Under the pieces are notes generated by a model. The model did not search any database, was not told the DNA's origin, and was given only the letters and a program-made list of their open reading frames with translations. Made by a program: the position numbers and the translations under genes. A DNA stretch of 64,000 bases from Actinomyces oris. Its GTDB lineage: Bacteria; Actinomycetota; Actinomycetes; Actinomycetales; Actinomycetaceae. Below are positions 1 through 64,000 of the stretch, piece after piece (position 1 is the stretch's first letter; the number at the start of each line of letters is the position of its first letter). The stretch spans positions 436,191-500,190 of the forward strand of contig NZ_VICC01000001.1 of NCBI RefSeq assembly GCF_006546825.1, given 5' to 3'.

Positions 1-1461
1 CTGGGGGCGTCGCTGAGCGAGCTCCAGTGGGTGGTCAACGCCTACACCCTGCCGCTGGGGACACTCCTCATGTCGGCGGCGACGCTGAGCGGATCGGTCG
101 GGCGGCTGCGCCTCTTCCGCTGGGGCGTTGTCCTGTTCACGGCCGGCTCCCTGGTCTGCGCGCTGGCACCGTCGGTCGGTGTCCTGGACTGGAGCCGCTT
201 CATTCAGGGGGTCGGTGGCGCGATCTTCCTGGGCGTCGGCGTCCCCATGATCTCGGACCGCTACCAGGCCGGCCCCGCCCGGGCGCGGGCGATCGGTGTC
301 TACGGCGCGGTCTCCGGTGCGGCGATCGCCCTGGGACCGCTCCTTGGCGGAGGGCTCGTGCTGATGGCGGGCTGGCGCTCGATCTTCTGGGTCAACGTCC
401 CGGTGGGCCTGGCGGTCTGGCGCGGATCGCGCTGGGTTCCCGAGGTCGGCGCGGACCGGGGCGGCGCCGCGGGCAAGGCGGCATCCAGGAAGGTCGACTG
501 GCCGGGCACGGTGCTGTGCGTCGCCATGACGGGGGCGCTCACACTGGCGCTCCTCCAGGGCAACACGTGGGGATGGGCCTCGCCCGTGATCGTCTCCCTG
601 CTGGCCGGCTCGGCGGTGCTGCTCGCCGCGTTCTGCCTCGTCGAGAGACGATCGGCCAGCCCCATGGTCGACGTCTCGATCCTCACCGAACCCACCTACG
701 CCGGCAGCGTCCTGGTCGGCTTCATCATCCAGGCGGCCCTCATCGGGCCAATGGCCTTCCTGTCCCTGTACGCGCAGAACATCTACCGGCTCACCCCCGC
801 CCAGACCGGACTGTGCTTCCTGCCCTTCAGCGCCTCCGCCCTCATCGTGGCCGCCACCTGCGGGGGAGCGGTCAGACGCCATGGAGCCAGGGCGAACCTG
901 CTGGGAATCGTGCTGGGCGGCGTCATCGGCTCCTGCCTGCTTATGCTCCTACGCGGATCGAGTACCTGGCTGGTCCTCATTCCCGGGCTCGTCCTGGCGG
1001 GGGCCGCCACCGGGGCCACCGGGACGATCGTCAACCAGCTGGCGGTCTTCTCGGCCGATGAGGACACCGCCGGGATGACCTCAGGATTCTCCGCCTCCGC
1101 TCGGCAGCTCGGCATCGTCATGGGGGTCGCGGTCATGGGTGTGAGCTATGAGCGCGTCATCCGGAGCGTGATGACGATGGCCCCGCAGATCGGCGTCCTG
1201 GGGCGGACTGCGGATCGGGAGCGTCTCATCTCCTTGGTGGCCTCCGGCAAGGGGCTGCGGGCCCTGGACGGATGGCCCACCGCCACGCCGGCAGGGATGC
1301 GCTCCCACCTGGCACCGCTGGTCCGCTCCGCCACGGATGCGGGGCTCAGCGTCAGCCTGGGGGTGGGGGCCGCGGTGATGCTCGCCGTCGCGATCCACCT
1401 GGCCCTGACCGTCCCCGGACGGCGCCAGAAGCGAGAGGTCTCGCACCTGTTCGCCTCGTGA
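1..1461 (+). CDS. MFS drug exporter, DHA2/EmrB-QacA type (5' truncated)
   Basis: The reading frame is open from base 1, so the start lies outside the window; 486 residues remain. The protein is almost wholly hydrophobic, with about a dozen predicted membrane spans. Around residues 100-116 it has a Gly/Pro-rich stretch (GAVSGAAIALGPLLGG) matching antiporter motif C of drug:H+ exporters, and the downstream SIFWVNVPVG is typical of the 14-helix DHA2 branch (EmrB, QacA). It would sit in the cytoplasmic membrane and export toxic compounds by proton antiport; the substrate cannot be read from sequence. Missing at the N-terminus are roughly helix 1 and the start of helix 2. The stop is followed after 9 bases by the left half of an R palindrome (1471), which may act as its terminator. 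Confidence 0.85.
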   Translation: MGASLSELQWVVNAYTLPLGTLLMSAATLSGSVGRLRLFRWGVVLFTAGSLVCALAPSVGVLDWSRFIQGVGGAIFLGVGVPMISDRYQAGPARARAIGVYGAVSGAAIALGPLLGGGLVLMAGWRSIFWVNVPVGLAVWRGSRWVPEVGADRGGAAGKAASRKVDWPGTVLCVAMTGALTLALLQGNTWGWASPVIVSLLAGSAVLLAAFCLVERRSASPMVDVSILTEPTYAGSVLVGFIIQAALIGPMAFLSLYAQNIYRLTPAQTGLCFLPFSASALIVAATCGGAVRRHGARANLLGIVLGGVIGSCLLMLLRGSSTWLVLIPGLVLAGAATGATGTIVNQLAVFSADEDTAGMTSGFSASARQLGIVMGVAVMGVSYERVIRSVMTMAPQIGVLGRTADRERLISLVASGKGLRALDGWPTATPAGMRSHLAPLVRSATDAGLSVSLGVGAAVMLAVAIHLALTVPGRRQKREVSHLFAS

Positions 1462-1470
1462 TCGTGCTCC

Positions 1471-1494
1471 CGCGCTGTCGAGGGTTCAGGGCAC
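1471..1494 (+). repeat. R element, left half (split copy R1)
   Basis: This is the 5' half of the R palindrome (CGCGCTGTCGAGGGTT then CAGGGCAC). It matches the first half of the copy at 32840. The other half resumes at 2166 after a 671-bp insertion; joining 1471-1494 to 2181-2212 rebuilds a full R copy. The last 15 bases (1480-1494) are repeated at 2166-2180 with one mismatch, as expected for a target-site duplication. Confidence 0.75.
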
Positions 1495-2165
1495 TGTGCT
1501 GTCTCCTCACTTCTGAGACATGTGAGTGTCATGACTTCTGAGACTCTCGCTCGGGCGGGAACTCTGGGCGGGCTGGTGGTCCTGGAGGCGAGGATGGGGC
1601 GAGGGGAAGAAGTCTGGAGGGCCGCTGGTGTCCACAGCACTGACATTAACCCCGTACCGGCGCTGCACACCGGAGAGAAACCGCAGTATTCCAACGATCC
1701 CCGCTGAGCGCGCTGACGCCGGGCTGGCTAATGTCAGCGCTGTGGACACCAGTCCTCGCAGGAGTGAGTCCGGGGTTCTTGCGGCACGGCCCGGCTCCTC
1801 CGTCACAGGTCCGTCCCCACCGTCCCCTGCCCGCCGTCTGCGCTGGGGCCCGGTGGTCATGGTTGGACGCCGGCTCCGCAGTGAGTCTCACCTCGGGTCG
1901 ACCTGCTCCACGAGGGTCGGGATCTACTGGCCAAGGGTTGTGCGTACTGCACGAAGGCCCCACCTACCCAAAGTGCCCCCCACCCTCCTCCAGTAGCACC
2001 CCACCCTCGTGCAGTGCATCCAGACGACGCCGGCAACCACCACAGCCACCGGGGCAGCCCCTCCAGCAGGGAGAATCAGCAGCTCTCCCATCTGGCAGAC
2101 ACACACTCAACCGGTGTCTCAGATGTCATGACATCCGAAACTCTCAGAAGTCATGAGACAACACA
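1495..2165. mobile_element. 671-bp transposon-like element with 52-bp inverted ends
   Basis: The ends 1495-1546 and 2114-2165 are imperfect inverted repeats of 52 bp, about 40 of 52 positions agreeing, both beginning TGTGYTGTCTC and carrying ACTTCTGAGA and TGTCATGAC. They are flanked by a 15-bp direct repeat (1480-1494 and 2166-2180, GAGGGTTCAGGGYAC). I see no transposase inside and none of its short open frames looks coding, so it is probably a non-autonomous or decayed element. The terminal motif and long target duplication recall the IS481 family, but that assignment is inference. It sits between the MFS gene and the hydrolase gene and accounts for this 780-bp gene-free stretch. Confidence 0.72.
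1625..1752. repeat. 128-bp element bounded by 24-bp inverted repeats, nested in the larger element
   Basis: Bases 1625-1648 and 1729-1752 are inverted repeats of 24 bp with a single mismatch (arms begin CTGGTGTCCACAGC). The 80-base interior shows no gene. It lies inside the 671-bp element and could be a nested miniature element or a large stem-loop. Confidence 0.55.
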
Positions 2166-2212
2166 GAGGGTTCAGGGTACGACCGCGTGACTTACCCTAC
2201 GAACACGCCGGG
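2166..2212 (+). repeat. R element, right part (split copy R2)
   Basis: This is the right part of the interrupted R palindrome, including the duplicated 15 bp (2166-2180) and the distal arm TTACCCTACGAACACGCC. Upstream in-frame ATG codons of the next gene fall in or before this repeat, which argues against using them as its start. Confidence 0.7.
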
Positions 2213-2242
2213 CATATGGGGGACACAGGTGGCCTTCGTAAG

Positions 2243-4129
2243 ATGCCGCGCATGACAAGAACACTAAGGCGGCGTCCGGTCGATTCAGGGCGCGCCAGCG
2301 CGGCGCAGACGTCCGCGCAGTCCTCGATGACAGGCGGCGCACCGCGCCGTCGTCGTACGGGCATCAGTGCCCTGGCGGTCCTCGTCGGCGGGTGCCTGAG
2401 CGCCTGCGGGGCGGGACTGTCCGCCGCAGCGGGCGGCTCGGCCACCGTCGCGGGCCCGATTCCCTCCGGCCTGGAGTCCTTCTACCGCCAGGCCGTCAAC
2501 TGGTACCCCTGCGCCGCCACCGACGGCGTGGAGAAGGCCTCCGAGAAGACCGCCCAGGCGAGTGCCTCCACGTCGGCCGCCACGGCCTCGGCGCAGGCGA
2601 CCGCCACCCCGAGCGCCGACGGCGCGACCGGCGCGACCGGGACGGCCGGGACGGCCGGCTCCTTGGAGGAGGAGACCGACACGGCCACCTTCAGTTGCGC
2701 CGTCATCACCGTCCCCCTGGACTACGCCAACCCCAAGGGCGAGACCATCTCGATCGCCGTGAAGAAGCGCGCCGCCACCGGCGGCCACGCCCAGGGCGCC
2801 CTGTTCATCAACCCCGGTGGTCCCGGCGACTCCGGGGTCTCCTTCGCCGAGCGGGCGGGCAACGCCTTCAGCCCCGATCTGCTCGAGGCCTACGACATCA
2901 TCGGTTTCGACCCGCGCGGGGTCGGCTCCTCCACGGCCATCACCTGCTCCAGCGACGACGACTCATCCTCCGGCACCGCTGAGCCCTCCGCCTCGGCTGG
3001 GGCCACGGCCTCGCCGTCGGCCTCGGGCACGCCGTCGGCAGGTACTGAGCCCTCCGCGGAGGCCTCCGCCGAGGCCGCCTCGGGCGGCGAGTCCTACGAG
3101 GAGTGGGCGGAGTCGACCCGGCAGTCCTTCCAAGAGCTGACCGAGCAGTGCGCCTCCAACACCGAGCCCGCCGCCCTGCTCGACCACGTCGACACCGTCT
3201 CCGCAGCCCGGGACCTCGACATCCTGCGGGCGCTGGCCGGCCAGGAGAAGCTGAACTACCTGGGCTTCTCCTACGGCACCTACCTCGCCTCCGTCTACGC
3301 CGAGACCTTCCCCGGCAACACGGGGCGCATGGTGCTCGACGGCGCCATCGACCCCTCCCTGTCCCTCGCCGAGCAGGGACTGGGGCAGGCCAAGGGCTTC
3401 GAGCAGGCGCTGCGCACCTACGTGGACTACTGCCAGAACTCCACCGGCTGCCCGCTGAGCGGGGGCACTGACGCCGGAGTCCAGCAGATCCGCGACCTCA
3501 TCACCTCCGCCAACAGCACGCCCCTGGCGACCGGTGACCCGAACCGCACCGTGACCGGCGCGGACATCGTCACCGCCCTGAGCGAGTACCTCTACACCAC
3601 CGAGCAGAACTGGGAGCCGCTGAACAAGGCCCTCGACCAGGCCATCAACCACCGCGACGGCTCAGCCTTCGTGGCCTCCGAGGAGCAGGACACCTCCGCG
3701 AAGGATGACGGCGGTGGGGCCTTCCAGGCCGTCACCTGCCTGGACTACCCGGTGGAGGGCGACAAGACGACCTGGGCCGCGCAGTACGAGCAGGCCCAGC
3801 GCGAGGCCCCGGTCTTCGGGAACACCGCGGTCGGCATGGACCTGGTGTGCAGCGTGTGGGGGCACAACGGGACCCGCAAGCCCACGCAGATCCATGCCCG
3901 CGGGGCTGCGCCGATCCTCGTGGTAGGAACCACCGGTGACCCGGCCACCCCGTACGCCTGGTCGAAGTCCCTGGCCGAGCAGCTCGACTCCGGCCAGCTG
4001 CTGACCTGGGAGGGCAATGGGCACACCGCCTACGGCGGCGACGCCTCCTGCGTCAACGACGCCGTCGACGCCTACCTGATCTCCGGCACTATGCCCAAGA
4101 AGGGTCTGACCTGCCACGGCAACGAGTAG
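2243..4129 (+). CDS. Secreted alpha/beta-hydrolase lipoprotein, TAP-like (peptidase S33 type)
   Basis: Predicted exported serine hydrolase resembling tripeptidyl aminopeptidases of the SlpD/TAP group, which cleave short peptides from the N-terminus. An Arg-rich n-region precedes a hydrophobic segment ending in a lipobox (LSAC, Cys about 55), so it is probably a surface lipoprotein. Catalytic features: nucleophile elbow GFSYG (Ser about 342), Asp in TGDPATP (about 565) and His in EGNGH (about 593); the last part is the TAP C-terminal domain. There are two Ala/Ser/Thr/Gly-rich low-complexity inserts, one after the signal region and one (nt about 2955-3085) inside the hydrolase domain just after FDPRGVGSS. 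Start chosen at 2243 because AGGTGG lies 10 bases upstream and the earlier ATG precedes the R repeat; 2252 is an alternative. Confidence 0.85.
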   Translation: MPRMTRTLRRRPVDSGRASAAQTSAQSSMTGGAPRRRRTGISALAVLVGGCLSACGAGLSAAAGGSATVAGPIPSGLESFYRQAVNWYPCAATDGVEKASEKTAQASASTSAATASAQATATPSADGATGATGTAGTAGSLEEETDTATFSCAVITVPLDYANPKGETISIAVKKRAATGGHAQGALFINPGGPGDSGVSFAERAGNAFSPDLLEAYDIIGFDPRGVGSSTAITCSSDDDSSSGTAEPSASAGATASPSASGTPSAGTEPSAEASAEAASGGESYEEWAESTRQSFQELTEQCASNTEPAALLDHVDTVSAARDLDILRALAGQEKLNYLGFSYGTYLASVYAETFPGNTGRMVLDGAIDPSLSLAEQGLGQAKGFEQALRTYVDYCQNSTGCPLSGGTDAGVQQIRDLITSANSTPLATGDPNRTVTGADIVTALSEYLYTTEQNWEPLNKALDQAINHRDGSAFVASEEQDTSAKDDGGGAFQAVTCLDYPVEGDKTTWAAQYEQAQREAPVFGNTAVGMDLVCSVWGHNGTRKPTQIHARGAAPILVVGTTGDPATPYAWSKSLAEQLDSGQLLTWEGNGHTAYGGDASCVNDAVDAYLISGTMPKKGLTCHGNE

Positions 4130-4148
4130 GCGCGTAGCCGACGACTCA

Positions 4149-4183
4149 GCGGGCGGGCCGAGGTGCACTCGGCCCGCCCGCTG
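4149..4183. terminator. Bidirectional hairpin terminator
   Basis: Perfect 15-bp stem (4149-4163 with 4169-4183, arm AGCGGGCGGGCCGAG) and 5-base loop, located between two convergent genes. It lacks a T-run, as is common in high-GC actinomycetes, and could stop transcription from both sides. Confidence 0.8.
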
Positions 4184-4255
4184 GTGTCACTGAGGGGGTG
4201 CGTTCGACGACCGGGGCTGCGCAGGGGCGACCTGCCGGGAGGAACACGCGGCGGC

Positions 4256-5515
4256 TCAGGCGGCGGGGGCGATCTGGGTGGTGAAGTCCTCCTTGCCCTG
4301 GTTGTCAGTGATGACGGCGGTGACGGAGACCTGCTCATCGGCGGGCACGGTGGCGGTGGCCTGGGTCCCGGTGAGGATCTCCTCGGAGCCGTCAGCGCGC
4401 TGGATGTACCAGTCGATGTTTGTGATCGTGCCGTCGGAGTCGGTGGAGGCCGAGGCGTCCAGGGCCAGCTGGTCGCCGTTGCGGGCAAGGGTGAAGGAAC
4501 CTGCGGGGCGCGTGTTGTCCACCTGCGCCTGTGCGGCGGCGGGCAGCTCCTGCGCGGCGGCCGGCTGCTCCTTCAGGACGCCCATGATGGAGCCGGCGAT
4601 GGCTTTGTGGCCGGCGGCGTTGGGGTGGAAGCGTCCGTCGTTGATGAGGCCGTCGAACCAGGAGGACTGCTTGCCGCACAGCTCGTGTCCGGCGAAGGGA
4701 CCGGAGGGGTCGGCGAACCGGTAGCCGTGGCGCTGGGCCGCGGCCTTGGCGGCGGCGTTGATCTCGTTGGTCTTGGCGTTGATCCAGCGCTGATCCACCT
4801 TGGTGACGCCTTCGCAGCGCCCCGGTACTGGGAGGATCTGGCCGGCTCCCTGCGGGGTGAACATGCGCGGGTAGCCGACGGCGACGACGGTTGCGCCCGG
4901 GGCGCGGGCGGCGATGTCGGCCACGAGCGTGTCATAGCTGGTGATGTCCGCGCGCGTGGTCTTGCCGGCCAGGGCGCTGATGGCGCCGTCAACCTGCTCG
5001 GAGACCTCCTTGTTGCCGGAGCAGGTGGTGAAGGGGGCGGCGGTGATGCACTTGGAGAAGAGTGTGGAGAAGCCGGCGTCGTTGCCGCCGATGGAGAAGG
5101 TGACCAGGCTCGTGGAGGCGTTCAGGTGGTCGAGCTGGGCGGCTTCCTTCCCGGGCTGGTAGAAGTCCTTGCTGCGGGCCCCTGCGCAGGCGCCGAAGTC
5201 GAGCGACTTACCGGTCTGGCCGGCCACCTGGTGGGCGTAGGCACCCGCGGCCCGCTTGCACCCGTCATCGTCGTAGGGAGGAGCCCCGACGCCGGAAGCA
5301 TAGGAATCCCCCAGAGCCACATAGGTACTGCTGGGGGGCGAAGGCTCCTGAGGTGTGGCATTGCCCGAGGGACTGACGGCGGAGGTCCACACGAGGGCTG
5401 CGGCACAGGCCAGCGCACCCAGGTGCGTGTGGCGTCTCCGTGACCGTGTGTCTCGTGGCGTGGCACTCGATGAGGCCGACGACGGTGCCGTTGAAATGTG
5501 AGAATGATTGAGCAT
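4256..5515 (-). CDS. Secreted SGNH/GDSL-type esterase or lipase with C-terminal Ig-like domain
   Basis: 419 residues. An N-terminal positively charged stretch and hydrophobic segment (about 31-48) act as signal peptide. The SGNH signature is complete: block I GDSYASG (Ser71), GGND (Asn145) and the C-terminal HPNAAGH block (His297 with Asp at about 293). Cysteines near 86, 110, 155 and 165 probably form disulfides, as in Streptomyces-type lipases of this family. Residues about 330-419 look like a PKD/Ig-like beta domain (DASASTDSDGTI). It should hydrolyse ester or lipid substrates outside the cell; the natural substrate is unknown. GGAGAG lies 4 bases before the ATG. It converges on the TAP-like hydrolase and shares its terminator. 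Confidence 0.86.
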   Translation of the reverse strand: MLNHSHISTAPSSASSSATPRDTRSRRRHTHLGALACAAALVWTSAVSPSGNATPQEPSPPSSTYVALGDSYASGVGAPPYDDDGCKRAAGAYAHQVAGQTGKSLDFGACAGARSKDFYQPGKEAAQLDHLNASTSLVTFSIGGNDAGFSTLFSKCITAAPFTTCSGNKEVSEQVDGAISALAGKTTRADITSYDTLVADIAARAPGATVVAVGYPRMFTPQGAGQILPVPGRCEGVTKVDQRWINAKTNEINAAAKAAAQRHGYRFADPSGPFAGHELCGKQSSWFDGLINDGRFHPNAAGHKAIAGSIMGVLKEQPAAAQELPAAAQAQVDNTRPAGSFTLARNGDQLALDASASTDSDGTITNIDWYIQRADGSEEILTGTQATATVPADEQVSVTAVITDNQGKEDFTTQIAPAA

Positions 5516-5689
5516 GCTCTCTCCAAGAAACTCTCTTTATGAGAGGATGTGGTTCTATCAGTTGTGCCAAACGGGATGGGTGTGCGATATCAGGCTCCGT
5601 GCCTGATCGAGTTGGCGCGTGCAACGATGGAGTCGTCAGGGCCAAACTGTAACTAGTTCGTGTCAAATTTACCATAGCGGAAGTTTGGA

Positions 5690-5822
5690 GGGGCTTCGTG
5701 TTTGAGGGAGTGGTCTGGTTTAGGTGGTTGTTGTCGGATGGTCTTTGAGGCGTCCGGTGTGGATGAGGCTGCGGATGGTGTAGTGGGTCAGGGGGTTGGC
5801 AAAGTCGGTTTAGGTGGTTGGC
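5690..5822. other. Unassigned stretch beside IS remnants with a 14-bp direct repeat
   Basis: Bases 5716-5729 and 5809-5822 both read GGTTTAGGTGGTTG. On the minus strand the intervening bases can be read as a short transposase-like tail (THYTIRSLIHTGRLKDHP), but I cannot name the family. Bases 5516-5690 show no gene. Confidence 0.3.
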
Positions 5823-6975
5823 TGGGTGAGTAGCTTGATGGCGTGTTTTGGTTGTCGTGACAAGGATCTGGTGGCTGAGGCGATACAGGCACTGGGGCCG
5901 TGAAGGAGCCGGATGAGGCTGATGGCCAGGTTCCTTAGGGCGGCCATGTTCTCGGGGCCGTTGGCGGTGCGCAGCTGGTGGTGATCCTCGCCCGTGACCA
6001 CGTCACGGACCGACGTGGAGCCGGTTCTTTATCTTCCAATGTCCCCGGACCCAGGCGGCAACCTGCTCGGGTTGGGCCTGTCCCATGGGTAGGGAGCAGA
6101 CCAGGTAGACCACCTCCACAGTCGTCCTCTTGGCGCTACCGCCGCCGTTCTTGCCCGCGCTCCTGCGATCCTTGGTGGTTCGGGTGCGCCGGACCTGGAC
6201 CACTTGAGCCGCTCCGGGGAAGTCCACCCACTTGGGCGCCTGGACAGCCATGACGGTGCGCCGCACTCGCCACCCATGGCCGGTGTCGACGCTCGAGATG
6301 GACGGGACCTTCTTCCAGGGCAGGTCCTTGAGCGTCCTGCGCAGAGTCTTCTGGTTGCCTTTGACGGTGAGCACGTAGTGGCCGCCCTGATCGCGAATTC
6401 ACTGGGCGGTGTCGACCTGTGTGTGCATGGCGTCGGCGGTGACCACTACCCCGTCGAGGTCGAGGGGCTGGAGAAGCTCTCTGATGGCGGGGATCTCTGG
6501 TTGGACTTGTCCGCTACCCGGGCCTGGGGCAGCACGGCACCCGTGGCGTGGTCCAGGGCCGACAGGAGGTGCGGTGCCGAGGCCTGCCCCAGGCGGGCCC
6601 CGCGCATGGTCTTGCCGTCCACCGCGATGACTGTTCTTCCTTCGATGGTGCCGGTGCGTGTGCAGAACCATGACCTCAGACGGGTGTTGAGGTCGGTGGG
6701 GTCCAGGTCCTACAGCACCCGCCGGATGGATGACTGCCGACGGCAGGGCCTGCCCCGTCTCCAAGCCCAGGGACCGCAGATCAGACGGGGTCAGGTCGGT
6801 GGTGTGCTCCTAGATGGCCGTCAGGCTCCGGCGGCCTTCGAGCACTCCCGTCATGGCCAGGGACAGGACCGTGAACAGGCTGTGGCGCACGCCCCGCCGA
6901 TCCCGAGGGTCGGTGATGTTCCTAAAGAACCTGGCCCGGGGGCTGGTGCGACAGGGCAGACGTGGTGGAGGCTGA
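5810..6975 (-). pseudogene. ISAs1-family transposase, broken
   Basis: Reading right to left, the minus strand gives in order: NITDPRDRRGVRHSLFTVLS (N-terminal domain), an in-frame TAG within the next 40 codons, ETGQALPS, a frameshift, VIAVDGKTMRGAR (first catalytic Asp region, nt about 6595-6630), EIPAIRELLQPLD and VVTADAMHTQ (second Asp), another frame change, VLTVKGNQ-like LTVKGNQKTL, HWKIKNRLH (Glu/Trp region), a further frame change and GEDHHQLRTANGPENMAALR at the C-terminus. This order is that of ISAs1 (H-repeat-associated) DDE transposases. With at least three frame changes and one stop it cannot make an active enzyme. I could not define its terminal inverted repeats. Confidence 0.8.
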
Positions 6976-7088
6976 CATCAGCGCGGGCTTCCAGGACGAG
7001 GAGATGACTAGACGCCACTCATCGTCCCTACGGGCCCATGCCCCCGTCCCAGCGACACACCACCCCCATCAAAGCGGCTCAGACACCC

Positions 7089-7271
7089 TCACCCACTGAC
7101 CTTGCCGACCCCCTGGGCCTGCCTCACCCAGGTGCGTAGAGACTCGTGATGGAATCCCGGCTTCGTGGCGATCTGACGTAAGGCGCCCTTAGTCCGTACT
7201 GGGTCAGCCAGTGCCTCCAAAGCCATCCTCGTGGCCCTCGCCAGTTCATCGGGGTACTTCTTCTGTCCCAT
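7089..7271 (-). pseudogene. IS3-family OrfA fragment
   Basis: About 60 residues beginning MGQKKYPDELARATRMALEA, followed by a helix-turn-helix segment ending HESLRTWVRQA. This is the N-terminal DNA-binding part of IS3-group OrfA proteins, which normally run to about 90-100 residues and are followed by orfB. Here the frame stops soon after the HTH and no orfB is present, so it is a truncated remnant between two other damaged elements. The stretch 7272-7436 shows no gene. Confidence 0.65.
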
Positions 7272-7436
7272 GGCAATATTCCCCCCGTATCATCACTGCT
7301 GCCATCAAACCCGGGGCAATTCAGAAGCAACTACAAATACTCACTTCTTGCCGGGACCTTGTGCCCATACCCAGCTCCCACACAGCACCTACCGACGCGG
7401 CCTCTAAGAAAACTATCGTGGATGTTGCTTACCTGA

Positions 7437-9090
7437 CCTGAGTTGGCTCATTTAGTGTCGTGGTGGATGTTGTGGAGGGCTTGGGTGAGGTCAGGTGGGA
7501 GGGGGTCAGCGGCTGTGAGGGTGTGTCCGGCGATGTTGATGGTGATGGTGCGGTAGCGGCGTGCGGTGGTGATTAGGCGTCTGATGGACCAGCCGGTGGT
7601 GGTCTCCAGCCAGCGGGCCATGGCAAGGGCTGCGGTGACGATGGTCAAGTGGGCCTCGATGGACTGGCGCAGGTGGTGGTAGATGGGGCGTGCTCGCAGG
7701 TCGGACTTGGACATGCGGAAGGACTTCTCGATGTTGTACAGGCGGTGGTAGGCGCTGATGACTGTCTCGGGGTCGGGGTTGGGCAGGTTGGTGACGTAGC
7801 CCTTCCACCCGGCCAGGGTGCGGGCCCTTTTCTCCAGGTCGCGGTTGATGCTCCGGGTGGCGCCGGACAGGTGCACGAAGCGGTTGCGCTTGACGGGGAT
7901 CTTTCCTGCGACGGCTGTCTCGGCCTTGGCGACCTGGGTGTCGATCCCGCGTAGGGTGCGTCGGGCTCTGTCGGCGCTGTAGCGGTAGTAGATGGTCTCG
8001 TCGCGGCGCTGGTCACTGGGGCCGGCGGGCCAGGGCTGGGACTCGGGGGCAGCCCGTCGGGGACGTCCTGGTCGGGGTGGTTGTCGTGCCAGGAGCTGAT
8101 CACGTGGGGGACGCGCGGGGGTGCGTGAGCCCGGTACGTAGGACAGGTCGGCTCTCTCCAGGGCCTGCTTGTTGGCGGCGCTGATCATCCCGGCGTCAGC
8201 CACGACCACCACGTCGTCGAGGTCGTAGGCGTCCATGAAGTCGTTGATCATCGGGATCATGGTGGCGGTCTCGGCCTTGCTTGCCCTCGAAGGCCCCGGC
8301 CCGTAGAGGGAACCCTGTCTCGTCGGTGAGCAGCCCTACCGTGATCTGCGGCTCCAGGCGTCTTTCCTTGGAGAAGCCCGGCTCGCGAAAGCCGTCGGCC
8401 TTGTCGGTCTCGAAGTACAGGGTCATACGCGTCGAACAGGACCAGCGAGGCCCGGCCGATGCGGGCGTACCCGGCCAGCAGGCGTGACAGGTTCCGGGTG
8501 AAGTCCTCAGTGGCGTAGCTGGGCAGATGACGCTTGACTGTCGCGTAGGACACCGGTGACAGGCCCGCCTCGGTAAGGACCCGCAACGAGTCCTGCTTGC
8601 TGGTCGGCTCAATCAGTCTGGCGGTAACGAGCTGGCGGAAGACCTCGTCAGCACCATCGAGCCTGTCCAGCCCCACCGCCTTCCAAGCCGCCTCCAGGGC
8701 CTCCAGGAGCACTCCCATCCGGTTGGAGGCGATAGGTGCCACGCACCCCGTCCCAGCCGGTTCCTGCGGCGCAGAACCTGCGTCGTTCTCGCTGTTCAGG
8801 CCCAGCAGGTCGAAGCTGAGCTGGCCGGCGTTGAGCCGTTGCCTGGCGACCTCCTTGAGCACCGCCAGCTCAGCGTCATCATGGGCCGAGCCAATGTGCT
8901 CGATGCTGCGCGCCCCTTCCGGGAGGAGTGCACAATCTGCACCGCACGGGCCCCCGACGCCGTCCTGACCGTGCGAACGTACGGACTCATACCCCCACGT
9001 TAGTGCGCACCCCAACCCACGCAACCCCCACAATCCCAACAACAACCAGCCCCCAAGCAACCCAACCACCCCACAATGAGCCAAGTCAGG
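7437..9090 (-). mobile_element. IS1634-family insertion sequence (inactive)
   Basis: The boundaries are set by matching 16-bp inverted ends, 7437-7452 and 9075-9090 (arm CCTGASTTGGCTCATT, one mismatch), immediately outside the transposase remnant. The length of about 1.65 kb fits the family. Between the transposase start and the right end (9000-9075) lies a C/A-rich stretch without a gene. I did not find a convincing target duplication. Confidence 0.65.
7448..8990 (-). pseudogene. IS1634-family transposase with several frameshifts
   Basis: Minus-strand pieces in order: MSPYVRTVRTASGARAVQIV (start at 8990), a frame change near 8905, SIEHIGSAHDDAELAVLKEV, LSPVSYATVKRHLPSYA and ASLVLFDAYD, a frame change near 8430, MTLYFETDKADGFREPGFSK and EPQITVGLLTDETGFPL, a frame change near 8270, MNDFMDAYDLDDVVVVADAG-like (catalytic Asp), a scrambled stretch near 8050, then IEKSFRMSKSDLRARPIYHH (catalytic Glu region) to a normal C-terminus. 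Catalytic blocks are recognisable but spread over three frames, so no intact transposase can be made. Many independent lesions argue against sequencing error alone. Confidence 0.82.
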
Positions 9091-9262
9091 CATAGGGGTC
9101 CCTTTGCCCCCTACGCCTGGATTGAGGGTGACAACCGTGTTGCTGACGAGCCCATTGACGCACGGTGACTGTGGGCTATCTATCGAGTGTGTGTCTCGGC
9201 CCGGGCGTGACTAGCCAGCACCGAAGACGCCTTCGTGTTAGAGCCGTGTCCCTGCGCGCGCT

Positions 9263-12232
9263 CTACAGGTCCCCGACCTTCTGGAGGCGCTGGAGGCTGA
9301 GCCAGCCCACCGGGATCGGGATCCAGAAGGTCACCAGGCGGTAGACGATCGCCGTGGACAGCGCCACCCCGTAGGGGACGCCGGCGGCGACGAGCCCGGC
9401 GGTCAGGGCGAGTTCGACCGGCCCGATACCGCCGGGGGAGGGCACGATCGAGCCCACCGTGTTGGAGGCCAGGTAGGTGATGGCCAGGACCGCGAAGGGC
9501 ACCGTGTAGCCGAAGGCCCACAGGCTCGCACTGAAGGACAGGATGTAGGACAGGGTCAGCATGAGCGCGCCGCCGACCCCCAGCACCAGGCGCATCGGGT
9601 TGGACATGACCCACACGAGCCGCGGCCACACCTGGCGGTAGGTGGGCTCGATCTTGGCCCAGGCCCAGGTGCGTGCCTTGGGGATGGTCAGGACCACCGC
9701 CGCCACCACGACGACGGCGCCCGCGGCGACCAGCACCCAGCCGGACGGCAGGGTCAGTCCGGTCGACTGGCCGGTCATGGCCGCCAGCACCACGAGCAGC
9801 ATCACGGTGACGACGAACTGGACCACCTGGACCAGGGCCACCGTGGCCACGCCGACCGCGGTGGGCACCCCCTTGCGGTTGAGGAAGCGCAGGTTGATGG
9901 CCGCCCCGCCCACACCGGCCGGGGCCACGAGTGAGACGACGGCGCTGGCCAGGTGCACCTCGGTGGAGCGCCACAGGGAGAGCCGCTCGGGGCTGAAGGC
10001 CACCAGCGTGAGCCCCGCGCCCACGTAGGTCGCCACCGAGAAGAACAGGGCCGCCAGCATCCACCAGATGTTGGCCTGCGAGACGGCCGCGGAGACCTGC
10101 TGGAAGTCCAGCTGGGCCAGCAGCGTCCACACCGCCACCAGGGCCACCACGGCCATGAGGACGGTGCGCGTGGAGAAGCGGTTGAGGCGGGCCGGCTCGG
10201 CGTCGGCCGTGGGGGTCAGCGCCACGAGGGCGTCGCGCAGATCCTGGAGGACCTGCCGGCTCGCTCCGCCCCGCCCCATGACCTCGCGGGTCTGACGCGG
10301 CAGCACCACCCGCTGGAGCATGGGGGCGATCGAGGCCAGCTGCGCGGTGGTCAGTGAGCGGGAGGCGGCGTCGATGGCCCGCTGGGCACCGACCGCCAGC
10401 GCCGTCAGCGCCAGGGCCTGAGCCAGGTCCACGCGGCGGGAGAGCTCGGTGGAGATCGTCTCACCCGAGGCCCAGTCCAGGAGCCACAGCCGCCCGGACT
10501 CGTCGACGACGACGCTCGAGGCGTCGATGCTGCCGTGCGCCAGCCCCGCGGCGTGAGCGCGCTGGAGCTGGCTCCACAGCTGGTCCAGGACGTCGTCGTC
10601 CACCTCGGCCCCCAGGTCGCTGATGGACCGGGCGCCCACGACGTGGTCGGTCACCAGCAGCACGGACTCGGCGGCCTCGGCCATCCCCAGCAGGCCGGGG
10701 GTGCGTACGCGGGCGCGGCGGGCCTCCATCGTCATGAGGGCGGCGTGCTCGGCGGCCGGGCGCAGGGATAGGTCGCGGGTGGGGGACAGGCCCCGAACGC
10801 GGATCTGGTCCCAGATGTTGGAGAGGAATCCGGCCACCTGCCGGTCGGCGTCGAGGAGGGTGACGTTGTGGCGCTCACCGGCCGAGTCCCATACGGCGTA
10901 CATGCGGTGGACCGAAGGGCGCTCCTGTGACAGGGCCTCGCTGGAGGCCTCGGCCAGGACGGCGGCCAGGTCGACGTCGGTGGCCGGCCTGATCGTGTTC
11001 GCGCCCGCCGGCGCCCCGGTGCCCCCGGTCCCGGCCGTGTCCAATGGCGTCGAGTCGAGGGGGGAGGCGGTCTCGCCGCTCGATGAGCCGGTGGGGGCGT
11101 CGGTGACCTGCGCGTCGGTGGGGGCGGAGGCGTCGTCGTTGGTGGGCTCGAGGCCCGCCGGCTCCTGCGGGGCCGAGGCCAGCGGGTTCTCGCTCACCTG
11201 CTCACGCACCTGCTCACGAACCTGCTCGGTGTAGCCCAGGGGGGCGTCGGTGGTGACGACCCAGGCGCGGGCCTCGGGGGCACGGTCCATGCGGACCACG
11301 CGCACGGCGTCGATCCCGGCCCGGCGCAGGGCGCGCACGAGCGTGACCCCGTGGGCGCGGCGGTCCTCGACCCCGAAGACGTAACGCACCAGCAGGCCGA
11401 CGGTGCGGCCCAGCAGCAGGGAGAGCACCGCGCCTGGCAGGGTTAGGGCGCCGCGCAGGACCGCCATGCCCAGGACCACCCACAGGGCCGCCCAGCCCGA
11501 GCGCATCACGGTGGAGCTGTTGCGGTCGCCGGCGCCCGTGAGCAGGCCGGCCATGGAGGCGAAGACCGTGGAGATGCCCAGCTGGGCGGTGCCCGAGGCG
11601 GTGACCGTCAGCCCCATGACCAGGGCGGTGGGGCCCCAGGCCACGAGGCCGGTCATGGCGGCGACGGCGACCAGGTGGCCGGCGATCCCCGACAGGACGG
11701 CCTGGCCCAAGGATCGCCAGGAGCGGCGCAGGACGCGGTCCAGCAGAACGGCCAGCGGCACGATGAAGGTGACTAGGCCCTCAATGGTCTGCAGGGGGAA
11801 GACGAGGATGCGGCGCAGGACCACCGCCAGGGCGTTCTGGACGTCCTGGGTGACGCCGGTGGTGGTCTCGTGGGCGTAGATCGCCAGGACGAGGACGGCG
11901 AAGATGCCCAGGAGCGTCAGGGTCAGGTCGAGCAGGTCCTCCGTGCGGCGCAGGCGGTGCGCGGTGGTGTCCACCAGGAGTGTCGTCGAGCGGGGGGCGG
12001 CAGGGCCGGAGGCCGGGGTGGGCTCGGCCATGGGGGCGACCCCGATGACCGGGATGCCGACCGGAGAGGTGGAGGTCGATTCCGCGGAGGGCGCGGAGGT
12101 GGCCGACGGGACGGCGGCCGCAGATGCCTGCTGGTCGACGGCGGTGGGGGACTCGCCAGGAGGCGAGGTGAGCGTCGAGGCGTGGTCGAGGTCGCCTGCG
12201 GGCGGGGGCGACCCTGGTGCCGCATCTGTCAT
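9263..12232 (-). CDS. Large membrane protein: kinase-like domain fused to flippase/LPG-synthase TM domain
   Basis: 989 residues from the ATG at 12232. Order: Pro/Ser/Thr/Ala-rich cytoplasmic tail (1-100), a block of membrane helices (about 105-300), a disordered linker, a kinase-like domain (about 420-640), and an eight-helix block at the C-terminus resembling the lysylphosphatidylglycerol synthase TM/flippase family (UPF0104). The kinase-like part keeps HGSID where kinases have HxD and LLDWA where they have DFG, so it may bind rather than phosphorylate. No GNAT-like aminoacyl transferase domain follows, so transport of a lipid-linked molecule is likelier than lysyl-PG synthesis. TAGAAT ends 7 bases before the ATG, suggesting a leaderless mRNA. 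A longer in-frame start at 12325 would run through the divergent operators and is disfavoured. Confidence 0.8.
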   Translation of the reverse strand: MTDAAPGSPPPAGDLDHASTLTSPPGESPTAVDQQASAAAVPSATSAPSAESTSTSPVGIPVIGVAPMAEPTPASGPAAPRSTTLLVDTTAHRLRRTEDLLDLTLTLLGIFAVLVLAIYAHETTTGVTQDVQNALAVVLRRILVFPLQTIEGLVTFIVPLAVLLDRVLRRSWRSLGQAVLSGIAGHLVAVAAMTGLVAWGPTALVMGLTVTASGTAQLGISTVFASMAGLLTGAGDRNSSTVMRSGWAALWVVLGMAVLRGALTLPGAVLSLLLGRTVGLLVRYVFGVEDRRAHGVTLVRALRRAGIDAVRVVRMDRAPEARAWVVTTDAPLGYTEQVREQVREQVSENPLASAPQEPAGLEPTNDDASAPTDAQVTDAPTGSSSGETASPLDSTPLDTAGTGGTGAPAGANTIRPATDVDLAAVLAEASSEALSQERPSVHRMYAVWDSAGERHNVTLLDADRQVAGFLSNIWDQIRVRGLSPTRDLSLRPAAEHAALMTMEARRARVRTPGLLGMAEAAESVLLVTDHVVGARSISDLGAEVDDDVLDQLWSQLQRAHAAGLAHGSIDASSVVVDESGRLWLLDWASGETISTELSRRVDLAQALALTALAVGAQRAIDAASRSLTTAQLASIAPMLQRVVLPRQTREVMGRGGASRQVLQDLRDALVALTPTADAEPARLNRFSTRTVLMAVVALVAVWTLLAQLDFQQVSAAVSQANIWWMLAALFFSVATYVGAGLTLVAFSPERLSLWRSTEVHLASAVVSLVAPAGVGGAAINLRFLNRKGVPTAVGVATVALVQVVQFVVTVMLLVVLAAMTGQSTGLTLPSGWVLVAAGAVVVVAAVVLTIPKARTWAWAKIEPTYRQVWPRLVWVMSNPMRLVLGVGGALMLTLSYILSFSASLWAFGYTVPFAVLAITYLASNTVGSIVPSPGGIGPVELALTAGLVAAGVPYGVALSTAIVYRLVTFWIPIPVGWLSLQRLQKVGDL

Positions 12233-12313
12233 GACGCCGATTCTAGGGGGAGAGCCTGGGTGGACCCTCCTACGCCGGAAGGAGCCGCGCGGCGGCGTTG
12301 GCTTGTTCAAAGT

Positions 12314-12330
12314 AGTTTGCAACACAAACT
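12314..12330. promoter_or_regulatory. Operator 1 (17-bp palindrome)
   Basis: AGTTTG-CAACA-CAAACT is a 6-5-6 dyad. It overlaps the proposed -35 box of the promoter reading into the membrane protein/regulator pair. A near-identical dyad lies 38 bp further on, so both are likely sites for the winged-helix protein encoded at 13046. Confidence 0.75.
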
Positions 12331-12345
12331 AAGGGGCGCTATCCT
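12317..12345 (+). promoter_or_regulatory. Promoter of the membrane protein/regulator operon
   Basis: -35 TTGCAA at 12317-12322 and -10 TATCCT at 12340-12345, with an ideal 17-base spacer. The -35 lies inside operator 1 and operator 2 starts 7 bases after the -10, so repressor on either dyad would block RNA polymerase. Confidence 0.6.
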
Positions 12346-12351
12346 GGAGCT

Positions 12352-12368
12352 GGTTTGAAACGCAAACC
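12352..12368. promoter_or_regulatory. Operator 2 (17-bp palindrome)
   Basis: GGTTTG-AAACG-CAAACC, same 6-5-6 design as operator 1, lying at the expected transcription start and before the RBS GAGGAGG. Confidence 0.72.
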
Positions 12369-12390
12369 ACTGTTGACGAGGAGGTTCACC

Positions 12391-13044
12391 ATGAGTGCTG
12401 TCACTGAGCACCCGAAGGTTCCGGTGGGGCCCGATGAGGCGCTCGCCGTCGTCGAGGCCCAGCGGAGCGCCTTTCTCAAGCGGCACGAGATCAAGGCGAC
12501 CCCACTCCTGACCGCCTGGGGGCTGGCCTGGCTGGTCGGCTACGCCGCCCTGGCCCTCTACCGCGAGGCGGACTACAGCCTGCCGACGGCGCCGTACCTG
12601 TTCTTCTGCGGCTGCCTCGCGGCGGCCCTGCTGTTCACCTTCGCCTACATCGTCCCCAAGACGCGCGGCATCCGCGGTCGGAGCAGTCGCGAGGGCACCT
12701 ACTACGGTCTCGCCTGGAGTCTCGGGATGCCGCTGGGGGCCATTATCCTCAGCCGGGTCAACGCCTTCCTGGGCACCCTCAACACAAGTGAGGCCAATGA
12801 GGTGATGAGCGTGGTGTCCAACGCCGTGCCCTGCCTCGTCGTCGGCGTCATCTTCCTCATGAGTGCCGCACTGTGGAATGAGGCGGTCATGGGCGTCCTG
12901 GGCGGATGGATCCTCCTGGTGACCCTCGTGGTCACGATTGTCGGGATGCCCTGGGCCTGGTGGATCATGTCGGTGGCCGGTGGGGGCGGCATGTTGGTGG
13001 CCGCCGTCGTCGCTGCTGTCGTGGGACCGAAGCGAGGTGCGTGA
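12391..13044 (+). CDS. Multi-pass membrane protein, function unknown
   Basis: 217 residues from ATG 12391, chosen because GAGGAGG lies just upstream; an ATG at 12355 falls inside operator 2. A charged N-terminus (about 50 residues) is followed by roughly six hydrophobic helices: TPLLTAWGLAWLVGYAALAL, LFFCGCLAAALLFTFAYIV, a segment after YYGLAWSLGMPLG, AVPCLVVGVIFLMSAALW, GGWILLVTLVVTIVG and the C-terminal GGGGMLVAAVVAAVVG. I do not recognise a named family. It is followed one base after its stop by a winged-helix regulator, a pairing in which the regulator usually controls the membrane protein gene; the two operators upstream support this. Confidence 0.8.
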   Translation: MSAVTEHPKVPVGPDEALAVVEAQRSAFLKRHEIKATPLLTAWGLAWLVGYAALALYREADYSLPTAPYLFFCGCLAAALLFTFAYIVPKTRGIRGRSSREGTYYGLAWSLGMPLGAIILSRVNAFLGTLNTSEANEVMSVVSNAVPCLVVGVIFLMSAALWNEAVMGVLGGWILLVTLVVTIVGMPWAWWIMSVAGGGGMLVAAVVAAVVGPKRGA

Positions 13045-13045
13045 C

Positions 13046-13447
13046 ATGACCGGAGAAGCGCGGGCTCAGCGGCCTGGGGAACCGGAGGATGCCGGCAGGG
13101 CGGGGGAGTCGGCGGAGCCGGGCGGTGCTGAAGCTCCGGCTGTCGCGACGGCCTCCGCCGTCGACATCGACCCCGTCATTCACGCCCAGGCCCGCCTGCG
13201 GATCATGGCGACCTTGGCCGCCGTGCCCGTTGGCGACGAGCTGCACTTCCCGCGGTTGCGCGAGCTGCTGGACATGACGGCGGGCAACCTGTCCACCCAT
13301 CTGTCCAAGCTGGAGGGGGCGGGATACGTGCAGCAGAACAAGACCTACGCCGGGCGCAGTCCTGCCACGTACCTGGCGCTGACCCCCGAGGGGCGGGTGG
13401 CCTTCGACCGGTACGTGCGCAACCTACGTGCCCTGCTCGACGCCTGA
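13046..13447 (+). CDS. Winged-helix transcriptional regulator (HTH_34 / MarR-ArsR-like)
   Basis: 133 residues. The first 45 are Gly/Glu/Ala-rich and probably disordered. The folded part (about 46-133) is one winged helix: IHAQARLRIMATLAA, LHFPRLRELLDMTAGNLSTH (recognition helix), LSKLEGAGYVQQNK (wing) and YLALTPEGRVAFDRYVRNLR. This matches small actinobacterial regulators that act on adjacent membrane protein genes. The start ATG is one base after the upstream stop, so it is co-transcribed with the membrane protein. The two 17-bp dyads at 12314 and 12352 are its likely autoregulatory operators (inference). Confidence 0.85.
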   Translation: MTGEARAQRPGEPEDAGRAGESAEPGGAEAPAVATASAVDIDPVIHAQARLRIMATLAAVPVGDELHFPRLRELLDMTAGNLSTHLSKLEGAGYVQQNKTYAGRSPATYLALTPEGRVAFDRYVRNLRALLDA

Positions 13448-13481
13448 GCTCCTCCGGGCTGGACGCGACAAGGGGTGGTAT

Positions 13482-13495
13482 TAACCGAGCGGTTA
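13482..13495. promoter_or_regulatory. Palindrome TAACCG-AG-CGGTTA upstream of the esterase gene
   Basis: 6-2-6 dyad of the kind bound by TetR-family repressors. It lies 160 bases before the esterase ATG and 35 bases after the regulator stop, next to a possible -10 (TATGGT, 13499-13504). No TetR gene is adjacent, so any binding protein would be encoded elsewhere. Confidence 0.45.
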
Positions 13496-13653
13496 GCGTA
13501 TGGTGTGAAGCAAGTCTCATAGGTGGATGCCGATGGAGGCGCCGCCGTGAGGCCTTGTCGCAAGGGTCGGCCGGTGCCCGTCAGCCGGCCGGTCCCCGGG
13601 GCGGCAGGTCCGCCCCGCCACTGCCGTCATCGTCGACTCACCAAGGACACGCC

Positions 13654-14658
13654 ATGCCTTTCAGTGCACAGACCCCGCCCGCTGACTCGCCATCCCACCT
13701 TCAGCCCAACCGTGCCTGCGCCCACCGGCTCAGCCGCCGGACCCTGCTCAAGGGGGTGGGTGGTCTCGCCGCCGCCTCCGTCATCGGGGGCGGCGCCGTC
13801 GTCGCCGGAGCGGCCCCGGCCCAGGCTGCCCTCACCGTGGCCGAGCACGAGGACCACGGCCGCATGCAGTACTACAAGCTGGCCACGTCCTCGATCGGCT
13901 GGCTGCCACGCGTCAACGTGCTGCTGCCCGACGGCTACGACACCTCGCGCCGCTACCCGGTGCTCTTCCTGCTGCACGGCGGCGGCGAGAACTACTCGAC
14001 CTTCGACACGAAGTACGACATCCGCAACCACACCGCGGGGCGCGACCTCATCGTCGTCATGCCCGACGGCGGGGCGGCCGGCTGGTACTGCGACCCCGAG
14101 TCCTCCAACGTGGGGCCGCGCAACTGGGAGACCTTCCACATCAAGGAGCTCCTCCCTTGGGTCGATGCCACCTTCGCCACCACCGGGCAGGCCTCCCGTC
14201 GCGCGATCTCCGGCTTCTCGATGGGCGGCTTCGGAGCCCTGAAGTACGCCGCGAAGTACCCCGAGCTCTTCGCGTCGGTCTCCAGCCACTCGGGGCCGGC
14301 CGATCTGCGCATCCAGGACGGGGCGGTGGTCCACTGGGCGAACTTCACCGCCAGCGCCACCGACCTCAAGGGCGGCACCATCTATGGGATCCCGTGGGAC
14401 CAGGCGCGGGTGAGCGCGGACAATCCGATCGAGCACGTGGAGAGCTACCGCGGCAAGCGCATCTTCCTCGTCTGCGGCACCGACAGTGATCGCTACGAGA
14501 GCATCGTGCTGCCCAGCCAGCAGAACTTCGAGAAGGCGCTCGACGGCGCCGGCATCGGCTACGAGCGCTACGAGGACACCGGAGCCCACATCGTGCGCTG
14601 GGGCCGCATCCAGCAGGACATCGACTCCCTGCTCAATCACTTCGCCAAGGGCGCGTGA
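13654..14658 (+). CDS. Tat-exported esterase, esterase D / antigen-85-like fold
   Basis: 334 residues. The N-terminus holds a twin-arginine motif (LSRRTLLKG) and a hydrophobic segment ending AAPAQA, so the protein is exported folded and cleaved after about residue 57. The hydrolase domain contains FLLHGGGEN (oxyanion region), GFSMGGFGA (nucleophile Ser), VCGTDSD (Asp) and GAHIVRW (His), the usual layout of PF00756 esterases, which act on carbohydrate esters or acyl-glycans. AAGGA lies 7 bases before the ATG at 13654. It stands alone between the HTH gene and an orphan response regulator; a possible operator is at 13482. The physiological ester is not deducible. Confidence 0.85.
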   Translation: MPFSAQTPPADSPSHLQPNRACAHRLSRRTLLKGVGGLAAASVIGGGAVVAGAAPAQAALTVAEHEDHGRMQYYKLATSSIGWLPRVNVLLPDGYDTSRRYPVLFLLHGGGENYSTFDTKYDIRNHTAGRDLIVVMPDGGAAGWYCDPESSNVGPRNWETFHIKELLPWVDATFATTGQASRRAISGFSMGGFGALKYAAKYPELFASVSSHSGPADLRIQDGAVVHWANFTASATDLKGGTIYGIPWDQARVSADNPIEHVESYRGKRIFLVCGTDSDRYESIVLPSQQNFEKALDGAGIGYERYEDTGAHIVRWGRIQQDIDSLLNHFAKGA

Positions 14659-14820
14659 GGGCCGGGCGCCGACGGGGTCGGTCGGATCGGCCGGCTCCGC
14701 CGGGATGGTGGGTGGCGGCAAGGCTCCCCGCCTGCTCACAGTGAGAGCCAATCACTCTGATATGGCGAACCTCGCAGGGCGCCGTCGGCACTTCATCAGG
14801 ACAAAACCGCGCCGGCTGAA

Positions 14821-14842
14821 CCGGAAGGGCGGATACTTCCGG
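14821..14842. promoter_or_regulatory. Inverted repeat upstream of the orphan response regulator
   Basis: CCGGAAG (14821-14827), 8-base spacer, CTTCCGG (14836-14842), 30 bases before the GTG start. NarL/LuxR-type regulators bind short dyads, so autoregulation is possible. Confidence 0.4.
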
Positions 14843-14871
14843 TGAGTTGCCGTCAAGAAGGGGAGGCGCCT

Positions 14872-15606
14872 GTGATCCGCCTGGGTCTGGCTGACGACGA
14901 GCCGCTGCACATCATGGGCCTGGCCACGCTGCTGGGGGCGCAGCCGGACATGGAGATCATCTGGCGGGCCGCCGACGGCAAGGAAGCGCTCGCGCGCAAC
15001 GCCGCCGACCCGGCCGATGTCCTCCTCCTCGACGTGCAGATGCCGGGCCTGAGCGGCCCGGCCACCACCCGCGAGCTCATGGCCCGCGGTGCGACCGGCA
15101 GAGTCGTCATCCTGACCACCTCCGACACCGACGGCCCCGTCATGGACGCCATCGAGGCCGGTGCCTCCGGCCTTCTGCTCACAAGCACCCCGCCCCAGGA
15201 GCTCGCCGCCGCGATCCGTACCGTCCACGACGGCAGCTCCGTCATCTCCCCGGGGCCCACACGCCGGCTGCTCACCGCCGCGCGCACCGGCCACGTCAGT
15301 GGTGTTCGGGCTAGGGAGGGGGCCGGGCGCCACGCCTCCGAGGACTCAGTCGAGGCACTCCGGGCCGCCGAGGCCTCCCAACAGGTCGCGGGCCTGACCC
15401 AGCGCGAGCGCGAGATCCTGGCGCTCATCGCCCTGGGCCTGAGCAACCAGGAGATCTGCGACCGGAAGTGGCTGTCCATGCCCACGGTCACAACTCACGT
15501 GAGCCACCTGCTGTCCACAACCGGCTGCCGCGACCGGATCCAGCTCGTGCTGCTGGCCCTGCGCGGCGGCGTCGTCGACCCCGCCGACATCCTGGGGAGT
15601 GCGTGA
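14872..15606 (+). CDS. NarL/LuxR-family response regulator (orphan)
   Basis: 244 residues. Receiver domain at 1-120 with acidic pair DD near residue 7, phospho-acceptor Asp in LLLDVQMPG (about 53), and a T and K region that is atypical: LLTSTPP replaces the usual LLK, so the switch Lys is missing. A linker precedes the LuxR HTH (about 180-240: LTQREREILALIALGLSNQE). The start is the GTG at 14872, with GGGGAGG 6 bases upstream. No histidine kinase is adjacent; the nearest one (16587, opposite strand) has its own partner. The missing Lys suggests control other than classic phosphorylation. Target genes are unknown. Confidence 0.82.
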   Translation: MIRLGLADDEPLHIMGLATLLGAQPDMEIIWRAADGKEALARNAADPADVLLLDVQMPGLSGPATTRELMARGATGRVVILTTSDTDGPVMDAIEAGASGLLLTSTPPQELAAAIRTVHDGSSVISPGPTRRLLTAARTGHVSGVRAREGAGRHASEDSVEALRAAEASQQVAGLTQREREILALIALGLSNQEICDRKWLSMPTVTTHVSHLLSTTGCRDRIQLVLLALRGGVVDPADILGSA

Positions 15607-15649
15607 AGGCGCATGCAAGCTCTTTGGGTCAGTCGCCGGGAGCCGCTTT

Positions 15650-15784
15650 GTGTCACTGTGGGCGACTTTTCGAGCTGATCGCCTCCTCGGTCCTCCGCAG
15701 CTCATGAGCATATGCCCAGGTCGGGGCGGTTTGCTGGTTGTGGTGGGGCACCCAGGGCCGGGGAATAGTCGCCACACGTGACAG
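15650..15784. repeat. T element, copy 1 (135 bp with 22-bp inverted ends)
   Basis: The ends 15650-15671 and 15763-15784 are inverted (16 of 22 matching), each with GTGTCAC or its like followed by GGCGACT. The same ends, perfectly conserved, bound the element at 27568. The interior has no gene. It fills the gap between two convergent response regulator genes; nothing else is seen in 15607-15921. Confidence 0.55.
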
Positions 15785-15921
15785 TTTCCCTCGTCGGGGA
15801 GCCTCCCGGGAGCGAGCGCGCAGCCTCATCGACAGGACAGGTCATGATCGAGACCGCACTGCGCCGCCTCCTCCCTGTGTTGGAGGCAAGGCGGTCGTTG
15901 AGATGAGGCCGATCGCGGGCA

Positions 15922-16590
15922 TTAACCGCTGATACCTCGCTTGTGCGCCTCGACGACGATCTCGAGCCTGCTGCGCACATCCATTTTCCGCATGATGGAG
16001 GAGACATAGGTTTTCACGGTGGTCTCAGCGACGTTCATCTCGCGCGCGATCTGATGGTTCGTGTGAGCCTGGCACAGGAGGTGAAGCACCTGCTGCTCGC
16101 GGCCGGACAGGTCCAGGTCAGCGATCGTGCCGACGTTGGGAGTCTGGCCGTGGATATATCGCTCCAGGACCCGCTTCGTCGGACCGGGTGAGAGAACCTT
16201 GCCGCCGGCGTGGATGGTGCGGATCACTCCCGCAATCTCCGACGAATGCGTCGTCTTGAGCAGAAAACCGGAGGCCCCGGCGGCAATCCCACCATCGAGG
16301 AAGGTGTCCTCGTCAAAGGTGGTGAGCAGGAGGACGCGAGTCCTCTCGCTGGTCTTCCGAATCCGGGAGGTGGCCTCCACGCCATCGAGCACGGGCATCT
16401 GGATGTCCATGAGTGCGACGTCGACGGTGCGGTCGTGGACGAGGGCGACTGCCTCGGCGCCGTTGTCCGCGGTGGCGATGACGTCGATGTCCGGTTCCGA
16501 GTCGAGGATCGAGGACAGCGTCTCACGCACGATGGCGTCGTCATCGACGACGATGACTCGGATCGTTCCGGCTGGGTTCTGCTGCGTCAC
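15922..16590 (-). CDS. NarL/LuxR-family response regulator of a two-component pair
   Basis: 222 residues from GTG 16590, which overlaps the kinase stop as GTGA, so translation is coupled. Receiver domain: VVDDDAIVR acidic pair, VALMDIQMPVLDG with phospho-Asp near residue 58, LLLTTFDED (Thr) and FLLKTTHSS (switch Lys). The LuxR HTH is at about 155-215 (DLSGREQQVLHLLCQAHTNH, NVAETTVKTYVSSIMRKM). All switch residues are present, unlike the orphan regulator at 14872. Together with the kinase it most likely controls the divergent ABC exporter at 17982. Confidence 0.9.
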   Translation of the reverse strand: MTQQNPAGTIRVIVVDDDAIVRETLSSILDSEPDIDVIATADNGAEAVALVHDRTVDVALMDIQMPVLDGVEATSRIRKTSERTRVLLLTTFDEDTFLDGGIAAGASGFLLKTTHSSEIAGVIRTIHAGGKVLSPGPTKRVLERYIHGQTPNVGTIADLDLSGREQQVLHLLCQAHTNHQIAREMNVAETTVKTYVSSIMRKMDVRSRLEIVVEAHKRGISG

Positions 16591-17762
16591 GGAGTGTCCT
16601 TGGGTGTGAGGGGGAGGGTGGTGTGGAGGATCCATTGGTGGGCGGTGGGGGTGATGGTGGTGGTGCCTCCTAGGGCTCGGCTGCGTTCTTGGATGCCGAG
16701 GAGGCCCAGTCCGGAGGAGAGCTGTTGGTCGTGGTGGTGGTTGGCCAGGGGGTTGATGACGAGGAGCTCGGCGTGGGTGTCGGTGATGTCGAGCTGGATG
16801 GTGCACTGGGCGTCGGGGGCGGCGTGCTTGATCATGTTGGCGGTGGACTCGTGGAGGATGTGAGTCAGGGTGGTGGTCAGGGTGGGGGACAGGGTGGTGA
16901 GGTCTCCTTCGTGGGTGATGGTGGTGTGTAGTCCGGCGGTGGTCAGGTCGTGTTGGGTCTGGGTCAGGGCGGTGTGCAGGTTGGCGGTGGGGGTGGGGTC
17001 CAGTGGGGTGTTGGTGTCCTGTCGTAGGAGGCGGAGCATGGTGCGTAGGTCGGTGACGGATTGTCGTCCGGTGGTGATGATGTCGTTCAGGGCGGTGGTG
17101 GTTTGGTGGTGGTCGTGGGGGTTGTTGCGGGCGTTCTGGGCGAGTAGGACGATGTGGGTGTTGGCGCGGGCGAGGGTGTCGTGGAGCTCGCGTGCGATGA
17201 GGGCTCGTTGGTTGTGGAGGGCCTCCATGCGGGTGGCTTCGGCCTTGGCCACGCTCGTGTCTGCCCGGCGCAGCACAGCAACCATCCCGAAGCAGACGGT
17301 CGTGAAGATGGTGAGGTGTTGCAGGTGCGGCCCCACCTCCTGACCCATGAGCCAGGCGACCAGGTTCGTGCAGACGAGGGTGAGCAGGGCGAGGAAGAGT
17401 TGAAGGTAGCGGCGTCGGTACATGAGGTAGCCGATTGCGAACCAGGTGGCCACCGTGGCGCCGGTGAACTGAGAGGTCATGATGTTGTACGCCTCGCTCG
17501 GGACGATGACCGTGACGGCCGTCCACGGGAAGCGGGGTACCAGCAGCAATGCAGCCGAGGCGAGGAAACCCAGGATCTGGTTGGTGTGTAAGCCGGACAG
17601 GATCGCGTCGAGGATCGAGAGGGCGACATTGATCGTCGTCAGGGTGCACATCCCCCAGTTGGCGCTCCAGGCCGCCCGCAGGCGGGTGTAGGCGTGGCGC
17701 AGCGTGGGCGACGACAGATAAGGCACCAGTGATCCCCCGGCGCCGTCAGTGTGCACAGGCAT
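16587..17762 (-). CDS. Membrane histidine kinase, NarL-partner (HisKA_3) type
   Basis: 391 residues from ATG 17762, preceded by GGGAGG; an upstream in-frame ATG at 17801 lacks an RBS. About four to six hydrophobic helices occupy residues 35-165 with no large extracellular domain, as in kinases that sense through the membrane or a partner transporter. HisKA_3 dimerisation helix: LIARELHDTLARANTH with the phosphorylated His in ELHD. HATPase: ESTANMIKHA (N box) and SSGLGLLGIQERSRALGG (G box). The catalytic half (nt 16610-17240) is strikingly Thr/His-rich and written in ACC/CAC codons, giving a G/T-only look on the plus strand. Four-base overlap with the regulator gene. Confidence 0.88.
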   Translation of the reverse strand: MPVHTDGAGGSLVPYLSSPTLRHAYTRLRAAWSANWGMCTLTTINVALSILDAILSGLHTNQILGFLASAALLLVPRFPWTAVTVIVPSEAYNIMTSQFTGATVATWFAIGYLMYRRRYLQLFLALLTLVCTNLVAWLMGQEVGPHLQHLTIFTTVCFGMVAVLRRADTSVAKAEATRMEALHNQRALIARELHDTLARANTHIVLLAQNARNNPHDHHQTTTALNDIITTGRQSVTDLRTMLRLLRQDTNTPLDPTPTANLHTALTQTQHDLTTAGLHTTITHEGDLTTLSPTLTTTLTHILHESTANMIKHAAPDAQCTIQLDITDTHAELLVINPLANHHHDQQLSSGLGLLGIQERSRALGGTTTITPTAHQWILHTTLPLTPKDTP

Positions 17763-17981
17763 CAGTCCAGTCCTCCCAATGAAGGGGCCTACACCAAGCA
17801 TTTAACACGTATTTCGGGCTCAGGTTGGCGATACGAGTGGCCGACTTCAGCTCGGCTCCCTCTAAAGGAGGAACGGCCTGGGACGGAAAGCAGGAATCCA
17901 TAGGCCTTGTCGATGCGGGACTCTGATGTCATCACACAGATCGACGGCGCACCGCCGTCGCCGAGTAGAGGAGAGACAAGC

Positions 17982-19022
17982 ATGACTATTGTCCTCGATC
18001 ATCCAAGTCCGGCCCCCTCCCGGTCGGTGGACTCCTCGGAGAGTCCGCCCCGGGCCTCAACCCACCGCAGGGCGAACACTGCTCCCGTTGGTGCCTCCAA
18101 GACCGTCTCGGAGGTTGCCGCAGCACCAGTGATCGTCCGTGGCGTGCGTCAGTCGTATGGGGGGCGTGAGGTGCTCAGGGGAGTGGATCTTGTTGTGGAG
18201 CGGGGCTCGTTCCACGGCGTGATCGGCCCTAACGGTGCCGGTAAGACCACCCTGGTGGAGATTGTCCAGGGGGTTCGTCGGTGCGAGGCAGGCAGCGTGC
18301 AGCTGCTGGGGCAGGCACCGCTGCCCAGGGACCCGCATCTCCTTGCGCGGGTCGGGATTCAGCCGCAGGCCACGGCGTTCTTCACACGGGCCACCGTGTG
18401 GGAGCACCTGTCGACGGTGGCCTCGATCTTCGGAGCCTCAGCCGCTCGCGCCGAGCAGCTGGTCGAGCTCATGGGACTGGGGCACGTGCTCAAGTCGCGT
18501 GTGGAGAAGCTCTCGGGTGGGGAGCGCCAGAAGCTGGCGGTGGCCTCAGCGATGGTGCATCGCCCGGAGGTGCTGTTCCTGGATGAGCCGACGGCGGCTC
18601 TGGACGCCACGGCGCGCCACGACCTCGTGGGGCTGCTGGGATCGGTACGTGAAGAGGGAACGACGGTGGTCTACACGACTCACTACCTGGAGGAGGCTGA
18701 GCGCCTATGCGACGTGGTCAGCGTTCTCGATGGGGGTCGAGTCGTGGCCACGGGGTCGCCGTCGTCGCTGGTGGCGGGTACCGGCGGTGGTGCATCGGTG
18801 CTGCTGCCCGGTGCCGGTGGCTTCCTGGACGTGGTCCGGGGGCTGGGGCCGGTTGCCAGTGCTGAGCTGGGGGCCGATGGCCTCACGGCCCATGTGAGTG
18901 ACGTGGGTGAGGCGTTTGCGGCCTTCAACGCGGCGGGTGTGCCGGTCGGGGGAGCGCAGGTGCATGGCCCGACGCTGGAGGATGCGTTCATTGAGCTGAC
19001 TGGAAAGGAGTACGCGTCATGA
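17982..19022 (+). CDS. ABC transporter ATP-binding protein (DrrA/CcmA-like)
   Basis: 346 residues; ATG 17982 follows GAGGAGAGA. A variable 45-residue lead precedes the ABC domain: Walker A GPNGAGKTT, Q-loop GIQPQ, signature LSGGERQK, Walker B VLFLDEPTAALD, H-loop TTHYLEEAERL. The C-terminal 70 residues (after SVLDGG) form the extension seen in DrrA/NatA-type exporters. It energises the permease whose gene overlaps it by 4 bases. The pair lies divergent to a histidine kinase/response regulator pair, an arrangement common for exporters that remove antibiotics, bacteriocins or lipids and are induced by their two-component system. Confidence 0.9.
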   Translation: MTIVLDHPSPAPSRSVDSSESPPRASTHRRANTAPVGASKTVSEVAAAPVIVRGVRQSYGGREVLRGVDLVVERGSFHGVIGPNGAGKTTLVEIVQGVRRCEAGSVQLLGQAPLPRDPHLLARVGIQPQATAFFTRATVWEHLSTVASIFGASAARAEQLVELMGLGHVLKSRVEKLSGGERQKLAVASAMVHRPEVLFLDEPTAALDATARHDLVGLLGSVREEGTTVVYTTHYLEEAERLCDVVSVLDGGRVVATGSPSSLVAGTGGGASVLLPGAGGFLDVVRGLGPVASAELGADGLTAHVSDVGEAFAAFNAAGVPVGGAQVHGPTLEDAFIELTGKEYAS

Positions 19023-19762
19023 TCGCCTACAAGACACTGACCGCCTCACTGGCACGCACCTGCATGCGTGACCCCGTGACCCTGTTCTTCTCGTTCGTCT
19101 TCCCGCCGGTGCTGCTCCTGGCTCTCGGTATCGGCATGGGAGACCTGCCCGGAATGAACGGACACACCCTCATCGACACCATTGGCCCCAATGTCATGGG
19201 CTTCGGTATTGCCTTCGTGGGTATGTTCGCCGGTGCCATGAATATCGCCGAGTGGCGCGAGAAGGGCGTCATGCGCGTCCTGCGCAGTGCTCCGATGAGT
19301 GTCGGCTCGATCCTCGCATCAGCCCTGACCGTCGCCATCGTCACCGCGCTCATCCAGGCCGTCCTCGTCGTCGGCGTCGGGCTCATCCCCGTGGTGGGTG
19401 TCAACCTGTCCACCTGGGCGGCGCTGTCAGTCGTGCCGGTGTTCCTGGGGACGCTCTTCTTCTACTCCCTGGGCGTGCTCGTGGGGCTGGCGGTGCCAAC
19501 CGTCTCCGCCGTGTCCCTCGTCGTCACGATGGTGGTTGTGCCCATGGGCTTCGCCTCCGGTGCGATGATGCCGGTGGAGGTCCTGCCGAACTGGGTGCAG
19601 ACGCTCTCGGACTTCCTTCCGCTGACCTATCTGCTCGACTCCCTGCGCTGGTCACTCACCGGGGTGGCTGAGATGAAGGACGCGCTCATCGGCTGCGGGA
19701 TCACCGCCGCTGCTGGACTGGCCCTCTTCCTGACCGCCACCCGACTCATGCGCTGGAAGTGA
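19019..19762 (+). CDS. ABC-2 type permease
   Basis: 247 residues, six hydrophobic segments (first FFSFVFPPVLLLALGIGMG; last AAGLALFLTATRLM). The ABC-2 hallmark is the long run AVPTVSAVSLVVTMVVVPMG followed by FASGAMMPVEVLPNWVQTLS and FLPLTYLLDSLR. ATG overlaps the ATPase stop (ATGA). Two copies with two ATPases should make the exporter. Substrate unknown; regulation by the divergent two-component system is inferred from position only. Confidence 0.9.
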   Translation: MIAYKTLTASLARTCMRDPVTLFFSFVFPPVLLLALGIGMGDLPGMNGHTLIDTIGPNVMGFGIAFVGMFAGAMNIAEWREKGVMRVLRSAPMSVGSILASALTVAIVTALIQAVLVVGVGLIPVVGVNLSTWAALSVVPVFLGTLFFYSLGVLVGLAVPTVSAVSLVVTMVVVPMGFASGAMMPVEVLPNWVQTLSDFLPLTYLLDSLRWSLTGVAEMKDALIGCGITAAAGLALFLTATRLMRWK

Positions 19763-19799
19763 GGCGCACGCTCCATCCGGATCGCTCGGATGAACCGCC

Positions 19800-19833
19800 G
19801 GTGGGCCACATCGCACCTGCGAGGTGGCCCACC
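19800..19833. terminator. Bidirectional hairpin terminator
   Basis: GGTGGGCCAC (19800-19809) pairs with GTGGCCCACC (19824-19833), and inner TCGC pairs with GCGA across a 4-base loop, with one A/G mismatch. It lies between the convergent permease and debranching enzyme genes. Confidence 0.78.
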
Positions 19834-19877
19834 GATCCGCGTCCGCGCCCTCGCCGTCCGGGAACGAGCGCGCCGCC

Positions 19878-22775
<2,898 letters not shown>

Positions 22776-22988
22776 GGGGTGTGTCCTCCCGAGTGGAGGC
22801 GCCGTGGTGGGACGCCGCCGGTCCTGCCGGTCGTGTCGCGGGCGGCCCCGTGTGCGGGGGTCGGCAGTGGGACCGCGCACCTCGTAGTCTCCCCCGGGTG
22901 GAGGGGCCATGTCAGCCCGATGCGGGAATTCTCCTGCCTGGCGGGCGGTGCTTGGTCTACCGGTATCCCATCGGCGGGTGCGTCCGGC

Positions 22989-23115
22989 CCCGGCCGGGGG
23001 CATTCGACGCGTGCAGGGACATCTCTGTACGGCCGGGTGCGGTTCGCGCGTGCGGGGACCGGAATCCTGTCCCCGGACGCGCAGGATGTCCCCGGCTGCA
23101 CGGGATTGTCCCCGT
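22989..23115. repeat. S element, copy 1
   Basis: GC-rich intergenic repeat of about 125 bp with alternating GGGGAC and GTCCCC blocks able to form nested hairpins (for instance GGGGAC/GTCCCC around 23054-23074). It resembles the copy at 24646 over roughly 100 bp in the same orientation. It lies in the gap between the divergent debranching enzyme and RarA genes; no other feature is visible in 22776-23209. Confidence 0.7.
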
Positions 23116-23209
23116 GGATGCGGGAGGGCCGAGTGGGACGGTGCGGGTCGAGGTGGTCGGACGGGCGACCGTCGGCACTGATGTCACCGTCAGGCCCTAC
23201 GCTCGAGGC

Positions 23210-24592
23210 ATGGCTCGCCGTACGCCCGAACCGGAATCACCCTCACTGTTCGACGCCGCCGGCCCCGACGGCTCCGGCCTCGTCGACGACCCGGCCCGCC
23301 CGCTGGCCGATCGGCTGCGCCCTCGGGTGCTCGACGACGTCGTCGGCCAGGACCAGCTGCTCGCCGACGACGCCCCGCTGGGCCGCATGGTCGCCTCGGG
23401 CCGTTTGTCATCGATCATCCTGTGGGGCCCGCCGGGCTGCGGCAAGACGACGATCGCGCGGCTCCTGGCCGACCGCACCGGCCTGGTCTTCGAGCAGGTC
23501 TCGGCGACCTTCTCCGGGGTGGCCGACCTGCGCAAGGTCTTCGCCGCAGCGGCCCGCCGCCGCGAGATCGGGCAGGGAACGCTCCTGTTCGTCGACGAGA
23601 TCCACCGTTTCAACCGGGCCCAGCAGGACTCCTTCCTGCCCTACGTCGAGGACGGGACGGTTGTCCTGGTCGGCGCGACCACCGAGAACCCGAGCTTCGA
23701 GCTCAACGGCGCCCTCCTGTCACGCTGCCAGGTCATGGTCCTGCGCCGCCTGGATGAGGCCGCCCTGACCGAGCTGCTGGCGCGCGCCGAGTCCCTGATG
23801 GGTCGCAGCCTCGCTCTGACTGAGGATGCCCGCACCGCCCTGCTGTCCATGGCCGACGGCGATGGCCGCTACCTGCTGGGCATGGTCGAGCAGGTCCTCG
23901 CCGCCCAGGACGCAGACGGCCCGGAACCACTTGACGTTGAAGGGCTGCGCAGCGTCATCGCCTCCCGGGTACCCCTGTACGACAAGTCCCATGAGGAGCA
24001 CTACAACCTCATCTCCGCCCTGCACAAGTCGATGCGCGGCTCCGATCCGGACGCCGCCCTGTACTGGCTGGCGCGCATGCTGAGCGGGGGCGAGGACCCG
24101 CTCTACGTGGCGCGCCGTCTGGTGCGATTCGCCAGCGAGGACGTCGGCATGGCCGACCCGGCCGCCCTTCAGATGACGCTGGCGGCCTGGGACGCCTACG
24201 AGCGCCTGGGATCGCCCGAGGGGGAGCTCGCCATCGCGCAGGCGGTCGTCTACCTGGCCACCGCGCCCAAGTCAATCGCTGTCTACCGCGGCTACGGCCG
24301 CGCGGTGCGCCTGGCCCGACAGACCGGCTCGCTCATGCCGCCGGCCCACATCCTCAACGCCCCCACCCGACTCATGAAGGAGCTCGGCTACGGCGAGGGC
24401 TACGAGTACGACCCGGACACGACCGACGGCTTCTCTGGTGCGGACTACCTGCCCGACGGCGTCGAGCGCCGGCCTCTCTACGAGCCCACCGCCAACGGCC
24501 ACGAGCGCCGTATCCGTGAGCGGCTGGAGTACTGGGAGGGTCTGCGGGCGCGCAAACGTGGCGAGGACGTTGGTGAGGGAGGCGCCGGCTAA
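23210..24592 (+). CDS. rarA: Replication-associated recombination protein A (AAA+ ATPase)
   Basis: 460 residues. AAA+ core: Walker A GPPGCGKTT (about 75-83), Walker B LLFVDEIHRFN (about 125-135), sensor 1 VLVGATTENPSF and arginine-finger region GALLSRC. After the lid come the family-specific segments YDKSHEEHYNLISALHKSMR, ALYWLARMLSGGEDPLYVAR and YLPDGVERRPLY. RarA/MgsA (WHIP/WRNIP1 family) forms tetramers that act on stalled replication forks and gaps. Start at ATG 23210; no strong RBS. Flanked on both sides by S repeats in the same orientation. Confidence 0.95.
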   Translation: MARRTPEPESPSLFDAAGPDGSGLVDDPARPLADRLRPRVLDDVVGQDQLLADDAPLGRMVASGRLSSIILWGPPGCGKTTIARLLADRTGLVFEQVSATFSGVADLRKVFAAAARRREIGQGTLLFVDEIHRFNRAQQDSFLPYVEDGTVVLVGATTENPSFELNGALLSRCQVMVLRRLDEAALTELLARAESLMGRSLALTEDARTALLSMADGDGRYLLGMVEQVLAAQDADGPEPLDVEGLRSVIASRVPLYDKSHEEHYNLISALHKSMRGSDPDAALYWLARMLSGGEDPLYVARRLVRFASEDVGMADPAALQMTLAAWDAYERLGSPEGELAIAQAVVYLATAPKSIAVYRGYGRAVRLARQTGSLMPPAHILNAPTRLMKELGYGEGYEYDPDTTDGFSGADYLPDGVERRPLYEPTANGHERRIRERLEYWEGLRARKRGEDVGEGGAG

Positions 24593-24645
24593 CCGAGCCA
24601 GGTGGGGACTGAGATGTAGGCCAGTTCCTGACCCGCCTCTCATCG

Positions 24646-24790
24646 ACAGGGACAATCGACGCCGTCGGGGACATCTCTGTGCGGCCGGGTGCGGTTCGCG
24701 CGTTTGGGGACAGGAATCCGGTCCCTGCACGCGCAGGATGTCCCCTGCGGGAGGGAAGTGTCCCCGGCCGCGTGGAATGTCCCCGGCCGA
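24646..24790. repeat. S element, copy 2
   Basis: About 145 bp, similar to the copy at 22989 over GGGACATCTCTGT, GGCCGGGTGCGGTTCGCGCG and the paired GGGGACA/TGTCCCC blocks. It lies between the convergent rarA and Fe-S reductase genes and could also act as a terminator. It accounts for most of 24593-24816. Confidence 0.72.
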
Positions 24791-24816
24791 GCCCACGGGG
24801 TGAGGCCGACGTCCGC

Positions 24817-27408
24817 CTACTCCCCGCCGCGGCGCACGGCCTCCAGCATGAGGGTGGCCACGTCCGTGACCCGCACGTCGGCGCCCTCGGAGGCGACGCC
24901 GTCGGAGAGCATCGTGGTGCAGAAGGGGCAGGCCGTGGCGATGACCTGCGCGCCGGTGCCGATGGCCTCGCGCGAGCGCTCCACGGCGATGCGCGTCCCG
25001 ATGGTCTCCTCCATGAAGGCGCGCGCCCCGCCGCCCCCGCAGCAGAAGCCCCGCTCACGGCTGCGCGGCATCTCCACCGTGGTCGCGCCGGTCGCCTCCA
25101 GCAGCTCGCGCGGCGGGGAGTAGACCTGGTTGTGGCGGCCCAGGTAGCAGGCGTCGTGGTAGGTGACCGTCGGGATGACCGGCTCGCCCGCCGCTTTACC
25201 GGCTTCCTCTTCGCCCGACGGCGCCGCCGGGTCCTCGGCCTGCGGCTCGGCGGCCTCGGCACTCGACGTCGGGGCGTCCTCGGTCGGTGAGCCCCCGTCC
25301 TGCCCGGAGGCGGGTGCCGGCGTGGCCAGGGCGGCGGAGGTGGATGGGGCGGCGGACGCCGTCGAACCACCCGCGGCCTGCGGCGGCGCCGGACGCAGCC
25401 GGCCCTCGCGCACGAGCCGGTTGAGCAGCTGGGTGTAGTGGACGACCTCGTAGCGGCCCCCGATCTGCGGGTACTCCCGCGAGATCGTGTTGAAGCAGTG
25501 CGCGCAAGTCACCACGATCCGCTGCGCCCCGACCTCGCCCAGGGTCTCCACGTTCTGCGCGGCGAGCATCTGGTAGAGGATCTCGTTGCCGGCGCGCCGG
25601 GCCGGGTCGCCGGTGCAGGTCTCGGCGTCGCCCAGCACCGCGAAGCTCACCCCCGCGGTGTGCAGCAGCTCGGCCACCGCCCGCGTCGTCTTCTTGGCCC
25701 GGTCCTCATAGGCGCCCGCGCAACCCACCCAGAACAGGTAGTCGACGTCCGCGGCGCTCTCGACGTCGTCACCAATGACCGGCACCTCGAAGTCCAGATT
25801 CTTGGCCCAGTCCATGCGCTTGCGCGCCGGCAGCCCCCACGGGTTCCCCTTGGACTCCATCTTGCGGAACATGCCGCCGAGCTCCTTGGGGAAGGCCGAC
25901 TCCATGAGCACCTGCTGGCGGCGCACGTCGACGACGTGGTCGACGTGCTCAATGTCCACCGGGCACTGGTCCACGCAGGCCCCGCAGGTGGTGCAGGCCC
26001 ACAGGACGTCGGCGGGGATGACCTCCCCGGCCAGGGGCGCCGGCCGCGTGGCCACACCCGTCTCGGTAGGGGCCGCCTTGGCCGCCAGCAGCGCGCCGAG
26101 CACGTCGCCGGTGTGGGCGGTGCCCGGCTCCAGGCCCAGGTTCGTCTCGCGCGCCAGACCGTCGTGCATGCCCAGCGCCTTGCCGACCAGCCCACCGGAG
26201 GTGGGGCGGGAGGCCACCATCTCCTCGGTGACGTCGTCGGGCTCGACCCCCAGGGCGCTCGCGGCCCGCAGGTAGGGGGCGGCCGCCGCGTGGTGATCGC
26301 GCAGCGCCATGACGAACAGCTTGGGGGACAGGGGCTTGCCGGTGTTCCACGCCGGGCACAGGTCCTGGCAGCGGCCGCACTCGGTGCAGGTGGAGAAGTC
26401 CAGCAGGCCCTTCCAGGTGAAGTCCTCGATGCGGCCCACGCCCAGGCGCACCTCGGGGCCCTCGCCGGAGTCGGCGGCCTCCATGGCCTCTTCCAGCGTG
26501 TCCATGGTGGCCTCGGTCAGGGGCTCGTCGCCGACCATGAGCGGCTGGAGCGGGCCCAGGGCCTTGGAGCCGTCCACCTCGCGGCGCGCGTAGACGTTGA
26601 GGATCGCCAGGAACCGGTGCCAGGCCACGCCCATCGAGGGCTGCAGGCCCACGACGACGAACCAGGTCATCGACAGCACCACCTTGATGGTGGCGACGAC
26701 GAGGATCGCGTTGGCCAGGGCGCTGGCGCTCGCGGGGGCGAGCAGCGGGCCGGTCCATGCCGTCAGGGGGAAATGCGTCCAGGAGGCCAGGGCCCGCTGC
26801 GCCGGGTCGGGGGAGGCGGCCAGGTGGGCGTGCTCCAGCATCCGCAGCGCCAGCACGCAGGCGACCACGCCGATGATGGTGGCCTCGACGAACTTCGCTT
26901 GGGCCGACGTCGAGCCGGCGAAGCGGGAGGTGCGCGGGCGCTTACCGCCGTCGGAGTCGGGGGCGTAGGGCGGGGCGGCCCGGCCAGCCCGGGTCAGGCG
27001 CCAGCGCAGGATGGTCAGGCCCACGATCCCGAAGGTGGACAGCCAGGCGATGATCTCGACGATCCAGGCCCACCAGGCGGCGTGCCCGATGAGAGGCAGC
27101 GCGAAGTCGGGACCGCCCAGCACCTGCCCGTAGCCGGCCACGAGCGTGAGGAACAGCAGGGGGAAGGAGACCATGACCAGCCAGTGGGCGGCCTTGACGA
27201 AGGGGCGGCCCTTGAAGGCGGTGTGGCCCACGAGCGCCCCCAGCGTGAGCGCCAGGCGCCGGCCGACCGGGCGCAGGCGCTCCGGTGCGGTTGCGTGGCC
27301 CACGGCCATGCGGGCGCCAATAGTGCAACAGGCGCGTGCGAAAACTGCGATACCGATCGTCGTGGCGATGACGACGATGACGACACAGGCGATCTGCACG
27401 GCACTCAT
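24817..27408 (-). CDS. Membrane-bound Fe-S oxidoreductase with CCG domains (Rv0338c-like)
   Basis: 863 residues from ATG 27408. Residues 1-270 hold about five membrane helices resembling a heme-b/NarI-type anchor, with His residues at helix ends (VGHTAFKG, AAHWLV, LIGHAA). Two 4Fe-4S ferredoxin motifs follow: CTECGRCQDLCP (about 342) and CTTCGACVDQCP (about 470). The C-terminal part has two heterodisulfide-reductase CCG modules: VTCAHCFNT, HDACYLGRHN, RGFCCGGGGAR and TACPFCTTM. This matches the long actinobacterial iron-sulfur reductases (Rv0338c of Mycobacterium tuberculosis), thought to pass electrons between the membrane and a thiol/disulfide or isoprenoid pathway partner. An Ala/Ser/Pro-rich insert (nt about 25180-25370) interrupts the CCG region. 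Confidence 0.88.
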   Translation of the reverse strand: MSAVQIACVVIVVIATTIGIAVFARACCTIGARMAVGHATAPERLRPVGRRLALTLGALVGHTAFKGRPFVKAAHWLVMVSFPLLFLTLVAGYGQVLGGPDFALPLIGHAAWWAWIVEIIAWLSTFGIVGLTILRWRLTRAGRAAPPYAPDSDGGKRPRTSRFAGSTSAQAKFVEATIIGVVACVLALRMLEHAHLAASPDPAQRALASWTHFPLTAWTGPLLAPASASALANAILVVATIKVVLSMTWFVVVGLQPSMGVAWHRFLAILNVYARREVDGSKALGPLQPLMVGDEPLTEATMDTLEEAMEAADSGEGPEVRLGVGRIEDFTWKGLLDFSTCTECGRCQDLCPAWNTGKPLSPKLFVMALRDHHAAAAPYLRAASALGVEPDDVTEEMVASRPTSGGLVGKALGMHDGLARETNLGLEPGTAHTGDVLGALLAAKAAPTETGVATRPAPLAGEVIPADVLWACTTCGACVDQCPVDIEHVDHVVDVRRQQVLMESAFPKELGGMFRKMESKGNPWGLPARKRMDWAKNLDFEVPVIGDDVESAADVDYLFWVGCAGAYEDRAKKTTRAVAELLHTAGVSFAVLGDAETCTGDPARRAGNEILYQMLAAQNVETLGEVGAQRIVVTCAHCFNTISREYPQIGGRYEVVHYTQLLNRLVREGRLRPAPPQAAGGSTASAAPSTSAALATPAPASGQDGGSPTEDAPTSSAEAAEPQAEDPAAPSGEEEAGKAAGEPVIPTVTYHDACYLGRHNQVYSPPRELLEATGATTVEMPRSRERGFCCGGGGARAFMEETIGTRIAVERSREAIGTGAQVIATACPFCTTMLSDGVASEGADVRVTDVATLMLEAVRRGGE

Positions 27409-27567
27409 CGGGGCGGGTTTCCTCAGGTCTCCGAAGGCAAAGGCGGAAGCGCTGGGAGGTGGCCGGTGGCGCCCCGGAGGGTCGCCTGCGCGGCACACCG
27501 TTGGCGCTTCCCGTCAGCCTACCTGTGGGTTGGCGGAGCGAGGCGGCTGAGGCGCGGTAGAGGAAAA

Positions 27568-27724
27568 GTGTCACGATTGGCGACTTTTCAAGGAGCGGCC
27601 GACGGCCGCGAGCTCGACTGGATCCCCGGAGACTAGCTCTGACCTGCGCAGACGCCGTGGTGCCGAGTGTGCGGAGGGTCTTTGCGAACGGTGTGCCGGC
27701 GGGAAAAGTCGCCAATCGTGACAC
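27568..27724. repeat. T element, copy 2 (157 bp with perfect 22-bp inverted ends)
   Basis: Ends 27568-27589 and 27703-27724 are exact inverted repeats (arm starts GTGTCACGATTGGCGACTTT). The ends match those of the element at 15650, the interiors do not. No coding frame inside. Nothing else is evident in the 370-bp gap 27409-27778. Confidence 0.68.
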
Positions 27725-27778
27725 GGGACCGCAAAAAAGTGTGCCGACCCCGCAATGGGGCCGGCACTGACGGAGTCC

Positions 27779-28096
27779 TCAGGCGCTGATGGCACGCATC
27801 GCGTAGGGGGAGTCGGGGCGGCGGGCGCTGTACCACTTGGCGGCCTGGCGCAGTCCGAGCTCGCGTACCAGGGTGACGGTGGCGCCAGAGATGATGGCGA
27901 AGGTGACGATCTCGGCCAGCTTGTAGTTGAGGAGCTGGTCCTCCTCGCGCGGGGCCGGCTTGCCGGAGATGGCTCGCCAGCCGAGCGCCACGACCTTCTC
28001 GGCCACGAACCCGGAGGCCAGCGTGGCCACGGCCGCGGTCGCCTTCCACATGAAGTCGGTGGTCTGGTCGATCTCGGCGGGGTCCTGTGCGCTCAT
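27779..28096 (-). CDS. DUF4235 family small membrane protein
   Basis: 105 residues; AAGGAGG precedes the ATG at 28096. Two hydrophobic segments are seen (MWKATAAVATLASGFVAEKV and the region LAEIVTFAIISGATVTLVRE), then a basic C-terminus (KWYSARRP). Length, helix spacing and the central GWRAISGKPAP match the DUF4235 family of actinobacterial inner-membrane proteins, whose role is unknown. It precedes the Fe-S reductase on the same strand but with a T element between them. Confidence 0.85.
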   Translation of the reverse strand: MSAQDPAEIDQTTDFMWKATAAVATLASGFVAEKVVALGWRAISGKPAPREEDQLLNYKLAEIVTFAIISGATVTLVRELGLRQAAKWYSARRPDSPYAMRAISA

Positions 28097-28526
28097 GAGT
28101 CCTCCTTGCGCCCGGGCCGGGCGGTGTCGTGGGTACCTGCCTGCTTGGTGGTGGGGCCGACGGAGTCGGTCCGTTCCGTCCCGATCATGCCGTACCCGGG
28201 GCGACGGCGCAGCCAGTGCCCGCCCGCGTGGCGCCAGCCGCCGGGCCCGGGTGGGAGGGGATTCTCGTGGCGCCAGGCGCTTGAACGAACGGGGCAGATG
28301 GCATCAATACATTGGATTGTTAAGACGTTTCAGGGAGAGCCTAAGTGGTTCCCAGAAAACTGAGTGGCAGGCGCCTTGTACTCGTCAGTTCGCCCTGTTA
28401 CCTTCTTTCATGAGGTCTTGGAAATTTCCCGATCCTCCTTGAATGACCAGGATGTCGAGGGATCTACGGCCGGTGGGCTCGCCTGCTGAAGAGTGGGCGC
28501 CGCGCTTGCATAATGGGGGTGCATGA
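28097..28526. other. 430-bp gene-free stretch with lower GC
   Basis: I see no convincing gene. The half from about 28290 to 28450 is noticeably richer in A and T than its surroundings, suggesting imported or decayed DNA. A 21-codon frame (28298-28363) is open but lacks a ribosome binding site. Confidence 0.35.
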
Positions 28527-28865
28527 ATGCTGCGAGAGAACAGTAGTGTGAGTGCCCTGCTGACGTATGTCATCGTTATTGTTTTCGCAGTGCTCTTTGT
28601 CGCCGTTAACTGGTCGGGTTCGGGAAGAGTCTTGTCACTGGCCTCCGCTGCTGTCATTGCCTGCGCGTTGCTGGCGCTTCACTCAAAGTCCTTCGCTGCG
28701 GCTGTCGGTGCCGCGCTACTCCTCGTGCTGCTGCCCTTGATAGCGGTGTGGACGAACGCCGGCTCAGCGACGGGCGTCATCGGGCCACTGGTTCTGTTGG
28801 TCGGAGTCGCCTGCTGGCAAACCTGGAGATCCTCAAAGAAGGCGGGGCTGAAGCAATCTGGTTGA
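28527..28865 (+). CDS. Small multi-pass membrane protein, unknown function
   Basis: 112 residues with four hydrophobic stretches (LLTYVIVIVFAVLFVAV, VLSLASAAVIACALLAL, FAAAVGAALLLVLLPLIAVW, GVIGPLVLLVGVACW) and a basic tail. GGGGGT lies 4 bases before the ATG and CATAAT 12 bases upstream could be a -10, giving a very short leader. I do not recognise a family. Base composition is less GC-rich than that of neighbours. A GGAGG/CCTCC hairpin after the stop may terminate it. Real gene likely but unproven. Confidence 0.55.
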   Translation: MLRENSSVSALLTYVIVIVFAVLFVAVNWSGSGRVLSLASAAVIACALLALHSKSFAAAVGAALLLVLLPLIAVWTNAGSATGVIGPLVLLVGVACWQTWRSSKKAGLKQSG

Positions 28866-29122
28866 GTCAGTTGGCCGGAGGTGGCCTCCCCCTTCGTATG
28901 TGAGGGTGTTGGAGTGTGTAGCTCCTCCTGAGCTGATACCGCAGCCAGTCCGGGCTCGCGTGGCGCCAACTGCCGCGCCCGGGTGGTCGTACTGTGCGCC
29001 GCGCGTTCGGGGGTCAGGGCTCGAAGCGGTGCCCCACCCCACGAACGCGCGGGAGAGTGATGGGTGTCGTGGTGTGTGGTGCCGAGCCGCTGCCTGGATG
29101 AGGCGGCGGCTCAGGCCTGGGC

Positions 29123-29488
29123 TCACGCCTGGGCGGGGCGGATGGCGGCGTTGATCTGTGCGGCCAAGCCGGCCGGGTCGTCGACCGTGAGGTAGAGGTG
29201 CGTGAAGCGCTCGTCCTCCAGGGTGACGACCAGGGTGTTCTCGTAACCGGAGATGTTCCAGAACTGCGCGGTGCCCTCGGCGTGGAAGGTCCCGGAGAGC
29301 TTGCTGCCGGCCTGCAGTCCGGGCCCGCGCCAGCCCTTGGGCTCGTGGCGCAGACCGGGGTCGTGCGTGGCGCCGCGCACGTGCGCGAGCGGGATCTCCA
29401 GCCGGGAGGTGTAGGACCACATCTTGTCCAGCCCGTGCGGCTCAACGCTCAAGGTGGTGTCGGTGATGGTGACGGTGTTGCGACTCAT
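29123..29488 (-). CDS. Small PH-like/beta-sandwich protein, unknown function
   Basis: 121 residues from ATG 29488; GAGAGGAGC lies 7 bases upstream, which decides against the ATG at 29506. The sequence alternates short beta strands (TVTITDTTLSVEP, SRLEIPLAHVRGA, AQFWNISGYENTLVVTL) and ends in one helix (AGLAAQINAAIRPA), a layout typical of bacterial PH-like domains. No signal peptide. It lies 81 bases downstream of a TetR regulator gene on the same strand and may share its promoter. Function not deducible. Confidence 0.75.
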   Translation of the reverse strand: MSRNTVTITDTTLSVEPHGLDKMWSYTSRLEIPLAHVRGATHDPGLRHEPKGWRGPGLQAGSKLSGTFHAEGTAQFWNISGYENTLVVTLEDERFTHLYLTVDDPAGLAAQINAAIRPAQA

Positions 29489-29569
29489 GATGTCTGCTCC
29501 TCTCATGGGCAGGTCGGTTGGGTGGAAGTGAGCTGGTGATCTGGCAGGTGGGCGCGGGGCTGGAACGGA

Positions 29570-30019
29570 TCACGTCGGCGGTGAGGCCGATGCCGTCGGG
29601 GCTGATGGGGCCGAGCCCGACGTCGTGGCGCCGGCCCGCACCAGCAGTCGCCGGCCGAGCGCCTCGGCGGTGATGCCCGCCCGGTTCAAAGCGACCTCGA
29701 GGGACTCGTGCACGGCCGGGTCCCCGGGGGCGATCTCCATGAGTGCCACAAGGATCAGGTCGAGATCCTCGCGTCCCGCCCCTGCGGCGTCGGCGGAATC
29801 GTCGGGGGTGGCTGCAGTGCTCAGAGCGGCCAGCGCCTCGGTGAGGCAGCGCTGGAAGAGCCCGTCCTTGGAGCCGAAGACCCCGTAGAGGCTGGCGCGA
29901 TTGACGCCGGTGGCCCGAACCAGATCGTCCACAGAGGCTCCCGCGAAACCGCGCTCGGCGAAGACCGCCGTCGCGGAGCTGATGGCCTCGCTCTCGATGA
30001 AGGTACGTCGTCGTCCCAT
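29570..30019 (-). CDS. TetR-family transcriptional regulator (short)
   Basis: 149 residues, shorter than the usual 190-210. The N-terminal HTH is clear: AVFAERGFAGASVDDLVRAT followed by GVNRASLYGVFGSKDGLFQ. The ligand domain is brief and ends in a Ser/Ala/Pro-rich tail, so the C-terminus may be shortened by an old frame change. Two strong dyads just upstream (30025, 30055) are its probable operators. It would regulate itself and perhaps the small PH-like gene downstream. Confidence 0.82.
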   Translation of the reverse strand: MGRRRTFIESEAISSATAVFAERGFAGASVDDLVRATGVNRASLYGVFGSKDGLFQRCLTEALAALSTAATPDDSADAAGAGREDLDLILVALMEIAPGDPAVHESLEVALNRAGITAEALGRRLLVRAGATTSGSAPSAPTASASPPT

Positions 30020-30024
30020 GAATC

Positions 30025-30042
30025 CAGAATAAACGTTCTGGA
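30025..30042. promoter_or_regulatory. TetR operator A
   Basis: CCAGAA-TAAACG-TTCTGG, a perfect 6-6-6 dyad 6 bases before the TetR start codon (30019, minus strand). Confidence 0.72.
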
Positions 30043-30054
30043 ACGGTCAGTCAA

Positions 30055-30068
30055 GAACAATCGTTCTG
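30055..30068. promoter_or_regulatory. TetR operator B
   Basis: AGAAC-AATC-GTTCT, a 5-4-5 dyad that repeats the half-site of operator A (AGAA...TTCT). Centres are about 28 bp apart, close to three helical turns, suggesting cooperative binding on one face. Confidence 0.65.
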
Positions 30069-30097
30069 AAATTCTTGGGCGGGAAAGGCCGCCTCCC

Positions 30098-31165
30098 TCA
30101 GCCGATATGCCCCGTCTGCACGCCGAGGACCAGCAGTGCGTACAGCACGGCGAAGACCCCGGCGATACCAGCGCAGGCCAGGGCGGGGCGGCGCCGGTAA
30201 GTCAGCACGGCGACGTACTCCCGCAGCCAGGCGTTGACAATGTAGAACCAGGCCGTGCGCGCCGGCTCCACCGCCCACGGCACCCCCATGTCGGAGGCCA
30301 GGATCGCGGTGCGCACCGCGTGGAAGGAGCTCGTCACCAGCAGCACCTGCGGGTCCGTCATGCCGCGCTCGGCCAGCAGGTCGCGCGTGTAGGAGATGTT
30401 CGTGCGCGTCGTCGTCGAACGGTCCTCCAGGAGGATCCGCTCAGGCGGGACGCCACGCGCGATCGCGTAGTCGGCCATGGCGCGCGCCTCGCTGACCGGC
30501 TCGTCAGCGCCCTGCCCGCCGCTCATGACCAGCAGCGGCACGCCGGGGCGCAGGCCCTCCTCGTCGCGCCAGGCCTCGATGCCTCCGGCGATCCGCGAGC
30601 TCAGCAGCGGACCGACCTTCCCGTTGATGAGCCCGGCGCCATGGACCACGACGACGTCGGGGTGCGGCATGGCCCGGCGCCCGCCCCAGATTCGCTGCAC
30701 CGCCGTCTGTGCCAGGAAGATGAGAAGGAAGACGCCCAGGTAGGCGCAGGCGCAGAACATGAGCGCGGCGACCAGCAGGGCCCAGGGGTTGGCGGTGGCC
30801 ACGAGGGCGACCGCGGCCATCGGCGTGGCGATGAGTCCCAGGCCGGCCGCCAGGCACAGCAGGTTGCTCAGGCGCCGGCCCTCGCGGCGGATGAGGACGA
30901 CGCCGTTGAACATGAGCAGGAACGGCATGAGGGCGATGAGCAGGAAGAAGGCGACACCGCCCAGTCCCACCGGGATCGTGAGGACGGGGATGAGGGAGGC
31001 CAGGTGGAGCAGTGCTCTCACCGTAGCGCCGACCAGGAGCAGGAACAGGAGTCCGTTGCGAAGCCGGCGGTTGTCGCGGCGCCGCGAGAGCCTGAGAAGC
31101 CCCCACCACAGCGCCAGGGCAGCGACGTCGACCAGCGGAGCGGGGAGGAACCAGGGGGTGCTCAT
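30098..31165 (-). CDS. YdcF/SanA-like DUF218 membrane protein
   Basis: 355 residues from ATG 31165. Residues 1-165 hold five to six membrane helices; residues about 170-310 form the DUF218 domain with DVVVVHGAG, LLSSRIAGGIEAW, LLVMSGGQGADE, SEARAMADYAIARGVPPERI, EDRSTTTRTNI and VLLVTSSFHAVRTA; a last helix is at about 330-350. This is the layout of long YdcF-like proteins linked to cell-envelope processes such as polysaccharide or peptidoglycan handling. The enzyme activity of the family is not settled. Apparently monocistronic. Confidence 0.87.
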   Translation of the reverse strand: MSTPWFLPAPLVDVAALALWWGLLRLSRRRDNRRLRNGLLFLLLVGATVRALLHLASLIPVLTIPVGLGGVAFFLLIALMPFLLMFNGVVLIRREGRRLSNLLCLAAGLGLIATPMAAVALVATANPWALLVAALMFCACAYLGVFLLIFLAQTAVQRIWGGRRAMPHPDVVVVHGAGLINGKVGPLLSSRIAGGIEAWRDEEGLRPGVPLLVMSGGQGADEPVSEARAMADYAIARGVPPERILLEDRSTTTRTNISYTRDLLAERGMTDPQVLLVTSSFHAVRTAILASDMGVPWAVEPARTAWFYIVNAWLREYVAVLTYRRRPALACAGIAGVFAVLYALLVLGVQTGHIG

Positions 31166-31466
31166 GGGGCGGCTTCCTCTCGTGGTGCAGGGGGTGGGTT
31201 TGTCCTGGGTGCGGGGAAGGCGGGCCTTCCCGGCATGGCGCGGGACGGTGGGTGCTGATGGGGCGGCGCTCATCATAGAACCGGGGCCGGCTGGTGCCGC
31301 CTTGCGCTCATATGAGCAGGTTAGGAGGCGGCTGCCGGTGGGTGTGAGCGTCGTTGGGACGATTCGTGGGAGCCGGCTCTCCACCCTACGGACGACGGCT
31401 TGTGCCCCGACTCCTCCCTGGGGTGAGGTCGGGGTGCCCGTCCGCGTGGGAGGCTCACGCCACGAT

Positions 31467-31898
31467 CTAACGCACGGGCCTGCCTGGGTGAGTGTGGTCG
31501 TAATCGGTCTGGGCCTGGGTGATGTCCTTCCGGTGCTCCAGCGACCAGTCGGCAAGGGCTTTCAGCAGATGTGTCAGGCTCGCCCCCATCTCGGTGAGCC
31601 GGTAGTCGACTTGGGCGGGAACCGTGGGGTAGACCGTGCGGCGCACCAGCCCGTCGCGCTCCAGACGCCGCACCGTCAGGGTGAGCATGCGCTGCGAGAT
31701 GCCGCCGACGGCGTGCTGCAGCTGACGGAAACGCAGTGGGCCGCGCGTCAGCTCCACGATGACCAGTAGGGACCACTTGTCTCCCAGTCGGTCGTGGACC
31801 GCCCGGATGCCAGGATCCTCGCGGTGCGCTCGGGTGCAGCGCTCCAGAGGCGCCGGATTGGGATCGCCGGTGGTCACATCGCTGTGCGTTGGTGACAA
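31467..31898 (-). CDS. HxlR-family transcriptional regulator
   Basis: 143 residues. Winged helix: IRAVHDRLGDKWSLLVIVEL, GPLRFRQLQHAVGGISQRML, TVRRLERDGLVRRTVYPTVP, DYRLTEMGASLTHLL. The TTG at 31898 is used as start because AAGGAGG lies 7 bases upstream. HxlR proteins such as QorR often bind the promoter they share with a divergent NAD(P)-binding oxidoreductase, exactly the arrangement here (next gene starts at 32010 on the other strand). Many members sense electrophiles or quinones through cysteine; one Cys (about 21, in ERCTRAH) is present near the N-terminus, the position used by such sensors. The gap 31166-31466 shows no feature. Confidence 0.9.
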   Translation of the reverse strand: MSPTHSDVTTGDPNPAPLERCTRAHREDPGIRAVHDRLGDKWSLLVIVELTRGPLRFRQLQHAVGGISQRMLTLTVRRLERDGLVRRTVYPTVPAQVDYRLTEMGASLTHLLKALADWSLEHRKDITQAQTDYDHTHPGRPVR

Positions 31899-32009
31899 GA
31901 AACTGCCTCCTTGTAGGTGCGTGCACGATGCCTCAGGCTCATGCGCAGAAGGTTCGGTGGCTGCAGGAGCCAGCTTCCAGAGTGTGGTTGAGCCTGAAGG
32001 AGGCTACTC

Positions 32010-32837
32010 ATGATCTTGGTGACCGGTGCAAGCGGACGGTTCTCCTCAGCTCTCCTGGCGGAGCTGCGCGCTCGCGGCATTCCGGCGGTGGGTGGCAGCC
32101 GCACGCCGTCGGCGGGGCAACGGCATGTTGACTTCAGCGTCCCGGACAGCCTGGATTTCAACGGCGTCGACACCCTGCTGCTGGTGCCCGCCGGGGCGCA
32201 GGAGGACGACCGGCAGATCGCCTTCAACCGCGCCGCCGTTGAGGTCGCGGAGCGCGACGGCGTTTCCCACATCGTCTACACGAGCCTCACTGGTGCGGGC
32301 GACCACTTGTCAATGGCGCTGCCGCACCGCGTCACCGAGGGAATCATCATGGCCAGCGGCATGACATGGACCATTCTGCGCAACGGCGTCTATGCCGAGA
32401 TTCTCGGCGTTCCGCTCTCGTGGGAGAAGCACGGGGAAGCGTTGAGAATTGTGTCGCCGTTGGGAGACGGGGCTGTGGCTGCGGTGGCACGGCACGACCT
32501 GGCCTGCGCGGCGGCCTCCCTCCTCAGCGACCCGGGTAGGCACGAGAGGAAGGTCTACGAGTTAGTGGGAAGCCGTGCGGTGTCCGTCGCTGACGTCGCA
32601 GTCCGCCTGGGCTGTGAGGTGAGGGACATCAGCCTGGGCGAGTACCGGCAACTGCTCGCCGAGGGTGGGATGCCGTCCTTCCGCCAGTCCCTGATGCTCT
32701 CGATCGCCAGTGTCATCCGGCACGGGTTCTTGGCCAGGACGGGTGATGACCTTCCGTATCTGCTGGGCCGGGAGCCCACGGATCCGCTCGTTGTCGCAGC
32801 CAAGGCTCTGGCTGCTCGGCGCGCGGTCGTACCGTAG
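32010..32837 (+). CDS. NmrA-like NAD(P)-binding oxidoreductase (QOR2-like)
   Basis: 275 residues; GAAGGAGG precedes the ATG. Rossmann motif at the start: ILVTGASGRFSSALLAEL. Then VGGSRTPSA, DFSVPDSLDFNGVDTLLLVP, SHIVYTSLTGAG, and WTILRNGVYAEI as in QOR2/NmrA quinone reductases of the atypical SDR class. It probably reduces quinones or senses NADPH. It is divergent from an HxlR regulator, which likely represses it. An R palindrome begins 2 bases after the stop. Confidence 0.88.
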   Translation: MILVTGASGRFSSALLAELRARGIPAVGGSRTPSAGQRHVDFSVPDSLDFNGVDTLLLVPAGAQEDDRQIAFNRAAVEVAERDGVSHIVYTSLTGAGDHLSMALPHRVTEGIIMASGMTWTILRNGVYAEILGVPLSWEKHGEALRIVSPLGDGAVAAVARHDLACAAASLLSDPGRHERKVYELVGSRAVSVADVAVRLGCEVRDISLGEYRQLLAEGGMPSFRQSLMLSIASVIRHGFLARTGDDLPYLLGREPTDPLVVAAKALAARRAVVP

Positions 32838-32839
32838 GT

Positions 32840-32893
32840 CGCGCTGTCGAGGGTTAAAGGTACGACCTCGCGGATTACCCTACGATCACGCGG
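32840..32893 (+). repeat. R element, copy 3 (intact)
   Basis: 54-bp imperfect palindrome: outer arms CGCGC/ACGCG, middle TCG/CGA and inner AGGGT/ACCCT, with a roughly 20-base loop containing ACGACCTCGCG. It starts 2 bases after the NmrA-like gene stop, so it may serve as terminator. Confidence 0.75.
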
Positions 32894-33013
32894 AAAGGCG
32901 ATGGCGCGGGAAGGCGAACGTGCGGCCGGGTGCAGCGGCAGGGCTCCGGCGCGCGGCGCGGGCCGGATGGAGTTGGTGTCAGCGGACGCCCTCGAACTAC
33001 AGTTGACCTGCAA

Positions 33014-33145
33014 TGACAGGGGAGCGCCCCGTCGTCGGCCCGGCCGCCACTGGTCGACGGGCCGCCGCCGACGGCGCTGAGAGTGCGGAAACCCGCAGAC
33101 CCTCGAACCTGCTCCGGTTAGTACCGGCGAAGGAAGTCGAGACCA
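33014..33145 (+). ncRNA. TPP (THI-box) riboswitch
   Basis: Conserved TPP aptamer blocks in order: GGGGAGC (33019-33025), a long GC-rich variable stem, CTGAGA (33077-33082) followed by paired GCGG/CCGC, ACCC, GAACCTG (33105-33111), CCGGTTAGTACCGG (33114-33127) and CGAAGGAA (33128-33135). It lies 60-190 bases before thiB on the same strand. Bases CCTCC (33178-33182) can pair with the thiB Shine-Dalgarno GGAGG (33196-33200), so control is probably at translation start, as is usual in actinobacteria (inference). Confidence 0.92.
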
Positions 33146-33205
33146 TCTCCCCGGCGCGCCGCAGGTGGTCGCCGGGCCCTCCGGAGAACCATCCAGGAGG
33201 CACAC

Positions 33206-34303
33206 ATGAGCATCCAGTCCACCCACCGCCCCGGCCGGCCCCACCCGGCCCTCAGCCGCCGCGCCCTGCTCGCCGGAACCGCCGCCGGCGCCGTCGGCCT
33301 GAGCCTGGCCGCCTGCGGCAAGGGCAAGAAGGCCGGCTCCCAGGCCGACTCCAAGACCGTCACCGTCGTCACCCACGACTCCTTCCACGTCTCGGAGAAC
33401 CTCCAGAAGGCCTTCACCTCCGAGACCGGATACACCCTCAAGATCGCCACCTCCGGGGACGCCGGCGCCCTGGTCAACAAGCTCGTCCTGACCAAGGACG
33501 CCCCCCTGGGCGACGCCGTCTTCGGCATCGACAACACCTACGCCACCCGCGCCCTCGACCAGGGTGTCATCGACACCTCCGCCACCGTCACCCTCCCCAA
33601 GGGCGCCGAGAGCTACGTCGTCGCCGACACCCCGGCCCTGGCGCCCATCGACGTCGGTGACGTCTGCCTCAACATCGACACCGGCTACTTCACCGGCAAG
33701 GGCCTGACGCCCCCGGCCACCTTCGAGGACCTCACCAAGCCCGAGTACAAGGGCCTGCTCGTGGCCATCAACCCCACGAACTCCTCGCCCGGCATGGCCT
33801 GGCTGCTGGCCACCATCGGCCACTTCGGCGCCGGCTCCTTCGCCGGCTACTGGAAGCAGCTCATGGCCAACGGCGCCCGGATCGCCGAGGACTGGAGCGC
33901 CGCCTACGAGACCGACTTCTCCGGCAGCGGCAAGGGCACCTACCCCATCGTCGTGTCCTACGCCTCCTCGCCCTCCTTCACGGTCTCCAAGGATAAGAGC
34001 TCCAGTACCACCTCCGCCCTGCTGGACACCGCCTTCCGCCAGGTCGAGTACGCCGGGGTCCTCAAGGGCGCCGCCAACCCCGAGGGAGGCAAGGCCTTCG
34101 TGACGTGGATGCTCTCCAAGGCCGTCCAGGAGGACATCCCCGGCCAGATGTACATGTACCCGGTCCTGCCCGACGCCGCCCTGCCCGAGGCCCTCACCAA
34201 GTTCGGGCCGCTGTCGAAGTCGCCGGTGAAGGTCGAGCCCAAGGAGATCACCACCCACCGCGAGGAGTGGCTGAACACCTGGACCGAGGCCGTCGGCAAG
34301 TGA
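33206..34303 (+). CDS. thiB: Thiamine ABC transporter, substrate-binding lipoprotein
   Basis: 365 residues; AGGAGG lies 6 bases before ATG 33206. Signal: LSRRALLAGTAAG followed by lipobox LAAC (Cys about 37), so membrane-anchored outside the cell; the RR pair may direct it to Tat. The mature part reads VTVVTHDSFHVSENLQKAF, GDAGALVNKLVLTKDAPLGD, FGIDNTYATRAL and TFEDLTKPEYKGLLVAINPT, matching ThiB-type periplasmic thiamine-binding proteins. First gene of thiBPQ behind a TPP riboswitch; 4-base overlap with the permease gene. Confidence 0.93.
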   Translation: MSIQSTHRPGRPHPALSRRALLAGTAAGAVGLSLAACGKGKKAGSQADSKTVTVVTHDSFHVSENLQKAFTSETGYTLKIATSGDAGALVNKLVLTKDAPLGDAVFGIDNTYATRALDQGVIDTSATVTLPKGAESYVVADTPALAPIDVGDVCLNIDTGYFTGKGLTPPATFEDLTKPEYKGLLVAINPTNSSPGMAWLLATIGHFGAGSFAGYWKQLMANGARIAEDWSAAYETDFSGSGKGTYPIVVSYASSPSFTVSKDKSSSTTSALLDTAFRQVEYAGVLKGAANPEGGKAFVTWMLSKAVQEDIPGQMYMYPVLPDAALPEALTKFGPLSKSPVKVEPKEITTHREEWLNTWTEAVGK

Positions 34304-36192
34304 GCGCGCCGGGCGAGGAGACGCCAGGGGCCGACGCCGCCGCGCGAGCCGACGGACCGGGTGCCGGCGGCCCCCGGCCCGGCTGGGGCGAGCGGGCCGG
34401 CTGGACCCTGGCCGTCGTCGGCCCGCTGGCCTTCCTGGCGGTCTTCTTCGCCTGGCCCGTGGCCACGCTCATGGGCCGCGGCCTCGCCCCCGACGGCGCC
34501 CTGGACCTCAGCGGCTTCGGCGAGGTCCTGGCCCGCGAGCGCACCTGGCGGATCCTCACCCAGACCCTCACCCAGGCGGTACTCGGCACTGCCGTGTGCG
34601 TGGCCCTCGGCATCCCCGGAGCCCTCGTCCTCTACCGGCGCGCCTTCCCCGGCCGCGACCTGCTGCGCGGGGTGGTGACCGTGCCCTTCGTGCTGCCCAG
34701 CGTCGTCGTCGGCGTCGCCTTCCACGCCCTGGTCACCCGCGGCGGGCCCCTGGAGGCCCTGGACCTGGATGGGACGCTGACCGCGGTGGTGGCCGCGCTG
34801 GCCTTCTTCAACTACGGGCTCGTGGTGCGCGCCGTGGGCACCATGTGGTCGCGGCTCGACCCGCGCGCCGTGGAGGCCGCCCGGGCGCTGGGGGCCTCGC
34901 CGATGCGGGCCTTCGCCACTGTCACTCTGCCTGCGCTGGCCCCCGCCATCGCCTCAGCCGCCTCCCTGACCTTCCTGTTCTGCGCCACCGCCTACGGGGT
35001 GGTGCTCGTGCTCGGCGGGGTGGGGATCGGCACCATCGAGACCGAGATCTACCGGCTGACCACCCAGTACCTCGATCTGCGGGGCGCCGCCGTCCTGTCG
35101 GTCGTCCAGCTCGGCGTCATCGCCCTGGCCCTGTGGGTGGCCGAGCGGGCGCGCGCCGCCACCCAGACGCGCCTGCGCCTGCGCACCGAGGTGCCCGCCG
35201 GGCGGCTGCGGGCTGCCGATGCCCCCGCGCTCGCGGTCACCGCCGCCACGGTCGGGGGGCTGCTGGTGGCGCCGATGGCGGTGCTGGTGGCGCGTTCCCT
35301 GCAGCGCGACGGCGCCTGGACGCTGGCGAACTACACCGACCTGGGATCGACCGGCGGGCGCAGCGCCCTGCTCGTGACCGTGTGGGAGGCGGCCGCCAAC
35401 TCGGTGGCCGTGGCCGTAGCGGCCGCGGCCATCGCCCTGAGCCTGGGGGTGGCGGTGTGCCTGGTCGTCTCGCGCCGACCCCGCAGCCGGACGCTGGCCC
35501 GGGTCATCACCGGGCTCGACGCCGCCTTCATGCTGCCGCTGGGCGTCTCCGCCGTGACGGTCGGCTTCGGCTTCCTCATCACCCTGGCGCGCCCGCCGCT
35601 GGCCCTGACCCGCTCCTGGTGGATCCTGCCGCTGGCGCAGGCCGTCGTGGCCGTGCCGCTCGTGGTGCGCACCCTGCTGCCGGCACTGTGCGCCATCGAC
35701 CCGCGTCAGCGCGAGGCGGCCGCTGCCCTGGGGGCCGGACCCGGCCGGGTGCTGGCGACCGTGGACGGGCCCCAGCTGCTGCGCGCCGGCGGACTGGCGG
35801 CCGGCTTCGCCCTGGCGACGTCGCTGGGGGAGTTCGGGGCGACGTCGTTCCTGGCCCGGCCCCAGGAGCCGACCCTGCCGGTGGTCGTCTACCGGCTCAT
35901 CGGCAGCCCCGGCTCCCAGAACCAGGGGATGGCGCTGGCCGGGGGCGTCGTCCTGGCGGTGGGCAGCGCCGCCGTCATGCTCGGCTGCGAGTGGCTCCAG
36001 ACCCGGCTCGGCCCCGGGCGGGGCGAAAGCGCGGGCGCGACGTCGAGGCCGGGTGGGGCGTCGGCGCCTCAGCCGGCTCCGCAGCGCGCGGTACCCGTGG
36101 ACGCCGGCCAGCATGCGGCGGGCACGACGGGCGGAAACAACAAGACGGCCCGGGTACGCGGGCCCAGGACGGACGGAGGCGAGCGGCCATGA
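34300..36192 (+). CDS. thiP: Thiamine ABC transporter, fused double permease
   Basis: 630 residues from GTG 34300, which overlaps the thiB stop (GTGA). About 12 membrane helices in two halves, each with the binding-protein-dependent EAA loop: VEAARALGASPMRAFATVTL in the first half and REAAAALGAGPGRVLATV in the second. A fused two-permease chain is the ThiP/FbpB design and explains why a single permease gene suffices. The C-terminus has a 60-residue Gly/Ala-rich tail. The next gene overlaps its stop as ATGA. Confidence 0.92.
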   Translation: MSAPGEETPGADAAARADGPGAGGPRPGWGERAGWTLAVVGPLAFLAVFFAWPVATLMGRGLAPDGALDLSGFGEVLARERTWRILTQTLTQAVLGTAVCVALGIPGALVLYRRAFPGRDLLRGVVTVPFVLPSVVVGVAFHALVTRGGPLEALDLDGTLTAVVAALAFFNYGLVVRAVGTMWSRLDPRAVEAARALGASPMRAFATVTLPALAPAIASAASLTFLFCATAYGVVLVLGGVGIGTIETEIYRLTTQYLDLRGAAVLSVVQLGVIALALWVAERARAATQTRLRLRTEVPAGRLRAADAPALAVTAATVGGLLVAPMAVLVARSLQRDGAWTLANYTDLGSTGGRSALLVTVWEAAANSVAVAVAAAAIALSLGVAVCLVVSRRPRSRTLARVITGLDAAFMLPLGVSAVTVGFGFLITLARPPLALTRSWWILPLAQAVVAVPLVVRTLLPALCAIDPRQREAAAALGAGPGRVLATVDGPQLLRAGGLAAGFALATSLGEFGATSFLARPQEPTLPVVVYRLIGSPGSQNQGMALAGGVVLAVGSAAVMLGCEWLQTRLGPGRGESAGATSRPGGASAPQPAPQRAVPVDAGQHAAGTTGGNNKTARVRGPRTDGGERP

Positions 36193-37337
36193 GCCCGACT
36201 GCCAGTAACACCAGTGCTTCGACGGGACTGTCCGTGCGCGGGCTCGCCGTGACCTACGGGGACCTGCGCGCCGTCGACGGCGTCGACCTGGAGGTGACCG
36301 CCGGGGAGGTCGTCGCCCTCCTGGGGGCCTCGGGATCGGGCAAGTCCTCCCTGCTGCGGGCGGTGGCCGGCCTGGAGGATGTGGCCGCCGGCGAGGTCGC
36401 CTGGGACGGGCGGAGCATGGTGCGCGTGCCGGTCCACAAGCGCGGCTTCGGCCTCATGTTCCAGGATGGTCAGCTCTTCGAGCACCGCGACGTCGGCAGC
36501 AACATCGCCTACGGGCTCACCGGCCTGCCGCGCGCCCAGCGGGGCGAGCGCGTGCGCGAGATGCTCGAGCTCGTCGGCCTGCCCGGATTCGAGCGGAGGC
36601 GCGTGACGACCCTGTCCGGCGGGCAGGCCCAGCGGGTGGCTCTGGCCCGGGCGCTTGCCCCGGCGCCGAGGCTGCTGCTGCTCGACGAGCCCCTGTCCGC
36701 CCTGGACCGGGCCCTGCGCGAGCAGCTGGCCACCGACGTGCGCACCATCCTGCGTCAGGGCGGTACGACGGCGCTCTACGTCACCCACGATCAGGACGAG
36801 GCCATGACCGTGGCCGACCGGGTCGGCGTTATGGAGGCCGGCCGCCTCCTGCGCCTGGACACCCCCCAGCGCCTGTGGGCCGACCCCGGAAGCAGCAAGG
36901 TGGCGCGGTTCCTGGGATTCGACGTCGTCGGCGACCTCGCCCTCGCCCCCGGCGCGCTGCGCGTGGTGGAGGCCGCGGCGGGGGAGCCGGGGGAGCCGGA
37001 CGGGCCCGCGCAGACGGAGATACCGGCGGCACCGGAGACCCTGCCGGCCACCGTACTGGCCTCGCGGCTGCGTCGCGGCCAGTGGGAGGCCGAGGTCGAG
37101 CTCGACCCCGAGCGGCTCGCCGCCCTGGCGGAGCCGGAGGGGCCGGACGGGTTGGCAGGGCCAGACGAGGTGGCCGGGCTGGACAGGCAGGCTGAGCCGT
37201 CCGGCGTCGAGGCTGATGCGGCGGCGGATCGTGAGCCGGTCCGTGCTGCCCGTGCTACCGCCCTGACCCGGCGCCCCCACGCTCCCGGTGCGCGCGTCAC
37301 CCTGTACCTCGACCCCGCCCGCACCGCCCGGCTCTAG
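36189..37337 (+). CDS. thiQ: Thiamine ABC transporter, ATP-binding protein
   Basis: 382 residues. ABC domain at about 15-240: Walker A GASGSGKSS, Q-loop FGLMFQDGQLFEH, signature LSGGQAQR, Walker B LLLLDEPLSALD, H-loop YVTHDQDEA. The remaining 140 residues are acidic and Pro/Glu/Ala-rich with a small regulatory-like end (VTLYLDPAR), longer than in Escherichia coli ThiQ. Completes the riboswitch-controlled thiBPQ operon that imports thiamine or TPP at the cost of ATP. Confidence 0.92.
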   Translation: MSPTASNTSASTGLSVRGLAVTYGDLRAVDGVDLEVTAGEVVALLGASGSGKSSLLRAVAGLEDVAAGEVAWDGRSMVRVPVHKRGFGLMFQDGQLFEHRDVGSNIAYGLTGLPRAQRGERVREMLELVGLPGFERRRVTTLSGGQAQRVALARALAPAPRLLLLDEPLSALDRALREQLATDVRTILRQGGTTALYVTHDQDEAMTVADRVGVMEAGRLLRLDTPQRLWADPGSSKVARFLGFDVVGDLALAPGALRVVEAAAGEPGEPDGPAQTEIPAAPETLPATVLASRLRRGQWEAEVELDPERLAALAEPEGPDGLAGPDEVAGLDRQAEPSGVEADAAADREPVRAARATALTRRPHAPGARVTLYLDPARTARL

Positions 37338-37456
37338 GGTCACCGGCCGGCCGTACCTCGATGCGCCGGCCCGGGTGACCGAGACGACTTTCGCGATTCA
37401 TCAGACTTCCTGCTACTGTCTGCTCGTCATCTTCCGGTGCCTCTCAGGAGAACATC

Positions 37457-37492
37457 ATGGCCAAGCGAATGTGGAGTTGTTGCTGTCGCTGA
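37457..37492 (+). CDS. Poly-cysteine leader peptide (MAKRMWSCCCR)
   Basis: An 11-codon frame with a good RBS (AGGAG, 6 bases before ATG). Codons 8-10 are TGT TGC TGT, three consecutive cysteines, followed by CGC and TGA. Bases 37482-37499 form a 7-bp hairpin (GCTGTCG/CGACAGC) that covers the Cys codons and stop. Short upstream frames with runs of Cys codons are known in actinobacteria (described in mycobacteria) as cysteine-responsive attenuators: ribosomes stall when Cys-tRNA is scarce and this opens the downstream start region. It lies 57 bases before the first gene of the dipeptide transporter operon. Confidence 0.75.
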   Translation: MAKRMWSCCCR

Positions 37493-37531
37493 CGACAGCC
37501 CACGTCCCATTCGTTGAGCGCCTGCTCCTAA

Positions 37532-37544
37532 CACCTGTGAGGTG
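37532..37544 (+). promoter_or_regulatory. Shine-Dalgarno-sequestering hairpin
   Basis: CACCT-GTG-AGGTG (5-bp stem, 3-base loop). The 3' arm is the RBS of the downstream permease gene (GAGGTG, 5 bases before GTG 37550). If formed, it hides the RBS; the upstream Cys-codon frame could control whether it forms. Confidence 0.6.
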
Positions 37545-37549
37545 CCCCC

Positions 37550-38587
37550 GTGCACTCGTCCGCCCAGGACACCCCTGCCTCCACCAGCCCCCTCGAGGCC
37601 GCTGACCCCGCCGATGCCGCCGTCGAAGCCGCCGACGCCGCCACTGCCGCAGACGCCGCGGCGCCCACCGCCGACCGCGCCTTTCACGAGCGCCCCGGCG
37701 GCTCCCGCCAGGTATGGCGCCGCCTGGCCGCTGACCGCTGGGCCCTGGCCGGAGGCGCCGTCGTCATCGCGACCACCCTTGTGGCCCTCCTCGCCCCCTG
37801 GATCACCCGGGCCCTCGGCGTGGACCCCTACACCTACCACCTCGACCTGCTCACGCCCTCCGGCATCCCCGCCGGTCGCCTCGGGGGCATCAGCGCCGCC
37901 CACCCCTTCGGCGTCGAGCCCCAGACGGGGCGGGACCTGTTCGCCGTCGTCGTGGAGGGAACCCGCACCTCCTTCTCCATCGGCATGGGAGCCACCGTCC
38001 TGTCGATGCTCATCGCCATCAGCCTGGGGCTGAGCGCCGGCTACCTGGGCGGCTGGTGGGACGCCATCGTCTCGCGCCTGACCGACATCACCCTCGGCTT
38101 CCCCCACCTGGTCTTCATGATCGCCATCTCCGCGATCATCCCCGCCACCGCCCCGCGCGTACCGGTCATGATCCTCATCATCGGGATCCTCGGCTGGCCC
38201 TCGACCGCACGCGTCCTGCGCTCGCGGACCATGGCCGTGCGCGCCCGAACCTTCGTGGGAGCCTCGCGGGCCATGGGCGCCGGCGGCCTGCACATCATGA
38301 CCACCCAGGTCCTGCCCAACCTCGTGGCCACCATCATCGTGCTCACCACCATCTCCATCCCCGGCAAGATCACCGCCGAGGCCGCCCTGTCCTTCCTTGG
38401 GGTGGGCGTGCCCCCGCCGACACCGTCCTGGGGCCGCTCCATCGGCTCGGCCATCACCTGGGTCGCCACCGACCCCTGGTACCTCGTCTTCCCCGGCGCC
38501 GCCCTGTTCCTGGTGACCTTGGCCTTCAACCTCTTCGGCGACGGCCTGCGCGACGCCCTCGACCCCAGGACCGGTGAGCACCGATGA
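37550..38587 (+). CDS. Dipeptide/oligopeptide ABC transporter permease (DppC/OppC-like)
   Basis: 345 residues from GTG 37550. A 60-residue Ala/Asp-rich N-terminus precedes about six helices. The EAA loop is VGASRAMGAGGLHIMTTQVL; AEAALSFLGVGVPPPTPSWG is the hallmark of the DppC branch. ATG of the next gene overlaps its stop. Unusually, the C-type permease precedes the B-type. The Cys-rich leader upstream suggests induction under cysteine shortage, so peptides as a sulfur source are plausible substrates (inference). Confidence 0.9.
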   Translation: MHSSAQDTPASTSPLEAADPADAAVEAADAATAADAAAPTADRAFHERPGGSRQVWRRLAADRWALAGGAVVIATTLVALLAPWITRALGVDPYTYHLDLLTPSGIPAGRLGGISAAHPFGVEPQTGRDLFAVVVEGTRTSFSIGMGATVLSMLIAISLGLSAGYLGGWWDAIVSRLTDITLGFPHLVFMIAISAIIPATAPRVPVMILIIGILGWPSTARVLRSRTMAVRARTFVGASRAMGAGGLHIMTTQVLPNLVATIIVLTTISIPGKITAEAALSFLGVGVPPPTPSWGRSIGSAITWVATDPWYLVFPGAALFLVTLAFNLFGDGLRDALDPRTGEHR

Positions 38588-39570
38588 ACCGCCTGCACTT
38601 CCTCGGCCTCAGGCTCGTCCGCACCCTGGCGACCCTCGTCATCATCGTCTTCATCACCTTCGCCATCTTCTCCCTGTGGCCCTCCGACCCGGCCACCCTG
38701 GCCTGCGGCCGGCCCTGCACCCCGGAGAACCTCGAGCGCGCCCGCGCCTTCATGGGGTACGACCTGCCCTGGTACACCCAGTTCTGGCACTACCTCCAGG
38801 GCATCATCGGGGGGCGCACCTTCGGTGAGGGCTCCGGCGCCATCGCCTGCGCCTCCCCCTGCCTGGGCTACTCCTTCCGCCTGTCGACGCCGGTCAGCGA
38901 GCTTGTGGCCACCCGACTGCCGGTGACCGCCTCGATCGCCGTGGGCGCCGCCGTCCTGTGGCTGGCCATCGGCGTGGGCGCCGGCGTCGTCTCCGCCCTC
39001 AGACGCGGCTCACGCCTGGACCGCACCATCATGACCGGAACGGTCCTGGGCATCTCCTCACCCGCCTACCTCGTAGGGCTGCTGGGCATCCTCCTGTTCG
39101 GCTTCACCCTCGACATGGTGCCGGTCTCCGGCTACGTCCCCTTCGCCGACAGCCCCGTGGACTGGGCCTGGCACCTCATCCTGCCCTGGTGCGTCCTCGC
39201 CCTCATCTCCGCGGCCGTCTACGCCCGCATGGTGCGTGGCGAGATGCTGGAGAACCTCGGCGAGGACTACGTGCGCACCGCGCGCGCCGTCGGCCTGCCC
39301 GAGCGCCGCGTCGTCGGCCGCCACGTGATGCGCAACATCTCCCTGCCGGTGGTCACCTACTTCGCCCTCGACCTGGGTGGCCTGCTGGGCGGCGCGGTCA
39401 TCACCGAACGCGTCTTCTCCATGCAGGGCCTGGGCGCCCTCCTCATGGACGCCGTCGGCACCTCCGACGTCCCCGTCGTCATGGGGGTCACCCTGGTCGC
39501 CGCCGCCTTCGTCGTCGTCGCCAACCTTGTGGCCGACGCCGTCGCCACCCTCATCGACCCCCGTCTCTGA
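38584..39570 (+). CDS. Dipeptide/oligopeptide ABC transporter permease (DppB/OppB-like)
   Basis: 328 residues. N-terminal helix LVRTLATLVIIVFITFAIFS, a large external loop (about residues 35-105) with four cysteines (ACGRPC, CASPC) that could form disulfides, then five helices. The EAA loop is RTARAVGLPERRVVGRHVMR. The end ITERVFSMQGLGALL is typical of DppB. Overlaps the upstream gene by 4 bases. The Cys-containing external loop is less usual for DppB and may relate to ligand or redox conditions. Confidence 0.9.
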   Translation: MNRLHFLGLRLVRTLATLVIIVFITFAIFSLWPSDPATLACGRPCTPENLERARAFMGYDLPWYTQFWHYLQGIIGGRTFGEGSGAIACASPCLGYSFRLSTPVSELVATRLPVTASIAVGAAVLWLAIGVGAGVVSALRRGSRLDRTIMTGTVLGISSPAYLVGLLGILLFGFTLDMVPVSGYVPFADSPVDWAWHLILPWCVLALISAAVYARMVRGEMLENLGEDYVRTARAVGLPERRVVGRHVMRNISLPVVTYFALDLGGLLGGAVITERVFSMQGLGALLMDAVGTSDVPVVMGVTLVAAAFVVVANLVADAVATLIDPRL

Positions 39571-39673
39571 GCAGCCTCACGAAGGCCCATCCCACTTCTC
39601 CTCCGGCGCCGACGGCGTCGGGACCCCGACCGGCGACCCACCACGGGCCGACCGCAGCACAGGAAGGACACCC

Positions 39674-41350
39674 ATGTCTCACCACCACCGCACCCTCATC
39701 GCCTCCCGCCGCGCCTTCCTGGCCGGAACCGGCATGACCGCCCTAACTGCGCTGACCCTGGCCGCCTGCGGGGCCAACTCACGCTCATCCTCGGGCGCCT
39801 CGGCCAGCGCCAAGGCCGGCGGCAACCTCACCATCCTGACCTCGGCCACCGACGTCGGCTGGGATCCCGCCAAGAGCCAGTCGATGCCCATGACCTCCCT
39901 CGGCCTGGTCCACCGGCGTCTGACCACCTGGAAGCTGGAGCCCGGCAAGCCCGTCGAGCTCGCCCCCGACTTGGCCACCGACACCGGCAAGGCCTCCGAC
40001 GACGGCCGGACCTGGACCTTCACCCTCAAGAAGGGCCTCAAGCTCTCCGACGGCACGGCCATCACCTCGGCCCACATCAAGCACGGCGTCGAGCGCTCCT
40101 TCGCGCCGGCCCTCTCCGGGGGCCTGGGCTACCACAAGTCCCTCCTGGCCGGCGCCGAGGGCTACCAGGGCCCGTACTCCGGCGCCCACCTGAGCTCGAT
40201 CGAGACCCCCGACGAGTCCACCATCGTCTTCCACCTGGCGCGCGCCTTCGGCGACTGGCCCTGGATCGTCGCCCAGCCGGCCTTCTCACCGGTGCCCGAG
40301 GGCGACGACCCCGCCACCTACTCCCACGCACCCATCGCCTCGGGGCCCTACCAGATCGACCAGTACAAGCAGGGCTCCTCCATCACCCTCAAGCGCAACC
40401 CGCACTGGTCCAAGGACACCGACAGCATCCGTCTGGCCCTGCCCGACACCTTCACCTTCTCGCTCGGCCAGGACGAGACCACCTCCGCTCAGCGGCTCAT
40501 CGCCGACTCCGGCGAGGACCGCAACGCCTTCGGTGCCGACCGCGTCTCGGCCGCCCAGCTCGCCCAGGTCTCAGCCAACGAGAGCGCCAAGTCCCGCTTG
40601 GCCACCAGCCCCGAGGGCGGGCCGCTGGCCTTCCTGGCCATCAACGTCCAGCGCGTCAGCGATGTCAACGTGCGCAAGGCCATCGCCCACGCGGTCGACA
40701 AGGCCGCCGTCGTCGCCGCCCTGGGTGGGGAGCTCGGCGCCCAGGCCGCCTCCACCTACATCACCCCGGGGATTCCCGGCCGCCAGAGCTACGACCTCTA
40801 CCCTCACGACGCCGCCAAGGCCAAGGGGCTCCTGACCGGCAAGACCGTGCCGGCCCTGGTCCTGCTCACCGACAACGGCGCCGCCTCCAAGGCGATGGCC
40901 GAGGCCGTGGGCCAGTCCCTCAAGGAGGTGGGCCTGACGGTCACCATCGAGCCGGTTGAGCCCGACACCTTCACCGAGCGCGCCACCAAGGGTGATGGCT
41001 CCACCTACGACCTGGCGATCGCCAACTGGAACCCGGACTACCCCTCCGCCAACGCCAACATCCAGCCCCTGTTCGCCTCCTCCGAGATCGGCTCGGGCGG
41101 CTCCAACTACGCCCGCTACTCCAACGCGGAGGTCGACGCCGCCATCGCCCAGGCCCAGGCCAACCTCGACGCCAAGGCCGCGCAGGCCCAGTGGGCGGCC
41201 CTGGACCGCAAGATCGCCGAGGAGGTGCCCGTGGTGCCCCTGGCCTACCGGCGCAACTCCTTCCTGCACGGCTCGGGAGTGGCCGGGTTCTTCGTCGAGT
41301 CCTACCCCGCCTACCCCAGCTACCAGGTGATCGGAGTGAGCGCCTCATGA
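39674..41350 (+). CDS. Peptide ABC transporter substrate-binding lipoprotein (SBP_bac_5)
   Basis: 558 residues from ATG 39674, preceded by AGGAAGGA. Signal with Arg pair (SRRAFLAGTGM) and lipobox LAAC (Cys about 35). SBP_bac_5 features: DVGWDPAKSQSMP at the start, LAPDLATDTGKASDDGRTWT and FTLKKGLKLSDGTAITSAHI, then NVRKAIAHAVDKAAVVAALGG and YDLAIANWNPDYPSANANI. It binds peptides (or nickel/glutathione-like ligands in some homologues) outside the cell and delivers them to the DppBC-like permeases. ATGA overlap with the ATPase gene. Confidence 0.92.
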   Translation: MSHHHRTLIASRRAFLAGTGMTALTALTLAACGANSRSSSGASASAKAGGNLTILTSATDVGWDPAKSQSMPMTSLGLVHRRLTTWKLEPGKPVELAPDLATDTGKASDDGRTWTFTLKKGLKLSDGTAITSAHIKHGVERSFAPALSGGLGYHKSLLAGAEGYQGPYSGAHLSSIETPDESTIVFHLARAFGDWPWIVAQPAFSPVPEGDDPATYSHAPIASGPYQIDQYKQGSSITLKRNPHWSKDTDSIRLALPDTFTFSLGQDETTSAQRLIADSGEDRNAFGADRVSAAQLAQVSANESAKSRLATSPEGGPLAFLAINVQRVSDVNVRKAIAHAVDKAAVVAALGGELGAQAASTYITPGIPGRQSYDLYPHDAAKAKGLLTGKTVPALVLLTDNGAASKAMAEAVGQSLKEVGLTVTIEPVEPDTFTERATKGDGSTYDLAIANWNPDYPSANANIQPLFASSEIGSGGSNYARYSNAEVDAAIAQAQANLDAKAAQAQWAALDRKIAEEVPVVPLAYRRNSFLHGSGVAGFFVESYPAYPSYQVIGVSAS

Positions 41351-43317
41351 GCCGGCAGACCCAGGGCGCCCGCGCGCAGTCCACTGACGTACCGGTCGCC
41401 GACGACGCGGCGCTGAGCCTGCGCGGCTTCGGCGTCACCTTCGCCGGCTCCGATACTCCCGCCTCCACCGGCATCGACCTGGACCTTCGGCCCGGACGCG
41501 TCCAGGCCCTCGTGGGAGAGTCCGGCTCCGGGAAGTCGGTGACCGCCCTGGGCGCCCTGGGTCTGCTCCCTCCCACCGCCACCGTCACCGGCTCGGCGCG
41601 CGTCATCGACCCCGACGCGGCCCGCCAGGCCGGCCGGGACGGCGGAGAGTCCGGAACCGCGGACGCCGTCGAGCTCGTGGGGGCCTCGCGCCCGGTGCTC
41701 GACGACGTGCGTGGACGCCTCGTCGGCACGATCTTCCAGGAGCCGACCACGGCCCTGGACCCGCTGGAGACCATCGCCTTCCAGATCGGGGAGGCCGTGC
41801 GCGCCCACCCCGACGCCTTCCGGCGGGCCCACGCGAGCGCCGGATCGGATGCCGGCTCCCAGGCCGGTGGCGGGGGCCGACGGCGACCCGGCCGACCCGG
41901 CCTACCCGGCCGGTCGGGCCGGTCAGGCCGGCTCAGCCGCGCCGAGGTCGACGCCAGGGTGCGTGAGCTGCTCGCCCGAGTGGGGCTGGGCGGCCGCAGT
42001 ACGGGCGGGAAGGACAGCGCGGACGATGCCGACGGTGCTGACCGTGCCGATGGTGAAGTGCTCGAGCGCATCGCCCGCTCCTACCCCCACCAGCTCTCCG
42101 GCGGCCAGCTGCAGCGCGCCTGCATCGCCCTGGCCATGGCCTGCGACCCACCGGTCCTCATCGCCGACGAGCCCACCACCGCGCTCGACGTCACCGTCCA
42201 GGCGGGGATCCTCGACCTGTTGCGCTCCCTGACCCGGGACGAGGGCGTGGCGGTCCTCCTCATCACCCACGACATGGCCGTCGTCGCTGATGTGGCCGAC
42301 GACGTCGCCGTCATGCGCCACGGACGCATCGTCGAGCGCGCAGCCGTGCGCGAGATCTTCCAGAGGCCCAGGCACGAGTACACCCGCGAGCTGCTCGCCG
42401 CCGTGCCCCGCCTGGACTCCCTGCGCCAGGAGGACCCCTTCGCCGCGGTCGCCCGCGAGTCCGAGGCACCGGCCAAGGGAGCGGCCGAGCCCGTCGTCGC
42501 CGTTGAGGGACTGAACGTCGTGTACCGCAACGGTCGCCGCACGGTCCACGCCGTGCACGACGCCTCTCTGACGATCGCGCCGGGCGAGGTCCTGGGCCTG
42601 GTGGGCGAGTCCGGATCGGGCAAGTCGACCATCGCCGGGACCCTCACGGGGCTGGTGCCCATCGCCTCGGGCAGTGTGCGTGTCGACGGCGTCGAGGTGG
42701 CCGGGGCCCGGCGCCGCGACCTGCTGCCCGTGCGCCGCTCGACGGGCGTCGTCTACCAGAATCCGGCCTCCTCCCTCAATCCGCGGCGCACCGTGGGGGC
42801 CTCGATCGCCGAGCCCATGCTCATCCACGGCGGCTTCGACTCCCCGGCCAGGCGGGCGCGCGTGCGCGAGCTGCTGGAGGCGGTGCGCCTGCCGGCCGCC
42901 ATGGCCGAGCGCTACCCCCACGAGATGAGCGGTGGCCAGCGCCAGCGGGTGGCGATCGCCCGCGCCCTGGCCCTGGACCCGCGCCTGGTCATCGCCGACG
43001 AGCCCACCAGCGCCCTGGACGTCTCCGTGCAGGCCGTGGTCCTGGACCTGCTGCGAGCCCTGCAGGCTGAGCTGGGGTTCGCCTGCCTGTTCGTCTCCCA
43101 CGACCTGGCCGTCGTCGATTCCATTGCCGCGCGCACGGTGGTGCTCAGCGCAGGCCGCGTCGTGGAGTCCGGACCCACGGAGCAGGTGCTCGCCCGCCCA
43201 CGCGAGGACTACACCCGGCGCCTGGTCATGGCGGTGCCCGTGCCCGATCCGGCCGTGCAGGCCGCCCGCCGCGAGCGCCGTCGAGCCCTCAAGGCCGTGG
43301 AGGGCGTGCACGCGTAG
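41347..43317 (+). CDS. Fused double ABC ATPase of the peptide transporter (DppD-DppF-like)
   Basis: 656 residues with two complete ABC domains. First: Walker A GESGSGKSV (about 57), an Arg/Gly/Pro-rich insert (about 160-200), signature LSGGQLQR, Walker B LIADEPTTALD. Second: Walker A GESGSGKST (about 419), signature MSGGQRQR, Walker B VIADEPTSALD; each is followed by the oligopeptide-type C-terminal segment (RPRHEYTREL, RPREDYTRRL). The fusion replaces the usual two genes. The last 10 codons (ALKAVEGVHA) are part of a DNA repeat shared with the end of the helicase gene at 47284. Confidence 0.93.
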   Translation: MSRQTQGARAQSTDVPVADDAALSLRGFGVTFAGSDTPASTGIDLDLRPGRVQALVGESGSGKSVTALGALGLLPPTATVTGSARVIDPDAARQAGRDGGESGTADAVELVGASRPVLDDVRGRLVGTIFQEPTTALDPLETIAFQIGEAVRAHPDAFRRAHASAGSDAGSQAGGGGRRRPGRPGLPGRSGRSGRLSRAEVDARVRELLARVGLGGRSTGGKDSADDADGADRADGEVLERIARSYPHQLSGGQLQRACIALAMACDPPVLIADEPTTALDVTVQAGILDLLRSLTRDEGVAVLLITHDMAVVADVADDVAVMRHGRIVERAAVREIFQRPRHEYTRELLAAVPRLDSLRQEDPFAAVARESEAPAKGAAEPVVAVEGLNVVYRNGRRTVHAVHDASLTIAPGEVLGLVGESGSGKSTIAGTLTGLVPIASGSVRVDGVEVAGARRRDLLPVRRSTGVVYQNPASSLNPRRTVGASIAEPMLIHGGFDSPARRARVRELLEAVRLPAAMAERYPHEMSGGQRQRVAIARALALDPRLVIADEPTSALDVSVQAVVLDLLRALQAELGFACLFVSHDLAVVDSIAARTVVLSAGRVVESGPTEQVLARPREDYTRRLVMAVPVPDPAVQAARRERRRALKAVEGVHA

Positions 43318-43432
43318 CCGCCGCCGGCCCCACTGCCGGCCCCGCTGCCGGCCCCGCCGTCGCGTTCGTGCCTTATGCCGCGAGATCGAGGGTTAAGGGC
43401 ACGACCTCGCGACCTACCCTACGATCGCGCGG
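43285..43432 (+). repeat. Long direct repeat, copy A (contains R copy 4 at 43379-43432)
   Basis: 148 bp covering the last 10 sense codons and stop of the peptide-transporter ATPase, a GCCGGCCCC tandem stretch, and a complete R palindrome. It matches 47284-47408 in the same orientation with a few substitutions and one 23-24-bp length difference caused by extra tandem units here. It is one border of the helicase-nuclease unit. Confidence 0.85.
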
Positions 43433-43644
43433 GGACAGCGGCTCCTGGGACGAGTGGTGTCCGATCGTGTCGCAGTGCCGTTGTAATCTGCGCTCGTCGG
43501 CCGGAGCAATCCGCATCCCCTGCCCGCATCGGCCGTCCACCGGCGGTCATCGGCGTCCCCATCGACAGGCCTGCGGTGCGCGGGGCGCTCGGGTCGGCCC
43601 AACTGATTCGGGTGAGCGGGTCGACGCACATCCCTACACCACCC

Positions 43645-46600
43645 ATGAACCGCATGAACTCCATGACCTCTGACAATCTGCCCGTTTCCAAGGCGCCCAC
43701 ACCGGTCCAAAACTGGCAGAAGAGTCTGCTCGACCTCTCGCTGCGCAACCCTCTCATCAATCGCACCTCGCGCCATGCCGTGGAGCTGCGCGTCCCGCTG
43801 GCGCTCATCGGCGAGTTCGAGGATCTTGTTAATGACAAGGAATACATCACCCTCGCCGCGGGGCGATACCGGCCTGCGGAGCCGTCCGGTGAGGACCTTC
43901 GCCAGGAGGAGATCCGCGCGGACTCGCTCCTGAAGGAACGAACCGTCGAGGTCGAGCTGACCGCCACCGAGCGCGTGCAACGCCTCCAGGCCCTGGCGAC
44001 CAGCGCCCGCACCGCCGTTGAGGAGACGGGCGCCAACAACCTCTACCTGGCCATCGGCACCCTCCATTGGGACAGCGACAGCAGCCGCCTGCACTCCCCG
44101 CTTATCCTCATCCCGGTCAACCTCGAGCGCACCGGGGACGACTTCAGGCTCATCCTGGACGAGACGGGCGTCTCCACGCCCAACTACTCCTTCCTCGACC
44201 GCTTCGCGCGGGATACCGGCATCGAGCTCACCGAGCTGAGGAGCCCGAAGCTCGACGAGCACGGCATCGACCTGCGGGCCACTCTCGACGGCGTGTGCGA
44301 TCGCCTGCGGCGCGCCGGCTGGGACGACGTCGTCACCCCCACGGTCCACCTGGGACTGTTCCGCTTCTCCACCTACCGCATGTGGAAGGACCTCGAGGAC
44401 CACTGGCCGACGATCGCCGCCAACCCACTCGTCGCCCACCTCATGTCGGGAGGGCGCCAGGACTTCGTGGACCCGGTCGGCCCGGCCGATAGGGACCTCG
44501 ACATCAACGAGGCGACCCAGAACCTGCCCCTGGCCGCGGACTCCACGCAGGCCCGGATCGTGGCCGACGCCGTCGCCGGGCGTAGCCTCGTCGTCGAGGG
44601 ACCGCCCGGAACGGGCAAGTCCCAGACCGTCTCCAACCTCATCTTCCGGGCTCTGGCTACGGGGCGGACCATCATGTTCGTCGCCGAAAAGAAGTCCGCT
44701 CTCGACGTCGTCGCCCGCCGCCTGCGCGAGGAGGCCGGCATCGGGGCCCTGCTGCTCAACCTGCACGACAACGGCATGAAACCGACCGAGGTCCGCCGAG
44801 CCCTGCGCCGCGCCCTGGCCCTGCGGCGAGGAGAGTGCGGAGACGGTGCCGGTTCCGACGTCGATGCCGGCGATGTGGCCGGCCACTCCGACCCGGCTGT
44901 GCTGCGCGCCGAGCTGGCCAGGATCCGCGCTGAGTTCGACACCTACCGCGAAGGCCTGTACAAGCCGGCGCCGGATGGCCCGTCCTATAGCGGAGTCCGA
45001 GAGGTACTTGCCCAGCTCGGGAACTCTGAGGATTCTGCCGATTCTGTGGCTGCCCAGGCCGCCCTGAAGGAGCGGGCCCGAGCCACCGGCCTGGACACCT
45101 TCGACGCCGACGCCCACAACCGGCTCATCGAGCGCTACCGCAGCACCCTCGAAGAGCTGCGGGCAGCACTGACACCCGAGTTGCTCGACGTCGTCCTGAC
45201 CCACCGCGACCAGGTCCTGCAGGACGCCCCCGCCCGCGCCGAGGCGCTGCGCAGCGAGCTCAACCGCCGTCGCAGCGCCATGAGCGTGCGCGAGCTGATC
45301 CGCACCTACGGCGACCTCATCACCGCCCTGACGCCCTGCCTGCTCGTCTCGCCCGACTCGGTGGCGCGATTCTTCCCGGCAGACCGCCGCTACGTGGACA
45401 TCGTCGTCTTCGACGAGGCCTCCCAGATTCGGGTGGCTGATGCCGTGGGCGCCATGGGGCGCGGCCGTAGCGCGGTCGTGGTCGGCGACCCCAAGCAGAT
45501 GCCGCCCGCTCCCGGAGCCGGCGACATCAGAGGGGAGCAGGCGCCTGAGGCCAGCTCCATCCTCACCCGCTGCCTGGACGGCGGCCTGACCCAGCACCGG
45601 CTCACCTGGCACTACCGCAGCCGGGACGAGTCCCTTGTCGCCTTCTCCAACCGCCACTACTACGACGGCCGGCTGCTCACCTTCCCGAGCCCGCTGACGA
45701 TTGTCCCCGGATCCGACGCCGCCCCCGGCGGCCACGGCATCTCGCTGCGGCGGGTCCGCGGCCGCTATTTCCGTCCCGAGGATCGCGCCCGTCACCCCCA
45801 CGTCCAGCCGAACACCAACCCCCTTGAGGCCAAACGCGTGGTGGAGGAGGTGCTCCGGCACGTCGAGGCCTGCCCCGACCGCCTGCCCTCGCTGGGCGTC
45901 ATCACCTTCAACGATCGCCAGCGCGACCTCATCGAGAACAGCCTGCGCGAGGTCGCCTCGCCCCGGGTCATCGAGGCGCTCGACGCTCGTGACGGCCTGT
46001 TCGTCAGGAACCTGGAGAACGTCCAGGGCGAGGAGCGCGACACGATTCTGTTCTCAGCGACCTTTGCCGCTAACGCGCAGGGCGACCTGCCACTGAACTT
46101 CGGGGTTCTCAACCATGCCGGCGGCGAGCGCCGCCTCAACGTGGCTATCACCCGGGCCCGCAGGCAGATCATCGTCTTCACCAGCTTCGACGCCCAGGAC
46201 CTGCACGCTGAGCGCACGGCCCACCGAGGAGTCAAGGACCTGCGCGCCTACCTCCACCAGGCCGCCGAGGGGCGGGCCCCACGGGCCCTGCCAGCCTCGC
46301 AGAGCCCGCTCAACTGGCACCGCCGCGAGATCGCCGAGGCGCTGGAGGCGGCCGGGCTCACGGTCCACACCGGCGTCGGCCACTCCACCTTCGAGATCGA
46401 CCTCGTCCTGGCGCGCGCCGACCAGCCGGACCGCCCCGCCGTGGCCGTCTTACTCGACGGGCCGCAGTGGAACAAGCGGGAGGGTGTCGTCGAACGCGAC
46501 CTGCTCCCGGTCGATGTCCTGCGCACCATGGGCTGGCAGCGGGTCGAGCGGGTCTGGATGCCCGAGTGGCTGGCGGACCGGCAGGCCGTCGTCGCCCGGC

Positions 46601-47316
46601 TTATCGAGGCGGCCGGCGGTCACTGGGTGCCGTCGACGCCGTTGACCGCGGTGTTCGAATCGGAGCGGACCGGGCAGACCGAGGACGCCGCGCCGCTGAC
46701 CGACGACGGTGTGCAGGCCGATGCCCGGGACGGCGCCGATGTGGGCGGCGAAGCGATGGCGCCTGCCTCCGGCCCGCGGACCTCGGGTGAGGAGTACACC
46801 GCTTGGAGCCCGGCAGGTGTGCGCCCCCTGGAGATCCTCGACCGGGCCGGTACCGACGCGGAGGCCAGGAAGGTGCTCATCGAGGTCGCTACCACCATCT
46901 GCCAGGTCGAGGCCCCGATCGCCAGGCGCCGGCTCTACGTCAAGATCTCCCGCGCCTTTGGGCTCTCGCGAACCGTCAAGTCCCGCGAGGAGTCGATCAG
47001 GGCGGCTCTGGGGGAGGCCTTCGCCTACTTCGACGAGGACGGCTTCGTGTGGGCCAGCCGGGATGACGCGCTCGCGGCCCCGTCCTATCGACGCAACGCC
47101 CTGGACCACGTGGACTCCATCGAGGAGATCCATCCCCGCGAGCTGATGGGGCTCATGGCCCAGGCATGTGCGAAGAACCCGGAGTGGGCTTCCCAGGAAG
47201 ACCTGTTCAGGTGGGCGCTCAAGCGTCTGAGTGCGAAAAACCGCAGTCTTGGAGCGCGTGGGGTGGCGGAGGCTCTCACCAAGGCCCTCAAGGCCGTGGA
47301 GGGCGTGCGCGCGTAG
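43645..47316 (+). CDS. DUF4011 - SF1 helicase - MTES/Vsr-like nuclease - DUF3320 protein (Hhe-type defence candidate)
   Basis: 1223 residues from ATG 43645 (43654 and 43663 are alternatives; no clear RBS). Order: DUF4011-like N-terminus (WQKSLLDLSLRNPLINRTSR); Walker A VVEGPPGTGKSQTVSNLI (about 319); Walker B VVFDEASQI (about 586) with VVVGDPKQMPP and LTWHYRSRDESLVAF; motifs V/VI VQGEERDTILFS and NVAITRARRQ (about 831); an REase_MTES_1575/Vsr-like nuclease (about 888-1000: TGVGHSTFEIDLVLA, VLLDGPQWNKREG); a DUF3320 C-terminus (about 1052-1170). Proteins of this architecture are reported as single-gene anti-phage systems (I recall the name Hhe). Only about 260 residues separate Walker A from Walker B, compact for the family, so an in-frame deletion is possible. 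Its last 10 codons lie in the long repeat. Confidence 0.85.
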   Translation: MNRMNSMTSDNLPVSKAPTPVQNWQKSLLDLSLRNPLINRTSRHAVELRVPLALIGEFEDLVNDKEYITLAAGRYRPAEPSGEDLRQEEIRADSLLKERTVEVELTATERVQRLQALATSARTAVEETGANNLYLAIGTLHWDSDSSRLHSPLILIPVNLERTGDDFRLILDETGVSTPNYSFLDRFARDTGIELTELRSPKLDEHGIDLRATLDGVCDRLRRAGWDDVVTPTVHLGLFRFSTYRMWKDLEDHWPTIAANPLVAHLMSGGRQDFVDPVGPADRDLDINEATQNLPLAADSTQARIVADAVAGRSLVVEGPPGTGKSQTVSNLIFRALATGRTIMFVAEKKSALDVVARRLREEAGIGALLLNLHDNGMKPTEVRRALRRALALRRGECGDGAGSDVDAGDVAGHSDPAVLRAELARIRAEFDTYREGLYKPAPDGPSYSGVREVLAQLGNSEDSADSVAAQAALKERARATGLDTFDADAHNRLIERYRSTLEELRAALTPELLDVVLTHRDQVLQDAPARAEALRSELNRRRSAMSVRELIRTYGDLITALTPCLLVSPDSVARFFPADRRYVDIVVFDEASQIRVADAVGAMGRGRSAVVVGDPKQMPPAPGAGDIRGEQAPEASSILTRCLDGGLTQHRLTWHYRSRDESLVAFSNRHYYDGRLLTFPSPLTIVPGSDAAPGGHGISLRRVRGRYFRPEDRARHPHVQPNTNPLEAKRVVEEVLRHVEACPDRLPSLGVITFNDRQRDLIENSLREVASPRVIEALDARDGLFVRNLENVQGEERDTILFSATFAANAQGDLPLNFGVLNHAGGERRLNVAITRARRQIIVFTSFDAQDLHAERTAHRGVKDLRAYLHQAAEGRAPRALPASQSPLNWHRREIAEALEAAGLTVHTGVGHSTFEIDLVLARADQPDRPAVAVLLDGPQWNKREGVVERDLLPVDVLRTMGWQRVERVWMPEWLADRQAVVARLIEAAGGHWVPSTPLTAVFESERTGQTEDAAPLTDDGVQADARDGADVGGEAMAPASGPRTSGEEYTAWSPAGVRPLEILDRAGTDAEARKVLIEVATTICQVEAPIARRRLYVKISRAFGLSRTVKSREESIRAALGEAFAYFDEDGFVWASRDDALAAPSYRRNALDHVDSIEEIHPRELMGLMAQACAKNPEWASQEDLFRWALKRLSAKNRSLGARGVAEALTKALKAVEGVRA

Positions 47317-47408
47317 CCGCCGCCGGCCCCCGCCGTCGCGTTCGTACCTTGTGCCTCGGGATCGAGGGTTAAGGGCACGATCTCGCGACCTACCCTACGA
47401 TCGCGCGG
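47284..47408 (+). repeat. Long direct repeat, copy B (contains R copy 5 at 47355-47408)
   Basis: 125 bp repeating 43285-43432: ALKAVEGV[R/H]A codons and TAG in the same frame, the GCCGGCCCC stretch (shorter here), CGTCGCGTTCGT and a full R palindrome. Border-to-border unit length is 3976 bp (43433-47408), holding only the helicase-nuclease gene and its upstream region. Confidence 0.85.
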
Positions 47409-47841
47409 TTAAACGCCGTTGGGCCACCTGCCGATCACGGAAAGGTCTCGCCGCGCGTCCCAGCAGGGCGGATTGCGCCCGCAGTGACGCCGTGATCCTT
47501 GTCACTTGCTGGCGTTTCCCGGCTCGCCCCGGCACGGCCTCCACCAGGACTTTTCTCCTGTGTGGCGCCGCCGTTGTGGGCGGGCGAGAAGCCATAGCGT
47601 CGGAGGAATGGCAAGGGGGAGTCCTGCCCGGATGTCGAGCCTGGCGATGCCAAAAGATCACGAACAGGTCGCAGTTGAAGTCTCCAGTTGAGTAGCATCC
47701 ACAGTGCTGGCAGCCGTGGGCGCCTCTGCGCTGGGCTCGTGCGTCGGCGTTGTCGCCGGCCCCGGGGTCGCGTGTCTCCCTCCTCGGCAATCGGCGCCTT
47801 CCTCAGTGATAATCCCGATCCTCCACCGCAAGGAGCCTGAC
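47409..47841. other. Gene-free stretch
   Basis: About 430 bp between the helicase unit and the zinc-ribbon gene. I see no coding frame with an RBS, no strong palindrome and no repeat. It may hold the promoter of the downstream cluster. Confidence 0.3.
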
Positions 47842-48897
47842 ATGTCCGCCTACGTCCGCTACTACCGGCGGCTTCAGGCACTCACTCAGCGCCTGAGCAC
47901 CTATCTGGACCGGTTGGAGGCTCGCGCCCGGGAGTTCGGCGTCAGCTCGGCCCGCACCGCGATGGAGATGCAGATCACTGACCCGGCCTCCGTCTCAGCC
48001 TTCCGCTCGGAGGTCGAGGCCCAGATCATGTTCCTGCACACCAAGGCCCAGCGGGTCTTCGCCAAGCACTTCGCCCCCTTCCTGGACATCGACGCCGACC
48101 TGTCCATCGACGAGGACCGTCAGCTCTCCGCCCGCCTCCAGGACGCGGCCAACCTCGTGGGCAGCTTCGAGGTGCGCCTGCGCAACATCATCGAGGAGGT
48201 CTTCGCCCCCGGCCGTGCCGAGCAGGCCCGCGAGGAGTGGAACCGCGCCATGACCGACTGGCGCCAGGCCCAGTTCTCCTTCACCTGCGACAAGTGCGGC
48301 GACCCGGTGCCGCTGCCCGAGCTCTACCACATGCCGGTGTTCATCACCTGCCCGCGCTGCAAGTCGCGCGTGGCCTTCCAGCCCACCGAGGCCATGGCGG
48401 CCGCGCCCACCTGGGCCAAGGAGGTCGCCAAGACCACCTGCTACGCCGAGTGGCAGAAGTCCGAGTCGGAGCAGGCCGCCGAGGAGGGGGTGGGCCTGGC
48501 CTTCTTCTACTACGTCGACTACGCCATCGCCCACCACCTCATGATGAACCGGCTGCTGCCCTTCTACGTGCGCTCCCAGGGCGGCCAGGAGGCCCTGCGC
48601 CGCGACGTGCGCAAGGCGCTGGAGACCCGCACCCACCAGCTGCGCCCCGACGAGGTCTCCCCCCAGTACCACGCCATGGAGTACGTCAACTTCATGGGCG
48701 GCCTGGGCCGCTCGGCCCAGATCCTGGGCCAGGAGGGCCTCGAGGACCGCCGCGAGCTCATCCTGCAGACGGTGCGCGACATCATGCGCCCCGACGACCC
48801 GCTGGCCCGCTCCATCCTGGACAACACCTTCACCGAGGAGCTGTGGAGCCAGCAGGCCCATGCCGCCGACCAGCTCTCCTGCGAGGTGCCCCGCTAG
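47842..48897 (+). CDS. Zinc-ribbon protein of unknown function
   Basis: 351 residues; AAGGAG precedes ATG 47842. N-terminal 140 residues are helical and charged (RYYRRLQALTQRLSTYLDRL), probably coiled coil. Central zinc ribbon at about 149-180: CDKCGDPVPLPE then CPRCKSRV, two CxxC pairs. The C-terminal half is helical with aromatic-rich FFYYVDYAIAHHLMMNR and ends without a membrane segment. I recognise no family. It is the first gene of a same-strand cluster with a disordered protein, two YbjN-like proteins and a TPR protein, suggesting a cytoplasmic complex. Confidence 0.75.
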   Translation: MSAYVRYYRRLQALTQRLSTYLDRLEARAREFGVSSARTAMEMQITDPASVSAFRSEVEAQIMFLHTKAQRVFAKHFAPFLDIDADLSIDEDRQLSARLQDAANLVGSFEVRLRNIIEEVFAPGRAEQAREEWNRAMTDWRQAQFSFTCDKCGDPVPLPELYHMPVFITCPRCKSRVAFQPTEAMAAAPTWAKEVAKTTCYAEWQKSESEQAAEEGVGLAFFYYVDYAIAHHLMMNRLLPFYVRSQGGQEALRRDVRKALETRTHQLRPDEVSPQYHAMEYVNFMGGLGRSAQILGQEGLEDRRELILQTVRDIMRPDDPLARSILDNTFTEELWSQQAHAADQLSCEVPR

Positions 48898-49058
48898 CGT
48901 TCCCACCCGCCGTCCGCCCGGCCTGGCACGCAGGCGGCGCGCAGACGGCTTGAGCCCGACGGCGCATCGCGCGACTCCTTCGTCGTCCCGTCGGCCTGTC
49001 AGCTCTTCGTCCCCCGGGCGGCCCGACGCCGCTCGGAACCGTTCCCGAAAGGACCACC

Positions 49059-49550
49059 ATGGTCGGCTTCCGCAAGAAGTCCCAAGACAGCGCCTCCTTC
49101 TCCCGGTCATCCGGTGTCAAGGCGGACGGGAGAGCGGGGGCCGCCTCCTCGGGTGCTGCTCAGCGCTCCCGCACCGGGCGCACCGAGCCCACCGCGCGCG
49201 CAGGCAAAGGGCGACGTAGCCCGGCCGCCGGCCGCCGCGGATACAAGGCCTCCGAGCAGATGGACTCGCGCTGCCTGACCCTGGCCGAGTCGGCCTCCGG
49301 CGTCCTGGGGCGATCCCTGGACCAGGCGCTGGCACGACTCCCGGAGGGGCCTGGTGCCCCCGCCGCCTCTCGGGGCCCCGCCGGACCGGCGGGCGCAGCG
49401 GGCCCGGCTACCGGGAACCGCTCCGACGCCGTCGGCGCCCCGCGCTCGACTAGGGGTCGGGGGGCTTCAGCGGGTAGCGTGCGCAGCACACAGGCCGGCG
49501 CCGGCCAGGTCGACACGGTCGCGGACATCGCCTCCGACATCGAGTTCTGA
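49059..49550 (+). CDS. Low-complexity basic/Ala-Gly-rich protein, unknown
   Basis: 163 residues. AAGGACC lies 5 bases before the ATG. N-terminal half is basic (FRKKSQDS, RKGRRSPAAGRRGYK), the central segment MDSRCLTLAESASGVLGRSL may form one helix, and the rest is Ala/Gly/Pro-rich and likely disordered. Its acidic end reads VADIASDIEF. No family recognised. Position between the zinc-ribbon gene and the YbjN pair suggests an accessory subunit of the same system. Confidence 0.55.
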   Translation: MVGFRKKSQDSASFSRSSGVKADGRAGAASSGAAQRSRTGRTEPTARAGKGRRSPAAGRRGYKASEQMDSRCLTLAESASGVLGRSLDQALARLPEGPGAPAASRGPAGPAGAAGPATGNRSDAVGAPRSTRGRGASAGSVRSTQAGAGQVDTVADIASDIEF

Positions 49551-49673
49551 CGGCCCGCCCTGCGCCTGAACCGGCCCCGAGCCGGCTCACCAGCTGCGCG
49601 CCGCACCCCCAAGCGGCGCCATCCGCACCGAATCCGCATCACATCCCGTACCGGGTAGGAGGCGAGGGATCCC

Positions 49674-50114
49674 ATGAGCGCCCAACCGGCTCTGACCTTA
49701 GAGCGGGTCGAGACCTGGTTGTCCCGGCACGACATCACCGCCGGCCCCGAGGAGGACGGCGCCGTCTTCATGGGCTTCCCGGGCTGCGACATCGGCGTCT
49801 ACCTGCATGATGAGGAGGACGCCCTCGTCGTGGCCGGCATGTGGCGCGGGCGCCCGGCGGCCGCGCGCCTCGACGAGATGCGCGCCTTCATCGATACCCA
49901 GCACCGCTCCACCTACGGCCCGGACCTGGCCGTCACCCCCGCCCACGACCCCGGCCACCTCCTGCTGAGCACCCAGATGGTGGCCTATGTCGGAGCGGGC
50001 ATGAGCCAGGCCCAGCTCGACGCCTTCATGGACATGGGCCTGGGCATGACCCGCGCCTTCTTCTCCACGGTGGAGGAGCGCTTCCCCGAGCTCGTCACCT
50101 GGGAGGAGGACTGA
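49674..50114 (+). CDS. YbjN-domain protein (T3SS chaperone-like fold)
   Basis: 146 residues. Sequence pattern of the YbjN family: LTLERVETWLSRHDITAGPE then DGAVFMGFPGCDIGVYLHDE, VVAGMWRGRP, an interdomain helix LDEMRAFIDTQHRSTYGPDL and a C-terminal amphipathic helix (FMDMGLGMTRAFFSTVEERF). YbjN-like proteins share the fold of type III secretion chaperones and bind partner proteins. ATG 49674 with GGAGGCGAGGG upstream. Its stop overlaps the next start (TGATG), so the two YbjN-like proteins are made together and may form a heterodimer. Confidence 0.75.
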   Translation: MSAQPALTLERVETWLSRHDITAGPEEDGAVFMGFPGCDIGVYLHDEEDALVVAGMWRGRPAAARLDEMRAFIDTQHRSTYGPDLAVTPAHDPGHLLLSTQMVAYVGAGMSQAQLDAFMDMGLGMTRAFFSTVEERFPELVTWEED

Positions 50115-50965
50115 TGGCCTGGTGGAATCAGCCGGAGGGGTCGGTGACCCCGACTGTGACCCTCAGGCGGCTCGCCGCCTGGCTGGCCGTGCGCGGCCAC
50201 CGCTACGACCTCGATCTGTCCGAGGGGGTGGTGCACTTCTCGGTGGCCGGATTCGACTACGTGCTCATGGTGGTGGACCGCCGGATCCTCGCCGTGCGCG
50301 CCCACCACCGGCTCGCCGCCACCCGGCCGGGCTCCGCGGAGCTCTCCCGGGTGCGCGCCGTGGCCCAGGAGGTCTCCAGCGGCCGGCTCATCCCCGCCTT
50401 CTACACCGAGGTCGACGACGCCGGCCTGAGCCTGTGCGCCGAGGTCCTCACCAACATCGGGGCCGGGCTCGACGACGCCCAGCTGGCCGGCACCCTGGAC
50501 TTCATCCTCGACGGCGTCGATCAGGCCCTGCGCGAGGTCCTCGGCCTTCTGGCCGCCCAGGACGCCGCTGCCGACAGGCGGCCCGACGTCGGGCCGGAGG
50601 CCGAGAGCGCGCCCCGGGCTGAGAGCGGGCCGGAGACCGTCGGTGAGATCGCCACTGAGGGAGAGGGTGGCGGGGCGACCGTGATCGCCCTGCCCGAGGC
50701 ACCCCGGCCCGACCGGGCCGCCGGGACCGTCGGTACCGCCGACACTGCTGAGGTCGCGGGAGGCGAGTCCACCCGGGACAGCGCGCAGACTCCTGTGGCG
50801 GCGACGACGCGGAGCGCGGCTGCCGGTACGGCTGCGGGCCGGGCCGATGCGACGGTGGAGATGGCCGCCGTCGTCGACGGGCCGGTCCCCGCAGCCCCGG
50901 GTGATGCTGAGGGCGGAACCGGGGCTGAGACAACCGACACCCCCAAGCCCCTGCTGGTGTCCTAG
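50114..50965 (+). CDS. Second YbjN-domain protein with long disordered tail
   Basis: 283 residues, ATG overlapping the upstream stop. Residues 1-145 repeat the YbjN pattern of the upstream protein: VTLRRLAAWLAVRGHRYDLD, VHFSVAGFDYVLMVVDRRIL, LSRVRAVAQEVSSGRLIPAF and DDAQLAGTLDFILDGVDQAL. Residues 150-283 are Ala/Glu/Thr-rich and predicted disordered. The shared arrangement suggests tandem duplication followed by growth of a flexible tail. Function unknown; part of the zinc-ribbon/TPR cluster. Confidence 0.72.
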   Translation: MAWWNQPEGSVTPTVTLRRLAAWLAVRGHRYDLDLSEGVVHFSVAGFDYVLMVVDRRILAVRAHHRLAATRPGSAELSRVRAVAQEVSSGRLIPAFYTEVDDAGLSLCAEVLTNIGAGLDDAQLAGTLDFILDGVDQALREVLGLLAAQDAAADRRPDVGPEAESAPRAESGPETVGEIATEGEGGGATVIALPEAPRPDRAAGTVGTADTAEVAGGESTRDSAQTPVAATTRSAAAGTAAGRADATVEMAAVVDGPVPAAPGDAEGGTGAETTDTPKPLLVS

Positions 50966-51133
50966 CGCGCGTCGGCCTCGCAGACCCGGAGCGGCGACAT
51001 CCGTTGGAAATACTGGAGTGGCGGGAGTCGGCGTCGGGGAGCCCGGTCCTGGAGCCGGCCGGGGCGGGCGGTGGCTCCCGACCCCGACATGCCCCGCGGC
51101 CGAGTTGCCGCTGGCCGTTGCAGTAGCGGATTC

Positions 51134-51139
51134 TATAAC
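51134..51139 (+). promoter_or_regulatory. Probable promoter -10 box of the TPR gene unit
   Basis: TATAAC at 51134-51139 with a weak -35 (TGGCCG) 16 bases upstream, in an otherwise GC-rich gap. Transcription would start near 51146, about 48 bases before the tiny ORF and 210 before the TPR gene. Confidence 0.4.
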
Positions 51140-51193
51140 TGTTCGGTAACACTGGACGTCGGACAACCGCCCTCTGGACGAAAGGAGCCCGAG

Positions 51194-51316
51194 ATGCCCA
51201 TGCCGCCGTTCACCGGTGAGCGGTGCGGGACGACGCTCCACCCACGGCGTCCCTGGGGTCGGCGGAGCGCATTCCGTGCGTTCTTGCAGCACACGGTGGA
51301 AGCCTTCGCCTCATGA
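51194..51316 (+). CDS. Tiny ORF (40 aa) upstream of the TPR gene
   Basis: 40 residues (MPMPPFTGERCGTTLHPRRP...) with a near-perfect RBS AAAGGAG 6 bases before the ATG, following a plausible TATAAC promoter. It ends 38 bases before the TPR gene start. It is too short to assign. It could be a small protein or a regulatory upstream ORF for the TPR gene. Confidence 0.45.
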   Translation: MPMPPFTGERCGTTLHPRRPWGRRSAFRAFLQHTVEAFAS

Positions 51317-51354
51317 CGGTGCAACGTCAGGCTCCGCCCGGAAGGACAGACTCC

Positions 51355-54300
51355 ATGACCACACGCGAAGACATCCTCGAGCGTCTGGCCTACGCCGATG
51401 CCCTCGGCCACGGCCCCCAGACCTCGGCCCTCATCGCGGAGGCCGTCAGCTGGGCGGACGCACTGGGCGACGAGGACCTGCGGATCGCCACCCGGCTGGC
51501 CCTGACCGAGGCCTACCAGCAGGGCAACGAGGCGTGGAAGGCGCTGGCACCCTTCTCGTGGAACCTCGGCCGCTACCAGCGCCGCCCCGAGGCCTTCGAC
51601 GACGCCCAGGTGCGCACCCTGCACTGGCACTTCAAGTGGGCGGTGGCCGTGGCGGGCGCCAACCCCCGGGTCTCCAAGGACAAGGTGCGCCAGCTCGAGG
51701 CCAGTCTTGAGGAGTTCTACCGCTCCGGGGGTGCCTCCATGCACGTCGTCCACGGTGAGCGCGCCTCGGTCGCCGGCCTGCTGGGGCTCGAGGAGGAGGC
51801 CGCCGAGGAGCTGGCCGCCTGGCGGGCCACCCACCGCGACGAGAACGCCGACTGCGAGGGCTGTGACCCCATGCGTCAGGTTGCCTTCGCCTACCGCACC
51901 GAGGCCTGGGAGCTGGCCGTGGCCACCGCCGTGCCCGTGCTGACCGGCGCTGTCAGCTGCTCCGTGCAGCCCCAGACCACGCAGTCCCTCGTGCTACTGC
52001 CCCTGCTGGCCTCCGGCCGGCCCCGGGCGGCCTGGGAGGCGCACCTGCGCTCCTACCGGGAGATCCGCCGCAACCCCAAGGCCCTCATCTCCCTGGCCTA
52101 CCACCTGGAGTACCTGGCCCTCGTGGGGCGGGTGGACCGGGGCCTGGAGCTCCTGCGCCGCCACCTGTCCTGGCTGGCCCAGGCCGAGTCCGCCTACGTG
52201 CTGCTGTCGGCCCTGCGCGGCATGAGCCTGGTGCTGCGCGAGGCCGAGCGGGCCGGCCGCGGCGAGGAGGCCCTCGGCGTCGAGGTCCCGGCCGCCGACC
52301 TGTGGTACCCGCTGCCGGGACTGGATGCCTCCACCACCATCTCGCGCGTCTACGCCGAGATGACCGGCTGGGCGCGGCGCCTGGCCCAGCAGTTCGACAC
52401 GCGCAACGGCAACTCCACCATCTCCGACCACCTGGAGCGCTCCCTGGCCCGGGCCGCCTTCGACGCCGCCCCCGGCGCGGTCCACGGGCTGGGCGTGGAG
52501 GTCGACCTCCTGGAGCCCTCCGAGGAGCTGCCCGAGGCGGCCCAGACGAGCCTGACCGTGGACGAGGACGGCGCCGCACCCGACGTCGCCTCCCTCCTGG
52601 GCCTCGTGGCCGACGACGACGGCCTGGTCCAGGAGCACGCGCCCCGCGCGACGTCGTCGAGCCGGGAGGCGGCTGGCAGACGCGCCCGCGCCGCCACCAG
52701 CCACCAGAGCGGCGATGCACCCTTCCCCCTGGTGGACCTCGTGCGGCCCCGGCCGGTGCGCAACGGCGAGGAGGCGGTGCGCCGCTACGTCGACCACCGC
52801 CGCACCATCGGCTCCTCGACGATGGACTACTGGTACGTCGTCGACCAGGTGGCCACGCGCGACCTGCTGCCCCCGATCGGTGAGGAGATTCCGGGACTGG
52901 AGTACCACACGGGACTGCTGCGGGCCGCCGCCCTGACCTGCCGCACCGAGATGGATGAGGCCATCGCCGAGCGCCTGCGGATCCGCCCCCTCATCGAGCT
53001 GGCCTTCGGGCCGCTGGGCGCCTACTACGTGGACCTGCTCAACCTCGACAACGAGATCACCGCCGACTCCATCGCCGAGTTATCCCAGGACGCCGTGCGC
53101 GATGAGCGCCTGCAGCGGGCCACCTCGCTCATCGGGCAGATCGAGGCTCAGGTCGAGGACCTGGTGTCCACCGAGCTGCTCGACCCCGGGGGCACCGACT
53201 CCCTCGTCCTGGCCGCCGACGCCCTGCTCGTGGGGGCCTCGGTCCTCACCGACCTGCATGCCAAGGACGAGGCGCTCGGGGCGATCCAGGTCGTCGCCCG
53301 CGCCGCTGAGGCCGTCCCCGAGGACCGCCATGCCGAGCGGATGGAGGACATTCTCGACATGGCGCGCGCCGAGGTCCTGGCCGAGTGCGGCGACGTCTAC
53401 AACGGCTGCCTGCTGGCCGAGGAGGTCATGCGCCGCCACGAGAAGGTCTCCCCGGTCCTGGCCGCCCGCGGTCGGCGCCTGCTGGGCATCTCCTCGATGG
53501 AGGTGGGCCAGTTCGACGAGGCCATCGCCCAGTTCCGCGAGCAGGCCAACATCATGCTGGCCGCCGGCATCACCCTCTACGCCGTGGCCTCCCTGCTGTC
53601 CCTGGGCTCGGCGCTGGAGTCCTCCGAGCGCTACCTGGAGAGCGCCGAGGTCCTGGAGTCCGCGCTGTCCCTGGCCCAGCGCACCGGGGCCAAGAGCGTC
53701 GCCCTCTACCTGCACCGGCTCCTGGCCCAGACCGGCATGGCCATGGGTGAGGAGGAGAGCGTCGCCGAGCACTCGCTGGCCGCCGCCCGCATCCTGCAGG
53801 AGCAGGGGCGCCGGGCGCTGGCGGGGGAGTACCTCTCGCACGCGGCGATGGCCGCCTCCAACCTCAAGGACAATGTGGGCGCCGCCGCCCTGTTCCGTCA
53901 GGCCGCCGACCTGGAGGACACCCGCACCGACCAGGGCTGCCTGGACCGGGGGCGGGCGCTGCGCCGCTCGGCGCGGGCGCTGGTGGATGACCTCACCCTG
54001 CCTATGGCCCGGGGACGGCTCGACGAGGCCCGCCAGATCATGGAGGAGGCCCGTCAGGCCTTCGCCGGCGTGGCCGACACCGAGGGCTACTCCTCGGCCT
54101 GGGAGATCGGCGACTGGCACGACGACATGGCCTGGATCCTGTGGCGTACCGGCCAGAACTGGCAGGCCGTCCAGCACTGCGAATCCGCATACGACGGCTA
54201 CATGGACACCGAGGACCGCGACTCGGCGTCGCGTGCCCTGTGCATGCTGGCCCGCCTGCACGCCGAGCGCGGCGAGCGCGATGAGGCCCTGGCCGCCTGC

Positions 54301-54390
54301 GCCCGTGTGCGCGACCTGCTGGGCGAGCCGCACTGGGACGGTCACGACGCCCTGGAGTTCGTGGCCTCCGTGGAGGAGACGCTGCGCTGA
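51355..54390 (+). CDS. Large TPR-repeat protein (1011 aa), unknown function
   Basis: 1011 residues, entirely alpha-helical in character. ATG 51355 follows GGAAGGA. The N-terminal 400 residues contain loose helical repeats (IAEAVSWADALGDEDLRIAT, AYQQGNEAWKALAPFSWNLG). A low-complexity link is at about 380-490. The C-terminal 450 residues contain clear tetratricopeptide-like units: LGISSMEVGQFDEAIAQFRE, LLSLGSALESSERYLESAEV, MAASNLKDNVGAAALFRQAA and WRTGQNWQAVQHCESAYDGY. No membrane segment or catalytic motif. TPR arrays usually scaffold complexes, so it may bring together the YbjN-like and zinc-ribbon proteins encoded upstream. An S repeat follows the stop. Confidence 0.78.
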   Translation: MTTREDILERLAYADALGHGPQTSALIAEAVSWADALGDEDLRIATRLALTEAYQQGNEAWKALAPFSWNLGRYQRRPEAFDDAQVRTLHWHFKWAVAVAGANPRVSKDKVRQLEASLEEFYRSGGASMHVVHGERASVAGLLGLEEEAAEELAAWRATHRDENADCEGCDPMRQVAFAYRTEAWELAVATAVPVLTGAVSCSVQPQTTQSLVLLPLLASGRPRAAWEAHLRSYREIRRNPKALISLAYHLEYLALVGRVDRGLELLRRHLSWLAQAESAYVLLSALRGMSLVLREAERAGRGEEALGVEVPAADLWYPLPGLDASTTISRVYAEMTGWARRLAQQFDTRNGNSTISDHLERSLARAAFDAAPGAVHGLGVEVDLLEPSEELPEAAQTSLTVDEDGAAPDVASLLGLVADDDGLVQEHAPRATSSSREAAGRRARAATSHQSGDAPFPLVDLVRPRPVRNGEEAVRRYVDHRRTIGSSTMDYWYVVDQVATRDLLPPIGEEIPGLEYHTGLLRAAALTCRTEMDEAIAERLRIRPLIELAFGPLGAYYVDLLNLDNEITADSIAELSQDAVRDERLQRATSLIGQIEAQVEDLVSTELLDPGGTDSLVLAADALLVGASVLTDLHAKDEALGAIQVVARAAEAVPEDRHAERMEDILDMARAEVLAECGDVYNGCLLAEEVMRRHEKVSPVLAARGRRLLGISSMEVGQFDEAIAQFREQANIMLAAGITLYAVASLLSLGSALESSERYLESAEVLESALSLAQRTGAKSVALYLHRLLAQTGMAMGEEESVAEHSLAAARILQEQGRRALAGEYLSHAAMAASNLKDNVGAAALFRQAADLEDTRTDQGCLDRGRALRRSARALVDDLTLPMARGRLDEARQIMEEARQAFAGVADTEGYSSAWEIGDWHDDMAWILWRTGQNWQAVQHCESAYDGYMDTEDRDSASRALCMLARLHAERGERDEALAACARVRDLLGEPHWDGHDALEFVASVEETLR

Positions 54391-54421
54391 CGTGAGGCGC
54401 GGGCTCTGCCGCTGTTGCCTG

Positions 54422-54567
54422 CGGCCGGGGACATTCGACGCGGCCGGGTGCGTGTCGTTCCGGGCGGGGGCGTTCGACGCCGTCGGGGACCGGATTCCTG
54501 TCCCCGCACGCGCAGTTTGTCCCCGGCTAAGAGATAGTGCACCCCGACGCGCAGAATGTCCCCGGTC
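54422..54567. repeat. S element, copy 3
   Basis: About 145 bp with GGGGACATTCGACGCG, GGCCGGGTGCGTGTC, and paired GGGGACCGG/CCTGTCCCC blocks. It matches the copy at 60560 in inverted orientation. It starts 30 bases after the TPR gene stop and accounts for most of 54391-54704. Confidence 0.72.
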
Positions 54568-54704
54568 AGTGAGGACGATCCGGCGTCGGCGGGCGCGGGG
54601 TGGAGGATTCCGCCCCGTGTGAATCGGGTGACGGCGGCCGATATGCGAGGAATGATTAGCCTTGGGCATCACGACCCCTCGACGACCCTTCCGGGAGGCA
54701 CCCC

Positions 54705-55571
54705 TTGGCCATCGCAGTCTCACACCGATTCTCACCCAGCGGCGACCTTCCCGTGGAGGCGGGGCGCTACCGACTCGTGGCGTCGGGGGCCTGCCCGTGG
54801 TGCCGCCGCGTTCTCATCGCCCGGCGCCTGCTGGGCCTGACCGAGGCGATCCCCGTGTCCTGGAGCTACGGCAAGGGCGCCGACGGATACTGGGAGCTGA
54901 CCGGCCCCGACGGCGAGCCCGGCGTGGATCCGGCGCTCGGCGCCCGCTCCCTGGCTGAGGTCTACGAGAAGACCCCCGGCTACACGCCTCCCCCCACCGT
55001 CCCGGCCCTCGTGGACACCACCACCGGCCAGGTCGTCAGCGACGACTCCGGCGACCTGCTCTTCGACCTGTCCACCGCCTGGTGGGACCTCCACCGCGAG
55101 GGCGCCCCGGACCTCTACCCGCTCAACCGCCGCAACTCCACCGACGCCTGGGACGCCTGGATCGGCTCGCAGATCAACGTCGGCCATGCGGTGGCCACCC
55201 ACTCCCAGGACCCGGAGAAGGCCGCGGCGGCGGCCAACGGCGTCCTCGTGGGCTTCGACGTCATCGACACTCTCCTGGCCCGGGCCACACGGATGGAGGC
55301 CTCCCGCGAGGACGGCCTGACGATGCTCGACGGGCCGGCCCTGTCCGCCGTCGTCGCCATCGGCCAGTACCTGTGCGGCGACAAGCCCACCGGAAGCGAC
55401 ATCCGCCTGTTCACCACCGTCCAGTCCTACGAGTACGGCGGGCGCCAGCACTACCCCGGCGGGGAGGCGCCGTCGATCTCCTTCTGGCCGGCGCTGGCCC
55501 GCTGGTTCCGCGCCCTGGAGAGCCGTTCGGGCTGGGTGGGGTCGGAGGAGCGCAGCGCCCTCGGCTGCTGA
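54705..55571 (+). CDS. Glutathionyl-hydroquinone reductase-like GST (ECM4/YqjG type)
   Basis: 288 residues from TTG 54705, preceded by GGGAGGC. The thioredoxin-fold N-terminus carries GACPWCRR, the Cys-Pro-Trp-Cys catalytic motif of omega-like GST/glutathionyl-hydroquinone reductases. The helical C-terminal domain includes YLCGDKPTGSDIRLFTTVQS, also diagnostic. These enzymes reduce glutathionyl- or other thiol-conjugated quinones; in a high-GC actinomycete mycothiol may replace glutathione (inference). The last 14 codons and stop (SGWVGSEERSALGC) lie in a 49-bp repeat found again at 56543, flanking the following toxin-antitoxin cassette. Confidence 0.86.
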   Translation: MAIAVSHRFSPSGDLPVEAGRYRLVASGACPWCRRVLIARRLLGLTEAIPVSWSYGKGADGYWELTGPDGEPGVDPALGARSLAEVYEKTPGYTPPPTVPALVDTTTGQVVSDDSGDLLFDLSTAWWDLHREGAPDLYPLNRRNSTDAWDAWIGSQINVGHAVATHSQDPEKAAAAANGVLVGFDVIDTLLARATRMEASREDGLTMLDGPALSAVVAIGQYLCGDKPTGSDIRLFTTVQSYEYGGRQHYPGGEAPSISFWPALARWFRALESRSGWVGSEERSALGC

Positions 55572-55575
55572 AGGC
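55527..55575 (+). repeat. 49-bp direct repeat, left copy (border of toxin-antitoxin cassette)
   Basis: Starts TCGGGCTGGGTGGGG and ends CTCGGCTGCTGAAGGC; it covers the end and stop codon of the GST-like gene. Repeated at 56543-56591 with one mismatch (55542 T versus 56558 C). Confidence 0.88.
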
Positions 55576-55643
55576 GCGTCGGGTCGGCGCCGGGCCGACG
55601 ACGTCGAGCCGTCCTCGCCCTCGGCTCTTGTGGCCGGTTCGGG

Positions 55644-56159
55644 TCAGGAGGACTCGAGCATCCGGCTCAACTGCTTCATGGACAGCAGCAGGTGCAAGGC
55701 GTTGGCCGGTGAGGGAAGAAAGTCGCCGTTGGCGAGGTAGAAGGCGCGCGCCTGCTCATCTCGGCAGTGCACGATGAGGGCGGCGGCGCCCACTTCTCGG
55801 CTGAGCCTGTAGCACCGCTCGATCGCGTCCTTGAGCAGTGCTGCGCCAACGCCCCGCCCCTGAGCCCGCTCGTCCACCGCGAGCCGGGCCAGGAGGATGC
55901 ACGGGATCTCCTCAGGGCGGCTGCGGTGGTTGAGTCCCTGGGGCGCATCGTCGCGGGAGTATGTGGCCGTCGTGATGGCGTAATAACCGAGAATGACGTC
56001 ATCCTGGGCGGTGATGTATACGACGGCGTTGTTGGCCTTCTGGTTCTGCCACGCGTAGCGCTGGAACCAGTCATCCAGCTCGGTGGCCCCGCTGCGGAAA
56101 CCGGCCGTGACGTCCTGGCGGACGAGGCGCCGCGGGGACTCGAGAGCTCCGGTACTCAC
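55644..56159 (-). CDS. GNAT acetyltransferase toxin (TacT/AtaT-like)
   Basis: 171 residues. GNAT features: strand WFQRYAWQNQKANNAVVYIT, LARLAVDERAQGRGVGAALL (acetyl-CoA pyrophosphate loop QGRGVG), then ALIVHCRDEQARAFYLANGD with the usual Tyr in AFY. Toxins of this type acetylate aminoacyl-tRNA and block translation. ATG 56159 overlaps the antitoxin stop as ATGA, and the upstream gene is a DUF1778 antitoxin, the standard TacAT order. No second gene follows before the cassette border. Confidence 0.88.
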   Translation of the reverse strand: MSTGALESPRRLVRQDVTAGFRSGATELDDWFQRYAWQNQKANNAVVYITAQDDVILGYYAITTATYSRDDAPQGLNHRSRPEEIPCILLARLAVDERAQGRGVGAALLKDAIERCYRLSREVGAAALIVHCRDEQARAFYLANGDFLPSPANALHLLLSMKQLSRMLESS

Positions 56160-56461
56160 GATTCGTCGTCAAGGTTGATGCGGGTCCCGAAGGGTGAGGG
56201 GCGGTTCCACAGGCGGGCGAAGCGGGACGTCTCCTCCAACGGAGCGTCCAGTACGGCCTCGATGGCATCGAACTGCTCTGACGTCACGGAGAACCAGCGG
56301 CGGTCGGCAAGGACGCGTTCAGCTTCGAGCGTTGCTGAGGACAGGATGAACTCGCTGACGGAGCGGTCCGTCTGGGAGGCTGCTTGCTGAATCAGGGTCT
56401 CCTGGCGCGGCGTGGCGCGTAGATCGATTCTCTGGGTTCTGCGGGCTGTTGAGATCGGCAT
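56156..56461 (-). CDS. DUF1778 antitoxin (TacA-like)
   Basis: 101 residues. The N-terminal ribbon-helix-helix is RIDLRATPRQETLIQQAASQ with DRSVSEFILSSATLEAERVL; the C-terminal neutralising region is WFSVTSEQFDAIEAVLDAPL ending in NRPSPF. AAGGAGG lies 9 bases before the ATG at 56461. RHH dimers usually bind a palindrome near their own promoter; a perfect one is at 56490. Confidence 0.9.
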   Translation of the reverse strand: MPISTARRTQRIDLRATPRQETLIQQAASQTDRSVSEFILSSATLEAERVLADRRWFSVTSEQFDAIEAVLDAPLEETSRFARLWNRPSPFGTRINLDDES

Positions 56462-56489
56462 GCTTTGGCCTCCTTGGTGGTACGGATAA

Positions 56490-56499
56490 TGTACGTACA
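56490..56499. promoter_or_regulatory. TacAT operator candidate
   Basis: TGTACGTACA, a perfect 10-bp palindrome 28 bases before the antitoxin start codon, the usual place for an RHH operator. Confidence 0.6.
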
Positions 56500-56542
56500 G
56501 GTGGGAGGGTGTGCAAGGTCAGCGACGGTACGGTGTGGGTGC

Positions 56543-56591
56543 TCGGGCTGGGTGGGGCCGGAGGAGCGCAGCGCCCTCGGCTGCTGAAGGC
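56543..56591 (+). repeat. 49-bp direct repeat, right copy (border of toxin-antitoxin cassette)
   Basis: Same sequence as 55527-55575 except one base, lying on the far side of the toxin-antitoxin pair. It repeats the GST-like gene's 3' end but without the gene. Border-to-border period is 1016 bp and includes the antitoxin promoter. Confidence 0.88.
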
Positions 56592-56651
56592 CGTGCCGGT
56601 CCTGCGCCGAGCCGGAGAGGGGCCGCGGCGTCGGCCCGGGCCTGCTGGCTG

Positions 56652-57998
56652 CTACGGCCGGGCGGTGAGGACCGGGTTGTACAGGAGCCGGTTGGGCGTC
56701 GTCGGGCACTCCTCGCCCACGGCCATCGGTGCGATGAGCCGGTCGGCCCGCAGATCCTCCAGACGCGCCACCACGCGGTCGCGCAGCGTCCACGGGTCGA
56801 TGGTGTTGAGGTAGATCTTCGTGCCGCCCTCGAAGCCCGCCAGGGTGGAGACCCGCCACTTGAGCGTGATGTGCCAGGGCATGGGCTGGTCCACGTCGAG
56901 CGGCTTGTGATGCCACTCCTCGTTGCTGGGCACGTCCGCGCCCGTGGCCGCGTGCAGGGCTTGCACCAGGTCGGAGACGGCGTCGACCTCCTCACGGCTC
57001 ATGAGCCACGGCTCGGGCATGGCCGACGTCGAGTACACCTCCAGCGTCGGGTAGCGGTGCCCGAACCCGGCGAAGGCCACCGCGTGCTCGTTGCTCGCCA
57101 CCAGCAGCCCCTGGTAGGCGGCGTAGTCCACCGCCATCTCGTTGTACAGGTTGGGGTTGGCCCGCACCTTCTGCAGCTCCAGCTGGCTGGTCACCCCGCG
57201 CTCGTCGATGCCCACCAGCTGCTTGTGCAGGTGGTCGAAGCTCGCCCCGGCCGGCCGCAGCCAGTTCTGGAAGACGGCCACGTAGCGCACCCACCGGTTG
57301 GCCTCGTACAGGCTGTGCATCGCGTGGATCGCCAGGCGCGTGTAGGCGCGGTGCTCGGCCACGCTCAGCGTCCCCGAGCCGGCCAAGCCCGTGGTGTCGT
57401 GAGCGTCGTCGGTGAAATGGCGCCGACCGATGATGACGTCATGGCCCCCGGCGAAGAAGGCCGCCAGGAAGGTGTGGCGGGTCCGCTCGTCCATCGAGTC
57501 CCAGGAGTCCGGGTCCGCGCCCGCGGCCGCCAGCTTGGTGCGAGCCACCCGCTCCACGTGCTCGACGCCGACCGGGTCAGCCAGGTAGGCCTCCATGCGC
57601 TCGCGGGCGGCGTCGGGGATCTCGTAGCCGTGGTTGATGTGCCAGTAGTCGAAGGAGAGGATCTCGAACAGGTTGGGCACCCGCCGGAACTCGGCCACCG
57701 TGTCGAACAGGGCGGAGGCGGCGACGGCGTCGAGGCGCTCGAAACCGCCGTCGGCCCCGCGCACGACGCGCGCCTTCTCCGGGGGCGTCTCCAGGTAGCG
57801 CGCCGAGCAGAAGGCACAGCTGTGGGTGCGGTCGGCCTCCTCCAGCGGGCGGACCTCGGCCACCGGGTGCGAGATGGGGCGGTTGGCGCGGCCCGGCACG
57901 GTCCACACCTCAGTTCCGGTGAAGGGGCTGATCTGCTTGACCGTCCCGTCGGCCAGGCGCGTGAGTGGTTCGGCGGAGGGTGAGTACGGCATGAGCAT
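56652..57998 (-). CDS. DUF4921 family, HIT/GalT-like protein
   Basis: 448 residues. An early Cys pair CAFCSARY (about 61) resembles the zinc site of galactose-1-phosphate uridylyltransferase (GalT). The centre has FQNWLRPAGASFDHLHKQLV, where HxHxxxQ of HIT enzymes is replaced by DHLHKQ. HHKPLDVDQPMPWHITLKWR near residue 375 gives a further His set. The overall order matches the actinobacterial DUF4921 family, remote members of the GalT branch of HIT nucleotidyl transferases/hydrolases. The substrate is unknown. ATG 57998 follows GGAAG. It stands downstream of the toxin-antitoxin cassette on the same strand. Confidence 0.82.
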   Translation of the reverse strand: MLMPYSPSAEPLTRLADGTVKQISPFTGTEVWTVPGRANRPISHPVAEVRPLEEADRTHSCAFCSARYLETPPEKARVVRGADGGFERLDAVAASALFDTVAEFRRVPNLFEILSFDYWHINHGYEIPDAARERMEAYLADPVGVEHVERVARTKLAAAGADPDSWDSMDERTRHTFLAAFFAGGHDVIIGRRHFTDDAHDTTGLAGSGTLSVAEHRAYTRLAIHAMHSLYEANRWVRYVAVFQNWLRPAGASFDHLHKQLVGIDERGVTSQLELQKVRANPNLYNEMAVDYAAYQGLLVASNEHAVAFAGFGHRYPTLEVYSTSAMPEPWLMSREEVDAVSDLVQALHAATGADVPSNEEWHHKPLDVDQPMPWHITLKWRVSTLAGFEGGTKIYLNTIDPWTLRDRVVARLEDLRADRLIAPMAVGEECPTTPNRLLYNPVLTARP

Positions 57999-58088
57999 GC
58001 TTCCATTGTGACGCCTTACGCCGCTTTCGCGCGCCCGGCGGCCCCGATGGTGGACCCGGCCGGCCTCTGTGGACGGGGCGAGTCCTGC

Positions 58089-58529
58089 CTACAGGGGAAT
58101 GATCTCGATATGTCGTCGATCCTGTGACGTGAGCGCCTGCACCATGCGTCCGTCCATGGTGGCGAGAACAGCGTTGTGACGTGCCGCGAGGTCCACCAGG
58201 TGCAGGTCGGTGACCTGTTTTGGGCCCTTCAGCCTCGAAAAGCTGATGGACGGCTCAGCAGGAGGGGCGTCGTCGACAAGGAACACGTGATCGTCAAGCG
58301 ATGTCAGCTCACCGAGTCCGGAGAGCACATCAGCGGCCGCGATCTCGAATCCGGTGACTCGAGGATTCATGAGGAGACGCAGGTAGGCGGCTTGGGTGAT
58401 GGAACAGGTCGCCCACTGATCCACACCGTCGAACCAGGCGCTGACCACCTCATGGTGCGCATGGTTGGGCAGTGACAACGCCACGAGGACATTGACGTCA
58501 AGCAGTCGCAGGCGATCAGTGGTCGTCAT
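58089..58529 (-). CDS. PIN-domain toxin (VapC-like)
   Basis: 146 residues. PIN-domain acids: RLLDVNVLVAL (first Asp, about 11), QVTDLHLVDLA (Asp/His) and LATMDGRM (last Asp). The second usual acid is Gln here (SITQAAYLRLL), as in some members of this branch. VapC toxins are Mg-dependent RNases cutting tRNA or rRNA. The start overlaps the antitoxin end by 14 bases. Confidence 0.87.
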   Translation of the reverse strand: MTTTDRLRLLDVNVLVALSLPNHAHHEVVSAWFDGVDQWATCSITQAAYLRLLMNPRVTGFEIAAADVLSGLGELTSLDDHVFLVDDAPPAEPSISFSRLKGPKQVTDLHLVDLAARHNAVLATMDGRMVQALTSQDRRHIEIIPL

Positions 58530-58746
58530 CTCGGTACTGCTCGATGAGCTCTGGCGTCACCACATGAGCCTGCTGGCCTGCGGGCGGGAAGAACAAGGGG
58601 ATCCCGTGCCTGCTGGTGCGGCTCCCGTGGGAGATTCCTTGGAGCGCGAGATCGGACACGGCGCGTCCGAGTGACACTCCGTCGCGATGAGCGCGTTCAC
58701 GAGCCAGGGACAGGACCCGGTCGTCGATCTCAAGTGTCGTCCTCAT
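58516..58746 (-). CDS. Antitoxin, RHH/VapB-like
   Basis: 76 residues from ATG 58746 (58773 is another possible start). RHH-like N-terminus MRTTLEIDDRVLSLARERAH and GVSLGRAVSDLALQGI; the C-terminus binds toxin. The start codon abuts a 12-bp palindrome (58748-58759), the likely autoregulatory operator. Confidence 0.85.
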   Translation of the reverse strand: MRTTLEIDDRVLSLARERAHRDGVSLGRAVSDLALQGISHGSRTSRHGIPLFFPPAGQQAHVVTPELIEQYRDDDH

Positions 58747-58747
58747 A

Positions 58748-58759
58748 CGATCATGATCG
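58748..58759. promoter_or_regulatory. VapBC operator candidate
   Basis: CGATCATGATCG, a perfect 12-bp palindrome directly upstream of the antitoxin ATG. Its position suggests repression by the VapBC complex, or a leaderless transcript blocked by it. Confidence 0.5.
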
Positions 58760-58939
58760 CACCAGCGCATCACGTCATCAATGAGCCGATGAACTGTTGT
58801 GGATTCTGACGGCGGGCCCGGCCGGCCGAGGTCGGGGTAGTCTCACAGGCTCGTGCGGACCTGCGCCGGGCCCGGCCCTGCGCCCCGCACTTCCCCCATC
58901 CTCTGCACCCCCGTACCCGACTGGAGACAAGGAGACGAT

Positions 58940-60550
58940 ATGGCCGAGGTCTTCACCTCCCTGCTGCTCATCGTCGCGGTGGCCTTCGTGGCGCCGCTGA
59001 TCTCCTGGACCATCCCCAAGCGGCTCGTGCCCGAGGTCGTTCTGCTCATCCTGGGCGGGATGCTCATCGGTCCCCACGGCTTGGGGCTGGCCGTTGAGGA
59101 CTCCTCGATCGAGCTGCTGCGCGAGCTCGGCGTCGCCTTCCTCTTCCTCATGGCCGGCTACGAGATCGACATCAACGAGCTGCGCGGGGCGGGCGGGCGC
59201 CACGCCGCCGTCGCCTGGTTACTCTCACTGGGGCTGGCTTTCGGTGCGGTCAGCGTCATCGGGGTGACCGGAGGGGCGGCGTCGGCCAACGGCATCGCCA
59301 TCGCCACCGCCATGACCTCCACGGCCATCGGCACGATCCTGCCGATCCTGCGCGACCGCGGTCTGCTGCCCACGGCGGTGGGCGCCTCGATCCTCAACCA
59401 CGGCGCCGTCGGCGAGGTCGGGCCGATCCTCGTCATGGCGCTGCTGCTGGGATCGCGCTCCACCTGGGCGAGCATGGTGATCCTGGGCGTCTTCCTCATC
59501 ATCACCCTGCTCATCGTCCGCTTCACCAGCCGCGTCAAGCGCGTGGGGCGCCGCCTGGTCGAGGCCATCCATCTGGGGGCCTCGACGACGGCGCAGACCA
59601 CCATCCGGGCCACCGTCCTGCTCCTGGTGGGGCTGTGCGCTATCGCCGCCATCTTCGACCTCGACGTCATCCTGGGGGCCTTCGCCGCCGGCTTCGTCCT
59701 GCGTCACGCGCTGCCCGAGGGGGATGCCGAGTTCGAGGAAAAGCTCGACGGGCTGGCCTACGGGTTCTTCGTCCCGATCTTCTTCGTCACCTCCGGCATG
59801 GGCATCGAGGCCGGGCTCGACGCCGGGGACCTGGTCAACCTCCTGGCCTTCTTCGTGCTGCTGGTGCTCGTGCGGGGCGTGCCGGTGTGGCTGGCCTCCC
59901 GGGCGGAGCGCCGCAGGGACGGCACGCGCATCTACTCGATGCGCCAGAGCCTCCAGATCGCCGTCTACTCGACGACCGCCCTGCCCATCATCGTGGCTGT
60001 CACCCAGGTGGCGGTCAGTGCGGGGGCCATGTCGACCTCCTTCGCCTCCACCCTCGTGCTGGCCGGGGTGCTGTCGGTACTGGTCCTGCCGGCCGCCGGG
60101 CTGGCGCTGGGCCACCGGAGCGACCACGTGCCGGCCAACGAGGTGATGCGCGTGGTCCAGGGGCCGGCCGCCCCCGACGGACGCACCCCCGAGGAGGCCA
60201 CGGCCCCGGTCGGCGAGCAGGTCTCGGAGCCGCGCCGACCGGCGTCGCCGCCCAGTGGTATCAGGCTGCCGGCGGGGGAGCGCACCCCGGCGACAGGCGT
60301 GAGGCGGCCGGCGCAGCCCGACCTGGTGGGCCTGCCCGACCTGCGCGAGCAGGCGACACCGGCGATGGCGCGCCTGGCCGAACTGGGGATGCACGCCCGA
60401 GGGCTGTCGCTGGAGGAGTCGCACCGCCTGGCCGCACGCCTGGCCGAGATCGAGCAGGATCACGCCCTGTGGCGCGAGCGCTGGCACCGTGTGCGCAGAC
60501 ACGGCGGTACCTCCCGGGCGGCTCGACGACGTCGGCCCCGCAGCGAGTGA
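58940..60550 (+). CDS. Cation:proton antiporter, CPA2 (KefB-like)
   Basis: 536 residues; AAGGAG precedes ATG 58940. Twelve to thirteen helices over residues 1-390, beginning MAEVFTSLLLIVAVAFVAPL and including LRELGVAFLFLMAGYEIDIN, the conserved CPA2 acidic region, ILNHGAVGEV, and ILGAFAAGFVLRH. The C-terminal 145 residues are cytoplasmic, charged and without a TrkA-N Rossmann domain. Likely exchanges Na+ or K+ for H+ to hold pH or volume. Monocistronic; an S repeat follows its stop. Confidence 0.88.
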   Translation: MAEVFTSLLLIVAVAFVAPLISWTIPKRLVPEVVLLILGGMLIGPHGLGLAVEDSSIELLRELGVAFLFLMAGYEIDINELRGAGGRHAAVAWLLSLGLAFGAVSVIGVTGGAASANGIAIATAMTSTAIGTILPILRDRGLLPTAVGASILNHGAVGEVGPILVMALLLGSRSTWASMVILGVFLIITLLIVRFTSRVKRVGRRLVEAIHLGASTTAQTTIRATVLLLVGLCAIAAIFDLDVILGAFAAGFVLRHALPEGDAEFEEKLDGLAYGFFVPIFFVTSGMGIEAGLDAGDLVNLLAFFVLLVLVRGVPVWLASRAERRRDGTRIYSMRQSLQIAVYSTTALPIIVAVTQVAVSAGAMSTSFASTLVLAGVLSVLVLPAAGLALGHRSDHVPANEVMRVVQGPAAPDGRTPEEATAPVGEQVSEPRRPASPPSGIRLPAGERTPATGVRRPAQPDLVGLPDLREQATPAMARLAELGMHARGLSLEESHRLAARLAEIEQDHALWRERWHRVRRHGGTSRAARRRRPRSE

Positions 60551-60559
60551 CGGTACTTG

Positions 60560-60715
60560 CCGACGGGGACATCTCACGCGGCCGGGGACGTTCCACTCCA
60601 GCCGGGGACGTCTCGCGCGTTCGGTGACAGGATTTCGGTCCCCGACGGCGTCGAATGCCCCCGCCCGGAAGGACACGCACCCGGCGGCGCAGAATGTCCC
60701 CGACGGGGCCGGGAC
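60560..60715. repeat. S element, copy 4 (inverted)
   Basis: About 155 bp rich in GGGGAC/GTCCCC blocks. Read on the minus strand it follows copy 3 (54422) closely: GGGTGCGTGTCCTTCCGG, GCATTCGACGCCGTCGGG, GGGGACCG, CCTGTCACCG. Lies between the convergent antiporter and GPP34 genes. Confidence 0.72.
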
Positions 60716-60747
60716 GGGGTCGGTGGTTCCCGGGGTGCCGGCGGCGA

Positions 60748-61416
60748 TCAGCTCGACGAGGCCGCCGCAACGCTCCCTGCGGCGATGATGGCCATCGTCA
60801 CGGCCTCCACGGCCCGCTGCACCGCACGCCCCACGGGGCTCTCCCCCGCGAGCTCCTTGATCCGGCGCTTGAGCTCGCCGCGGCTGAGACCGGTCTCGTG
60901 CTGTGGCAGGACGGTCGGTGCGACACTGAGCGCCTGCAGGATCGACAGCAGGGCGACGTCGGAGGCGGTCGGCGGCTGCACCCCGCGCAGGGCGGCGTCG
61001 ATACGTGCGCGCAGCTGCTGCTCGGGGACGGGGTCGAGCGTGGGGTAGCTGGGGTGCAGCGAACCGAACAGCCCGCCGGTGTGGATGCGCACCACCCCGG
61101 CCGCCTCCAAGGACTCGGCGATGTGGCGGGTGGGGTTGAGCTTGCCCCAGGTCACCAGGGAGGAGAATCGCTTGCCGTCCTTGGCGGGCAGGATCTCCAG
61201 GGCCCGGTCCAGGACGGGGTGCCCGGTCGGCTCGGAGCTGACGACGTAGATGCGGGGGCTGCGCTCCTCGGTCAGGCTGATGCGGCCGGCCAGCAGCAGG
61301 TCGGTGAGCAGTGCCCCGGTGAGCCCGTAGGACGAGTGCGCCATGCGGCTCTCCGGCTTGCCTGAATCCTTGGTCAGCAGCAGGAACAGTTCTTCACAGG
61401 TCAGCATCGCGTTCAT
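60748..61416 (-). CDS. GPP34 (GOLPH3-like) family protein
   Basis: 222 residues from ATG 61416. The start MLTCEELFLLLTKDSGKPES and GLTGALLTDLLLAGRISLTE match the bacterial GPP34/GOLPH3 family; a central PTRHIAESLEAAGVVRIH and a C-terminal RRIKELAGESPVGRAVQRAV follow. In eukaryotes the fold binds phosphoinositides; in actinobacteria these proteins are common, cytoplasmic or membrane-peripheral, and of unknown role. No RBS is seen, so a leaderless mRNA is possible. Monocistronic. Confidence 0.83.
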   Translation of the reverse strand: MNAMLTCEELFLLLTKDSGKPESRMAHSSYGLTGALLTDLLLAGRISLTEERSPRIYVVSSEPTGHPVLDRALEILPAKDGKRFSSLVTWGKLNPTRHIAESLEAAGVVRIHTGGLFGSLHPSYPTLDPVPEQQLRARIDAALRGVQPPTASDVALLSILQALSVAPTVLPQHETGLSRGELKRRIKELAGESPVGRAVQRAVEAVTMAIIAAGSVAAASSS

Positions 61417-61662
61417 GGATCCAGTACAACGCACCGTTATCGAAATGTGATCCACCCGGGGTGCGAGATCCGGGTCCGGGGCGGCTCCTCCTCACGGGGA
61501 GGCCTCCACCCACCCGTCCGACCGGGCTACGGCCGGTCGCTCACCCCACCCCTCACCCGGCCCCACGTGACCGGGTGCGAGACCGACGCCGTTCGCGCCC
61601 AGCGTGCGATCAGCAGCCGGACGGCGCCCGAAGGTGTCGTACCCCGCGTTTAACCTGGGGTC

Positions 61663-64000
61663 ATGGCTCGCGCGATTCGGCATGACGACTGGCCGGTGGA
61701 GCTCACTGATGACCAGATCATCAGTCGGGTCGGCCACCGGGCCTTTGAGCGCGGCCTGGACTATGCGCGCAAAGGGCGGGTGCGGGGCATCAGCGTCGCC
61801 GGGGACGGGGACATCATCAGCGCCCAGTCCAAGGGCTCGGGCGCGCACACCTACCAGACCATGATCTTCCGCAAGCAGGGCGCCCGCAGCGCCGCGGCGT
61901 CCTGGGCCGGCACCTGCTCGTGCCCGGTGGGCAGCAACTGCAAGCACACGGCTGCCCTGCTCATCACCGCGCGCGCCCTGGCGCAGGCCGAGCCCGACAT
62001 CGCCGCCCCCTCCGGCGGGCCCGCCCCCTGGGAGAGCCGGCTGGCCGACCTGCTGCAGGTGGAGCGCGCCCCGCGCCGTCGGATGGCCCTGGAGATCATC
62101 GACGACCCCGGCAACATGTGGGGCACCCCCGCCGGCCTGTCCATGCTGCCGCTCATCGAGGGCAAACGTGGCTGGAACCGGCAGGGCGCCGCCTGGACCC
62201 AGATCTCCTCCGGGGGCCTGGACGACGACGTCGATCTCGCCGTCATGGGCGTCCTGCGCGAGCTGGCCGGCATGGCCGGCGGCTACGGCTTCTACTACGC
62301 CGACGACCGCCTCTCCCTGACGACCGCGCCCGCCCACGTCTGGGACGTGCTGCGCCGCGGGGTGGCGGCCGGCCTGACCCTCACCACCGCCCAGCGCCAC
62401 GGCATGCCCGTCTACCTCGCCGACGGGCTGCGCGGCGGCATCCACCTCACCCGGGAGGACGACGGCGACATCGCCATCACCCCCGCCCTGGAGATCGACG
62501 ACGTCGAGGAGCTGCGCCGCCTGCAGGTCCCCGGACTGCGCCTGAGCTTCTCCCTCATGCCGATCGGCGACCCGGTCCACGGCTTCTACACGTGGATGCC
62601 CGGGCGCGAGCTGCTCCTCATGCCGCTCGAGCCGCGCCCCACCGAGGCCCTCTCCCGGGTGCTGCGGGGCGACGGCGAGGCCATCACCATCCCGGCCGGG
62701 GACGTCGAGCGTTTCGAGACTGAGCACCTTGAGGCCCTCACCCGGGCGCTGCCGGTCCTGTCCGCCGACACCTCCATCCGCATGCCCCGCCCCACGACGC
62801 TGCGCGCCGCGCTCGCGGTCCACGTCGATACCGCCGAGCACCACCTGAGCACCGAGTGGTCCATCCGTTACGTCGGGGAGGACGGCGAGGTCCGGAGCAG
62901 TCACGCCCTGCCCGACCTGGCCGCGGCGGCCGAGGGTCGCATCGAAGACGGAACCGCTGGCCGGGACATTGATGGGGAGACCCGCCTGGTCCGCGAGGTC
63001 CTCAACCACCTCCTGCCCCTGGCCGGCCGGCACCCGGCCCTCTGGCAGCCCCTGGACCTGCGCGGCATGGACACGGCCCGCTTCATGACAGAGACGCTGC
63101 CGGTCCTGCGCGAACTGGAGGCCTTCGACATCGAGGTCGACGACGACGTCCCCGACTACCGCGAGGCCGAAGCCGCCCCGGTCATCACCACCAGCGTGAG
63201 CGACGACGAGGACCGCCCCGACTGGTTCTCCCTGTCCGTGCGCGTCCACGTGGGTCAAGAGGAGATCCCCCTGGCGCTGCTCATGGCGGCCGTGGCCACC
63301 GGGGAGCCCGAGGTGCTCCTGGAGTCGGGCACCTGGGTGAGCATCGACCGCCCAGAGATCGAGGCCCTGGTCCGCCTCATGGAGGAGGGCCGCGAGCTGG
63401 CCGACCCGCAGGCGCAGGGCGAGCTGCGGGTCAGTGCCCTGCACGCCGGCTACTACGAGGTCCTGGAGTCCCTCGGCGTCATCGAGCAGGCCACGGCCCG
63501 CTGGAAGGAGCGGGTCGGGCGACTGCTGGAGCGGGCGCGCGCCGCCGACGAAGGCAACGACGCGGGCGGCACCAGTGGGAGGACCGGCGAAGGGGCCGGC
63601 GGGGCGCCCGTGCCCGAGGGGATGCGGGCGACGTTGCGCCCCTACCAGCTCGAGGGCTACCGGTGGCTGGACTTCCTGCGCCAGGCGGGCCTCGGCGGGG
63701 TCCTCGCCGACGACATGGGACTGGGCAAGACCGTCCAAGTGCTCGCCGCCGTCCAGCGCCTCATCGAGCAGCGTGAGGAGACCCAAGGGAGCGAGCCGAC
63801 CAGCTCCGGCGACCCCGGTGAGCCGGAGGGGACCGGGCCGGTGCTCGTCATCGCGCCGACCTCCGTCGTCGGCTCCTGGGTGGAGCAGGCCGAGCGCTTC
63901 TGCCCGGGGCTGCGGGTGCGGGCCGTGAGGCGGACCGCCGCCAAGCGCGAGGAGACTGTGGCGCAGATCGTGGAGGGCTGCGACGTCGTCGTCACCTCCT
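61663..64000 (+). CDS. SNF2-family helicase with SWIM zinc finger (3' truncated by window end)
   Basis: 779 codons visible from ATG 61663; the frame is still open at base 64000. A SWIM finger lies near residue 85-100 ([16 protein letters not shown], CxC...CxH). A long SNF2-associated beta/helical region (about 110-650) follows, then the ATPase: [20 protein letters not shown] (Q/I region), [16 protein letters not shown] (Walker A, about 683) and [17 protein letters not shown] (motif Ia). SWIM-SNF2 proteins are widespread in actinobacteria as RapA/HepA-like transcription or repair remodelers. Motifs II-VI would lie beyond the window. Confidence 0.9.

Follow-up and report, generated by a model that had tools for sequence, protein, structure and literature searches.

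The 64,000-nucleotide stretch of Actinomyces oris DNA analysed here (the window) contains a peptide-transporter operon and, behind it, a helicase gene. The operon comprises two permease-like ORFs (named by reading), an SBP_bac_5 binding protein and a double ATPase. Its left neighbour, geneX, appears by reading to be the last gene of an uptake cluster, and its end keeps this position in the window as well as in each of the 11 relatives with the left border read. The right neighbour of the helicase, geneY, gave no Pfam or NCBIfam match. The features are listed below, with their basis in brackets.

32819..32893, plus strand: further copy of the palindromic repeat R, overlapping the last codons and stop of an NAD(P)-binding ORF (32010-32837)
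36189..37337, plus strand: geneX, left neighbour, ABC-type ATP-binding protein (ORF reading, PF00005)
37550..43317, plus strand: peptide-transporter operon (ORF list, profiles, relatives)
43285..43317, plus strand: final ten codons and stop codon of the ATPase, helicase-type sequence (tail base counts)
43358..43432, plus strand: R2, palindromic repeat core (locus comparison)
43648..47316, plus strand: helicase gene, DUF4011 / SF1 helicase / MTES_1575 nuclease / DUF3320 (ORF, profiles)
47284..47316, plus strand: final ten codons and stop codon of the helicase, donor end (tail comparison)
47334..47408, plus strand: R3, palindromic repeat core (repeat alignment)
47842..48897, plus strand: geneY, right neighbour, conserved protein (profile search)

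Two direct repeats in the same orientation, at 43285-43432 (148 bp) and 47284-47408 (125 bp), overlap the 3' ends of the ATPase and helicase genes, as the original prediction had described. They align over 47 bp at 98% identity, followed by a 23-bp length difference, which reflects additional GCCGGCCCC-type units in the first copy, and then over 81 bp at 94%; the start-to-start distances are 3999 and 3976. A 24-mer from the repeat start occurred twice in the window with up to 3 mismatches and in none of 100 shuffles. The predicted common ending, ALKAVEGV-H/R-A followed by TAG, was confirmed in the same frame in both genes, closing the ATPase at 43317 and the helicase at 47316. In a whole-genome search, the coding-end part of the repeat had strong matches at only these two places, the remaining matches covering just 26-42 bp with weak E values, 1.6e-4 at best. 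In agreement with the prediction, the ORF list, as read, has a single long and credible gene between the copies, namely the helicase.

The helicase carries DUF4011, an AAA_11/AAA_12 helicase and an MTES_1575 Vsr-like nuclease, with DUF3320 just under the cut-off. These domains match the predicted single defence-type gene behind the transporter operon, and the protein may be regarded as a candidate anti-phage gene on the basis of profile similarity. It matched the PADLOC candidate PDC-S37 with 755 bits (E 3.8e-227) in two stretches, the best covering profile positions 833-1520 of 1550. Scores for the anti-phage proteins ProA (NCBIfam NF058533, 1030 bits) and Hhe (NCBIfam NF042953, 485 bits) were below the cut-offs of 1500 and 2000, respectively. 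Helicase and nuclease parts of all three models are matched (DUF4011, SF1 helicase, MTES_1575); however, the protein has 1222 aa, whereas the models span 1550 to 1911 positions. A limited literature search found nothing on PDC-S37/ProA. A phage or plasmid origin of the gene was rejected: 398 plasmid records matched, all at <60% identity, and one phage record at 29%.

The core of the repeat pair, R, is a 75-76 bp imperfect palindrome with four TCG/CGA half-sites symmetric about the centre. It occurs at 31 distinct places in the genome of the window (G000), where it lies behind many unrelated genes and is flanked by differing sequence at different places. According to our own gene caller, 24 of 29 examined copies overlap or lie within 70 bp of a gene 3' end: 20 are 7-70 bp behind a stop codon and 4 overlap one; 1 copy lies between divergent genes. 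R is a dispersed, REP-like palindrome placed behind gene 3' ends. A terminator role would fit this placement but is unproven. Folded as RNA, R gave weak signals (z = -1.33 and -0.87, consensus fold of 7 pairs), and the window had no Rfam match at gathering thresholds; a known RNA element was rejected on these grounds. The repeat had no match in phage records, and a limited literature search found nothing on an Actinomyces palindrome.

Like REP, BIME and REPIN elements, R is short, palindromic, multi-copy, mostly extragenic and near gene 3' ends. It differs in its 75-76 bp length with four half-sites, in numbering tens of copies, not hundreds, and in that the proposed exchange at this locus reached coding DNA. 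A further difference concerns the RAYT transposase: no Y1/RAYT match (PF01797) was obtained in 16 genomes searched, while 5 of 14 control genomes were positive, and a RAYT-driven REPIN was rejected on this basis. Gene conversion has been proposed for REP evolution, to go by the title of Higgins et al. 1988 as cited in PMC12306157 and PMC3733652.

The site was compared among Actinomyces relatives (A. oris, johnsonii, naeslundii). Twelve oris-group genomes vary here: the operon is present in four and the helicase in nine. The operon is not fixed, eight of the 12 genomes having none here; R or an R fragment stands at every operon-loss junction read (all 8). Among the genomes with the operon absent at the site are G020, G021, G022 and G040. 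A hydrolase module occupies the site in G014 and G018, in line with the expectation that other strains may carry a different module. Helicase-free strains had been expected to keep one repeat copy after the ATPase with a clean junction. Exactly one R and a clean junction were found in G022, but this genome lacks the operon too, and the loci fetched from G003, G004, G032 and G005, four genomes that have the operon but not the helicase at the site, contain neither R nor the shared codons. In the outgroups G003 and G004 only ~1.9 kb, with a different ORF, separates the operon from geneY. Since these R-free outgroups carry the operon here but not the helicase, the latter was probably added at this site, and this part of the prediction stands. 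The helicase body in the window is a mosaic, with one chunk 99% identical to G030 where A. oris WE8B-23 (G001) reaches 85%, and exchange between species probably occurs at this locus.

The shared gene end belongs originally to the helicase. All nine oris-group helicases end with ALK, A/D/E, V/A, E, four codons and TAG, and more distant helicases have a broadly similar end of variable length near that point. G020 and G021 carry this end on the helicase, yet have no transporter operon at the site. Among 15 genomes read, the ATPase ends with ALKAVEGVHA only in G000 and G001; the other 13 end differently. Of 33 bases in the G001 ATPase tail, 29 agree with the helicase tail of G021 and 27 with that of G020, versus 16-20 with four native ATPase tails; for the G000 tail the counts are 30 and 28 versus 16-21. 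Consequently, the tail comparison shows the direction of copying, from helicase to ATPase; some ten codons and the spacer would have been transferred in the ancestor shared by G000 and G001. The fourth tail codon (Ala) of the G000 helicase probably came back from the ATPase.

Taken together, these results make it likely that the ATPase gene end was overwritten by R-seeded gene conversion, and disfavour an integration scar. We infer the recombination mechanism and its timing as follows. R2 and R3, which flank the helicase 4 kb apart, would exchange sequence without crossing over, either by gene conversion or by a template switch with an equivalent outcome. In a single event in the G000/G001 ancestor, R3 and the helicase 3' end would have served as template, with entry through R homology and a tract running upstream past R for 46 bp in G001 and 73 bp in G000, where the spacer would have expanded afterwards. 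The tract would end at or near GCCCTC, common to both gene ends; this left end rests on 6 bp, and its exact placement is impossible. The ATPase would thereby have lost its own last codons, stop codon and spacer to those of the helicase. Subsequent events may have increased the likeness of R2 and R3, and one codon (GCC) was probably returned to the helicase in G000. Recombination between the same repeats, with the intervening DNA lost, could let operon and helicase come and go. This suggests that short dispersed palindromes can carry one gene's end onto another and mark the joints of whole-operon loss. Homology-facilitated illegitimate recombination, described for incoming DNA, similarly combines homology on one side with microhomology on the other; here, in contrast, both partners would lie on a single chromosome, the donor 4 kb from the recipient.

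The same process enters a different account, in which the operon is the newcomer in G000/G001. It would have been regained from a relative's DNA by transformation, its right end joined by homology-facilitated illegitimate recombination that used R at one border and GCCCTC at the other, leaving the ATPase tail as a one-time join. The operon-free sites of G020, G021, G022 and G040 and the mosaic helicase body, with the exchange it points to, are in keeping with this. However, the right flank of R2 is the sequence found upstream of the helicase in the helicase-only genomes G020 and G030, so that a second exchange inside R would be needed; moreover, the likeness of R2 and R3 in other genomes is left unexplained, and outgroups G003 and G004 have the operon at the same place. 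We consider this account unlikely.

The original prediction saw the repeat as the footprint of a helicase that integrated behind the operon and duplicated the ATPase 3' end. Two copies do flank the gene, and G003 and G004 have the operon alone, but the shared codons are helicase-native and occur in G020 and G021, which lack the operon at the site, the adjacent operon and helicase of G045 have different ends, R is dispersed behind unrelated genes, and the ORF list, by reading, shows neither a transposase nor any other credible gene next to the helicase between the copies. This footprint was rejected as very improbable, and relatives should be consulted before the duplication of a gene end next to a defence gene is taken for an integration scar. 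Convergence, or an end conserved in both protein families, has a negligible chance: this end is indeed a family trait of the oris-group helicases, but 13 of 15 ATPases end otherwise, and DNA-level identity runs past the stop codon and spacer into R.

Conversion between R2 and R3 is further supported by their likeness within genomes. In G000 they are 93% identical and rank first of the 300 pairs formed by 25 well-placed copies; in G020, 76/76 positions agree between R2 and R4, located on either side of the helicase and a spacer, at the top of 276 pairs. The locus pairs of G001 (95%) and G021 (88%) reach only about the 95th percentile of their own genomes. The degenerate R2 of G045 has an exact 28-mer in common with R3, the only one of 30 fetched G045 R loci to carry it; this 28-mer is mostly R consensus, its end being the rare part. 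Between G000 and G001, seven sites in the right part of R are alike between paralogues within a genome and different between genomes, bounded on both sides by sites of orthologue agreement; one more such site lies in the right flank. Across 47 orthologous R pairs outside the locus (both flanks alignable, >80%, >200 bp), mean identity was 84% (lowest 68%), versus 93% (88-97%) in the flanks. R therefore diverges fast everywhere, and a low R2-R2 identity from one genome to another is nothing exceptional.

In four genomes, R pairs <6 kb apart were more alike than under permuted labels (72, 8, 94 and 41 of 5000). Without the helicase-locus pairs the effect was weak (1097, 548, 582 and 301 of 5000), so the likeness of near copies cannot be shown as a general rule. 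The sample comprised one genome per species. Loci with weak score or odd length were left out (L119, L121, L123 and L124 of G000, L149 of G020, L209 of G021), 6 of 112 in the pair-likeness analysis; the dialect count below left out these and two of 22 G014 loci, 8 of 164. Opposite-strand duplicates (L150, L151, L262-L264) were unused. The dropped near pairs L119/L121 and L124/L102 have low likeness (0.72 and 0.70), and their omission therefore favours the conversion reading.

A separate observation concerns A. oris WE8B-23, in which 26 of 30 R copies genome-wide share a dialect: the variable bases of all four half-sites are T,T,A,A, in place. Flanks of these loci are otherwise conserved, and the flanking DNA has no such shift. 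With the dialect being genome-wide, part of the R2/R3 likeness in this strain is not local exchange. Tentatively, R might be the target of a trans-acting factor or of an active homogenising process. If so, R-to-R exchange would be a regular process reshaping repeats, gene ends and neighbouring cassettes at once. The strain-specific dialect itself offers a countable system for how dispersed bacterial repeats become alike without a RAYT transposase. Sequence avoidance was rejected as the cause of the dialect, flank composition showing no matching shift: CGTTCG made up 40/321 of CGNTCG in the flanks of G001, compared with 25/287 in G000, 38/259 in G020 and 16/219 in G021.

Sequence comparison confirmed the original prediction of two repeat segments lying in the same orientation at 43285 and 47284. 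The segments, and the genes bordering the region compared across relatives, were as follows:

36189-37337, geneX, left border of the compared region
43285-43432, first repeat segment, which opens inside the peptide-transporter double-ATPase gene, ten codons ahead of its stop
47284-47408, second repeat segment, which opens inside the gene for the 1222-residue helicase-nuclease, ten codons ahead of its stop
47842-48897, geneY, right border of the compared region

The segments were 98% identical over the first 47 bp and 94% identical over the last 81 bp, with a 23-bp length difference between. A 24-mer at the repeat start was found at two places in the window, both within the segments (up to 3 mismatches), and at none in 100 shuffles. 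The last 75-76 bp of the segments form an imperfect palindrome, R, which is dispersed through the genome; we refer to the copy between the ATPase and helicase genes as R2 and to the copy behind the helicase as R3.

All nine oris-group helicases end in ALK, A/D/E, V/A, E, four further codons and TAG, including those of genomes G020 and G021 (A. oris S64C), which carry no operon at the site. ATPase tails were read in 15 of the genomes that matched the ATPase region, and among these the ALKAVEGVHA end was present only in the window genome and A. oris WE8B-23. The WE8B-23 ATPase tail agreed with the S64C and G020 helicase tails at 29 and 27 of 33 bases, versus 16 to 20 for four native ATPase tails; for the window ATPase the values were 30, 28 and 16 to 21, respectively. 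Judging from these base counts and from the G020 and S64C helicase ends, copying ran from helicase to ATPase, opposite to the duplication of the upstream ATPase end originally proposed. On its right side, R2 is followed by the sequence found in helicase-only genomes; therefore, the exchanged tract ends within R. The fourth codon of the shared end is Ala in the window helicase, Asp or Glu in the other eight oris-group helicases, and Ala in the ATPases of the window genome, WE8B-23 and G045, which hints at reverse traffic from ATPase to helicase.

The geneX-geneY region was read in 12 oris-group genomes. Operon and helicase were both present in the window genome, WE8B-23, G045 and Actinomyces sp. 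ZJ308 (on two contigs in the latter), while G020, S64C, Actinomyces oral taxon 170 and G039 had the helicase without the operon. A. johnsonii CCUG 34287 carried the helicase and an alpha/beta hydrolase, A. naeslundii NCTC 10301 the hydrolase only, A. oris P6N only a hydrolase remnant, and G022 none of the modules. In the eight operon-less genomes, geneX was followed by a full R (seven of eight) or, in A. naeslundii, by its final 15 bases. The lone R of G022 has a left flank resembling that of R2 in G020 and S64C and a right flank resembling that of R3; an extra R lies between geneX and the operon in G045 and ZJ308. We infer that R-to-R recombination with loss of the intervening segment lies behind this pattern; it would account for the module set in few events.

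The R-free outgroups G003 and G004 keep the order geneX, operon, geneY (geneY protein 51-52% identical). Their ATPase-geneY gap of ~1.9 kb holds one ORF common to both and unlike the helicase, relatives of which are present elsewhere in both genomes. The operon is therefore old at this site, and the helicase probably arrived later.

The hydrolase module lies between R and geneY, on the opposite strand to geneY. It is intact in A. naeslundii, has an apparently broken reading frame in A. johnsonii and survives as a remnant in P6N; its best NCBIfam match was a proline iminopeptidase-like model, under cut-off. In the fetched loci, it occupies:

L084, 10168-11427
L077, 6709-7967
L083, about 9740-10100

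In ZJ308, where the helicase is on another contig, the ATPase tail on contig C14 (locus L079, up to about 3064) continues into different sequence, which may be a foreign insertion.

A search of the window genome with positions 43240-43440 gave 21 matches. A model of R built from 34 copies gave 45 rows at 31 distinct places (150 candidates scored per genome), many places counting twice, once per strand, as R is almost a palindrome. R matched 15 of 20 genus members searched, strongly in the 12 oris-group genomes and weakly in G005, G032 and G017 (best E 2.4e-7 to 1.7e-6), with zero matches in G003, G004, G010, G025 and G047. According to a simple codon-usage gene caller of our own, trained on ten window genes, the genes flanking 29 R copies of the window genome were co-directional in 17 cases, convergent in 10, divergent in 1 and undecided in 1 (15, 8, 1 and 1 for 25 copies in G020). 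Twenty of the 29 followed a stop codon at a distance of 7-70 bp, 4 overlapped the stop, and 5 were farther away or had none. The R at 32819-32893 overlaps the end of an ORF for an NAD(P)-binding protein, including its stop and the codons just before it. At window positions 1504-1543 and 2117-2210 and at 435851-435970 of contig C1 of the window genome, TCTCAGAANTCATGA motifs face each other with R right halves fused to them; they could represent the end or the remains of an insertion sequence within an R copy.

R2 and R3 of the window genome were 93% identical, the highest of 300 pairs among 25 well-placed copies. G020 R2 and R4, flanking the helicase and a spacer, were identical over 76 bases, while its R3 differs (79-81%). 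The R2-R3 pairs of WE8B-23 (95%) and S64C (88%) were both just near the 95th percentile. The degenerate R2 and R3 of G045 have 28 exact bases in common, unusual end included, and among 30 fetched R loci R3 alone shares this 28-mer with R2. As a class, near R pairs were more alike than permuted labels (72, 8, 94 and 41 of 5000); minus the helicase locus, the counts were 1097, 548, 582 and 301. The near-pair effect depends largely on the helicase locus. Elsewhere, 47 orthologous R pairs had a mean identity of 84%, with flanks at 93%; R diverges fast there, and orthologue comparison alone would therefore overstate the R2-R3 case.

In WE8B-23, 26 of the 30 copies (L152-L181) read T,T,A,A at the variable positions of the four NTCG/CGAN half-sites, and its copies had a TTCGGGGGTT core, unlike the five other genomes compared. 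These bases were mixed in the window genome, G020, S64C and A. johnsonii (T,T,A,A in 6 of 20), and G,T,C,A in 16 of 30 copies in G045. Across the six genomes, within- minus between-genome mean R identity exceeded every one of 2000 label shuffles, driven above all by WE8B-23, G045 and S64C; in the window genome and G020, average likeness within the genome was not above that to other genomes (0.700 and 0.729). Flanks of the dialect loci showed no parallel base shift. The change behind the WE8B-23 dialect seems to have occurred in place, across the whole genome. Either recurrent conversion among the full set of R copies or a binding protein of altered preference would yield it. Gene conversion was reportedly proposed for REP elements by Higgins et al. 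in 1988 (cited in PMC12306157 and PMC3733652).

R is like REP elements in placement and form, except that Y1 (RAYT) transposase had no match in 16 genomes searched. The window had no hit in Rfam. REPINs are described, in parts of two papers, as doublets moved by RAYT (PMC3116915, PMC8049555). Our literature search turned up no paper describing a palindrome of Actinomyces, and the R family, its traceable exchange into coding DNA and the R dialect seem to be new.

The helicase matched Pfam DUF4011, AAA_11/AAA_12 and the MTES_1575 nuclease, with DUF3320 slightly below cut-off. Its best PADLOC match was PDC-S37 (755 bits), and the NCBIfam ProA and Hhe models matched under their cut-offs. A HEPN superfamily paper describes giant MTES_1575-type proteins that combine a helicase with a Vsr-type nuclease and winged-helix domains and probably target invading DNA (PMC3710099). 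In a Pseudomonas study, a DUF4011 gene serves as the conserved marker flanking a defence hotspot (PMC10250203). A putative defence role is plausible. The helicase body (43500-47290) is a mosaic, with chunks 96-99% identical to oral taxon 170 where WE8B-23 is at 82-89%. The genes on either side, by contrast, are most similar to A. oris-type genomes, and the pattern suggests exchange of the helicase between species.
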